From assembly GCF_004210375.1 (NCBI RefSeq), contig NW_027467782.1:38615771-38679770 (forward strand): a DNA stretch of 64,000 nucleotides. Reading direction: 5' to 3'. Positions 1-64,000 of this stretch are shown in pieces. The notes beneath the pieces were generated by a model. That model was not told the origin of the DNA, ran no database searches, and saw only the letters and a list, made by a program, of their open reading frames with translations. Both the position numbers and the translations under genes were made by a program. Each line of letters begins with the position of its first letter. Position 1 is the first letter of the stretch. The DNA is from Tachypleus tridentatus (Eukaryota; Arthropoda; Merostomata; Xiphosura; Limulidae).

Positions 1-77
1 AGTCTGTTCTCTTTATTATACTTTTAAAATTAAACAATAAGTTATTCTCTTGTAAACACTCTTAAACTCCTATATTT

Positions 78-234
78 TGTTTGTTTTAATTGATTTTTTC
101 CTAGTGTTTTCCTAGCATCATTACAATATGTACCTGATTTGCATGTTTGTTTGTTTTTCTTTAATTAATTTTTTTACCTAGTGTTTTCCTAGCATCATTA
201 CAATATGTTACTGATTTGCATGTTTGTTTGTTTT
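78..234. repeat. 77-bp tandem duplication, two copies
   Basis: Two adjacent near-identical copies share the core CCTAGTGTTTTCCTAGCATC and end in GCATGTTTGTTTG. The same duplication is present in unit C (about 56637-56790). Unit B has one copy (about 37655-37735), so the duplication is a derived state shared by A and C. Confidence 0.85.
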
Positions 235-2380
235 TTCTCTTCATCATTTAGTACTGAAACTTATGTTAGTGAACTTTCTATTTGTCTTTCCTACAAGAAA
301 ACATCTCTTAAACAGCAACTTCTATAACTTTTTTAAGAAATAAAAATTCATCCAATGTTTTAGGTAAAATAAAATATCTTCTATTTCTAAACTATTTGGT
401 TCAGAGACATCTCAAGAAATATTTCTAAAACAGAGGGTTAAAGTCAGAAGCAATGAATTTGCCATTACAGGCAAGTGCTTACAATCAGATTCGATCATTT
501 ATAATATGTAAGACTCATTTAAGTCATATTGTAGATTTGCAGCTATATATACACATAATAGTAAATGTTGGTCTGTTCTTTTACATTCTTAACCCTGCAT
601 TAGAATTTCACCCACATAAAACAGCTGCTCAAATAGGTACAGTAATCTGAAATTACACAAAGTCCATTATTTCAATGGCATTTACTGTATATGTATACTA
701 AGAACAATACATCTCTTTGGTAACCTGCTGCTGATATTACCAGCAAGTGGCAACAAGTTAATCCCAATCACATTATGTCAGGGCTTACAGAATGTTATCA
801 AGACTGCATAGATTTCTTTGAAGACCTGACTGACAATTGCCATATTTTATATCCAAGAAGCTGCTGTGGTAGTGACATTTTCCATTAGTAAGCTACAAGG
901 TAGGTATCTGGAGGTTTTAAATAAAGCTGCTGATAAACCTAGCAATTTTTATTAGAACTCATAATCAAGTGTTCTTCATAAACCCAATATAGGAGAACTA
1001 AAATTAATTTAGTACATCACTTCTTAGCTTGCAGCCTGAGCAAATATAATTATTGTCAGAAAACAACAAAATTATAAACCCTGTCATTTTGAAAATCCTT
1101 CAAAGGTAATGAGCACATTGTTTTTTTGTAACTTACAAGAGGGTAAAAATTGTAGATAATGGAAAAGTAATTAAAAGTTTTAATGACATTATAAAATCTA
1201 AAAAATTATCAAATGTTTATACCCCAGTATTTTAGTAGTATTAAAAAGGATAAACAAATTCTTGCTTTTATGACCTTGATGTTATGCACATAAAACACTT
1301 TTACAGGGGCATAAAAACTGTCAGTGTTGAGTTCCTTTAGATTTTTTTATGAGTAAAAATTTCTGAAGACAGTGATTGTATAGACTTATGAAAAGTTAAC
1401 AAATGTTTGAAAACGTCTTGATATTACTATTTTTGAATACAATTTTCATGATAACAAAACACTGCATTTACATCTCAAAAGGTCCAAAATCAAATTCTAT
1501 GACTACATGATGCACTAAACTCATACCTCACTGAATAACAAAATATACAACATGATTACTCCAGTTATGTTTTACCAGATAAGGAAGATCATCAACATCT
1601 AAAGGCTATAATTACCTTTCTTCAGAAATGAAATTCACAACATAATCACCAAATCAATGTAGTTAAACCCCACTATGTAATAAAGCATGTATCAAAACTA
1701 CTCAAAAAACATAACTGATTATAACCAGAAAAAAAAAATACATACCAGCACTGTTTGTACACTAAGTCCTGTCTAATCAGATAAAACATTGTACAGTGGC
1801 CAGCTGTGGTTTTGTGCAGAGAAAACCCATACAATGGCTCTCTGTGGAGAGCATATGTCAGCTTCCACTTGATAAATCCACTACTGCTGCTACATAGCAC
1901 ATGAACACATTAGCAAATTTTTTATATGTATGGAATTTTTCCATTGTCTTGTGACTCCTAAAAATAACCCTCAAAGCTGATAATGAAAACATAAGGATAT
2001 GAGCTACCTCAGATATAATTTTTTTTCACCTTTAAGAGATTGTAGATTGACCAAATGTTATTATTTTACCTGAATAATAAATATAAAAAGGTTCAGTCAT
2101 AAAAGTGACATATTCTGATAAAATATAATAACTTTTAAATAGTTGTGTGAAACAAAATGAAGAAAAATTGCAAATATACTTTGAGAATGTAACGTAACAA
2201 GCTAGAAACATAAAATCCCTCTGAATGCATTAATTAATATAAAAACTACATGTACTTTGGACTTCAAAGGTTTATTATATGCATTAATGATCTAATGATT
2301 TCATTCATAAATAATTTCAGTCAGACAATATGGTGAGTGGATGGTAGATAATATTCTAGACATATCAGACAGAATGCGTT
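235..2380. other. Non-coding stretch of unit A, no gene seen
   Basis: AT-rich sequence with short ORFs only. The longest ones have no recognisable domain and are broken in unit B. It matches about 54500-56630 (unit C) and 35500-37650 (unit B). I see no promoter, RNA gene or mobile element that I can name. Confidence 0.6.
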
Positions 2381-2382
2381 TG

Positions 2383-2500
2383 TTTTGTTATAGCAAAGCA
2401 ACAACGGGCTATCTGCTGTGTCCACCAAAGGGAATCAAAGCCCTGATTTTAGCAATGTAAATTCAAACACTTACCTCTCTCCTACTAGGGAACAGACAAT
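2383..2500 (-). repeat. tRNA-derived SINE fragment, type 3
   Basis: A TTTGTTTTGTTATAGCAAAG tail is followed by a decayed tRNA-like head ending near CTACTAGGG. It matches the fuller element at 18427-18522. It is present in all three units (35381-35493 in B, 54378-54488 in C), so it inserted before the duplication. No intact B box remains. Confidence 0.6.
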
Positions 2501-3170
2501 GAACACTTGTATAACAGTTGTTATGGAGTGAATACCTTTTCTAAGTTAACATTCACAAACTTCATATTATAAAAACTGTTGTTATAACAAACTACTTACA
2601 TCAATTGTATTCCAACCACTACTGTAGTTGTTGTATGCCAGTGAGCCTTATAAGCTGTTAAATGCAATGGTAGCCCACATCAAGATCTTATATCAAGGTT
2701 AAAATAGCCTTCTTATTTACAAATTATAAACTTCTCTAAAAAAAAGATTCCTAATTCTTTTAGCTTGTTTCACCACAGTCAAATACATTAGACTACTGAA
2801 GGTTTTTCAATGTGTGTAAATATTCATACTTAAATAATTTTAAACCTTTACACCACTATTATTTTCCAATGGGATTCCAAACATATTTATACATGGTGTC
2901 TTTGTTGTTAAAATTTGCAATAATTTTATCAAGATACAAATAATAGTTGATACTATGGAATAAGAACCAGAATCTCATTTGATTAAGTAAGTGGTTCAAA
3001 AGTTGTATGAAGTTCAAAGTTAGAAAATTGAAAACAGATGTTTAATTTCAAAGAGAATGGCTGATATTTACCTGTATTTTGCAGTAAAAACAATATTTCA
3101 TGGTTAAGAAGGCTCCAATACATACAAAGATACATTAACAAATCCACCATCATATCATATTATTTACAGT

Positions 3171-3475
3171 TGGTGGCCCGGGATGGCCAGGTGGGTTAAA
3201 GCATGCGACTTGTTATCTGAGGGTCTCGGAAGAGCAACGACTTAACACTACCTATTGCCAACCCTAGGTTAGTCTTTTACCAAACATGCTTGACCTTTCA
3301 GTTGTGGAGGCGTTATAATGTGATGGTCTATCCAACTGTACGTTGGTAAAAGAGTAGCTCAAGAGTTGGCATTGGGTGGTGATGACTAGCAACCTTCCCT
3401 CTAGTCTTAAATTAGGGACAACTAGCGCAGGTAGCCCTCGAGTAGCTTTGCGCGAAATTCAAAAACAAAACAACA
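3171..3475 (+). repeat. tRNA-derived SINE, type 1
   Basis: The element begins GGTGGCCCGGGATGGCCAGG, a decayed tRNA-like head with an A-box-like TGGCCAGGTGGG. It ends in the tail GCGCGAAATTCAAAAACAAA. It is flanked by 9-bp target-site duplications ATTTACAGT (3162-3170 and 3476-3484). The B-box region is lost. It is also in unit C (53392-53696), while unit B keeps the empty site near 33960. Confidence 0.88.
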
Positions 3476-3650
3476 ATTTACAGTAGGAAAATAATTAAAT
3501 GTATAAAACAATTACCTTTTAAAATTATGCAAGAGTGTACACGTTATCTTATATAATTATAGATAACTCAATTGTTAAAATATTATGCTAAAAATATTTT
3601 TAAAATTGTTTTACAAACTGCGAAAGTTTATGACTGTATATATACATATA

Positions 3651-4346
3651 TGGCCCGACATGGCCAAGCGTGTTAAAGTGTTCGACTCGTAATCCGAGGG
3701 TCACGGGTTCGAATCCCGGTCACACCAAACACGCTCGCCCACCAAGCCATGGGGGCTTTATAATGTTACAGTCAATCACACTATTCGTTGGTAAAGGAGT
3801 AGCAGTCTCCATATAAGGCAAACACCGAGGTGGATATTCAGGTCTCAGAGGAAATAACATAAATGTAGAACCTTCCAGGAGTACAAGAGAAGCAAAATAA
3901 CAAAATAATGTACTTTTAAGTCTATCCACCTAACAAAACATATTTTGTTGTGTTACTTTTCGCGTAATGTTTCTGATACAAAGAAACGAAGACAACATGT
4001 AGTATTCAGTATTCAGTTTCCTTTATTGAGTCATTTGTACTTCGTGGATTATTTCTGAATTTGAAGTTTCTCACTCCACCTTATCACCAGACAGAAGAAA
4101 TATTTTCTAATACCTGTAATTACTTTGAGAGTCCCGTCACATTAAACATGCTCGCCCTTTTAACCGTGGGAAGGTTATAATGTGACGATCAATCCCATAA
4201 TTCGTTGGTAAAATATTAGCCCAAAAGTTGGCGCTGGGTGGTGATGACTAGCTGCCTTCCCTCTAGTCTTAAACTGCTAAATTAGGAATGTCTAGCGCAG
4301 ATAGCCCTCGAGCAGTTTTGCACGAAATTCAAAACAAACAAACAAA
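3651..4346 (+). repeat. Composite tRNA-derived SINE, type 1, with internal foreign segment
   Basis: The head at 3653-3726 resembles tRNA-Thr (anticodon loop CTCGTAA). It has an A box at 3661-3672 and an intact B box GGTTCGAATCC at 3706-3716. The usual SINE body stops near 3810, a roughly 320-bp unrelated segment follows, and from about 4130 a second 5'-truncated copy of the same SINE runs to the AACAAACAAA tail. A 12-bp target-site duplication TATATACATATA (3639-3650, 4347-4358) bounds the whole, so it moved or was fixed as one unit. Unit C has it (52519-53215); unit B has the empty site near 33795. Confidence 0.85.
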
Positions 4347-4620
4347 TATATACATATATAAAGTATAATCAGTACATGTGTATTTTTATCAAATCAACAC
4401 TGAAATGGTGAAAATGTTTTTATATTAAATTTGTATAAAATACGCAAATATTTGAGATTTAAGTAATAATCTTTTATTGTGGAAATTATATGTATTTTAT
4501 CCAAAACGTCACAAGCATAAGCAAAATAAGTAACTGAACAGTTTAAGAACTTTTTTCATCTTCATTAATATCAGACCCTTTGGCTTTCTATTAATGGCCA
4601 GTGATCCCAAAACAATGTAT

Positions 4621-4643
4621 GTATATATGTGTGTGTGTGTGTG
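4621..4643. repeat. (TG)n microsatellite
   Basis: A short pure TG run follows GTATATAT. It is matched by a CA run near 52225-52240 in unit C and is shorter or interrupted in unit B. Confidence 0.85.
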
Positions 4644-4878
4644 AAATTGAATGCTTCGAATGAACATCCTTAATGAGTTGTGTTATATGCCACAACAGCA
4701 GTTTCTTTGGTACTACATTGTCAATCAAAGACTATAGCTTTAAGAACTAATATTTTATTCTTAATCTGCTAAATGTATTATTTCTATTGCTAATATTCTT
4801 AAGGTTACGTTTTAGGACTTAATTGACACCTAATGAAATACAATTTAGATTTTAGAAAGGTGCTCATACTGATGTCCA

Positions 4879-5010
4879 AGCCTCAAATGGTACAGCGGTT
4901 TGTTTGCAGGCTCACACCACTAAAACCCGGGTTTCGAAGCCCATGGTAGGCAGAGCACAGATAGCCCATTGTGCAGCTTTGTGCTTAATTCTGAACAAAC
5001 AAACAAACAA
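4879..5010 (-). repeat. tRNA-derived SINE, type 2
   Basis: On the minus strand it reads from a (GTTT)n tail through TTAAGCACAAAGCTGCACAA to a decayed tRNA-like head. An 11-bp target-site duplication ACTGATGTCCA is at 4868-4878 and 5011-5021. The orthologous insertions in B (32991-33114) and C (51855-51985) have the same flanks, so it predates the duplication. Confidence 0.85.
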
Positions 5011-6390
5011 ACTGATGTCCAACGAATTTTCACTCGGAATTTGAAAAGTTTATTACAAAACTATACTGCTTTGAAAATGTAAGTCTTTCTATTCGAAATT
5101 TTGAGTAACTTACAAGTTATTGTATCACAAAACATTATGAACTCAAATAATAAATGAGCCATTTATCCCAATCTCATATACACTTTGAAGTACTTTAATT
5201 AATAGTTTGTAATTGCAATAATAAACTCACAACTACCGCTACTACCAGCTTTGATCAACATCCGACGTAGAATTTTAGTTTTACACATTTCGTGGGCATG
5301 AGTACCAGTTTTAGTACTAATGCAATATTAAACATTACAGATTAAAATCACATTAATTACTTACCTTAGGATCTGGAGACAACTATTGTGATATCATCCA
5401 AGTCCTATTTGTCACCTTTTAACCTCATAATACTGTTAGAATTACAAAATATTCCATTCTGCTAACAATGACAAGAATATAAGCATACGTGCGCTTTTAA
5501 TATTCTTAATATGACGAGAATTTTTTGCAGATTCGCTTGGCACTTTTGGAATTGTTGAAGTCGTTCGATAACACATGTAGCTTACTACGCAGGTCACTGA
5601 CAATTTGCAAGCAAAATATTGCATTCAATACGTTGGGGTTAAAAGATATGATGCAGTAAAATGTTTATAGATTTATTTATGTGAAGTGATGCCCCCAAGG
5701 AAAAACCAAACGAATCAGGAAAGAAAATTTACAAGAAGAAAAAATTATCAAAGTGAAACATATTTAAATTTTATTGTCGTGTACAAGGACATTGTAAATA
5801 TTAACCAGTGCAATATTTGTACTTGTAAAAATGTACTGTAACTTGAATTTACTGTAGCTGCTAAGCCTAATGCTAGTCTGTGAGGGTTAATACGAAAACG
5901 AGTTAGTTAACCACATAATTAATAATTGTTCATTCTCATTACAAGTAGTGTCTGCCGAATTATGTAAGTAGATTTGGACAACATTTTAAAATGAAATTAT
6001 TAGTATATAACTTATAAGTAGGGACTACATAAATTGTAAATTTACAATTTTTAGACTTTAAAGGCAATGGTGAAAACGTGCTTTGAATTGTGGCTGTATT
6101 GTAATAAGAAAAGGTATTTCTAGTGGTTGAGTGAGTCCTACAGGTTATTATGGTTTTATTCTTACTGTCACTTGTACACGTGAAGCAACTAGTAAAGCTT
6201 CAAGAGCACTTAACAGGGCAAGTACTTCTCTTTATAACTTAATTGTATTAATGACTCTTTATGTGCAAGTTTTAAACTATGAAAACTAGTTTTATAATAT
6301 TAAATAGTTTTTCATTAAAACAAATTCAGATACAAGACCAAAAACAGCATGGGTAGATAATTGCACTTTGCAGTCACTTTGGATCTTTAG

Positions 6391-7270
6391 TTAATTGGTT
6401 GATACCTTTACCAAAACCTGATTGGCCAAAATACAGATAACTGTTGCACACTTTGTGAAAATTTGATCTACAGCTGGCCACAAAACAGATGTCAACATGC
6501 TACAACATTCAGTGATTAAGTGTGCTGATCCTGTATTGATAAAGTAACATTGATACAGGAAAAGAAGAAAGTGACAGTGTAGATGTAATGGTTCAGACTT
6601 AGAGGTCAAAATTGCATAAAAAACAGGTGTGAAAGAACTGCAAGGTAAATTAAAAGTATGAAGAAAGAGAAAATGAAGGACTGATTCATCTATTCCACTG
6701 GAGAGTGATGAAGATGAAATGTGTAGCAGTACTTCTGAGGATCCCATAGAGTTTGTGACACTGAATGAATGATGCAGATAATTCAAGAACTGAAGTGTAA
6801 ACGCAAGACATTGTTGTGGTATTTCAACGTGGCACAGGAGCAATGCCGATTCAATTTGGTATTGAATCCACAACAATATTAAACTTTCCAAATCAAGAAG
6901 CTTGATGAAAAGCATCAAGTTTCAGTGCTCTTGAAAAGAGCAGGTGATTGCTTGCATTCTGCATGGCAGGATTAAGGATTCTTTGTACTACGTTACTTCC
7001 AAGAGATCCAGATGATCTTATGAACATGACTGGAAATACAATTAAATCTGATGATACAAAACTATTCTCATATGCCAACAATATGCAACAAGTTTTGCCA
7101 GAGAAAGTTACACTTGCACTGATATGTTAGTCAGTGATGTTTAAAGAAATGAAAGATAGATTGAAGAACAAACTTTTGAAATAGCTAGATGAGAATTATC
7201 CCACTGATGTGAAGGTCATGGCCTTTGTACCTACTCTGAAAACAAAAAGCAAGAATGAGAACAAATAGTT
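6391..7270. other. Unassigned block with remnant ORFs, in intron 1
   Basis: A 175-codon frame is open on the minus strand (6391-6918). On the plus strand there are broken frames with acidic and lysine-rich stretches, for example LESDEDEMCSS near 6700 and SVMFKEMKDRLKNKLLK near 7130-7180. The plus-strand pieces look like decayed coding sequence, perhaps a transposase of hAT type, but no catalytic motif can be identified. Both frames are disrupted in unit B. A host function is not supported. Confidence 0.35.
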
Positions 7271-8810
7271 AATAACATAACATACACATCTTCCAAGTTT
7301 ACTACTGTGTACTATGGGAGTCAAAAACTTTCAATAGCATTACTAAATCTGCATATTTTTTTCATAAAACTTTGTAGGAGATTTTTGTTCAACCAGAAAA
7401 CTCTAAAAGTGAGTTTTAGCTCATTCTAGAATGATGTTATTTATTAAGGATAGCCATTCAGCACAAATCCTGGGTGTCTGGCCTGTGGAAGCAGTGTTAA
7501 AAATTTGCAAACAGTCTAAAAAAGTTGATTTATATTTGTAATTTTAATGTATTTGAACAGAAACTAAAATAAATGGTTATCTTTGTTGATGGTGGCACTA
7601 TTTTTCTCTCACTTTGACTATCTGAATTAGATTTACATTGCTTAGCTTTAGGCCAGACCATAAAATAACTTGTTGTTGCAAAATTCATGGTTAAATTTCA
7701 AAATTTCGTAATCAGAATGAGAATTGATACATGAGTTAGTTTCATGCAAAGTAATCAATTAATTTTATGAAAATAATCAACTTGTGTGTCCAATTATTAC
7801 CATCTTCAATATTCAGTAATCAAAATTAATCTTTTAGAGGCAGTTCACGTCTTGCACAGAAAGCTGTCTTTTTATGTCTGCCTTAGAAATTTCCATGCTA
7901 CTTGTGAATTTCTGCTGATTGTGTGAGTGACTAATTTTCTCACACAGGTTGTGTAGTAATGATGGATTACAGTCATGTTGACTAATTGTTTTTCAATTAC
8001 ATTGTGATGCTTCTTGTTTGGTGATATTGTTTTGTCTGGTGCACATGAGATGGTGTGTAAGGCAAAGATGAGACTGTTTCTTGTTTCTGTTTTTTTGTAG
8101 TATTCTTTGGCTAGTGTATCAAATCTGATTTTGAAATAACCAAATACTTTGTTGAGGTCAGAAAATGACTGATTTGGGGTATATTCAGTGGTGATGCACA
8201 CCAACACACACACATCCTAAATAGATCAGATGAATTTAAGTTGGGTCTGGTAAATGCAAATTCTGGGTGTTATTTACCTCATTTTACTGCTTTAATATCA
8301 TGCTGAAAAGGTGTGGTCAGTTCTTATAAACTTATGAGAAGACAGTGCATTAGCATTCAAAATATTAGTCAAACAAGGTATCCAAGGCTACCTTAACTTT
8401 TACCAGTGTTTGAAACTGCAGAATTTTCTGTTGACCTTTTAACATGTCTTTAACACTTTGTAATTTCATAATTATCATCAACATTGTCTGTAGAAAAGTA
8501 TGAAGAAAAACAGTATGAAAGGCTGTGTAAAATCATACTTCCATATAGTTATCTTATAAGTACCACATTAATGTCAAATTCATAAAGTGTAATTTTCATC
8601 TTAACAGCTGTCACATTTTCTTTATTTTTAATGAACATTTATTACATAATATGTTTTGAATATTTTAAAACTCTAATTATCTTTGTAATGCATGATTTGT
8701 TTACTTAATCAATGAAATAGTATGCCATGTTTATTAAAGTTATTGATACAAAGGTTCAAACAAATTGTTGGTAATATAAGAGTAATCACACTCTACTCAC
8801 ATTACCTTAG
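7271..8810. other. Intronic non-coding stretch with one unassigned 113-codon frame
   Basis: The minus-strand frame 7872-8213 is open for 113 codons in unit A, is cut to 77 codons in unit C by an indel, and is frameshifted in unit B. Its translation has no domain, signal or repeat that I recognise. The rest is AT-rich intron sequence. I see no other feature. Confidence 0.4.
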
Positions 8811-8984
8811 GTAGATCAACAAGTAGGAAGAAAAAGAAGGAAATTGAGGACCTGAACTTGACATTAAAATCTGTAACAACACAGAAAGATGAGAAAGGTA
8901 AAATACTACTCTTTATATTAAGAAATAGGTTTTTTTTCTGTCACCTTTCCTTGCTTGTGGAGAATGAAGTTAATGTTAGATAAC

Positions 8985-9437
8985 ACTGCACAACAAAGTT
9001 TTTGCATCTTGAACACTGTTGGGTGTTCCTTATAGATTTTTGGCTGCTGATAATGAAAATCACATCCACATTTGCCCATTACGTACAGTTTCATTGAAAT
9101 CTTCAGTTTTGCTACAATGGGAAAACAATATCAGGGCAACTGGAATTTGTCAATGCTTGCCGACTACTGTTGGACACTGCAACGTGATGCACCGGACATT
9201 GAATACAAACAAAAATCAGGAGCAAAACACTTTTAATTATGTTGAACTTAATAGCATATTAGAAACATAAACGCAATTAAATAAGTTATTGCCAGTAAAC
9301 AGTTAGCTGTCTATTTCTCAAAGTTTCTACTGATGAAGCAAAACCAAAACTATATTTGTGCATACCCACCAGATACCTGTCACAATCAGCAAAACCTTTT
9401 CAGGAAGCAAAACATTTTAAAAAAATTGTTGTGCAGT
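8985..9437. mobile_element. 453-bp element with 12-bp terminal inverted repeats
   Basis: It starts ACTGCACAACAA and ends TTGTTGTGCAGT, an exact 12-bp inverted repeat with partial pairing further in (TTTTTGC at one end, GCAAAACATTTT at the other). It sits in intron 2 of the pseudogene. Copies are at 28950-29402 (B) and 47415-47866 (C). Frames of 83 and 65 codons inside it show no known domain. A clear target-site duplication was not found, so the superfamily is open. The size and ends fit a non-autonomous DNA transposon. Confidence 0.55.
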
Positions 9438-9604
9438 ATAATTTGTGTATGAAGTATAAAGGTTTATTTTATTTTTACCTAATACAAATGCTAGATTAGA
9501 CAAGCTTTCCCATAAGTTATTTCTATGTAATTTGATAGAGAGTGTGAGCAAGAAATTCTGAAATTTGTATATTCCTATTGTTGTATGACTTTCAACATAA
9601 CAAG

Positions 9605-9745
9605 TACGTGATATGTATCTCAGGACAAATGGTTATACCAAAATAAAACTGAAAACAATGTTTTGACCTTCTCAGGTCATCTTCAGATTAACAAGAAGGG
9701 GATTGCAACAGTTGTTCTGAAATACATTTTTACTTCAAGTTGGTT
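9605..9745. repeat. Possible Penelope-like or other retroelement fragment
   Basis: The stretch AATGTTTTGACCTTCTCAGG with TCATCTTCAG resembles the conserved TTCTTCAGG-type sequence near Penelope-like element termini. It is present in all three units (about 28690-28760 in B, 47140-47240 in C). There is no coding sequence, so this is a resemblance only. Confidence 0.22.
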
Positions 9746-11060
9746 TCTTGTCATCACGAAATACATGATATATTGTTAATCACTTAACCTCTCCCTACAT
9801 GTTGATATGGCATGTTTTTGTAAACATATAAATACAAAGATTTTTCTTTTTTTTCTTTTTTTCCAGTGTTGCTTTTGCTTGTTTTGAAGTGGTGTAAAAT
9901 GAGCAGGAGAATATGTCAATGTGAGGTTTAATAGTACTAAAAAACATAGGATTTTATAGTTAACTGAAGACTTTAAGAATTACTACATAAAGTGTTATTA
10001 ATACAGATTATCTTTGGATACATCAATGATCTGGCTGTCTAAGTTGGTGATAAAGGTTTTTAAGATATTATTTCTTAGAAATAGCAAATAACATAAGTTG
10101 AATCTTTCAAACTGAGTTATTCAAGAAAAAGTTAAAATACTTTCCAGAATTACTGTGGTTTTTATACCTTATGTATTATATAGAAACTGAAATACATCAT
10201 GATGTATTCTACCATATTACTATTGCTCTTGATATGTAGTCATAAATGTGTTTAAAGATGGAACCTCTTTGCTTTCTGCTTTTAGAGATACATTTCCCTG
10301 ACATAAGTGACGATTTTTCAGCATTAGTCATATATAAAAGAATTTCTAAAGTTTGGAACATCAGGTTTACAATTTCACCCATTTAAAGTTCTAAATATTT
10401 ATTTTTCATTATTTGTTTAAGGTCTGGCACTAAAATTGTACTAATGTATAACTTGTAATTATAAATATTTATTCTTTATCAGTGAGAGTTAAATATTTTC
10501 TTAAGGAGTGGTTGGAAAGAAATACAGTTTTATTCCATATGAGTTCTGCAGTTATAACACTTAGAGAGACATAAATCAGGTAGATAATTGTGACTAACCA
10601 ACAATAATTGGCTTTATAAGTACAATGAAATTATTTACATAGCTACACCTCATTCAAAACAAAAAAGCATAAGCTATTATATTACTGTAACTTCATTGAA
10701 TGTTATTTTTATACATTTTAAAAATGCATGTTGGTACATTTTATCTGTTTTTATAACTTTAAAAATTAAAACAAAAAAAAGTGTGTGGTGCAAGTATTGT
10801 GAACATATTAACTGAAAGCATGAATTCTTATACTGTACATAGCTATCTTTAATATTAAATTAGTTTTCATAATTTTTGTGTGTTTTTCAATAGTTAGGTC
10901 ACTGATACTCTTAGGGTGAATCAAAACAAGTGTTCAAAGTCTGCTTTATGTAAATCACACACCACAGCATTGAAGTGTTTTATCTTGTTACTCTCAACAT
11001 GGCTACAGTTCAGTTATATTCATCTCTTGCAGAAAGGTGATATAACTATTTTAATTTCAG
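9746..11060. other. Intron 2 remainder, no feature seen
   Basis: AT-rich, with no open frame of interest and no recognisable repeat. It ends in a pyrimidine-rich acceptor context, TATTTTAATTTCAG, just before the zinc-finger exon. Confidence 0.55.
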
Positions 11061-11198
11061 GAACTGATCCTAAATCTGCACTGTATGTTTTTTATAAGTA
11101 AGAACAGTGTAAGAAAGGTGACAAATGCAAGTTTTCCCACGATGATGTTGAAAATAAGAGTGAAAAGAAGAGTATTTATGTAGACTTGAGAGATGAAG

Positions 11199-12239
11199 GT
11201 AATGTAGTTTATTTTTTTATCTATGCATCTATTATCTGTTAAAAATGTGAAGTGTAAAGGTCTTTTAAATCAACTGTATGGTTTTCTGTGTTTGCATTAT
11301 TAGTGTTAGACTACTGAAGCATTTTAAGAGTTTAAATGGCAATCTTCAGTTGTACCTTTTAGAAAATTAATGTAGATAAATCTAATTCTGTTAAGGGTTT
11401 ATATCTTTCATTTCAAATATAAAAAAGTTTAAATTCTATATTTTTTGGTCAAGATGAATTTTTATCTAATAAATAATTTGGATTTCAATCAATTATTGCA
11501 TACTGCACTTGATAAACCAGAATAAACATATGATATCATAGAAGAATATTCCTGCAGCTTTCAAATAGTCAAAAATATTTTCAGAAGTAAAACCACAACA
11601 ACAAAAGAAACAAAATTCCTGTCTTTGGTATTTTTCCTCTTTTTCCCTGAGCCTTACATTAAGATCACTTGTTCACTTTTATGAGAGCTCTGGGTATCTC
11701 GTATGTTGACAAACCAAATTACTGCTGCAGTAATATATGATCAGTGTATTGACTATAGAAATTCCCATTACAGCTGAACATGCTACTGGTAAGATTTCCC
11801 AGGAATTTAGTTCAAAGTTATCTACAGACTTTAATTCTCAGGAAATTAGATTCATGGGTTTAGCCAGTGATTTCTTCTTCTTTTCAGTAAAACAATGTTT
11901 CTAAGTAAGAATGTAATCAATAAGAAGACATTTGGACTCTCTGTTTTTCTTTGTTTTTAACACTTTTTATTTTAGCCTGTCATATTCCACACCATTTCAA
12001 GAGTTTTAGTTTTCCACTACTTTTCATGCTTCCAAGTTGTTTGCTTTTGGAGAGAATTGCTCTTCTCATACTTTTGTTTCTGTTGATACCAGTTCTACCA
12101 GGGGACCGGTACATGTTGATAAACTTTACTACACTTCAAATCTGGTTGATATACCTATGGTAGTTGTGACTCAGATATCATTTGTGTGGCTTTACTCTTA
12201 TTTACACATGGGAGAATTGAGTATTTCATGTCATTAATG
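11199..12239. other. Unit A sequence after the last recognised exon; unassigned frames
   Basis: Two overlapping plus-strand frames (11951-12163, 12037-12237) are open here and open also in units B and C. The 12037 frame reads through SSHTFVSVDTSSTRGPVHVD. A TTTTAG acceptor-like site precedes it near 11975, and GTAAGT follows at 12251. This could be a decayed exon, but I recognise no family. Confidence 0.35.
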
Positions 12240-13320
12240 TATGGATTTTGGTAAGTTAGATATTTATATGTCCTTTATCACCTAAGTTATTTTAAATGAA
12301 TTGTAAATGAGATGTTGATTATTAATTGTGTTATTACTAGATACATTTAATCACTTTGCAAGTACATTAATCTTACATACTTTGTGGTCTCAACAGTTCA
12401 TTATTAGTAATTTAACTAGGTATGTTTAGCCTAGATTGTTTATAAGTTGCAATTATTGCTACTAGTAACATATAATTATTTTATTTTTCAAAATTGTTAA
12501 TCATGTGCTAAACCATTTTCCCTTCATAATCCACAATTTAAAATTCTTCCCCACAGTGTCCACTTCATTGCCCTAAATCATGTTTTCCATTTCAGGACTT
12601 TCCTGTTTGTTTGGACAAACCTCAATTCTTTTTTCACTCTATGATAATTTGTGCTCTTCTCTCTATGAATAACTAGATAATGTTTGCTTCTACTCATTCA
12701 CAGTCCATAGACCACACTCCACTGATTCTACAAGATACAATAGAGGGAGGATTCCTCATGATAGTGGGAGAAATCCATTCTTATCTCCTCTCAATAACCC
12801 ATTCATTTGGGTAGTTTTCTTCTTTTCAACCTCATTTGGGCCCAGCCTTCTCCTTTTCAGGTTTGGAGCAAGCAGTTCACATGTTCTTCACCTCACATTT
12901 CTTGCAGTTAAATGTATTCTATCTTTGTGGGGATGTGAACTATGGATCAAACTTGTATGTATTCACTTTAGTGGGAACTGAGAGATCAGTGAAACTTCTC
13001 ACCCATACACACTGCCTGCATCCATATACTAGTAACAACATTTACTAGTTCATGTCTTGCCTTATGTATTGTATGTTATAAAATGTTTTTCATTTTAAGT
13101 TTAATTGTCTTCATTAGTAAAACTTGATTTCTTTGCTTATGTGATGTTAACATGCATCTGCTTGCAGAAGAACTGAGTCAGTTAACCAATCAAAATAAGA
13201 GTTTGTGATACTTATTTTAGCAATCAATCAAAATTATGATTAAATCAGTTGTCATGAAAGTAATAAACTAATTGAAATTAATGTTTCTAGTTATTCCAAA
13301 TATCCAGATGATCAAAATAT
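12240..13320. other. Patch almost identical in all three units
   Basis: From about 12480 to 13080 the three units match apart from homopolymer-length differences, although B differs from A and C by several percent elsewhere. The 70-codon frame 12836-13048 is identical in all three. Unit A alone lacks 18 bp (between 12392 and 12393; present in B and C beside GAACTAACAAAGCCATGAAA). From about 13090 to 13320, A matches B and C is the outlier. No RNA gene or domain is recognised. Confidence 0.7.
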
Positions 13321-15243
13321 TTGTTAGGTACAAACTTGCATAAGAGGCAGGTGTGGGGATGCTTTATGACTTCCATTTCCATTAAATTTACTATTCCTGT
13401 CATTGTTACTGTAAAGCTACAGAAGCTATCTATCACTGCACCAATTTTGAACCATTGACTGTCAACTTTCTGGCTATTTTAATAAGGTGTAAATTTATTG
13501 TATTTTGATTTTTTTCTCACACTGTGTGATGTTTTTGCTTTACAATTGTATCACTATTATTTAAAGTTGTATAAGTGTGAGCCCAAGTGGTCCAGTCATT
13601 CATATTTTTAGTATTTAATAACTGTATTCTTCAGTTATGTATGAGAGAATGCAGGTGAGGTGAAGGGATCCATAGGGGTAAACATTATGCACATTTTTCA
13701 GAAAATAATAATAATATTGTTTTATATTATATTTAAATAGACATGAATTTAAGGTAGAGATCAAGGGAGTTGAAACCCCATCCCTTCTAGCTGTTTTTTT
13801 TTTTTAAGTAATACCTGTATCATTTAATGTTTTTATCTGTGGGGTCTTAACTCCTCCCTCCATTTCCCCCCATTCATTTAATTAGGAAAACAGTCAATAG
13901 TATTGAAAATAAATATGAGGTTTCAATATCTGTTTGATTGGTCTATTAATTACCTTTATTATTATTTATTTGAATTTACTTTATTTTGAATCTGTAACAG
14001 TCAGGTGTAGATTCAGCCATTAACTTATGAATACAATAATATGAACATCAACTGAATGTTTCCCTGGTAAATTATCAGGCCTTGGTTTTTATCCAGAAAT
14101 TAACAGTGTGCATGCATTCTAGACTTTATGGAGATTTGTTTTTATTAAAGGTAGCGTTATTTTTCTGAATTTATAATGCACAGTGGAGGGATTTAGACAT
14201 TTTCATTGTTGGTTGGTTAGCTTGGCATTTCATGGTGCAAAGCAACTAGGCTGTCTGCACCAGACATTTTGGTAATGAAGTTAGAAAAAATTACCTTTTT
14301 TTATCTAAGTGGTAATAAAAAACTTTATTTTAACCAAAATTTTGAAAAAATTTATGGTTATTATTTCTTACATCATTTGTAGCCCTTATATTTATGACAC
14401 TTGTAGCTCTTGTAACATATGCCTACTTTAAAATCTGTTTTTCATTGTTTGAAAGTTATAATGTCACAAGTGTTTTAGTACTGTTGATATCCAAAATAAG
14501 TAAAAATGCAAGTGACAAAAAGGAATTGAAAACAGACTGATGTTTGCAAACACTAAAATGTGAATAGAGGTGTAGACATGGTTTTCCTTTCAAAATATAA
14601 TAATTTATTTCAATTAAAGTTTAAAATGTTTGTCTGTTTTTGTATTCTAATTGATCACATTAGTAGAAATACAGATATAGATTTTAAGTTGTTCATTACA
14701 ACCTATATGAACTAATAATAATAGACTTTCTAATTAATTTTATCACTAATGACTTCTAACACATAGGTATAAATAATAAAAACAATGAATGTGATGTACA
14801 CTTATTAATTAAACTACTAGAAGTCTAATTAGACCCCCTCTTCATAAAAGAAATAGAGAAACTATTCTTGCTTTGACAGTTGTTGCTATAACAGTTGTTG
14901 AGAAAGTTTAAATATGCTTGGATATAGCACATAGACTATCATGTGTTGATAAAGTTAAAATATAGGTTGTTTTTTATAGCTTAGTAGTTTCTTTTCTGTT
15001 CCCTTTGTTGTGAATTCTGAATGTATTTGTGTATAAAATTATATTTTAAAGCTATAGAAATTTTCTTCAAAGAGAAAATATATGATAACTTTGCATAAGG
15101 TAAGTAAGCTTATACAGTTTAAAGATGGGTTGAACTGATAACAAATCTTATTAAAAGTTTAACATGATAATGAATGTATAGTGTTTGGAAAAGGTTTTGT
15201 CATCATCAGGTTTAATAATATACCTATACACTGAAATGTATGA
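13321..15243. other. Right part of unit A, no gene seen
   Basis: AT-rich non-coding DNA with a T run near 13793-13805. It has homologues in B (23122-25070) and C (41651-43490). No exon, RNA gene or transposon end could be recognised. Confidence 0.6.
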
Positions 15244-15550
15244 CTCATGGCTCCTATAATTAGAGTCTTTCTATATAGGGAATTGCAGACACCCATAGTA
15301 CTGTATCTACTGTGTCATTCCTCTGGACTCTCCAACAAGTATTCCATTCCCTTTTCTTCTAGTGGAGTAGAGGAGTCCTTTCCACTTCTTGAGTGTAGAC
15401 CAAGGAAGATTCCTCCTGAGTAGTTTTTGTACAATAAACTAAAATTTAATTTGTAGATTATGTGTACCCACTCAACAACAAGAGGGCTAGCATTGTTATT
15501 CTTACTGTGATACTGAACAATGATTACACTGTAATATAACAATCAGGATC

Positions 15551-16100
15551 CAAGGCACTTTCCTAAACATTTTTGCTCAGGTTAACTGCACTTGTTGCTC
15601 ACAAAATTCTTATGAAAGGTGTTTCCACAGGATATTTTCTGCCCAGATGGACTGCACTTGACATAATCTGTCTTAACCCAAGACACTTCCTCTGCATGTT
15701 TTTATACCAGTACTTGACCAGATCATATTTATACCAAAGGTGCTACCTCCTGGGTGTTACCAGGGGAGACCACTCTTGTTCATCAAATAGTTCTCATGCA
15801 AAGCACTTCCACTTAAAGATGTTTGCCTGGATGGACTTCACTTGGCATAATTCAACATATCTTATGGTGCTTTCCATGGATGTCTTTCCCTGTAGACCTC
15901 ACTTGCCCACAGTATTGTATATCTGAGGTGATTCTCTGGGCACACTACACTTGTTGATCAAATAGTTCTCATGCATGGTGCTTCCACTGGATGTTTTTAC
16001 CCAGATGTACTTCATTTGGCATTATTTGTTGCATTCCAAGACACTTCCCCTGGATGTTTTCTGCCTAGGCAGACTGTACTTGGTCTGTTCATGTACCCTT
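15551..16100 (+). repeat. Diverged minisatellite, ~60-bp unit, about nine copies
   Basis: Irregular repeats of roughly 50-65 bp each carry a core like GGTGCTTCCACTGGATGTTT, followed by a CCCAGATGGAC-like stretch and CACTTGGCATAAT. Some pairs share AGTTCTCATGCA. Copies differ from each other by 20-40%. The open frames across it (15573-15926, 15971-16162) are a by-product of the repeat: the repeated residues do not form a known protein repeat. Confidence 0.7.
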
Positions 16101-16826
16101 TTTATAAGTTTGTGTGGGTTAAATATCAATACATCTGTTTTCACTTTGTTATTTCTGTTTAACTGTCAGAAATGCATTATGTTTGCTTTTGTTTATATCC
16201 TTCTGTGAATTTGTAGAAAGTTATTAAATATCTTTTTGTATTTAATAAATACAACTATACATTTACAAAAATTAAAAACACTATTTGATATGTGCCAATC
16301 AATGAATTAAACTCACACTGCTTAATTTTTCTCGCCATTTATTTTACAATAATGAATATTTATAACAAGATATTCAATGAAATTCATAAAGATAGAAAAA
16401 TTATTGCTTTCTAAAAATCACATTTACTTCTGTTATATCTTGTTTTACTTAAAACATTTTATCAATCTTACACAATTTTTGTTTTTAAGGTAACTTTAGC
16501 ATTTCAATTCTAGAAACACTATATTAATCACTGCATTGAGCAATAAATTGCTAAAACCAAACTTGGTAACTTTGAACAAAACATCAGGTTCAATAAAATG
16601 TGTTTTTTTTTTTACAAAAATGTTTAGCTATAGGTAAGTAAGTAATAAATAAATGTAGAGCAGACATCTACTAGTGGTACAGATCATGTCTGTGGTAGGG
16701 CACTTTGTAAAACAATCTTGAAATTATCTTTAAGAAGAATCTGGGTGACACAAGCCACTGCCAATGTTCAGTTACACACACTACAGTTAAGTTTGATACA
16801 TTGTAACTTTATAGGATTTCTACTTA
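16101..16826. other. Non-coding stretch, no feature seen
   Basis: AT-rich DNA between the minisatellite and the last pseudogene exon. On the minus strand this would be the 3' flank of the ZC3H15-like pseudogene. I found no clear AATAAA signal close to the stop. Confidence 0.5.
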
Positions 16827-19193
16827 TTACACATCCAATTCTTCATCAGATAGGTTTTCATTGATTGGAACAGCTTCTCCATCTACTGTAGCAGTAAGAT
16901 GATCTTCTCAATCAGCTGCTTCAGGAAGCTTCCCCTCCTCTCCTAAAAATTTATTGTATAAAACAATCAATGAACACCATGTTAGTGCAAAATACCACTA
17001 ACAATGATACCAACAATTACTGATATAATTATCTATATGATATTTAATCAACATAATCTGTCCTGATTTTTCTCAATACATTTTGAAACATTGACAATAA
17101 CTAACAAAGCAAATATATAATTTTTACATATATCAATACATTCATCATTCTTATTAGCTATAAGCTTCATTCAGGCTTTTTAGTGTCTGTAAAAAAATTT
17201 GCAAACTACCTTTTACAGACAGACCTTTCTTTTAACATTTTCAATGTCATGATTTTTCTAAAAATGAAATATTTGTGGTTTTGTTAAACAAGTCTGAACA
17301 TCTTTTTTTAAATTAATAAGCATTAAATACAAATTAATTATTATTATAGTTGATAATAAGGGTTTTTAACACTATCTTACTTTAACAGCTAATTTATATT
17401 ATGTTCTAACTTCGTATTATTATAACATACTTTTTAAAATTTTGTCAACAATTCTTTTATTAAAATAGATACTTCATATTAAACCTTAACTATAACTTTC
17501 CTACTTCAACAGACACTTGAATTAAATTTAAGGCACAACTATAACAGTTACTTTCTTAATGTAATACTTGATACTGACTACATCTTCTTACCATATAGGT
17601 TTGCTTTTCTTCTGTTCACTTCATGAAGATTAGGTAACAATGTTAATCCTACATTTGCTTGCAGGATAAAGGTCTCAGTTGTTAGTTCCAGATATGAATC
17701 ACAGTTGTGCAACTGCAAAGAAAGTTTACAAAGATTAAATTTTTATATGTTCCAATGCCCTCAACTTTTATGATAAATATATCTCATACACGTTAGCATT
17801 GACATAGACAAAATTTAAAAGTAATATTTATATATATTAATTCTGCAATTATATTTCTCAACAGAGCTAGCACTAGTGGGAAGGAGCTAAAATAGTTCTC
17901 CAACCCCAAAGCTACTATTATCCATAAATTTAGTTTTACCATAATTTCAGATTTAATCCCAGCATATGTCTCACTGCCCCCCTTTTCAGTTAAGAAAAAT
18001 CTGGAACTGGGACTGATTCTTAAATGATGGTTAAAACATGAAATAAATTAATATATGTATTTTTAAACTTTTGGCTTGAGTTTAAATGTTTATTTTTATT
18101 TCCTCCAAAACTATAAAATCCTTTTGAAATCAATTTTCAATTTCCCAGCTACAAAAAGACACAAAACTGTTCACTGATGTGTCAACACTGACAACCAAGT
18201 TTGCTGGTATTAATAAAAAAAGAGAGAGATTATAATTATGTCTTTTTTTGTATAAAGAGAATTCTTCCAATATCCTTGTGATACCACAGCCTGTAATGTG
18301 GAGACAGAAATAAAAATATATAAATGTTTCACTGTACAACTTTTTTTTTTCTCTTTGAAGAAACAAACTATGATATCAAATGATATTGATGAACTGGATA
18401 AAACACACACTGTTTAATTAAGCTGTGTGTTTTTCTTATAGCAAAGCCACAAAGGGGAGTCGAACACCTGATTTTTGTGTTGTAAATCCGGAGACATTCC
18501 ACTGTACTAGCGGAGGGCACTTAATTAAGCAACATTCCTTAATAACATTTCCATGAAAATCCTTAAGAGATAAAATAGCATGCAAACAAGACCTCATGCT
18601 TTGAGGTCTTCACCCATCTAGCCTTCTACAGCCAAGTCTGGGTTGAATCTCTCGTCCACTGAGCTGTTTGAAGACTCATAACTATGAAGATTCTAGTTTA
18701 CTCTTCAGATAAACATACTTAACAATGAAAAGAATAAACTTGACAAGTTTAAATATGCTCTATGACCACACTCATTAATAATGCATTTTGTACTATATAA
18801 TGTTAAAATTCTACATCAACTTGTCTTGCTATTTTTAAAGTTAGCTTACCTCTTCTTAAGCAAAGTACAAGCTATGTTTAAAATAAATATATAATTATTT
18901 ATACCACAGTGATGATCAGTAATTTCAAGAATGATTTTACAAACTGTTGATCTTACAATAGATGATAACAAGTAGTTATATTTCATTAAATTAAAGGGTG
19001 ACCAGTAGAGTTCATCTATTATAATTACACCATGATGATGGTCAACAAACTTTAACTTACTAATAATACTCATCATATGATGACAGTCATACAGTTTTAC
19101 AATATCACTTACACCAATGTGATGACCAGCTTTAAACTCTACTTTTTCCTGTCCTGTTCCACTTGAACTTTTTCCTTCTTCTCATTTTGATAT
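16827..19193 (-). pseudogene. ZC3H15/DFRP1-like pseudogene, 3' exons (downstream of copy B)
   Basis: Terminal exon 16827-16942 (acceptor TTTTTAG) ends VDGEAVPINENLSDEELDV then stop. This resembles the ZC3H15 C-terminus, where AVPVDENLF is followed by an acidic Glu/Asp/Leu tail. A TGA interrupts it after KLPEAAD. A candidate exon 17592-17712 (acceptor CTTTGCAG, donor GTAAGA) splices to it in frame, but its translation is not recognisable. Exon 19113-19193 (acceptor TTTGTAG, donor GTAAGT) reads EKVQVEQDRKK in one frame and VEFKAGHHIG in the next. These match the family's EQD...RRKADFKAG segment across a frameshift. The exons lie in the right order and strand to continue the unit B exons at 27189-32349. 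The exons for the second CCCH finger were not found. Confidence 0.58.
18427..18522 (-). repeat. tRNA-derived SINE, type 3
   Basis: Minus-strand reading: GCCCTCCGCTAGTACAGTGG (A-box-like), anticodon loop with TAC, then GTGTTCGACTCCC (B-box-like), then a TTTGCTATAAGAAAAACAC tail. The cloverleaf is imperfect and the 3' extension is SINE-like, so it is not a functional tRNA gene. It sits between pseudogene exons. Confidence 0.75.
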
Positions 19194-20811
19194 CTACAAA
19201 TCAAAATAATGTTGTTGTTGATACTATGCTTACAAAATATATTTCAATTAAATATTGAACAAACATGCAATCAGACAAATATAAAAATTTTTGTACACAA
19301 TGTCTTTTATACTTACATATATGTGTATGTACTTATTTCCCAAATTTATATATTAACTGTTACACTTTACACACGTTTTCATTAAAAGAATGTAATAAAG
19401 ATCTAAATTGATATAAGTGAATAAAGTCTTGTGTATAAAAAATCTAAACAACTTATGTACATTTTTATGAAAATATATTAAAAGTATACTATCCTTCATA
19501 AACATAAAGAGAGGAAGACAAAAGTACAAAATATGAAATTCAATAAGTAAACTTGGATTGAAGTGTGGATAGACAGAGAATAAAATACTTTTTTCCATGC
19601 CAAAAATGTTTAAAATGAAATTCTTGTCAAGTTAGACCTAAGAGCTGCTCTCTTGAAGTACACAATGTAATGACACAATTGTAAAAATTAGATATAATAC
19701 AACAATATATTATAAAACACACACAGAACACAATTTTATAAATTACATAGAGCAAGATGTAATTTTATGAATGCATACAGATAACAATTTATGTACAGGA
19801 AATATAACTGTATAAAATTATGATATTATTCAATAATAATGTAATAACAAAGTATTCAGAGAAAACTTATGTCTAAACATTATACCAACTTGAATATAAG
19901 ACTGTTTAGTGGAGGTAGTGTTACTAATTAATTTACTTTGTAACTCACTGATGTTGAGGCTATTGAACACTGTGTTTACAATCCAGTGATGTCAAGACTG
20001 TGATATATGTATAAATAACTATAACTAGATGAATGAAAAAAGAGTAAAAGTCACATGAGAGAGAACTGTCACAGAAAAGTTAGACTTTGTAAAGTTAACT
20101 GTTGTGGAAGTGAATGGTTGGTAGGTTAGGGTGACATTTAAAGTTTAAAAGAGATAAGGAGAATATTATGTCTCATAAAAGGGTGTTCTAAACCAATTGA
20201 ACCCACATATGTGGACTTCAACAAAAGAAAGATGATAATTGGAAGTACAAAAACAGAATAATACTGAAAGTTAAGGATACAACCGTAGTAGCTCATGTGA
20301 TATCATGATACCACTGTGATTAAAAGACATAAAAGTTTAGCTTGTCAACTGAATTCTAAAACTGTTGAATTGGCTTAAGTGGACTTTGGACAATAAAAAG
20401 AAAACTGTATAGTGTCTTAGATACAAATATTATCTCCATAGTGTAAATAATTTTGTACATACATTTAACTTGTTTCAAACATATATTATTTTAAAAAAAA
20501 CAAGTGGAGTGCATGTTGTTAATTTTTTGTCAATTTCACTGCCAGCAAGTCAGAGATACCTACTGTAGAAAATTTTGTGGTCCAACACACTTATAAATTT
20601 ACATTACTATTAAGTACGTTTACAACATTTGGTAAGCCACAGCCATGATTACACAGTGGTAAGTTGTGTTAGAAGAAAATTAGAAGGACAGTGGAAATAA
20701 ATACCAATATGTGCACAACTATAGTAAAAGTGCAAATAGCATGGAGATTACATGATATATAACCATGTCAAATTTTGATAAAAGAATGGAAAGAGGAGAG
20801 ATATCTTCATG
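19194..20811. other. Non-coding stretch, no feature seen
   Basis: AT-rich with short chance frames only. If the pseudogene model is right, this is part of the intron upstream of the 19113-19193 exon on the minus strand. I searched by eye for the missing second-finger exon and did not find it. Confidence 0.5.
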
Positions 20812-21990
20812 GATAGACCAGGAAAGATAGGCCTTGTGCAACACAACAACATGGTATCCAGCTAAAGTGAAGCCCTTTCAGATACCTTATGCAATGAAAT
20901 ACAGTGGAGCGCTGTTAAGATGCAGTATTTGGAGGGTCAACCTGCTTAACCACGGCTTAAGTGGTCTGCGGCTAAAACCTTTGTGACTGAAAAGCCGAAG
21001 TCGCTAACAGCTCAGAAACTGAAGTGATGTCTATTGGGTTTGTGGGTAATATTTATACAATTCCATAAAAATATTGGATTATCGAATTAAAAATAATACT
21101 TTAATTATTGATCACTTTTTCACGGATTTACCGCGGATTAAGTTTAATGTATGGAGAGGTGTGATTCGGTAACAATGGCGGCCTCCATAAAGCTGGCATA
21201 CAGGGCAGATAAGGTAGATTAACGGTCAATTTCTACTGTAATATATTCTATTTATTTCCCAAATGAAAGCAAATCCTTTTTAAATATCTCCTTGAAGTTA
21301 TAAAGCCAGGATTAAATTCGTAAGCCACGTTTTGCACTTTCTTAAATTAGCGGTGAGCAGCGATAATCCTCGCTCATATTTGTCATGTCAGTGTCAACGA
21401 CAAGGAGAGTGTGAGAAACTTTAAAAGCCAGGTAGTAGATTTAATACATCAAAATTCTGGGACAAGACTTGCTACAGCGGCTTAAGCAATTTCAAGTTTA
21501 ATGGCGCTCCACTGTAGCTTACAAAGCAGGAAGCTGAGGCAATGTTGGAAGCTGGAATTGTTAAGCCTTCAAATTTAGCCTACCATTTACCAGTTTTAAT
21601 CACAAAAATTAGAGATAGGTTAACTGTTTCTAAATAAATTTCCAAAAGCTGAATCTTGTGATGAAGTTCAACTCTGAAACTATGAACAACCTAGAAATTA
21701 TAAGGTCAGGTTCTCTTCAAAGATCAACCTCAGTAAAGGTTATTGCCAAATCCTAATGAAGACAGGATTTACAGAGAAGACAGCATTTTTAATACTAGAT
21801 GGATTTACCAATTTCAGCAGGTGCCAAGTCAACTCTGCAGAAACATTCAACTGTATGATAAGGATGATGCTGTGCAACACCACCAATATCAAGCACTATG
21901 CAGATGCCATCCTGACACTGTGAAATGGGATAACAACAAAATGTTTTGTTACCAACTGGAATATAGAAAGTTTAATAACTAAAATATCAG
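20812..21990 (+). pseudogene. Ty3/gypsy reverse-transcriptase fragment, split by a MITE
   Basis: Recognisable pol pieces in three frames: GRIGLVQH, then KPFQIPYAMK (20860-20899), then after the MITE KQEAEAMLEAGIVKPSNLAY (from 21521), INLSKGYCQI, FLILDGFTNF and HYADAILTL. This is the N-terminal half of an RT domain of the gypsy type. The RT motif A aspartate (normally in D-L-S-K-G-Y) reads N, the Y-x-D-D box reads Y-A-D-A, and there are several stops and frameshifts, so it is dead. No LTR, protease, RNase H or integrase was seen nearby. A second copy is D' at 40476-41650. Confidence 0.85.
20902..21514. mobile_element. Pogo/Tigger-like MITE, 613 bp
   Basis: Ends are CAGTGGAGCGCTGTTAA and TTTAATGGCGCTCCACTG. 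TA sits on both sides (20900-20901, 21515-21516) and interrupts the gypsy RT frame between PYAMK and LTKQEAE. TA duplication with CAGTGG termini is typical of the pogo/Tigger group. It has no transposase frame and is richer in CpG than the surroundings. The termini differ from the Tigger end at 59269, so that element is not its obvious source. Confidence 0.85.
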
Positions 21991-23121
21991 AAAGCTCACA
22001 AATAAGTCTGTTTTTAATATTTATACATTATGAGTGTCAGTATCAGTTTTTTTAAATAGATGAATGTGTTTCATGGTAACCACAAGTTTCATCACATGTT
22101 AAGTATACCATCACTGAGATGTTTTGAGAGAACAAACCAAATGCATCACCTTTTACAGTTACAAATTTATATATGATCTGTACATGTCTGACTGTCAAGT
22201 TTTTAAATGACAAAAATGTATTTTCTGTGTGTTTAATGCTTAAAAACAACATTAAATAGAAATATTTTATAACTTATGTACTTTCCATCCAAGTGGTATA
22301 GTAAACAAGTTAGAAAATCTTGATTTTCTGTATTAGAACTTACTATATTAGTGGGGGTTTCTTCTTAAAATGCTTAACAAGTTTACAATTTTGTAAATTA
22401 GTTCTGTTTAAGGATTTAAACATCTACAGTTTGTATTTATTACCACCAGTTAAGAGTACTTATGAAAGAAGCAAAAATTATGCAAAGGACAACATTAAAT
22501 AATGTTCCTCTTCTTTTTTTGTTACTAAATCCCTAATAATCTCATTAGATAAGAATTGTGTGCCCTACTTTGTGGAAAATAATTCCTTGAATTCCTTGAA
22601 CTGATCAATTACACTCAACCCATTAGTACCACACCTTTTATAACCCATACAAGAAAAGCACATGCTTACTTCTTAACATTTTTCAACCACAACATTATTC
22701 TAACGTGGTATCATTTTTAATTTTTTCTTTCACTTTTTTTTTCACTAATTTTTAAATTACCCTTAATTTCACATAACAGCCTTCATCTTTTTAACAGTTG
22801 CCATTTTTAGTTAAACAATTTATTTATCTTCATTATTTGAACAAAATAAACATACTAGAACATTACTTAATAAATATTTACAACATCACAATATTTTGCA
22901 ATTTCCTACCATATTCACCAAATAGTAAAATTGTACAATTTGATGACAGTATTTTATTTGGTGAACATATTAAAAAATATGTTTACAAACACTGCAACTT
23001 AATAAAATCATAATGTGTTTATTAAAAAGTAAAAACAGTAATTAGAAACAGAGCATCAACAAAATAACTTTATTATGCTTTAAGCAATCTCAAGTTATGC
23101 AACCTCTTTGCTTCATACAAT
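21991..23121. other. Right part of block D, no gene seen
   Basis: AT-rich non-coding sequence. 21991-22949 recurs as 39511-40475 with almost no differences outside homopolymers. 22950-23121 has no counterpart because the right contig begins at the matching point. It joins unit B at about 23122. Confidence 0.6.
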
Positions 23122-26100
23122 ATACATTTCAGTGTGTAGGTATATTATTAAACTTGAAGATGACAAAACCTTTTCCAAACACTATACATTCATTATCATG
23201 TTAAACTTTTAATAAGATTTGTTATCAGTTCAACCCATCTTTAAACTGTATAAGCTTACTTACCTTATGCAAAGTTATCATATATTTTCTCTTTGAATAA
23301 AACTAAAACTATAGCTTTAAAATATATATAATTTTATACACAAATACATTCAGAATTCACAACAAAGGGAACAGAAAAGAAACTTTACAAAGCTATAAGA
23401 AACAACCTATATTTTAACTTTATCAACACATGATAGTCTATGTGCTATATCCAAGCATATTTAAACTTTCTCAACAACTGTTATCATAGCAAGAATAGTT
23501 TCTCTTTCTTTCTTTTATGAAGAGGGGGTCCAATTAGACTTCTAGTAGTTTAATTAATAAGTGTACATCACATTCATTGTTTTTATTATTTATACTTATG
23601 TGTTACAAGTAATTAGTGATAAAATTAATTAGAAAGTCTATTATTATTAGTTCATATAGGTTGTAATGAACAATTTAAAATCTATATCTTTATTTCTACC
23701 AATGTGATCAATTAGAAAATAAAAACAAACATTTAAAAACTTTAATTGAAATAAATTATTATATTTTGAAAGGAAAACCACGTCTACAACTATATTCACA
23801 TTTTAATGTTTGCAAGCATCACATCTGTTTTCAATTCTTTTTTGTCACTTGCATTTTTACTTATTTTGGATATCAACAGTACTAAAACATTTGTCAGGAA
23901 CATTATAACTTTCAAACAATGAAAAACAGATTTTAAAGTAGGCATATGTTACAAGAGCTACAAGTGTCATAAATATAAGGGCTACAAATGATGTAAGAAA
24001 TAATAACTACAAATAGTTATTTCAAAATTTGGGTTGAAATAAAGTTTTTTATTATCATTTAGAGAAAAAGGTAATTTTTTCTAACTTCATTACCAAAATG
24101 TCTGGTGCATATAGCTTAGTTGCTTTGCACCATAAATTGCCAAGCTAACCAACCAACAATGAAAATGTCTAAACCCCTCCATTATGCATTATAAATTCCG
24201 AAAATAGCACTTTCTTTAAGGAAAACAAATCTCCATAAAGTCTAGAATGCATGCACACTGTTAATTTCTGGATAAAAACCAAGGCCTGATAATTTACCAG
24301 GGAAACATTAAGTTGATGTTCATATTATTGTATTCATAAGTCAATGGCTGAAGCTACACCTGACTGTTATAGATTCAAAATAAACTAAATTCAAATAAAT
24401 AATAATAAAGGTAATTAATAGACCAATCAAACAGATACTGAAACCTCATATTTATTTTCAATACTATTGACTGTTTTCCTAATTAAATGAAGGGGGAAAA
24501 TGGAGGGAGGAGTTAAGACCCCACAGATAAAAACATTAAATGATACAGGTATTACTTTAAAAAAAAAAAACAGCTAGAAGGGATGGGGTTTCAACTCCTT
24601 GATCTCTACCTTAAATTAATGCCTATTCAAATATAATATTAAACAATATTATTATTAATCTCTGAAAAATGTGCATAATGTTTACCCCTATGGATCCCTT
24701 CACCTCACCTGCATTCTCTCATACATAACTGAAGAACACAGTTATTAAATACTAAAAATATGAATGACTGGACCACTTGGGCTCCTGCTCTAAATGTGCT
24801 CACACTAATACAACTTTAAATAATAGTGATACAATTGTAAAGCAAAAACATCACACAGTGTGAAAAAAAAATCAAAATACAATAAATTTACACCTAATTA
24901 TTTAAATAGCCAGAGTTGACAGTCAATGGTTCAAAATTGGTGCAGTGATAGATAGCTTCTGTAGCTTTGCAATAACAATGACAGGAATAGTAAATTTAAT
25001 GGCAATGGAAGTCAAAGCATCCCCACACCTGCCTCTTATGCAAGTTTGTACCTAACAAATATTTTGATCATCTGGATATTTGGAATAACTAGAAACATTA
25101 ATTTCAATTAGTTTATTACTTTCATGACAACTGATTTAATCATAATTTTGATTGATTGCTAAAATAAGTATCACAAACTCTTATTTTGATTGGTTAACTG
25201 ACTCAGTTCTTCTGCAAGCAGATGCATGTTAACATCACATAAGCAAAGAAATCAAGTTTTACTAATGAAGACAATTAAACTTAAAATGAAATACATTTTA
25301 TAACATACAATACATAAGGCAAGACATGAACTAGTAAATGTTGTTACTAGTATATGGATGCAGGCAGTGTGTATGGGTGAGAAGTTTCACTGATCTCTCA
25401 GTTCCCACTAAAGTGAATACATACAAGTTTGATCCATAGTTCACATCCCCACAAAGATAGAATACATTTAACTGCAAGAAATGTGAGGTGAAGAACATGT
25501 GAACTGCTTGCTCCAAACCTGAAAAGGAGAAGGCTGGGCCCAAATGAGGTTGAAAAGAAGAAAACTACCCAAATGAATGGGTTATTGAGAGGAGATAAGA
25601 ATGGATTTCTCCCACTATCATGAGGAATCCTCCTCTATTGTATCTTGTAGAATCAGTGGAGTGTGGTCTATGGACTGTGAATGAGTAGAAGCAAACATTA
25701 TCTAGTTATTCATAGAGAGAAGAGCACAAATTATCATAGAGTGAAAAGAATTGAGGTTTGTCCAAACAAACAGGAAAGTCCTGAAATGGAAAACATGATT
25801 TAGGGCAATGAAGTGGACACTGTGGGGAAGAATTTTAAATTGTGGATTATGAAGGGAAAATGGTTTAGCACATGATTAACAATTTTGAAAAATAAAATAA
25901 TTATATGTTACTAGTAGTAATAATTGCAACTTACAAACAATCTAGGCTAAACATACCTAGTTAAATTACTAATAATGAACTAACAAAGCCATGAAATCTG
26001 TTGAGACCACAAAGTATGTAAGATTAATGTACTTGCAAAGTGATTAAATGTATCTAGTAATAACACAATTAATAATCAATATCTCATTTATAATTCGTTT

Positions 26101-28949
26101 AAAATAACTTAGATGATAAAGAACATATAAATATCTAACTTACCAAAATCCATACATTAATGACATGAAATACTCAATTCTCCCATGTGTAAATAAGAGT
26201 AAAGCCACACAAATGACATCTGAGTCACAACTACCACAGGTATATCAACCAGATTTGAGGTATGGTAAAGTTTATCAACATGTACCGGTCCCCTGGTAGA
26301 ACTGGTATCAACAGAAACAAAAGTATGAGAAGAGCAATTCTCTCCAAAAGCAAACAACTTGGAAGCATGAAAAGTAGTGGAAAACTAAAACTCTTGAAAT
26401 GGTGTGGAATATGACAGGCTAAAATAAAAAGTGTTAAAAACAAAGAAAAACAGAGAGTCCAAATGTCTTCTTATTGATTACATTCTTACTTAGAAACATT
26501 GTTTTACTGAAAGAAGAAGAAATCACTGGCTAAACCCATGAATCTAATTTCCTGAGAATTAAAGTCCGTAGATAACTTTGAACTAAATTCCTGGGAAATC
26601 TTACCAGTAGCATGTTCAGCTGTAATGGGAATTTCTATAGTCAATACACTGATCACATATTACTGCAGCAGTAATTTGGTTTATCAACATATTAGATACC
26701 CAGAGCTCTCATAAATGTGAACAAATCTCAATGTAAGACTCAGGGAAAAGAGGAAAAATACCAAAGACAGGAATTTTGTTTCTTTTGTTGTTGTGGTTTT
26801 ACTTCTGAAAATATTTTTGACTATTTGAAAGCTGCAGGAATATTCTTCTATGACATCATATGTTTATTCTGGTTTATCAAGTGCAGTAAAGAACAATTAA
26901 CTGATTGAAATCCAAATTTTTTATTAGATAAAAATTCATCTTGACCAAAAAATATAGAATTTAAATTTTTTATATTTGAAAAGAAAGATACCCTTAACAG
27001 AATTAGATTTATCTACATTAATTTTCTAAAAGGTAAACTGAAGATGGACATTTAAACTCTTAAAATGCTTCAGTAGTCTAACACTAATAATGCAAACACA
27101 TAAAACCATACAGTTGATTTAAAAGACCTTTACACTTCACGTTTTTAACAGATAATAGATGCATAGATAAAAAAATAAACTACATTACCTTCATCTCTCA
27201 AGTCTACATAAATACTCTTCTTTTCACTCTTATTTTCAACATCATCGTGGGAAAACTTGCATTTGTCACCTTTCTTACACTGTTCTTACTTATAAAAAAC
27301 ATACAGTACAGATTTAGGATCAGTTCCTGAAATTAAAATAGTTATATCACCTTTCTGCAAGAGATGAATGTAACTGAACTGTAGCCTTGTTGAGAGTAAC
27401 AAGATAAAACACTTCAATGATGTAGTGTGTGATTTACATAAAGCAGACTTTGAACACTTGTTTTGATTCACCCTAATAATATCAGTGACTTAACTGTTGA
27501 AAAACACACAAAAATTATGAAAACTAATTTAATATTAAAGATAGCTATGTACAGTAAAAGAATTCATGCTTTCAGTTAATATGTTCACAATACTTGTACC
27601 ACACACTTGTTACATAAGTTGTTTTAATTTTTAAAGTTATAAAAACAGATAAAATGTACCAACATGCATTTTTAAAATGTATAAAAATAACATTCAATGA
27701 AGTTACAGTAATATAATAGCTTATGCTTTTTGTTTTGAATGAGGTGTAGCTATGTAAATAATTTCATTGTACTTATAAAGCCAATTATTGTTGGTTAGTC
27801 ACAATTATCTACCTGATTTATGTCTCTCTAAGTGTTATAACTGCAGAACTCATATGGAATAAAACTGTATTTCTTTCCAACCACTCCTTAAAAAAATATT
27901 TAACTCTCACTGATAAAGAATAAATATTTATAATTACAAGTTGTACATTAGCACAATTTTAGTGCCAGACTTTAAAAACAAAAGCTGAAAAATAAATATT
28001 TAGAACCTTAAATGGGTGAAATTGTAAACCTGATGTTCCACATTTTAGAAATTCTTTATATATGACTAATGCTAAAAAATTCCTAACTTATGGTAGGATT
28101 TCAATGTCAGGGAAATGTATCTCTAAAAGTAGAAAGCAAAGAGGTTCCATCTTTAAACACATTTAAGACTACATATCATTATGATGTATTTCAGTTTCTT
28201 TATAATACATAAGGTTTAAAAACCATAATAATTCTGGAAAGTATTTTAACTTTTTCTTGAATAACTCAGTTTGAAAGATTCAACTTATGTTATTTGCTAT
28301 CTCTAAGAAATATCTTAAAAACCTTTATGACCTACTTAGACAGCCAGATCATTGACGTACCCAAAGATAATCTGTATTGATAACACTTTATGTAGTAATT
28401 CTTAAAAGTCTTCAGTTAACTATAAAATCCTATGTTTTTTAGTACTATTAAACCTCACATTGACATATTCTCATGCTCATTTTACACCACTTCAAAACAA
28501 GCAAAAGCAATAATGGGGAAAAAAGAAAAAAATTAAAATCTTTGTATTTATATGTTTACAAAAACATGCCATATCAACATGTAGGAGGAGGGTAAGTGAT
28601 TAACAATATATCACGTACTTCGTGATGACAAGAAACCAACTTGAAGTGAAAATGTATTTCAGAACAACTGTTGCAATCTCCTCCTTTGTTAATCTGAAGA
28701 TGACCTAAGAAGGTCAAAACATTGTTTTCAGTTTTATTTTGGTATAACCAGTTGTCCTGAGATACATATCACGTACTTGTTATGTTACTGGAAAGTCACA
28801 CAACAATAGGAATATACAAATTTCAGAATTTTCTGCTCACACTCTCTATTGAATTACATAGAAATAACTTATGGGAAAGCTTGTCTAATCTAACATTTGT
28901 ATTAGGTAAAAATAAAATAATAAACCTTTACACTCCATACAAAAATTAT

Positions 28950-29402
28950 ACTGCACAACAATTTTTTTTTAATTTTTGCTTCCTGAAAAGGTTTTGCTGA
29001 TTGTGGCAGGTATCTGGTGGGTATGCACAAATATAGTTTTGGTTTTGTTTCATAACATAGAAACTTTGAGAAATAGACAGTTTACTGTTTACTGGCAATA
29101 ACTTATTTAATTGCATTTATGTTTGTAATACACTATTAAGTTCAACATAATTAGAAGTGTTTTGCTCCTGATTTTTGTTTGTATTCAATGTCCTGTGCAT
29201 CACGTTGCAGTGTCCAACAGTAGTCGGCAAGCATTGACAAATTCCAGTTGCCCTGATATTGTTTTCCCATTGTAGCAAAACTGAAGATTTCAATGAAACT
29301 GTACATAATGGGCAAATGTGGATGTGATTTTCATTATCAGCAGCCAAAAATCTATAAGGAACACCCAACAGTGTTCAAGATGCAAAAACTTTGTTGTGCA
29401 GT
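28950..29402. mobile_element. 453-bp inverted-repeat element, unit B copy
   Basis: Counterpart of 8985-9437, with the same ACTGCACAACAA termini. Small substitutions distinguish it from the A and C copies. Confidence 0.55.
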
Positions 29403-31747
29403 GTTATCTAACATTAACTTCATTCTCCACAAGCAAGGAAAGGTGACAGAAAAAAACCTATTTCTTAATATAAAGAGTAGTATTTTACCTTTCTCATCTT
29501 TCTGTGTTGTTACAGATTTTAATGTCAAGTTCAGGTCCTCAATTTCCTTCTTTTCTTCCTACTTGTTGATCTACCTAAGGTAATGTGAGTAGAGTGTGAT
29601 TACTCTTATATTACCAACAATTTGTTTGAACCTTTGTATCAATAAGTTTAACAAACATTGCATACTATTTCATTGATTAAGTAAACAAATCATGCATTAC
29701 AAAGATAACTAGAGTTTTAAAATATTCAGAACATATTATCTGATATACGTTCATTAAAAATAAAGAAAATGTGACAGCTGTTAAGATGAAAACTACACTT
29801 TATGAAATTGACTTTAATGCAATACTTATAAGATTACTATATGGAAGTATGATTTTACACAGCCTTTCATACTGTTTTTCTTCCTACTTTCCTACAGACA
29901 ATGTTGATGATAATTATGAAATTACAAAGTGTTAAAGACATGTTAAAAGGCCATCACAAAATTTTGCAGTTTCAAACACTGATAAAAGTTAAGGTAGCAT
30001 TGGATACCTGGTTTGACTAATATTTTGAATGCTAATGCACTGTCTTCTCATGAAGTTTATAAGAACTGACCACACCTTTTCAGCATGATATTAAAGTAGT
30101 AAAATGAGATAAATAACACCCAGAATTTGCATTTACCAGACCCAACTTAAATACATCTGATCTATTTAGGATGTGTGTGTTGGTGTGCATCACCACTGAA
30201 AATACCCCAAATTAGTCATTTTCTGACCTCAACAAAGTATTTGGTTATTTCAAAATCAGATTTGATACACTAGCCAAAGAACACTATTAAAAAACAGAAA
30301 CAAGAAACAGTCTCATCTTTACCTGACACACCATCTCATGTGCACCAGACAAAACAATATCACCAAACAAGAAGCATCACAATGTAATTTGAAAACAATT
30401 AGTCAACATGACTGTAATCCATCATTACTACACAACCTGTGTGAGGAAATTAGTCACTCACACAATCAGCAGAACTTCACAAGTAGCATGGAAATTTCTA
30501 AGGCAGACATAAAAAGACAGCTTTCTGTGCAAGACGTGAACTGCCTCTAAAAGATTAATTTTGATTACTGAATATTGAAGATGGTAATAATTGGACACAC
30601 AAGTTGATTATTTTCATAAAATTAATTGATTACTTTGCATGAAACAAACTGATGTAATCAATTCTCATAGGTATACAATTGTATTTCATTCTGATTAAGA
30701 AATTTTGAAATTTAACCATGAATCTTGCAACAATAAGTTATTTTTTGATCTGGCCTTATGCTGAGCAATATAAATCTAAATCAGATAGTCAAAGTGAGAC
30801 AAACTTTCTCTGGCAAAACTTTGTTTCATATTGTTGGCATATGAGAATAGTTTTGTATCATCAGATTTAATTGTATTTCCAGTCATGTTCATAAGATCAT
30901 CTGGATCTCTTGGAAGTAACGTAGTACAAAGAATCCTTAATCCTGCCATGCAGAATGCAAGCAATCACCTGCTCTTTTCAAGAGCACTGAAACTTGATGC
31001 TTTTCATAGAGCTTCTTGATTTGGAAAGTTTAATGTTGTTGTGGATTCAATACCAAATTGAATCGGCATTGCTCCTGTGCCAGTTGAAATACCACAACAA
31101 TGTCTTGCGTTTACTTCAGTTCTTGGATTATCTGCATCATTCATTCAGTGTCACAAACTCCATGGGATCCTCAGAAGTACTGCTACACATTTCATCTTCA
31201 TCACTCTCCAGTGGAATAGATGAATCAGTCCTTCATTTTCTCTTTCTTCATACTTTTAAAATTACCTTGCAGCTCTTTCACACCTGCTTTTTTGTGTCAT
31301 TTTGACCTCTAAGTCTGAACCATTGCATCTACACTGTCACTTTGAACTTACAAGCCACTTTCTTCTTTTCCTGTATTAATGTTACTTTATCAATAGAGGA
31401 TCAGTACACTTAATCACTGAATGTTGTAGCATGTTGATATCTGTTTTGTAGCCAGCTGGAGATCCAGTTTTCACAAACTGTGTAACAGTTGTCTGTTTTT
31501 TTGCCAATGTGAGGTTTTGGTGAAGTCATCAGCCAATAAACAAAATTTCCAGATTGACAGCAAAGTACAATTATCTACCCACCTTGTTTCTGGTCTTGTA
31601 TCTGAATTTGTTTTAATGAAAAATATTAGTATTATAAAAATAGTTTTTCATAGTTTAAAACTTTCACATAAAGAGTCACTAAAGCAATTAAGTTAAAGGA
31701 GAAAGTACTTGTCCTATTGAGTACTCTTCATGATTTACCAGCTGCTG

Positions 31748-32006
31748 GAAAAGCTTTTTTTTTTCTGATTACGATAGAGCCATAATTCAAAGTAATAGGA
31801 CATGCACTTATTTCACCATTGCTTTTAAAGTTTAAAATCGTAAATTTACAATTTATGTTGTCCCTACTTATGAGTTATAAGTAGGAAAAGCTTTCTGATT
31901 ACGATAGACCACAATTCAAGTAATAGGACATGCACTTATTTCACCATTGCTTTTAAAGTTTAAAATCGTAAATTTACAATTTATGTTGTCCCTACTTATG
32001 AGTTAT
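31748..32006. repeat. Unit B-specific tandem duplication, ~135-bp period
   Basis: Two copies each begin GGAAAAGCTTT and CTGATTACGATAGA and end TATGAGTTATA. A and C have one counterpart (near 6000-6120 in A). The second copy carries small deletions. Confidence 0.85.
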
Positions 32007-32990
32007 ATACTAATAATTTCATTTTAAAATGTTGTCAAATCTACTTACATTGAACATAACATTTGTAATAATATTGCAGATACTACTTATAATTAGCATG
32101 AACAATTATGTAACTAACTCATTTTTGTGTATTAACACTCACAGACTGGAATTAGGCTTAGCTGCTATGGTAAATTCAAGGTACAATATATTACTTCAAC
32201 GTACAAATATTGCACTGGTTACAATTTACATAATTCAGTATTCAGTACCTATGTATACAACAATAAAATTTAAAATTGTTTTACATTGATATATTTCATT
32301 CTTTTGATCAACTTTCTTTCCTGGTTCGTTTGGTTTTCTTTGGAGACATCACTTCACTAAAATAAAACTATAAAATTGTCAGTTTTCTGAGTAGTTAGCT
32401 ATTTGTATGTGTTATCAAGCGACCTCTACAGTTTCGAACAAAGAGTACAACCGAATCTGCAAGAAAGTTCTCGTCATATTAAGAAAATAAGAAAGCATGC
32501 GTATGTTTATATTCTTATCATTGTTAGTAGAACAGAACATTTTGTGATATCAGTAGTATTATTAGGTTAAAAGGTGAGAAAGAGGGGACTTGATTGATAT
32601 CATAATAGTTGTCTCCAGATCCTAAGATAAGTAATTAATATGATTTTAATCTGTAATTTTGATATTGCATTAGTTTTAGAACTAGCGCTCATACCCACGA
32701 AATGTTTAAAGCTAAAATTCAATGTCAGATGCTGATCAAACTCAAAACTGGTAGTAGAGGTAGTTGTAAGTTAATTATTGCAAATACAAATTATAGTTCT
32801 TCAAGGTGTGTTTGAGATTGGGATAAATGGCTCATTTATTGTCTGAGTTCACAATATTTTGTGACACAATAACTTGTAAGTTACTCAAAATTTCGAATAG
32901 AAAGACTTGCATTCTCAAAGCAGTATATTTTAATTTTAGATTATAACATAGTTTAGTAACAAACTTTTCAAATATTTGTTGGACATCAGT

Positions 32991-33114
32991 TTGTTTGTTT
33001 AGAATTAAGCACAAAACTGCACAATGGGCTATCTGTGCTCTGTACACCATGGGCATCGAAACCCAGATTTTAGTGGTGTGAGTCTGCAGACATACCGCTG
33101 TGTCATTAGGGGCT
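32991..33114 (+). repeat. tRNA-derived SINE, type 2, unit B copy
   Basis: Orthologous to 4879-5010. Flanks TGGACATCAGT (32980-32990) and TGGACGTCAGT (33115-33125) differ by one base, as expected for an old insertion. Confidence 0.82.
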
Positions 33115-33173
33115 TGGACGTCAGTATGAGCAATTTTCTAACATCTAAATTGAATTTTATTAGGTGTCAGTTA

Positions 33174-33520
33174 AGTCCTCAAATGTTACCTAAGAGTATT
33201 AATAATAGACGTAACACACTTAGCAGATTAAGTAAAAAATATTAATTCTTGAAGCTTTTGTCTTTGATTGATAATGTAGCACCAAAGAAACTGCTGTTGT
33301 GGCATATAACACAACTCATTAAAGACATGAGTCCTTAGGGGCTCATAACAGTCCTCAAATGTTACCTAAGAGTATTAATAATAGACGTAATACACTTAGC
33401 AGATTAAGTAAAAAATATTAATTCTTAAAGCTTTTGTCTTTGATTGATAATGTAGCACCAAAGAAACTGCTGTTGTGGCATATAATACAACTCATTAAGG
33501 ACATTCATTTGAAGCATTCT
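33174..33520. repeat. Unit B-specific tandem duplication, 176-bp period
   Basis: AGTCCTCAAATGTTACC occurs at 33174 and 33350, and the two copies agree closely through AACTCATTAA. A and C have one copy. A short stretch, GACATGAGTCCTTAGGGGCT, sits at the join. Confidence 0.85.
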
Positions 33521-34254
33521 TTGAAATTTCACACGCACACATTTATATTCTTGTGGGATCACTGACCATTAACAGGGGAGCCAAAGGTGAAAACATTTTT
33601 AAATTGTTCAGTTACTAATTTTGCTTATGCTTGTGATTTTTTTGGATAAAATACAAATAATTTTCACAATGAAATGTTATTACGTAAATTTCAAATATTT
33701 GCACATTTTATAGAAATGTAATATAAAAAAAATTTTCACCATTTCAGTTTTAATTTGATAAAAATACGTATATACTGAATATACTTTATATATGTATATA
33801 TACAGTCATAAACTATAGCAGTTTATAAAATAACTTTTAAAAAATATTTTAAGTGTAATATTTTTATCATTTGAATTATCTATGATTACACAAGATAACA
33901 TCTACACACTCACATAATTTTGAAAGGTATTTTTTAAAGCATTTAATTATTTTCCTATTGTAAATAATATGATATGATGATGGATTTTTAATGAATCTTT
34001 GTAGGCATTGGAGCCTTTTTAACAATAAAATATTGTTTTCACTGCATAATGCTCCTGTCTTACTGGTAAATATCAGTTATTCTCTTTGAAATGAAACATC
34101 TGTTTTCAATTGCCTAACTTTAAACTTCATACAACGTTTGAACCACTTACTTAATCAAATAAAATTCTGGTTCTTATTCCATAGTATCAACCATTATTTG
34201 TATCTTGATAAAATTATTGCAAATATTAACAACAAAGGCACATATATATAAATA

Positions 34255-34991
34255 TACTCTTCAAAAAAAGAAAGGCAAAAGGATCAACATGGATCAACTC
34301 GTGACCGTCCACGATCTGGCAGACCTCGTGTGACCACGCCCGCACAGGATCACTACATCCGGTTACGTGACCTTCAGGATAGGACCACCACTGCGACGTC
34401 TACTGCTTCAACAGACCTTTTGCACATTCGAGGGAATCTTACGGCTCAACGATACGTCGACGAGATTCTAAGACCCCATGTGCAACCCATCATGGTGAAC
34501 TTCAATGACGTTTTTCAACACGACAACGCCCGTCCTCACACATCCCGACTCACCACTGTCTTCTTGAGACACCACAACATCAACATTCTTCCATGGCCCT
34601 CCAGATCACCACATTTAAGCCCCATCGAACATCTTTGGGACGAGTTGGACCGACGTCTGCGACGGCGACAACCTCAACCGCAGACTCTACCTCAGCTTGC
34701 AGCAGCTATGCAGGCTGAGTGGACAGCCATTCCACAGGATGTGATTCGTCATCTCATCGCTTCCATGGGCAGGAGATGCCAAACAGTTATTGATGCTCAC
34801 GGGGGGCATACTCGTTATTGACGTTGAGTGACGTTAAACTTCAACTAGTGAGCGTGGACTTCGCCTTTGCAGACTTTGGATTTTCAGCAGTGACTGTGCA
34901 TAGTTTCACACATGTCACACAGAACTACCCGAATAAACTTGTTAACAATATGTCTCATATTTTGCCTTTTGCGTTTCTTTTTTGAAGACTA
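34255..34991 (+). mobile_element. Internally deleted Tc1/mariner element (737 bp)
   Basis: Inverted ends are TACTCTTCAAAAAAAGAAA and TTTCTTTTTTGAAGACTA, with TA duplicated outside (34253-34254, 34992-34993). The frame from about 34303 to 34821 reads RPRSGRPRVTTPAQD (end of the second helix-turn-helix), then jumps to IRGNLTAQRYVDEILRP, FQHDNARPHTS with the second catalytic Asp, and SPIEHLWDELDRR with the final Glu. The first helix-turn-helix and the segment with the first catalytic Asp are missing, so it cannot encode an active transposase. It is absent from A and C, where the site is intact. Its G+C content is visibly above the surroundings. Confidence 0.93.
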
Positions 34992-35380
34992 TATGTTTTG
35001 AATCCCATTGGAAAATAATGGTGGTGTAAAGGTTTAAAATTATTTAAGTATGATTATTTACACACATTGAAAACCTTCAGTAGTCTAATGTATTTGATTG
35101 AGGTAAAAAAGCTAAAAGAATTAGGAATCTTTTTTAGAGAAATTTATAATTTGAAAACAAGAAGGCTATTTTAACCTTGATATAAGATTTTGATTTGGGC
35201 TACCATTGCATTTAATAGCATATAAGGCTCGCTGGCATACAACAACTACAGTAGTGGTTGGAATACTATTAATGTAATTAGTTTGTTATAACAACAGTTT
35301 TTATGATATGAAGTTTGTGAATGCTAACTTAGAAAAGGTATTCACTCCATAACAACTGTTATACAAGTGTTCATTGTCTG

Positions 35381-35493
35381 TCCCTAGTAGAACAGAGGTA
35401 AGTCTTTGAATTTATAATGCTAAAATCAGGGTTTTGATTCCCCTTAGTGGACACAGCAGATAGCCCGTTGTTGCTTTGCTATAACAAAACAAA
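35381..35493 (+). repeat. tRNA-derived SINE fragment, type 3, unit B copy
   Basis: Counterpart of 2383-2500, with tail TTTGCTATAACAAAACAAAC. Confidence 0.55.
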
Positions 35494-38062
35494 CACATTC
35501 TGTCTGATATGTCTAGAATATTATCTACCATCCACTCACCATATTGTCTGACTGAAATTATATATGAATGAAATCATTAGATCATTAATGCATGTAATAA
35601 ACCTTTGAAGTCCACAGTACATGTAGTTTTAAATTAATTAATGCATTCGAGAGAGATTTTAAAGTTTTTAACTTGTTATATTATATTCTTAAAGTTTATT
35701 TGCAATTTTTCTCTATTTTGTTTCACACAACTATTTAAAAGTTATTATATTTTATTAGAATATCTCTCCTTTATGATTGAACCTTTTTACATTTATTACT
35801 CATGTAAAATAATAACATTTGGTCAATCTAGAATCTCTTAAAGCTGAAAAATTATATATATCTGAGACAGCTCATATCATTATGTTTTCATCATCAACTT
35901 TGAGGGTTATTTTTTAGGAGTCACAGGACGATGAAAAATTCTGTACATATAAAAAAATTTGCTAATGTGTTCATGGGCTATGTAGCAGTGGTAGTGGATT
36001 TATCAAGTGGAAGCTGACGTATGCTCTCCATAGAGAGCCATTGTGTGGGTTTTCTGTACATTAAAACACAGCTGGCTACAGTACAATGTTTTTATCTCAT
36101 TAGACAGGACTTAGTGTACAAACAGTACTGGTATGTTTTGTTGTTTTTCTGGTCATAATCAGCTATGTTTTTGAGTGGTTGTGATACATGCTTTATTAAA
36201 TAGTGGGGTTTAACTACATTGCTTTAGTGATTATGTTGTGAATTTTATTTCCTGAAGAAAGGTAATTATAGCCTTTAGGTGTTATTTATCATCCCTATCT
36301 GGTAAAACATAACAGAAGTGATCATGTTGTATATTTTGTTTTTTTTAGTGAGGTATGAGTTTAGTGCATTATGTAATCATAATATTTGATTTTGTCCTGT
36401 TGAGATGTTTATCCAGTGTTTTGGTATCATGAAAATTCTAGTTAAAAATAATGATATCTAGATATTTTCAAACATTTGTTAACTTTTCATAAGTTTATAC
36501 AATCCTTGTCTTCAGCAATTTTACTCGTGAAAAACTTTAAAGGAACTCAACATTAACAGTTTTATGCCCTGTAAAAGTGTTTTTGTGCATAACATCAGGG
36601 TCATAAAAGCAAGAACTTGTTTATCCTTTTAATACTACTAAAATATTATTGTATAAACATTTGATCATTTTTTAGGTTTTGTAATGTCATTAAAACTTTT
36701 AATTACTTTTCCATTATTTACAATTTTTTACCCTCTTGTAAGTAACAAAAAAAACAATGTGCTCATTACCTTTTAGGAGTTTCAAAAAGACAGGGTTTGT
36801 AATTTTGTTGTTTTCTGACAATAATTATATTTGCTTAGGCTGCAAGCTAAGAAGTGATGCATTAAATTAATCTTGATTCTCCTTTATTATGTTTATAAAG
36901 AATACTTGATTATGAGTTCCAATAAAAATTGCCAGGTTTATCAGCAGCATCACTTAAAACCTCTAGATACCTACAGCTTGTAGCTTAATATTGGAAAATG
37001 TCACTACCACAGCAAGTTCTTGGATATAAAATATGGCAATTATCAGTCAGGTTTTCAAAGAAATCTATGCAGTCTTGATGACATTCTGTAAACCCTGACA
37101 CAATGTGATTGGGATTAACTTGTTGCCACTTGCTGGTAATATCAGTAGCAGGTTACCACAGAGATGTATTGTTCTTACCATGCATACACAGTAAATGCCA
37201 TTGAAATAATGCACTTTATGTAATTTCAGATTACTGTACCTATATAAACAGCTGTTTTATGTTGGACGAAATTCTCCTGCAGGGTTAAGAACCTAAAAGA
37301 ACAAACCAACATTTACTATTATGGAGTATATATAGCTGCAAATCTACAGTATGACTTAAATGAGTCTTACAAATCATAATGATCAAGTCTGATTGTAAGC
37401 ACTTGTCTGTAATGGCAGATTCATTGCTCTTAACTTTAACCCTCTGTTCCTAGAAACATTTCTTGAGACGTCTCTGAACTAAGTAGTTTAGAATTAGTAG
37501 ATATTTTATTTTTACCTAAAAACATTGAATGAATTTTTATTTCTTAAAAAGTTATTGAAGTTGCTATTTAAGAGATGTTTTCTTGTAGGAAAGACAAATA
37601 GAAAGTTCACTAACATAAGTTTCAGTATTAAATGATAAAGAGAAACAACAAACAAACATGCAAATCAGGTACATATTGTAATGATGCCAGGGAAAACACT
37701 AGGTAAAAAAAATCAATTAAAAAAAACAAAATATAGGAGTTTGAGAGTGTTTACAAAGAGAATAACTTATTGTTTAATTTTAAAAGTATATAATAAAGAG
37801 AACAGACTACTAATATTCATCACTGGTACAAACTCATACCATTTCAAACAATACAATAGTCTTCTTCTGCTAGATGGTCGTGTTTAACCTTCCAGTCCTC
37901 TTTACCTCAAAATTAATATCTGTAATGTTAAACATCTTTTTTCTTGATCATTTAATGGGAGTGTGTACAAAGAGAGCATACTCATATCAAGAATTTCAAC
38001 TTACATTCTTAATCCAGTGAATAATGTCACTCCATGACCTTTGTTCACTGACAGCATTGGTC

Positions 38063-38775
38063 ATGAAATATTGGTCAGACTTGCGGGGGTCAATTATCTG
38101 TTATAGCCGTTCGGTTACTCCCGAAGGACAAGGCGCTGAGGTCATGGTAGCATTGCAAAACTGGATCAAGTAATAGACAATTTACCGACTTTGTTCGGTG
38201 AAGTACTCGTGTAATGTGCGTTCTGATTACTGATTTACAGCATATAATGTTACATTTCACAACGTTCACACAGTGTTACATAACAACGTTCACACAATGT
38301 TACATAACAACGTTGATTATTCGCTATGAAGTGACTGCATTTTGAATTTCATAACAGCGTTATGGTATAACGTGACCAAATCACAACCAAATTGTGGCAA
38401 CACATGACGTTGCAACTCTCATATATGGGACACTGGACATTACTTGGTTAGAGGGGAAAACATTTCATTCTGAAATTCATTCCTAATTATGTAACATCAA
38501 TTTGCCCCACCCCGACGCTGCGCCTGGGACAGATACACCCGTACCCCCCCCCCCCCTTTCCCTAGCTACGCCACTGGCGAACGTGTAATCTTTTAAGCCA
38601 AAATCATGAACGGTGGAACTTTCTATTTAAAACACCAATAAAAGTATTTTAATTAGTAAAGAAAAATCCTACCAGGAATAATATATTTTGTGTGATAATC
38701 CTCCATATGAAACAAGCATCTCAACGTTACTTGTTTCAGATTACCCTTAGTAACTACAAGTACTTCTCATTACTT
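38063..38775. other. Unique flank of unit B with a short tandem repeat and a transposon-like end
   Basis: Not found elsewhere in the window. 38249-38316 holds about two and a half copies of a 28-bp repeat (ACAACGTTCACACARTGTTA). 38541-38575 has a run of about 14 C followed by CCCTAGCTACGCCACTG. That string resembles the end CAGTGGCGTAGCTAGGG seen on several cut-and-paste transposons. The opposite end was not found here. No gene is seen. Confidence 0.4.
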
Positions 38776-39010
38776 TCGCCCGGCATGGCCATGTGGTTAA
38801 AGCACTCGACTTGTAATCCAAGGGTCGCGGGTTAAAATCCTCGTCGCACCAAACATGCTCGCTCTTTTAGAAGTGGGTGCGTTTTAACGTAACGGTCAAT
38901 CCCACTATTCGTTGTTAAAAGAGTAACGCAAGAAATTAGCGGTAGGTACTGATGATCAGCTGTCTTTACCTACCTTACATTGCTAAATTAGGGGACGACA
39001 AGCGTAGATA
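38776..39010 (+). repeat. tRNA-derived SINE, type 1, cut by the assembly gap
   Basis: Begins GCCCGGCATGGCCATGTGG, with anticodon loop CTTGTAA (Thr-like). The B-box region reads GGTTAAAATCC, one or two changes from consensus. The body runs to GACAAGCGTAGATA and stops at the N run, so the contig ends inside the repeat. Confidence 0.88.
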
Positions 39011-39510
39011 NNNNNNNNNNNNNNNNNNNNNNNNNNNNNNNNNNNNNNNNNNNNNNNNNNNNNNNNNNNNNNNNNNNNNNNNNNNNNNNNNNNNNNNNNN
39101 NNNNNNNNNNNNNNNNNNNNNNNNNNNNNNNNNNNNNNNNNNNNNNNNNNNNNNNNNNNNNNNNNNNNNNNNNNNNNNNNNNNNNNNNNNNNNNNNNNNN
39201 NNNNNNNNNNNNNNNNNNNNNNNNNNNNNNNNNNNNNNNNNNNNNNNNNNNNNNNNNNNNNNNNNNNNNNNNNNNNNNNNNNNNNNNNNNNNNNNNNNNN
39301 NNNNNNNNNNNNNNNNNNNNNNNNNNNNNNNNNNNNNNNNNNNNNNNNNNNNNNNNNNNNNNNNNNNNNNNNNNNNNNNNNNNNNNNNNNNNNNNNNNNN
39401 NNNNNNNNNNNNNNNNNNNNNNNNNNNNNNNNNNNNNNNNNNNNNNNNNNNNNNNNNNNNNNNNNNNNNNNNNNNNNNNNNNNNNNNNNNNNNNNNNNNN
39501 NNNNNNNNNN
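39011..39510. other. Assembly gap of exactly 500 N
   Basis: A round-number N run is a scaffolding placeholder and says nothing about true distance. The left side ends inside a SINE; the right side begins inside block D'. Open frames that span it are artefacts of translating N. Confidence 0.98.
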
Positions 39511-40475
39511 TACTGTCATCAAATTGTACAATTTTACTATTTAGTGAATATGGTAGGAAATTGCAAGATATTGTGATATTGTAAATATTTATTAAGTAAT
39601 GTTCTAGAATGTTTATTTTGTTCAAATAATGAAGATAAATAAATTGTTTAACTAAAAATGGCAACTGTTAAAAAGATGAAAGCTGTCATGTGAAATTAAG
39701 GGTAATTTAAAAATTAGTGGAAAAAAAACAGAGTGAAAGAAAAAATTAAAAATGATATCACGTTAGAATAATGTTGTGGTTGAAAAAAATTAAGGAGTAA
39801 GCATGTGCTTTTCTTGTATGGGTTATAAAAGGTGTGGTACTAATGGGTTGAGTGTAATTGATCAGTTCAAGGAATTCAAGGAATTATTTTCCACAAAGTA
39901 GGGCACACAATTCTTATCTAATGAGATTATTAGGGATTTAGTAACAAAAAAAGAAGAGGAACATTATTTAATGTTGTCCTTTGCATAATTTTTGCTTCTT
40001 TCATAAGTACTCTTAACTGGTGGTAATAAATACAAACTGTAGATGTTTAAATCCTTAAACAGAACTAATTTACAAAAATTGTAAACTTGTTAAGCATTTT
40101 TAAGAAGAAACCCCCCACTAAAAAAGTAAGTTCTAATACAGAAAATCAAGATTTTCTAACTTGTTTACAATACCACTTGGATGGAAAGTACATAAGTTAT
40201 AAAATATTTCTATTTAATGTTGTTTTAAGCATTAAACACACAGAAAATACATTTTTTGTCATTTAAAACTTGACAGTCAGACATGTACAGATCATATATA
40301 AATTTGTAACTGTAAAAGGTGATGCATTTGGTTTGTTCTCTCAAAACATCTCAGTGATGGTATACTTAACATGTGATGAAACTTGTGGTTACCATGAAAC
40401 ACATTCATCTATTTAAAAAACTGATACTGACACTCATAATGTATAAATATTAAAACAGACTTATTTGTGAGCTTT
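39511..40475. other. Right part of block D' (inverted D), no gene seen
   Basis: Reverse complement of about 21991-22949, nearly identical. It is non-coding and starts abruptly at the gap. Confidence 0.7.
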
Positions 40476-41650
40476 CTGATATTTTAGTTATTAAACTTTC
40501 TATATTCCAGTTGGTAACAAAACATTTTGTTGTTATCCCATTTCACAGTGTCAGGATGGCATCTGCATAGTGCTTGATATTGGTGGTGTTGCACAGCATC
40601 ATCCTTATCATACAGTTGAATGTTTCTGCAGAGTTGACTTGGCACCTGCTGAAATTGGTAAATCCATCTAGTATTAAAAATGCTGTCTTCTCTGTAAATC
40701 CTGTCTTCATTAGGATTTGGCAATAACCTTTACTGAGGTTGATCTTTGAAGAGAACCTGACCTTATAATTTCTAGGTTGTCCATAGTTTCAGAGTTGAAC
40801 TTCATCACAAGATTCAGCTTTTGGAAATTTATTTAGAAACAGTTAACCTATCTCTAATTTTTGTGATTAAAACTGGTAAATGGTAGGCTAAATTTGAAGG
40901 CTTAACAATTCCAGCTTCCAACATTGCCTCAGCTTCCTGCTTTGTAAGGTACAGTGGAGCGCCATTAAACCGCGAAATTGCTTAAGCCGCTGTAGCAAGT
41001 CTTGTCCCAGAATTTTTGATGTATTAAATCTACTACCTGGCTTTCTAAAGTTTCTCACACTCTCCTTGTCGTTGACACTGACATGACGAATATGAGCGAG
41101 GATTATCGCGGCTCACCGCTAATTTAAGAAAGTGCAAAAACGTGGCTTACAAATTTAATCCTGGCTTTATAACTTCAAGGAGATATTTAAAAAGGATTTG
41201 CTTTAATTTGGGAAATAACTAGAATATATTACAGTAGAAATTGACCGTTAATCTACCTTATCCGCTCTGTATGCCAGCTTTATGGAGGCTGCCATTGTTA
41301 CCGAATCACACCTCTCCATACATTAAACTTAATCGCGGTAAATCCGTGAAAAAGTGATCAATAATTAAAGTATTATTTTAAATTCGATAATCCAATATTT
41401 TTATGGAATTGTATAAATATTAGCCACACACCCAATAGACATCACTTCAGTTTCTGAGCTGTTGGCGACTTCGGCTTTTCAGTCACAAAGGTTTAATCCG
41501 CGGACCTATTAAGCCGTGGTTAACAAGGTTGACTCCCCAAATACTGCATCTTAACGGCACTCCACTGTATTTCATTGCATAAGGTATCTGAAAGGGCTTC
41601 ACTTTAGCTGGATACCATGTTGTTGTGTTGCACAAGGCCTATCTTTCCTG
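40476..41650 (-). pseudogene. Ty3/gypsy reverse-transcriptase fragment, D' copy
   Basis: Inverted counterpart of 20819-21990 with the same stops, the same lost aspartates and the same MITE insertion (40952-41567). In a few hundred bases on each side of the MITE I count only about two substitutions against D. Its 5' end is cut at CAGG (41647-41650, read on the minus strand), where unit C begins. Confidence 0.85.
40952..41567. mobile_element. Pogo/Tigger-like MITE, D' copy, 616 bp
   Basis: Same TA site as the D copy. By hand alignment about 30 substitutions and several one-base indels separate the two. Many fall at CpG/TpG or CpG/CpA positions, and they cluster toward the end at 41450-41567. 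Confidence 0.85.
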
Positions 41651-44600
41651 ATGATGACAAAACTTTTTCCAAACACTATACATTCATTATCATGTTAAAC
41701 TTTTAATAAGATTTGTTATCAGTTCAACCCATCTTTAAACTGTATAAGCTTACTTACCTTATGCAAAGTTATCATACATTTTCTCTTTGAATAAAATTTC
41801 TTTAGCTTTAAAATATAATTTTATACACAAATACATTCAGAATTCACAACAAAAGAAACTTTACAAAGCTATAAAAAACAACCTATATTTTAACTTTATC
41901 AACACATGATAGTCTATGTGCTATATCCAAGTACATTTAAACTTTCTCAACAATTGTTATCATAGCAAGAATAGTTTCTCTTTCTTTCTTTTATGAAGAG
42001 GGGGTCCAATTAGACTTCTAGTGGTTTAATTAATAAGTGTACATCACATTCATTGTTTTATTATTTATACCTGTGTTACAAGTCATTAGTGATAAAATTA
42101 ATTAGAAAGTCTATTATTATTAGTTCATATAGGTTGTAATGAACAATTTAAAATCTATATCTTTATTTCTACTAATGTGATCAATTGGAAAATAAAAACA
42201 AACATTTTAAACTTTAATTGAAATAAATTATTATATTTTGAAAGGAAAACCATGTCTACACCTCTATTCACATTTTAGTGTTTGCAAACATCAGTTTGTT
42301 TTCAATTCTTTTTTGTCACTTGCATTTTTACTTATTTTGATATCAACAGTACTAAAACACTTGTGACATTATAACTTTCAAACAATGAAAAACAGATTTT
42401 AAAGTAGGCATATGTTACAAGAGCTACAAGTGTCATAAATATAAGGGCTACAAATGATGTAAGAAATAATAACCATAATTTTTTTCAAAATTTTGGTTAA
42501 AATAAAGTTTTTTTATTACCATTTAGATAAAAAAGGTAATTTTTTTCTAACTTCATTACCAAAATGTCTGGTGCAGACAGCCTAGTTGCTTTGCACCATG
42601 AAATGCCAAGCTAACCAACCAACAATGAAAATGTCTAAATCCCTCCACTGTGCATTATAAATTCAGAAAAATAATGCTAACTTTATTAAAAACAAATCTC
42701 CATAAAGTCTAGAATGCATGCACACTGTTAATTTCTGGAAAAAAGCCAAGGCCTGATAATTTACCAGGGAAACATTCAGTTGATGTTCATATTATTGTAT
42801 TCATAAGTTAATGGCTGAATCTACACCTGACTGTTACAGATTCAAAATAAAGTAAATTCAAATAAATAATAATAAAGGTAATTAATAGACCAATCAAACA
42901 GATATTGAAACCTAATATTTATTTTCAATACTATTGACTGTTTTCCTAATTAAATGAATGGGGGGAAATGGAGGGAGGAGTTAAGACCCCACAGATAAAA
43001 ACATTAAATGATACAGGTATTACTAAAAAAAAAAAAAACAGCTAGAAGGGATGGGGTTTCAACTCCCTTGATCTCTACCTTAAATTAATGTCTATTTAAA
43101 TATAATATAAAACAATATTATTATTATTTTCTGAAAAATGTGCATAATGTTTACCCCTATGGATCCCTTCACCTCACCTGCATTCTCTCATACATAACTG
43201 AAGAATACAGTTATTAAATACTAAAAATATGAATGACTGGACCACTTGGGCTCACACTTATACAACTTTAAATAATAGTGATACAATTGTAAAGCAAAAC
43301 ATCACACAGTGTGAGAAAAAATCAAAATACAATAAATTTACACCTTATTATTAAAATAGCCAGAAAGTTGACAGTCAATGGTTCAAAATTGGTGCAGTGA
43401 TAGATAGCTTCTGTAGCTTTGCAGTAACAATGACAGGAATAGTAAATTTAATGGAAATGGAAGTCGTAAAGCATCCCCACACCTGCCTCTTATGCAAGTT
43501 TGTACCTAACAAATATTTTGATCATCTGGATATTTGGAATAACTAGAAACATTAATTTCAATTAGTTTATTATTAACATGACAACTGATTCAATCATAAT
43601 TTTGATTAATTGCTAAAATAATTATTACAAACACTTATTTTGATTGGTTAAATGACTCAGTTCTTCTGTAAGCAGATGCATGTTAACATCACATTAGTAA
43701 AGAAATCACAAGTTTTACTAATGAAGAAAATTAAACTTAAAATGAAAAACATTTTATAACATACAATACATAAGGCAAGACATGAACTAGTAAATGTTGT
43801 TACTAGTATATGGATGCAGGCAGTGTGTATGGGTGAGAAGTTTCACTGATCTCTCAGTTCCCACTAAAGTGAATACATACAAGTTTGATCCATAGTTCAC
43901 ATCCCCACAAAGATAGAATACATTTAACTGCAAGAAATGTGAGGTGAAGAACATGTGAACTGCTTGCTCCAAACCTGAAAAGGAGAAGGCTGGGCCCAAA
44001 TGAGGTTGAAAAGAAGAAAACTACCCAAATGAATGGGTTATTGAGAGGAGATAAGAATGGATTTCCCCACTATCATGAGGAATCCTCCCTCTATTGTATC
44101 TTGTAGAATCAGTGGAGTGTGGTCTATGGACTGTGAATGAGTAGAAGCAAACATTATCTAGTTATTCATAGAGAGAAGAGCACAAATTATCATAGAGTGA
44201 AAAAGAATTGAGGTTTGTCCAAACAAACAGGAAAGTCCTGAAATGGAAAACATGATTTAGGGCAATGAAGTGGACACTGTGGGGAAGAATTTTAAATTGT
44301 GGATTATGAAGGGAAAATGGTTTAGCACATGATTAACAATTTTGAAAAATAAAATAATTATATGTTACTAGTAGTAATAATTGCAACTTACAAACAATCT
44401 AGGCTAAACATACCTAGTTAAATTACTAATAATGAACTAACAAAGCCATGAAATCTGTTGAGACCACAAAGTATGTAAGATTAATGTACTTGCAAAGTGA
44501 TTAAATGTATCTAGTAATAACACAATTAATAATCAACATCTCATTTACAATTCATTTAAAATAACTTAGGTGATAAAGGACATATAAATATCTAACTTAC

Positions 44601-45648
44601 CAAAATCCATACATTAATGACATGAAATACTCAATTCTCCCATGTGTAAATAAGAGTAAAGCCACACAAATGATATCTGAGTCACAACTACCATAGGTAT
44701 ATCAACCAGATTTGAAGTGTAGTAAAGTTTATCAACATGTACCGGTCCCCTGGTAGAACTGGTATCAACAGAAACAAAAGTATGAGAAGAGCAATTCTCT
44801 CCAAAAGCAAACAACTTGGAAGCATGAAAAGTAGTGGAAAACTAAAACTCTTGAAATGGTGTGGAATATGACAGGCTAAAATAAAAAGTGTTAAAAACAA
44901 AGAAAAACAGAGTCCAAATGTCTTCTTATTGATTACATTCTTACTTAGAAACATTGTTTTACTGAAAAGAAGAAGAAATCAGTGGCTAAACCCATGAATC
45001 TAATTTCCTTAGAATTAGTCTGTACATAACGTTGAACTAAATTCCTGGAAAATCTTACCAGTAGCATGTTCAGCTATAATGGGAATTTCTATAGTCAATA
45101 CACTGATCATATATTACTGCAGCAGTAATTTGGTTTGTCAACATACTAGATACCCAGAGCTCTCATAAAAGTGAACAAGTGATCTTAATGTAAGGCTCAG
45201 GGAAAAAGAGGAAAAATACCAAAGACAGGAATTTTGTTTCTTTTGTTGTTGTGGTTTTACTTCTGAAAATATTTTTGACTATTTGAAAGCTGCAGGAATA
45301 TTCTTCTATGATATCATATGTTTATTCTGGTTTATCAAGTGCAGTATGCAATAATTGATTGAAATCCAAATTATTTATTAGATAAAAATTCATCTTGACC
45401 AAAAAATATAGAATTTAAACTTTTTTATATTTGAAATGAAAGATATAAACCCTTAACAGAATTAGATTTATCTACATTAATTTTCTAAAAGGTACAACTG
45501 AAGATTGCCATTTAAACTCTTAAAATGCTTCAGTAGTCTAACACTAATAATGCAAACACAGAAAACCATACAGTTGATTTAAAAGACCTTTACACTTCAC
45601 ATTTTTAACAGATAATAGATGCATAGATAAAAAAATAAACTACATTAC

Positions 45649-48600
45649 CTTCATCTCTCAAGTCTACATAAATACTCTTCTTTTCACTCTTATTTTCAAC
45701 ATCATCGTGGGAAAACTTGCATTTGTCACCTTTCTTACACTGTTCTTACTTATAAAAAACATACAGTGCAGATTTAGGATCAGTTCCTGAAATTAAAATA
45801 GTTATATCACCTTTCTGCAAGAGATGAATATAACTGAACTGTAGCCATGTTGAGAGTAACAAGATAAAACACTTCAATGCTGTGGTGTGTGATTTACATA
45901 AAGCAGACTTTGAACACTTGTTTTGATTCACCCTAAGAGTATCAGTGACCTAACTATTGAAAACACACAAAAATTATGAAAACTAATTTAATATTAAAGA
46001 TAGCTATGTACAGTATAAGAATTCATGCTTTCAGTTAATATGTTCACAATACTTGCACCACACACTTTTTACATAAGTTGTTTTAATTTTTAAAGTTATA
46101 AAAACAGATAAAATGTACCAACATGCATTTTTAAAATGTATAAAAATAACATTCAATGAAGTTACAGTAATATAATAGCTTATGCTTTTTGTTTTGAATG
46201 AGGTGTAGCTATGTAAATAATTTCATTGTACTTATAAAGCCAATTATTGTTGGTTAGTCACAATTATCTACCTGATTTATGTCTCTCTAAGTGTTATAAC
46301 TGCAGAACTCATATGGAATAAAACTGTATTTCTTTCCAACCACTCCTTAAGAAAATATTTAACTCTCACTGATAAAGAATAAATATTTATAATTACAAGT
46401 TATACATTAGTACAATTTTAGTGCCAGACCTTAAACAAATAATGAAAAATAAATATTTAGAACTTTAAATGGGTGAAATTGTAAACCTGATGTTCCAAAC
46501 TTTAGAAATTCTTTTATATATGACTAATGCTAAAAAATCGTCACTTATGTCAGGGAAATGTATCTCTAAAAGTAGAAAGCAAAGAGGTTCCATCTTTAAA
46601 CACATTTATGACTACATATCAAGAGCAATAGTAATATGGTAGAATACATCATGATGTATTTCAGTTTCTATATAATACATAAGGTATAAAAACCACAGTA
46701 ATTCTGGAAAGTATTTTAACTTTTTCTTGAATAACTCAGTTTGAAAGATTCAACTTATGTTATTTGCTATTTCTAAGAAATAATATCTTAAAAACCTTTA
46801 TCACCAACTTAGACAGCCAGATCATTGATGTATCCAAAGATAATCTGTATTAATAACACTTTATGTAGTAATTCTTAAAAGTCTTCAGTTAACTATAAAA
46901 TCCTATGTTTTTTAGTACTATTAAACCTCACATTGACATATTCTCCTGCTCATTTTACACCACTTCAAAACAAGCAAAAGCAACACTGGAAAAAAAGAAA
47001 AAAAAGAAAAATCTTTGTATTTATATGTTTACAAAAACATGCCATATCAACATGTAGGGAGAGGTTAAGTGATTAACAATATATCATGTATTTCGTGATG
47101 ACAAGAAACCAACTTGAAGTAAAAATGTATTTCAGAACAACTGTTGCAATCCCCTTCTTGTTAATCTGAAGATGACCTGAGAAGGTCAAAACATTGTTTT
47201 CAGTTTTATTTTGGTATAACCATTTGTCCTGAGATACATATCACGTACTTGTTATGTTGAAAGTCATACAACAATAGGAATATACAAATTTCAGAATTTC
47301 TTGCTCACACTCTCTATCAAATTACATAGAAATAACTTATGGGAAAGCTTGTCTAATCTAGCATTTGTATTAGGTAAAAATAAAATAAACCTTTATACTT
47401 CATACACAAATTATACTGCACAACAATTTTTTTAAAATGTTTTGCTTCCTGAAAAGGTTTTGCTGATTGTGACAGGTATCTGGTGGGTATGCACAAATAT
47501 AGTTTTGGTTTTGCTTCATCAGTAGAAACTTTGAGAAATAGACAGCTAACTGTTTACTGGCAATAACTTATTTAATTGCGTTTATGTTTCTAATATGCTA
47601 TTAAGTTCAACATAATTAAAAGTGTTTTGCTCCTGATTTTGTTTGTATTCAATGTCCAGTGCATCACGTTGCAGTGTCCAACAGTAGTCAGCAAGCATTG
47701 ACAAATTCCAGTTGCCCTGATATTGTTTTCCCATTGTAGCAAAACTGAAGATTTCAATGAAACTGTACGTAATGGGCAAATGTGGATGTGATTTTCATTA
47801 TCAGCAGCCAAAAATCTATAAGGAACACCCAACAGTGTTCAAGATGCAAAAACTTTGTTGTGCAGTGTTATCTAACATTAACTTCATTCTCCACAAGCAA
47901 GGAAAGGTGACAGAAAAAAACCTATTTCTTAATATAAAGAGTAGTATTTTACCTTTCTCATCTTTCTGTGTTGTTACAGATTTTAATGTCAAGTTCAGGT
48001 CCTCAATTTCCTTCTTTTTCTTCCTACTTGTTGATCTACCTAAGGTAATGTGAGTAGAGTGTGATTACTCTTATATTACCAACAATTTGTTTGAACCTTT
48101 GTATCAATAACTTTAATAAACATGGCATACTATTTCATTGATTAAGTAAACAAATCATGCATTACAAAGATAATTAGAGTTTTAAAATATTCAAAACATA
48201 TTATGTAATAAATGTTCATTAAAAATAAAGAAAATGTGACAGCTGTTAAGATGAAAATTACACTTTATGAATTTGACATTAATGTGGTACTTATAAGATA
48301 ACTATATGGAAGTATGATTTTACACAGCCTTTCATACTGTTTTTCTTCATACTTTTCTACAGACAATGTTGATGATAATTATGAAATTACAAAGTGTTAA
48401 AGACATGTTAAAAGGTCAACAGAAAATTCTGCAGTTTCAAACACTGGTAAAAGTTAAGGTAGCCTTGGATACCTTGTTTGACTAATATTTTGAATGCTAA
48501 TGCACTGTCTTCTCATAAGTTTATAAGAACTGACCACACCTTTTCAGCATGATATTAAAGCAGTAAAATGAGGTAAATAACACCCAGAATTTGCATTTAC

Positions 48601-51175
48601 CAGACCCAACTTAAATTCATCTGATCTATTTAGGATGTGTGTGTGTTGGTGTGCATCACCACTGAATATACCCCAAATCAGTCATTTTCTGACCTCAACA
48701 AAGTATTTGGTTATTTCAAAATCAGATTTGATACACTAGCCAAAGAATACTATAAAAAAACAGAAACAAGAAACAGTCTCATCTTTGCCTTACACACCAT
48801 CTCATGTGCACCAGACAAAACAATATCACCAAACAAGAAGCATCACAATGTAATTGAAAAAAACAATTAGTCAACATGACTGTAATCCATCATTACAACA
48901 CAACCTGTGTGAGAAAATTAGTCACTCACACAATCAGCAGAAATTCACAAGTAGCATGGAAATTTCTAAGGCAGACATAAAAAGACAGCTTTCTGTGCAA
49001 GACGTGAACTGCCTCTAAAAAGATTAATTTTTGATTACTGAATATTGAAGATGGTAATAATTGGACACACAAGTTGATTATTTTCATAAAATTAATTGAT
49101 TACTTTGCATGAAACTAACTCGTGTATCAATTCTCATTCTGATTACGAAATTTTGAAATTTAACCATGAATTTTGCAACAACAAGTTATTTTATGGTCTG
49201 GCCTAAAGCTAAGCAATGTAAATCTAATTCAGATAGTCAAACTGAGAGAAAAATAGTGCCACCATCAACAAAGATAACCATTTATTTTAGTTTCTGTTCA
49301 AATACATTAAAATTACAAATGGTTGATATAAATAAATCAACTTTTTTTAGACTGTTTGCAAATTTTTAACACTGCTTCCACAGGCCAGACACCCAGGATT
49401 TGTGCTGAATGGCTATCCTTAATAAATAACATCATTCTAGAATGAGCTAAAACTCACTTTTAGAGTTTTCTGGTTGAACAAAATCTCCTACAAAGTTTTA
49501 TGAAAAAATATGCAGATTTAGTAATGCTATTGAAAGTTTTTGACTCCCATAGTACACAGTAGTAAACTTGGAAGATGTGTATGTTATGTTATTAACTATT
49601 TGTTCTCATTCTTGCTTTTTGTTTTCAGAGTAGGTACAAAGGCCATGACCTTCACATCAGTGGGATAATTCTCATCTAGCTATTTCAAAAGTTTGTTCTT
49701 CAATCTATCTTTCATTTCTTTAAACATCACTGACTAACATATCAGTGCAAGTGTAACTTTCTCTGGCAAAACTTGTTGCATATTGTTGGCATATGAGAAT
49801 AGTTTTGTATCATCAGATTTAATTGTATTTCCAGTCATGTTCATAAGATCATCTGGATCTCTTGGAAGTAACGTAGTACAAAGAATCCTTAATCCTGCCA
49901 TGCAGAATGCAAGCAATCACCTGCTCTTTTCAAGAGCACTGAAACTTGATGCTTTTCATCAAGCTTCTTGATTTGGAAAGTTTAATATTGTTGTGGATTC
50001 AATACCAAATTGAATCGGCATTGCTCCTGTGCCACGTTGAAATACCACAACAATGTCTTGCGTTTACACTTCAGTTCTTGAATTATCTGCATCATTCATT
50101 CAGTGTCACAAACTCTATGGGATCCTCAGAAGTACTGCTACACATTTCATCTTCATCACTCTCCAGTGGAATAGATGAATCAGTCCTTCATTTTCTCTTT
50201 CTTCATACTTTTAATTTACCTTGCAGTTCTTTCACACCTGTTTTTTATGCAATTTTGACCTCTAAGTCTGAACCATTACATCTACACTGTCACTTTCTTC
50301 TTTTCCTGTATCAATGTTACTTTATCAATACAGGATCAGCACACTTAATCACTGAATGTTGTAGCATGTTGACATCTGTTTTGTGGCCAGCTGTAGATCA
50401 AATTTTCACAAAGTGTGCAACAGTTATCTGTATTTTGGCCAATCAGGTTTTGGTAAAGGTATCAACCAATTAACTAAAGATCCAAAGTGACTGCAAAGTG
50501 CAATTATCTACCCATGCTGTTTTTGGTCTTGTATCTGAATTTGTTTTAATGAAAAACTATTTAATATTATAAAACTAGTTTTCATAGTTTAAAACTTGCA
50601 CATAAAGAGTCATTAATACAATTAAGTTATAAAGAGAAGTACTTGCCCTGTTAAGTGCTCTTGAAGCTTTACTAGTTGCTTCACGTGTACAAGTGACAGT
50701 AAGAATAAAACCATAATAACCTGTAGGACTCACTCAACCACTAGAAATACCTTTTCTTATTACAATACAGCCACAATTCAAAGCACGTTTTCACCATTGC
50801 CTTTAAAGTCTAAAAATTGTAAATTTACAATTTATGTAGTCCCTACTTATAAGTTATATACTAATAATTTCATTTTAAAATGTTGTCCAAATCTACTTAC
50901 ATAATTCGGCAGACACTACTTGTAATGAGAATGAACAATTATTAATTATGTGGTTAACTAACTCGTTTTCGTATTAACCCTCACAGACTAGCATTAGGCT
51001 TAGCAGCTACAGTAAATTCAAGTTACAGTACATTTTTACAAGTACAAATATTGCACTGGTTAATATTTACAATGTCCTTGTACACGACAATAAAATTTAA
51101 ATATGTTTCACTTTGATAATTTTTTCTTCTTGTAAATTTTCTTTCCTGATTCGTTTGGTTTTTCCTTGGGGGCAT
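45649..51175 (-). pseudogene. ZC3H15/DFRP1-like pseudogene, copy C (5' exons only)
   Basis: Exons 45649-45786 (zinc finger, same internal TAA), 47953-48039 (KKKKEIEDLN) and a possible first exon starting at 51175 with MPPRKNQ. Splice sites and sequence match copy A. As in A, no 3' exons follow on this strand: the DNA downstream is the C/D' join. If C is the other haplotype of A, this is the same locus as copy A. Confidence 0.7.
47415..47866. mobile_element. 453-bp inverted-repeat element, unit C copy
   Basis: Counterpart of 8985-9437 with the same termini; it lies in intron 2 of copy C. Confidence 0.55.
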
Positions 51176-51854
51176 CACTTCACATAAATAAATCTATAAA
51201 CATTTTACTGCATCATATCTTTTAACCCCAACGTATTGAATGCAATATTTTGCTTGCAAATTGTCAGTGACCTGCGTAGTAAGCTACATGTGTTATCGAA
51301 CGACTTCAACAATTCCAAAAAAGTGCCAAGCGAATCTGCAAAAAATTCTCGTCATATTAAGAATATTAAAAAGCGTACGTATGCTTATATTCTTGTCATT
51401 GTTAGCAGAATGGAATATTTTGTAATTCTAACAGTATTATGAGGTTAAAGGTGACAAATAGGACTTGGATGATATCACAATAGTTGTCTCCAGATCCTAA
51501 GGTAAGTAATTAATGTGATTTTAATCTGTAATGTTTAATATTGCATTAGTACTAAAACTGGTACTCATGCCCACGAAATGTGTAAAACTAAAATTCTACG
51601 TCGGATGTTGATCAAAGCTGGTAGTAGCGGTAGTTGTGAGTTTATTATTGCAATTACAAACTATTAATTAAAGTACTTCAAAGTGTATATGAGATTGGGA
51701 TAAATGGCTCATTTATTATTTGAGTTCATAATGTTTTGTGATACAATAACTTGTAAGTTACTCAAAATTTCGAATAGAAAGACTTACATTTTCAAAGCAG
51801 TATAGTTTTGTAATAAACTTTTCAAATTCGAGTGAAAATTCGTTGGACATCAGT

Positions 51855-51985
51855 TTGTTTGTTTGTTTGTTCAGAATTAAGCACAAAGCTGCACAATGGG
51901 CTATCTGTGCTCTGCCTACCATGGGCTTGAAACCCTGGTTTTAGTGGTGTGAGCCTGCAAACAAACCGCTGTACCATTTGAGGCT
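51855..51985 (+). repeat. tRNA-derived SINE, type 2, unit C copy
   Basis: Orthologous to 4879-5010, with TGGACATCAGT on both sides (51844-51854, 51986-51996). Confidence 0.85.
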
Positions 51986-52518
51986 TGGACATCAGTATGA
52001 GCACCTTTCTAAAATCTAAATTGTATTTCATTAGGTGTCAATTAAGTCCTAAAACGTAACCTTAAGAATATTAGCAATAGAAATAATACATTTAGCAGAT
52101 TAAGAATAAAATATTAGTTCTTAAAGCTATAGTCTTTGATTGACAATGTAGTACCAAAGAAACTGCTGTTGTGGCATATAACACAACTCATTAAGGATGT
52201 TCATTCGAAGCATTCAATTTCACACACACACACACATATATACATACATTGTTTTGGGATCACTGGCCATTAATAGAAAGCCAAAGGGTCTGATATTAAT
52301 GAAGATGAAAAAAGTTCTTAAACTGTTCAGTTACTTATTTTGCTTATGCTTGTGACGTTTTTGGATAAAATACATATAATTTCCACAATAAAAGATTATT
52401 ACTTAAATCTCAAATATTTGCGTATTTTATACAAATTTAATATAAAAACATTTTCACCATTTCAGTGTTGATTTGATAAAAATACACATGTACTGATTAT
52501 ACTTTATATATGTATATA

Positions 52519-53215
52519 TTTGTTTGTTTGTTTTGAATTTCGTGCAAAACTGCTCGAGGGCTATCTGCGCTAGACATTCCTAATTTAGCAGTTTAAGACT
52601 AGAGGGAAGGCAGCTAGTCATCACCACCCAGCGCCAACTTTTGGGCTAATATTTTACCAACGAATTATGGGATTGATCGTCACATTATAACCTTCCCACG
52701 GTTAAAAGGGCGAGCATGTTTAATGTGACGGGGACTCTCAAAGTAATTACAGGTATTAGAAAATATTTCTTCTGTCTGGTGATAAGGTGGAGTGAGAAAC
52801 TTCGAATTCAGAAATAATCCACGAAGTACAAATGACTCAATAAAGGAAACTGAATACTGAATACTACATGTTGTCTTCGTTTCTTTGTATCAGAAACATT
52901 ACGCGAAAAGTAACACAACAAAATATGTTTTGTTAGGTGGATAGACTTAAAAGTACATTATTTTGTTATTTTGCTTCTCTTGTACTCCTGGAAGGTTCTA
53001 CATTTATGTTATTTCCTCTGAGACCTGAATATCCACCTCGGTGTTTGCCTTATATGGAGACTGCTACTCCTTTACCAACGAATAGTGTGATTGACTGTAA
53101 CATTATAAAGCCCCCATGGCTGGGTGGGCGAGCGTGTTTGGTGTGACCGGGATTCGAACCCGTGACCCTCGGATTACGAGTCGAACACCTTAACATGCTT
53201 GGCCATGTCGGGCCA
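52519..53215 (-). repeat. Composite type 1 SINE, unit C copy
   Basis: Orthologous to 3651-4346, including the internal foreign segment and the TATATGTATATA flanks. Confidence 0.85.
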
Positions 53216-53391
53216 TATATGTATATATACAGTCATAAACTTTCGCAGTTTGTAAAACAATTTTAAAAATATTTTTAGCATAATATTTTAACAATTGAGT
53301 TATCTATAATTATATAAGATAACGTGTACACTCTTGCATAATTTTAAAAGGTAATTGTTTTTATACATTTAATTATTTTCCTACTGTAAAT

Positions 53392-53696
53392 TGTTGTTTT
53401 GTTTTTGAATTTCGCGCAAAGCTACTCGAGGGCTACCTGCGCTAGTTGTCCCTAATTTAAGACTAGAGGGAAGGTTGCTAGTCATCACCACCCAATGCCA
53501 ACTCTTGAGCTACTCTTTTACCAACGTACAGTTGGATAGACCATCACATTATAACGCCTCCACGGCTGAAAGGTCAAGCATGTTTGGTAAAAGACTAACC
53601 TAGGGTTGGCAATAGGTAGTGTTAAGTCGTTGCTCTTCCGAGACCCTCAGATAACAAGTCGCATGCTTTAACCCACCTGGCCATCCCGGGCCACCA
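53392..53696 (-). repeat. tRNA-derived SINE, type 1, unit C copy
   Basis: Orthologous to 3171-3475, with ACTGTAAAT target-site duplications at 53383-53391 and 53697-53705. Confidence 0.87.
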
Positions 53697-54377
53697 ACTG
53701 TAAATAATATGATATGATGGTGGATTTGTTAATGTATCTTTGTATGTATTGGAGCCTTCTTAACCATGAAATATTGTTTTTACTGCAAATACAGGTAAAT
53801 ATCAGCCATTCTCTTTGAAATTAAACATCTGTTTTCAATTTTCTAACTTTGAACTTCATACAACTTTTGAACCACTTACTTAATCAAATGAGATTCTGGT
53901 TCTTATTCCATAGTATCAACTATTATTTGTATCTTGATAAAATTATTGCAAATTTTAACAACAAAGACACCATGTATAAATATGTTTGGAATCCCATTGG
54001 AAAATAATAGTGGTGTAAAGGTTTAAAATTATTTAAGTATGAATATTTACACACATTGAAAAACCTTCAGTAGTCTAATGTATTTGACTGTGGTGAAACA
54101 AGCTAAAAGAATTAGGAATCTTTTTTTTTAGAGAAGTTTATAATTTGTAAATAAGAAGGCTATTTTAACCTTGATATAAGATCTTGATGTGGGCTACCAT
54201 TGCATTTAACAGCTTATAAGGCTCACTGGCATACAACAACTACAGTAGTGGTTGGAATACAATTGATGTAAGTAGTTTGTTATAACAACAGTTTTTATAA
54301 TATGAAGTTTGTGAATGTTAACTTAGAAAAGGTATTCACTCCATAACAACTGTTATACAAGTGTTCATTGTCTGTTC

Positions 54378-54488
54378 CCTAGTAGGACAGAGGTAAGTCT
54401 TTGAATTTACATTGCTAAAATCAGGGCTTTGATTCCCTTTGGTGGACACAGCAGATAGCCCGTTGTTGCTTTGCTATAACAAAACAAA
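54378..54488 (+). repeat. tRNA-derived SINE fragment, type 3, unit C copy
   Basis: Counterpart of 2383-2500. Confidence 0.55.
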
Positions 54489-57170
54489 CGCATTCTGTCT
54501 GATATGTCTAGAATATTATCTACCATCCACTCACCATATTGTCTGACTGAAATTATTTATGAATGAAATCATTAGATCATTAATGCATATAATAAACCTT
54601 TGAAGTCCAAAGTACATGTAGTTTTTATATTAATTAATGCATTCAGAGGGATTTTATGTTTCTAGCTTGTTACGTTACATTCTCAAAGTATATTTGCAAT
54701 TTTTCTTCATTTTGTTTCACACAACTATTTAAAAGTTATTATATTTTATCAGAATATGTCACTTTTATGACTGAACCTTTTTATATTTATTATTCAGGTA
54801 AAATAATAACATTTGGTCAATCTACAATCTCTTAAAGGTGAAAAAAAAATTATATCTGAGGTAGCTCATATCCTTATGTTTTCATTATCAGCTTTGAGGG
54901 TTATTTTTAGGAGTCACAAGACAATGGAAAAATTCCATACATATAAAAAATTTGCTAATGTGTTCATGTGCTATGTAGCAGCAGTAGTGGATTTATCAAG
55001 TGGAAGCTGACATATGCTCTCCACAGAGAGCCATTGTATGGGTTTTCTCTGCACAAAACCACAGCTGGCCACTGTACAATGTTTTATCTGATTAGACAGG
55101 ACTTAGTGTACAAACAGTGCTGGTATGTATTTTTTTTCTGGTTATAATCAGTTATGTTTTTTGAGTAGTTTTGATACATGCTTTATTACATAGTGGGGTT
55201 TAACTACATTGATTTGGTGATTATGTTGTGAATTTCATTTCTGAAGAAAGGTAATTATAGCCTTTAGATGTTGATGATCTTCCTTATCTGGTAAAACATA
55301 ACTGGAGTAATCATGTTGTATATTTTGTTATTCAGTGAGGTATGAGTTTAGTGCATCATGTAGTCATAGAATTTGATTTTGGACCTTTTGAGATGTAAAT
55401 GCAGTGTTTTGTTATCATGAAAATTGTAGTCAAAAATAGTAATATCAAGACGTTTTCAAACATTTGTTAACTTTTCATAAGTCTATACAATCACTGTCTT
55501 CAGAAATTTTACTCATAAAAAAATCTAAAGGAACTCAACACTGACAGTTTTTATGCCCCTGTAAAAGTGTTTTATGTGCATAACATCAAGGTCATAAAAG
55601 CAAGAATTTGTTTATCCTTTTTAATACTACTAAAATACTGGGGTATAAACATTTGATAATTTTTAGATTTTATAATGTCATTAAAACTTTTAATTACTTT
55701 TCCATTATCTACAATTTTTACCCTCTTGTAAGTTACAAAAAAACAATGTGCTCATTACCTTTGAAGGATTTTCAAAATGACAGGGTTTATAATTTTGTTG
55801 TTTTCTGACAATAATTATATTTGCTCAGGCTGCAAGCTAAGAAGTGATGTACTAAATTAATTTTAGTTCTCCTATATTGGGTTTATGAAGAACACTTGAT
55901 TATGAGTTCTAATAAAAATTGCTAGGTTTATCAGCAGCTTTATTTAAAACCTCCAGATACCTACCTTGTAGCTTAATAATGGAAAATGTCACTACCACAG
56001 CAGCTTCTTGGATATAAAATATGGCAATTGTCAGTCAGGTCTTCAAAGAAATCTATGCAGTCTTGATAACATTCTGTAAGCCCTGACATAATGTGATTGG
56101 GATTAACTTGTTGCCACTTGCTGGTAATATCAGCAGCAGGTTACCAAAGAGATGTATTGTTCTTAGTATACATATACAGTAAATGCCATTGAAATAATGG
56201 ACTTTGTGTAATTTCAGATTACTGTACCTATTTGAGCAGCTGTTTTATGTGGGTGAAATTCTCCTGCAGGGTTAAGAATGTAAAAGAACAGACCAACATT
56301 TACTATTATGTAGTATATATAGCTGCAAATCTACAATATGACTTAAATGAGTCTTACATATTATAAATGATCGAATCTGATTGTAAGCACTTGCCTGTAA
56401 TGGCAAATTCATTGCTTCTGACTTTAACCCTCTGTTTTTAGAAATATTGCTTGAGATGTCTCTGAACCAAATAGTTTAGAAATAGAAGATATTTTATTTT
56501 TACCTAAAACATTGGATGAATTTTATTTCTTAAAAAAGTTATAGAAGTTGCTGTTTAAGAGATGTTTTCTTGTAGGAAAGACAAATAGAAAGTTCACTAA
56601 CATAAGTTTCAGTACTAAATGATGAAGAGAAAAAAACAAACAAACATGCAAATCAGTAACATATTGTAATGATGCTAGGAAAACACTAGGTAAAAAAATT
56701 AATTAAAGAAAAACAAACAAACATGCAAATCAGGTACATATTGTAATGATGCTAGGAAAACACTAGGAAAAAATCAATTAAAACAAACAAAATATAGGAG
56801 TTTAAGAGTGTTTACAAGAGAATAACTTATTGTTTAATTTTAAAAGTATAATAAAGAGAACAGACTACTAAAATTCATTATTGTACTGATAAATTGGAAT
56901 AGCTGATGCAGCTCACTTACCATTTCAAACAATACAATGTTCCTCTTCTACAAGATGGTTGGTGTTTAACCTTCCAGTCCTCTTTACTTCAAGATTGATA
57001 TCTGTAATGCTAAATATTTAGCTCTTCAAAGTAGTGCATCTTTCTTTTGATCATTTAGTAAAAGTGTGAACAAAGAAAGTAGGCTCATATCAAGAATTTC
57101 AACTTACATTCTTTGTCCAGTGAATAAGGTCACCTCATTACCTTTGTTCACTGACAGCAATGGTCATCAG

Positions 57171-57499
57171 ACATTTTCAGTCATTATCATACTTGGTCAA
57201 CCAGGAATATTTTAGTTGTTACCCAGTTAACCTGGATTCTATATACAATACTAAAACATACCTAGGAGTGTAAGAGAACAGAGGATAAAAGAACTAAAAT
57301 AAGGTGAAGTTAATAAATTTCTGGACCTCATATTGCATTTAAGACATTGTAAAATCAAGTAAGTAAGATTGAGGCATAATTGTTAGTGTTCCTAAGGTCT
57401 TCTAGACAATATATGTTAGTTAATCATAAGGAAAACAAGATTTTAGGTTGCATGCAGGGAAATGCTGAGTAAAGAAGAGTAAGAAGTGATCTTATGAAA
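57171..57499. other. Non-coding stretch between unit C and the Tigger remnant
   Basis: AT-rich, with no gene seen. The missing 3' inverted repeat of the Tigger element should lie here if it survives. I did not find a CAGTGGTATC-like end. Confidence 0.45.
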
Positions 57500-59269
57500 G
57501 GTTATAAGATTATTGGAAGGGGAGTCACCTTCCATAAAACGTCAGGTGACTTTCCTTCTGGTTTTTTTCTTTTCTCTCTCCTTGCACCACTACAACACGA
57601 TTGAGACTCACTGGACCTATTTCTCACTAAAAACTTGTCTAATAAGATTTGTTTCTGCCTGCATTTTAAAATGTTTCAGAAGTAAGACATGGCATTGTCA
57701 TTGAAAAGGTTTATGCTGCAGTTTGCTACAGCTTTGTCAGGGTGAAATTTTTCCACAAAACTTTGCAACTCTCCCTATTTTCCACACTTTCCTTGATTAA
57801 TGAACTAGGAACACCCTCCCTTCCCTCCTCCTCATCTGAAGACACTTCCTCAGTGTTGCCTTCTGTTGCTGCTCCTTCTGAAGGTCTTGGAGTTCTTCCA
57901 TGGTGAGCTCAGTGTTGTGGTCTTCCACCAACTCCTACACATCATCACCACTCACATTCAAGCCCATACACTTGCCTAGTGAGACAATATCCTCGACAAT
58001 AGGCTCAGACTCAAAGTCTTCAAAATCTCTATCTGCTACTGAATCTGGTTGCAATTTCTTCCAGGTTGCGTTCATGGTCCTCAAAGACACTTCCTTCCAG
58101 GCTTTGTCTATGATCCTCAAGCAATGGAGATTATTAAAGTGATTTTTCCAGAACTCTCTGAGGGTTAACTCTGTGTCATACTTTACTATTAGCCCTCCAC
58201 ATGACATTTAATTTTCTTTTCAGAAAATTATTTTTTAAAAAAACAACTGGGTTCTCAGAATGGTAAACAAGCAAAGGCTTAAGTTTTAAGACCCCACTTG
58301 CATTATTACATGACAATAGAGTTAGCCTGTCCTTCATTGGCTTGTGCCCTAGCAGTGACTTCTCCTCCTTGGTGACGTAGGTTGTCTTTGGCATTTTCTT
58401 ACAAAAAAGGCCTGTCTCATCACAGTTGAACACTTGTTCGGGAATAAAACCCTCAGCTTCTACATAGTCCTTAAATTCCCTGACAAATTTATCAGCAGCA
58501 TCTTTGTTAGAATGAGCACCCTCCCATGTCTCACGAAGCTATGTATGTCACTTCTCTTCCAATATTTTTCAAAACACTCCTACTAGCCTTAAAGACATCA
58601 CTTGGATCAGCACTCGTTCCAGAAGTATTTTTCAGGAGGTCAGCATAAAACTGCTTTGCTTTCTCACAAATGATGGTCTCAAAAATGCTATCACCAGTTA
58701 ACTGTTTTTTGTTTGCCCAAATCAACAACACTTTTTACACCTCTTCCATTGTTTGTGATCTTTGTTTCGTAAGCACTGTCACTCCTTTTGCAACATCACC
58801 TCCTTTATTTTTCAGCATGGTGCAGACCACAGACTTTGCCATTCCAAACTGTGCAGCAAGGTCAGACAAGCGAACACCACTATCGTACTTCGTTACAAGA
58901 TCTTTTTTCTCCTTTATTGTGGCTCTTACAACGTTTCTTTTTGGTTTGCCGCTTTCATTATCCTTCTTTGACTTCATGATGACTTATTTAATCAGAATAT
59001 TTAGAAAAAAAAACGAAAACGTTCACAACAGATTTTAGTGGGGGTGTGGACTGAGCGACATGTGTGAGCAAAATGTTTTGGGCAAACTTGGCATGGGCGA
59101 AAATGGTCGAACGGTCGTTCAGCTCATCAGTCGGGCTATTTCAGGGGTTCAGGCTAAACAACTTTGTTCGGGAACCGAGTTTATGTTCGACAACCAAGAC
59201 ATTTTTCTCAAACAATATGTTTGAAAACCAAATAGTTCAGGAATGGAGTCATTCAAGAAGATACCACTG
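57500..59269 (-). pseudogene. Tigger (pogo-group) transposase remnant
   Basis: The minus-strand start at 58977 gives MKSKKDNESGKPKRN, then a psq/CENP-B-type helix-turn-helix with LSDLAAQFGMAKSVVCTMLK. A stop follows MEEV, in place of a codon in the family's MEEVEKVLLIW. After it come LLIWANKKQLTGDSI and the CENP-B-like second DNA-binding half. A frameshift near 58530 follows, then VFNCDETGLF with the first catalytic Asp. At about 58180 the reading jumps from MWRANSKV to DTELTLREFWKNHF. This skips the part of the family that carries the second and third acidic residues. The C-terminal tail persists to about 57500. The 5' inverted repeat ends CAGTGG at 59264-59269 with TA outside. It is inactive. 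Confidence 0.92.
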
Positions 59270-59274
59270 TATTT

Positions 59275-60150
59275 GACTTCATTTTATATGCCATTATTCC
59301 ATATTTTAAGTAAGTTATGGATTCCACGTGAACAAAATTCCTTGAATTTGGATTCAAAAAACAATCTTAAGTCAGTTTTGAGTTCCTCGTTTTTACAAAC
59401 CTTTCTTCATCTTAGTAATGCTGTGAGGATCTTAAAACATGATAATCAGATGGAGCAGTATCTAGTGAATAGGATCGATGAGGCACAACTTCCCATTTTA
59501 AGGCCTGAAGTTTTTCTAGGGTCATTTATGAAGTGTGTAGGATTCAAAACACAATCTTAAGTCGTGAAAAAACATTAGTCTTCTATATTGATTAATGCAG
59601 TTCTTTTCCTTACCAGTGCTTGGTGTTATCACTCCAACTGATGACAATATCTTTCAGCTGTGATTTGGATCAAAAGTTTGTGATAAACTGCACTTCCCAG
59701 ATCTCACCAAACACAAGGCAAAACTTTTTTTTTGGATATCAGCCATTCTTCGGTGTTGGTACAGGTGTGTAACAGAGATTCAACAATTGTCTCTTACGTT
59801 GAGTATGCTCATAACAAAAAAAACAACAAAAAAACACTTCGTTGCCACTAACAATTCTTTCCAGAATTGGTTCATGAGCATTTCTTGTTGTCAAAGATTA
59901 ACAAATAGTGACTCTCTCAACATGTTAATTATCCGAAACCTAGTGTCCAAGTTTTGAAACTTTTCCAATTTCGTAGATGTAGGTAATGATTGTTACATGG
60001 AGCTGTTGAGCCATTTCTCACATAGTCAACTTTGGATTGCTTCAAATATTAAAATATTGACATTGGGAAAAAGCATAAATTTGCAAGTTCTTTTCCTCAA
60101 ACCGAATGACAACTTTTTGCAAAAAACGTTATTTACTTTCCTACCTAATA
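59275..60150 (-). pseudogene. Mariner-type (DD34D) transposase remnant
   Basis: Minus-strand order: EMAQQLHV, then EIGKVSKLGH (helix-turn-helix end), TTRNAHEPILERIVSGNEVF, HTQRKRQLLN, PVPTPKNG and YPKKK, then a gap, then TLEKLQALKWEVVPHRSYSL and DTAPSDYHVLRSSQHY with the final catalytic Asp. The first catalytic Asp (family G-D-E) reads N in GNE. Stops and frameshifts are frequent, and the second-Asp region (H-D-N-A-R-P-H) is badly damaged. The N-terminus is not recognisable. It ends next to the Tigger inverted repeat. Confidence 0.88.
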
Positions 60151-60369
60151 TTCCCTGTGATAATTCTCAGTATCATTAAAGTTTTGTACTCTGGTAGTCA
60201 TCACTATGGTCACAATTTTCGTGTTTGCAGCATCCCTAATGTGTTTCTTTAAATATTTGTTATACACGCACACTCGTATATAATTGATTTGAAAAATTGA
60301 TATTTCACATTCTGTATTTTATTCCATACAACAACTTTATTTCTTTATTTTAATTTTACTGCACTTCTT
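60151..60369. other. Spacer between mariner and non-LTR remnants
   Basis: Short AT-rich stretch with no identifiable feature. Confidence 0.5.
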
Positions 60370-61437
60370 ATTCTCACCCCTCAGTGTGGACTCCTGTACG
60401 TGGTGAAGGGAACTCCCAGGGAAGGTTCTGTTCTTTCAGATTACCTCTTCTGGGATCTAAACATCCACCCACGTGTTTACCGTGTGTGGTGAACCGTGAA
60501 GGGGAGGAGAGGATCCTGTTGGTTGGGGGTCCAACCATAACACACCATTTTGACCTTGAATTCCTATAGACAGGCAGCCTTGGGGTGGCCCCCCTTGGAT
60601 CAATCAGCTGGTCCACTTGGGCTATGGTCAACCAGGTACCAGTGTTGAAAGTTCTTAACAGGTGTTGTGGACTTTGTGTCTGATGCAGGTGTTTGGGTGT
60701 AGTGCTCACAAAACCCTGTCGTTGCTGCAGTGTCTTTGCTTGACATTGTAGTGCGTCTCCTTATAGGGCTCTATGGTGGGTGGGATCAGAGGGCACCAAA
60801 TGTTTCTTTTCTCTTATGGATCCTCCAAACAAACATTTAAATAAAATAGTGAAAAAACAGTCAATAGGAAAACAATCACGTCTTGAAGATTCTGATCAGC
60901 AATGTTCAACATCTGTACCACCAGTTGTACCTCATTTTATTATCCTACATTCTCTTTCAGAGAAACCTTGAGGGCAAATGTCCTCCTTTTTTTATTCAGA
61001 AGGGACTGTAGGGACTTGCTAGCTCTCCAAAGTCAGAAAAGAAGCTTTGATCTGGAGACATATCAGTGGAAACATCCAACAGTTATTGTTGAGAGGGATT
61101 TGAAGAACATCCCCGAGTCAGAGATTTAAGCTGGGTTCTCTACTCGAGTTTCTGCAGTGAGGCGTATCTCCACTCACAAAGATGGAGTTACAATACCGAA
61201 CAATATCCTCATTCTGACATTTACATAACCACCTGCACCTGTCACCATCAAGGCAGGTTATCTAAATTGCAGGGAATGGCCGTACATTCCAAACCCTCTC
61301 CGATGTTTCCAGTGTCAGAGGTTCAGTCACTTAAAGACGTCACATCATAGTTGCCTGACATATGCTACTCTACACACCCTTCAAGGGCGTTGCCATCCGT
61401 GTTTCCTTGGGTCGTACTATCACTGTTTGTAAATGGC
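60370..61437 (+). pseudogene. Non-LTR retrotransposon 5' region and ORF1 (gag-like) remnant
   Basis: About 400 bp of G+C-richer untranslated leader comes first (60370-60800). The leader is followed by MDPPNKHLNKIVKK (from 60818). After a frameshift come LLALQSQKRSFDLETY, VERDLKNIPESEI then stop, RVSAVRRISTHKDGVTIPNN, ILTFT and AGYLNCREWPYIPNPLRCFQ with the start of a zinc knuckle (CFQCQRFSH). This pattern is that of the nucleic-acid-binding ORF1 of jockey-like elements. The knuckle is damaged, and the sequence stops soon after it. No ORF2 (endonuclease/RT) is seen. Confidence 0.8.
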
Positions 61438-61640
61438 ATCCAGTGTAAAGATGTCGTTTAAATTGATATATTTACATTTTTTACTCTTCATTTTTAAACT
61501 AGAATATGTAAATATAACAATATGAACCAGTATTGGGCAAGAATGCCCTATGAAACAGGTATTCATTTTTTTCTGGGCTGCCATAACAAGTAGAGACGTG
61601 CATGTCATTTGTAAAATTTTTATGCTTTACTAAAATAAAT
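61438..61640. other. Spacer, no feature seen
   Basis: AT-rich DNA between the ORF1 and piggyBac remnants. Confidence 0.5.
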
Positions 61641-62760
61641 GATGTCAAAAAATGTAACTTATACAAGCTTGGATGCTATTGGTGAGCTTTTCAGAAAATT
61701 TTGATGAAAAATGTGGATGTAGGAGAACATATTTTAATTGATGAAGCATTAGTTCTATGGAAAGGATGACTAGGCTTTTGCCAATTCATAAAAACTAAAT
61801 GTACAAGGCATCAAATTATTTGTCATGTGCAACAGTGAAAACAATTGGTGTGAATACAGCTTAAGGGCGTACTACAGAGAATACCCAACAATCAATATTC
61901 TTTACTTGATGTTGAAGGAGTAAATAAGCTTACATCTAGTGAAAAATAAATAACTGTCCATTTATTAGAATCTGTTCTTGAACAAGGGTGTCATGTAACT
62001 GTAGTCAACTGGTATACAAGTACTTGATTGGCACATTTTTGAAAACTCAAAATATAATGAGGATGACTACTATTTACACTAATAGAGAAATCCCAAAAGA
62101 GCTCGCTAATGAGCATCTGGAGAGTCATGACACAGCTTTTGTTCGTAATGACAACGCTCTGATAGTAAAATGGGAAGACAGAAGAGCAGTATATGTGATA
62201 ACCACAAAATATTCAGCTAATTTTGTTGAAAAGGATAAAACTTACTTTGGGGAACCAGACAATTTTACAAAAAAACTATGCTATATAGAAAAGTTTAATG
62301 AAAACATGGGAGCAGTTGATAAAGCAGAACAGTTGCTGAAGCTTTATGAGCCAAGTCATAAACCCCACGCATGGTTTAAGAAGCTAGACCTACACTTGCT
62401 GACATGTATGCTGCTAAATAGTTTTCATGTTTACAAAAATACTGCAAAAAAATATTTACTTTCAAGAGGTATGTCGTAATGGTCACACAGCAACTGGTGG
62501 AAATGCATAATTCAGATGGAATTGCCACTAAAAAGAAATTTGTTGCTAGCAATCCTCATGCAGGTTGCAAGCAATAGCCTGGAAAAAAACTGTCCATGCT
62601 TTAGTTTCTATTCCACCCTTGCCTGGTGGTTGAAATATGCATCCAAAAAAGTGATGCAGAGTGTGATATCCAAAATGGAAGGAAACAAGAAAGTGTTGTA
62701 ATGAATGCTCTGAAAAACCAGGTCAATGCAGTACAGACACTTTGAAATATGGCATAATAA
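61641..62760 (+). pseudogene. piggyBac-type transposase remnant (C-terminal part)
   Basis: Pieces in order: GEHILIDEALVLWKG (first catalytic Asp, IDE), LLESVLEQGCHVTVVNWYTS (family T-D-N-W-Y-T-S; the Asp reads V), IPKELANEHLESHDTAF, VKWEDRRAVYVITTK, and FNENMGAVDKAEQLLK, which carries the MGxVDxxDQ-type motif with D-to-E in the last position. HAWFKKLDLHLLTCMLLNSF follows, then after a frameshift a cysteine-bearing tail (CCNECSEKPGQCS near 62695-62740). The longest open piece is 61988-62479. The N-terminal half is missing. Terminal repeats and TTAA duplications were not located. Confidence 0.9.
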
Positions 62761-63113
62761 ATAGGATTCTTCCATTTACGTAAGTATTACAATTCAATAA
62801 AGTTATATACTAATATACTCGCATATTTTTCAAGAACATATTATATAAGTAATACACTCATAAAAACAAAGTGTATAAAATTAATTATTTTATTGGTAGG
62901 TGGGTAAAAATCATTTTACGCTACATGTGGCAATTTTCACAATTTGTACAGAAAGGGTTATTAACAAATTGTTAGAGTACAACAAGGACCCAAATTATGA
63001 ATATATTTTCTATAGCATATTCAATAAATGCAAAGAGTTAGATTGCAATATGAATTTCAAATTTAATTTCTTGTATCTCATGTCCATTTCACTGCTGGCA
63101 CAAAGATTTAAGG
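62761..63113. other. Non-coding stretch, no feature seen
   Basis: AT-rich. Its right end (63103-63113) is the target-site duplication of the next SINE. Confidence 0.5.
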
Positions 63114-63237
63114 TTGTTGTTTTGAATTAAGCACAAAGCTACTCAATGAGCTATCTGTGCTCTGCCCACCACGGGTATCGAAACATGGTTTTTTAGCGTT
63201 GTAAGTCCACAGACATACCGCTGAGCCACTGGGGGGC
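63114..63237 (+). repeat. tRNA-derived SINE, type 2
   Basis: Reads TTAAGCACAAAGCTACTCAA, CTGTGCTCTGCCCACCACGG and CATACCGCTGAGCCACTGGG, then GGGC. On the minus strand this is a tRNA-like head followed by its tail. The target-site duplication AAGATTTAAGG is at 63103-63113 and 63238-63248. It is the best-preserved type 2 copy in the window. Confidence 0.88.
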
Positions 63238-63248
63238 AAGATTTAAGG

Positions 63249-64000
63249 GAAGGTGGAACATCAGCATGATGGCTGATTATTGCTGAAAATTGAAATAAAA
63301 TAGCCAGAAGCAACATATAAAAGACCACATCCCATAGTTTTGAGACTAAAAGATGTACACTTCACTAAAAAAATCAGGAAGAATGAGAATGCATATTCAT
63401 TGTAAATAATATTCATTTTTTTCTGTCAAATAAGTTTTACAAATCAGGAAGAAGAAAAAACCCTTACTTAGATCAAATTATTATTTTGTTTATGATAATG
63501 GATAAAAATACAAACAAACTAAAAAAATAATATTATTTTTAAAACCAGTGGAGCTGAATTATGGGAAATTGAATATTAAATCCAAAACAACTTTAATTAT
63601 TACCATTTTTTTATAATATCAAACATCCAACTGAGAAAACTAATGTTATATTTGTTTGTTTACTGCTAAGTACAAATCTGCAGGACAAACTATTTGTAAT
63701 ATGGGTAGTTACTGCTTCATAAGTTGTTGTCTTTTTTATTTTACTTCAAGCTTGTTCAGTTTTCACATTTCAAACATCTGGAGTTTGATTCATACTTCCA
63801 CCAAACTTGTTGGCCCTGTCTCTGTTATGGCAATTTCTCAGTGCTACTGTTTTTGAACTGCTGATCAGAGAGAAGGCAACTGTTTGTTAGCACCCACCAC
63901 CATTTGATTTTATTTCTAGAACAACGTACTAATTAATTAATTGATTAAAATACCACTAACTGCTCAGCTATAGTGGTCAGTTTGAATATATTAGTTTACT
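63249..64000. other. Non-coding stretch, no gene seen
   Basis: AT-rich with short chance frames. A (TTTG)n start at 63650 followed by CTAAGTACAAATCTGC may be a very degraded type 2 SINE, too weak to call. Confidence 0.5.

Follow-up and report, generated by a model that had tools for sequence, protein, structure and literature searches.

An inverted, gap-bounded contig on C19 of Tachypleus tridentatus: perhaps a further copy of an amplified segmental-duplication family, with a haplotig as strong rival

The window, by which we mean the whole stretch of 64,000 nucleotides analysed here (C19:38615771-38679770), is divided by a gap, and we read the contig on the right of this gap, with somewhat better than even confidence, as a further copy of an amplified segmental-duplication family set between arbitrary gaps. 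The right contig occupies C19:38655281-38742025 (86,745 bp) and has a 500-N gap on each side. It is contained, inverted and with a few exceptions, in the contig on its left, its modules are present in many copies, and its inner end is a mosaic. That it is a haplotig or some other false duplicate is a strong rival explanation.

C19 measures 69.8 Mb in an assembly of 2.17 Gb and 205 sequences. Its hemocyanin matches are those of an arthropod; of three exons set against solved structures, the best relatives are 1lla/1oxy/1ll1 (Limulus) and 3ixv (a scorpion), none of them near-identical. Flanks of 30 kb on the left and 60 kb on the right, and then smaller pieces, were added to the window, such that window coordinates below 1 lie to its left; the copy in the left contig is referred to as the left copy. 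The arbitrary 500-N join of the original prediction was counted and is exactly that, and a second 500-N gap (38742026-38742525) directly follows position 38742025, where the right contig ends. The contig after it begins at 38742526, and its modules run in the same direction as those of the sequence starting near 38486000. As also foreseen, the right contig begins inside a D element, its first bases lying within D' (from 39511). The features are the following:

1-15210, plus strand: A, the copy in the left contig and inverted partner of C; the match runs on left of the window to C19:38547084 (self-BLAST)
76-236 in A and 56630-56791 in C: 77-bp duplication (sequence comparison)
15211-20818, plus strand: 5.6-kb segment missing from the right contig and from the 36.65-Mb copy, with the junction at 15193-15210 and 20819-20823 (self-BLAST)
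20819-22951, plus strand: D, 97.34% identical to D' (41650-39511, inverted; self-BLAST and substitution counts)
23155-38064, minus strand: B, an inverted copy of A, older and present as pieces at 79-95% identity (self-BLAST)
34252-34818, plus strand: open frame within B, encoding a DDE_3 transposase domain (Pfam PF13358)
37811-39010, plus strand: T, the end of the left contig (probe mapping)
39011-39510, no strand: scaffold gap of exactly 500 N, bordering the left end of the right contig (window self-BLAST)
39511-43010, minus strand: D' and the beginning of C, which form the inner end of the right contig and are near-identical to the 36.65-Mb copy but not to the left contig (500-base windows)
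41647-56866, minus strand: C, inverted partner of A; from 44 kb on, its 2-kb bins have 0.10-0.45% substitutions (self-BLAST)
50166-64000, minus strand: the right contig has two 23.4-kb units in tandem, of which this is the first; it ends at 73477, outside the window (self-BLAST)
58176-58535, minus strand: DDE_1 transposase fragment, in the region earlier called Tigger (Pfam PF03184)
61982-62476, plus strand: DDE_Tnp_1_7 transposase fragment, in the region earlier called piggyBac (Pfam PF13843)

By self-BLAST, A (1-15210) matches C (56866-41647) in inverted orientation at 98.73% over 15,273 columns, in agreement with the likeness of about 98-99% given originally. When the flanks are included the match spans -16721 to 15210 against 73581 to 41647 at 99.16%, and it picks up again at -29999 to -16550 against 110379 to 96930 (99.3%), past the extra 23.4-kb tandem unit of the right contig; beyond a 61-bp satellite it extends to 38547084 against 38742025, 68.7 kb left of window position 1. 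The inverted near-identity of the two contigs is therefore confirmed and is larger than first noted, and the likeness of A, C and their flanks is far above chance. The sequence left of position 1 was compared with the inverted right flank as had been proposed, and matching continues there to the final base of the right contig, which rules out the loss of matching that the original prediction had named in advance as counting against it; nor does matching stop at the point equal to 57170, where it is the B-type homology that ends. A probe at 38545771, whose lack of a mirror match had been read as the end of an arm, is uninformative, the right contig stopping about 110 bp short of the mirror position. 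The 77-bp duplication is present in A and C and missing in B, as claimed; B has a single related unit (37650-37730, 92.6%) and no second.

The right contig is thus contained, inverted, in left-contig positions 38547084-38638721, the exceptions being the 5.6-kb segment, the satellite and the tandem unit; outside the comparison lie 38556771-38585770 on the left (29 kb) and, on the right, 473 bp ahead of the satellite. With these exceptions the right contig shows the containment by self-alignment that is expected of a haplotig. It differs from the left contig in having an extra 23.4-kb tandem unit, in having no 5.6-kb segment, and in a very unlike satellite span, which on the right covers 110852-117489 and on the left consists of matches scattered over about 29 kb (38556035-38585298), none being listed from about 38568300 to 38581700.

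Containment of an 87-kb contig lying beside its match, with gaps at both ends, is the classic look of a haplotig, and it is a real possibility, if in our judgement a minority one, that the right contig is a false duplication, i.e. the second haplotype of the left locus (heterotype) or the same locus assembled twice via read errors (homotype), scaffolded as extra sequence. According to PMC9516828, a false duplication shows itself by half depth, by gaps that separate the two members, by discordant pairs and by one-copy k-mers; such a gap is found here. The purge_dups paper (PMC7203741) suggests that a depth-blind tool makes false joins, not telling haplotypic from repeat duplication.

The kind of divergence within the pair also counts for this rival. 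The 32-kb block of 99.16% identity contains 93 substitutions (0.29%) and 113 indel events totalling 175 bp, 91 of these events being single-base and 82 falling in homopolymer runs of at least 4; in two further blocks the substitutions number 36 and 21 and the indel events 84 and 47, of which 67 and 32 lie in homopolymer runs of at least 4. Such an excess of indels over substitutions is what consensus error would give; it is seen as well in four of seven copy pairs other than this one. Much of the loss of identity, through single-base homopolymer indels, is probably assembly consensus error or noise. Counted as substitutions only, the difference between left copy and right contig stays within 0.00-0.30% in the 14 bins of two kb that begin at 46 kb, reaches 1.7-3.4% in the innermost pair of bins, and is 1.9% over D.

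Likeness between left and right does not show allelism, because the family has many almost identical copies on one chromosome. A segmental duplication is a sequence of at least 1 kb that is at least 90% identical in two or more places, and the locus probes have matches of this kind. Nine probes of about 1-3 kb were mapped: E, F, G, H, S3, S2, S1 and T from the locus and its neighbours, E being the start of the next contig (from 38742526), and U from the 36.65-Mb copy. The best candidates scored were 26 of 26 for E, 40 of 12649 for F, 40 of 726 for G, 35 of 2594 for H, 40 of 3854 for S3, 40 of 2166 for S2, 40 of 206 for S1, 40 of 4815 for T and 40 of 103 for U. The eight locus probes have from 11 to 40 long matches each, most of these counts being lower bounds: whole or near-whole-length matches, self included, number 25 for E, and at least 11 for F, 19 for G, 26 for H, 20 for S3, 37 for S2, 40 for T and 33 for S1, the last with five further matches over 934 of 1001 bases. 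They lie chiefly on C19, which holds 34 of 40 for S1 (best 40 of 206), 31 of 40 for T (best 40 of 4815), 23 of 26 for E (all candidates) and 21 of the 26 long matches for H (best 35 of 2594). Probe L041, from 500 kb leftward, has seven whole-length places, three of them on C19.

On a map of the 214 listed C19 places the modules follow one another as E-F-G-H-S3-S2-S1-T repeatedly and in either orientation: the whole series is found at 33.16-33.28 Mb, the series minus a listed F at 31.46-31.58 Mb, and parts of it, inverted, at 34.09-34.20 and 28.67-28.74 Mb. The arrangement of B, with S2 on both sides of S1 in both orientations and then T, has listed counterparts at 35.3, 37.8 and 18.9 Mb.

Copies equally close to one another exist elsewhere, which argues against false duplication. 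The 31.5- and 33.2-Mb copies differ by 3/4184 and 3/4194 substitutions, and the 8.16- and 28.70-Mb copies by 4/4188, so that distances of 1.7 and 20 Mb between copies go with differences of 0.07-0.10%; by the same measure left copy and right contig differ by 4/4185 and 11/4193 (0.10-0.26%). Probed from the left copy, the right contig is the first non-self match among those listed for S2 (best 40 of 2166) and H (best 35 of 2594), a point in favour of false duplication; probed from the right contig, the left copy is the 16th non-self match for S1 (best 40 of 206) and the 5th for S3 (best 40 of 3854). We also compared eight loci per site, picked by likeness to the probe (from the right contig for S1 and S3, from the left for S2), a choice that biases the ranks: the nearest relative of the right contig is the left copy at S3 (4/3912), at S2 the left copy comes second (12 differences, against 10/4163 for the 33.25-Mb copy), and at S1 it is far. 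The S1 comparison has nine rows, including the D of the left copy, which was added, and one C4 row kept despite a bad alignment with about 290 differences. Sites at which left copy and right contig have a minority state in common number 7 at S2, 5 at S3 (there together with the tandem unit) and 0 at S1, few informative sites remaining under the consensus noise; at S2 and S3 this sharing exceeds that of every other grouping containing either one. The original reading of the right contig as a second haplotype is therefore supported in part: its containment, the gaps at both ends and the sites shared at two of three sites speak for it, while the many equally close copies and the mosaic inner end speak against it or at least do not call for it.

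At this inner end the nearest relative of the right contig is another copy than the left one. D and D', originally called nearly identical, are only 97.34% identical, so that the wording was too strong; D' differs from D at 43/1995 sites by substitution, and from the 36.65-, 12.65- and 38.34-Mb copies at 2, 2 and 3/1995. From 39511 to about 43010 there are 0-2 substitutions per 500 bp with respect to the 36.65-Mb copy and 3-15 with respect to the left copy. Past about 43 kb the affinity is mixed up to about 44.5 kb, with a B-like patch at 44.0 kb (0/498 from B, 2/482 from A), and thereafter it is left-like. As regards the 5.6-kb segment, the distance from S2 to S1, a spacing whose letters were read for the 36.65-Mb copy alone, is 6.4 kb in the right contig and 6.1-6.7 kb at ten other listed places, with 7.0-9.8 kb at four; it is 12.2-12.4 kb, as in the left copy, at the listed places at 31.5, 33.2, 30.8, 8.6 and 7.5 Mb. 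The agreement of the inner 3.5 kb and of the missing 5.6-kb segment with another copy argues against false duplication, as do the extra 23.4-kb unit and the unlike satellite span.

The second tandem unit of the right contig (R2) lies at 73582-96930, and the left contig has one unit. Pairwise, the first unit (R1) and R2 differ by 29/23,274 substitutions, and R2 and the left copy by 36/23,278; in a joint alignment of 23,249 sites the differences are 42 between R1 and R2, 34 between R1 and the left copy, and 52 between R2 and the left copy. The tandem units thus differ about as much from each other as from the left copy, and no pairing of the three is favoured (6, 5 and 5 supporting sites); 374 sites separate all three from the 36.62-Mb copy.

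The right contig might also truly lie here, inverted, as one arm of a local near-identical palindrome whose outer arm is kept alike by conversion or stems from a recent inverted duplication, a special case of the extra-copy reading that we regard as rather unlikely. The inverted arms are more than 99% alike, the neighbour is a very close relative over much of the right contig, and inverted runs near forward copies are also listed at 33.16-33.33 and 38.74-38.93 Mb. The arms, however, are not joined by sequence, the centre being the 500-N gap, and their order and orientation rest on scaffolding. U, the frequent continuation of T, is missing at the gap: of the 31 listed T places of C19, 22 have U adjoining by a simple distance rule, the present locus being scored as a miss. 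The gap probably stands for missing sequence, or else the right contig is misplaced there, because the right contig starts in D' and not with U and because T next to an inverted S1 is seen, among the listed places, only at the present gap. That T runs straight into the next contig (38742526) is unsupported, as the 36.65-Mb copy passes into U and its fetched end is unlike the start of that contig.

It is unlikely, though compatible with each of the other readings, that the right contig is an assembly chimera of an inner 3.5 kb from another copy and a left-like body, as the switch of nearest relative near 43 kb followed by the B-like patch would suggest, since conversion also yields patchy mosaics and the 36.65-Mb copy, too, has the junction that lacks the 5.6-kb segment.

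The extra-copy reading, to which we return, would involve a segmental-duplication family with a unit of about 120-170 kb, amplified mainly on C19 in both orientations, whose copies may have arisen by duplication and been held alike by conversion or by recent origin. The right contig would be a copy in its own right rather than the other allele, a mosaic mostly close to the left copy and at its inner end close to copies such as that at 36.65 Mb. The assembly would have broken at its ends because both lie inside multi-copy modules, and scaffolding would then have placed it between two 500-N gaps beside a relative. A broader conjecture, which we consider quite improbable, is that C19 is an ampliconic arthropod chromosome, possibly sex-limited or otherwise hemizygous, over which the unit has spread in both orientations from about 1 to 45 Mb, the closest copies owing a likeness of 99.7-99.9% in substitutions to conversion or to a spread of very recent date, and some copies lying on C3, C4, C8, C9 and others; if C19 were hemizygous, a second haplotype would not exist at all.

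Taken as an allele pair, the region would be used for heterozygosity or purged, and taken as a palindrome it would be cited for arm-to-arm conversion; both uses are unsafe. C19 has many recent, highly alike duplicated blocks, and contig order, copy number and variant calls there therefore need depth-aware checks. As regards gene content, ten of the listed frames were scanned for domains, three of them giving transposase domains and seven none; ARAGORN in its bacterial setting found no tRNA, and Rfam gave no match at the gathering threshold.

Among known systems, the ampliconic palindromes of sex-limited chromosomes, such as the human Y (PMC3723533), resemble the locus in their inverted arms more than 99% alike and their multi-copy modules; unlike them, the locus has no continuous centre, and only transposase fragments were found in it. 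With the haplotigs and false duplications, heterotype or homotype, of PMC7203741 and PMC9516828 it shares a contained redundant contig and a gap between the pair, and it differs from them in its multi-copy family and mosaic inner end. In comparison with intrachromosomal segmental duplication clusters, one chromosome dominates here and some copies Mb apart differ by no more than 0.1% in substitutions; like such clusters, the locus consists of blocks far longer than 1 kb and more than 90% identical, found in many places and in both orientations.

The right contig, an inverted near-copy of the left contig, is closed by a second 500-N gap exactly at the end of its match to the left contig. This gap lies beyond the window, at C19:38742026-38742525 (2256-2755 of the fetched piece L048). 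Compared with the left contig, only the right contig carries a 23.4-kb tandem duplication, whose second unit lies outside the window:

50166-73477 (window numbering), first 23.4-kb unit
73582-96930 (window numbering), second 23.4-kb unit

Read by eye, the junction of these units shows little homology, and a short extra repeat is present at the end of the second unit. A 61-bp satellite is also located inside the unit of the segmental-duplication family. The stretch that it spans differs greatly between the left and the right copy, that of the left copy being known from search matches only:

C19:38556035-38585298, 61-bp satellite, left copy
C19:38726622-38733259, 61-bp satellite, right copy

Among the matches listed, family modules occur in both orientations across much of C19 (about 1-45 Mb), with fewer on other chromosomes (C3, C4, C8, C9 and others); C19 is possibly an ampliconic chromosome.

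Elsewhere on C19, a 40-bp tandem repeat fills nearly all 3 kb of one fetched piece (L040, 38365771-38368770); another (L042, 37615771-37618770) contains several tandem repeats different from it. The hemocyanin family was found at nine places on C13, C2, C7 and C10, all matching the same part of the family. Three hemocyanin exons were compared with solved structures, and the closest were chelicerate-type hemocyanins.
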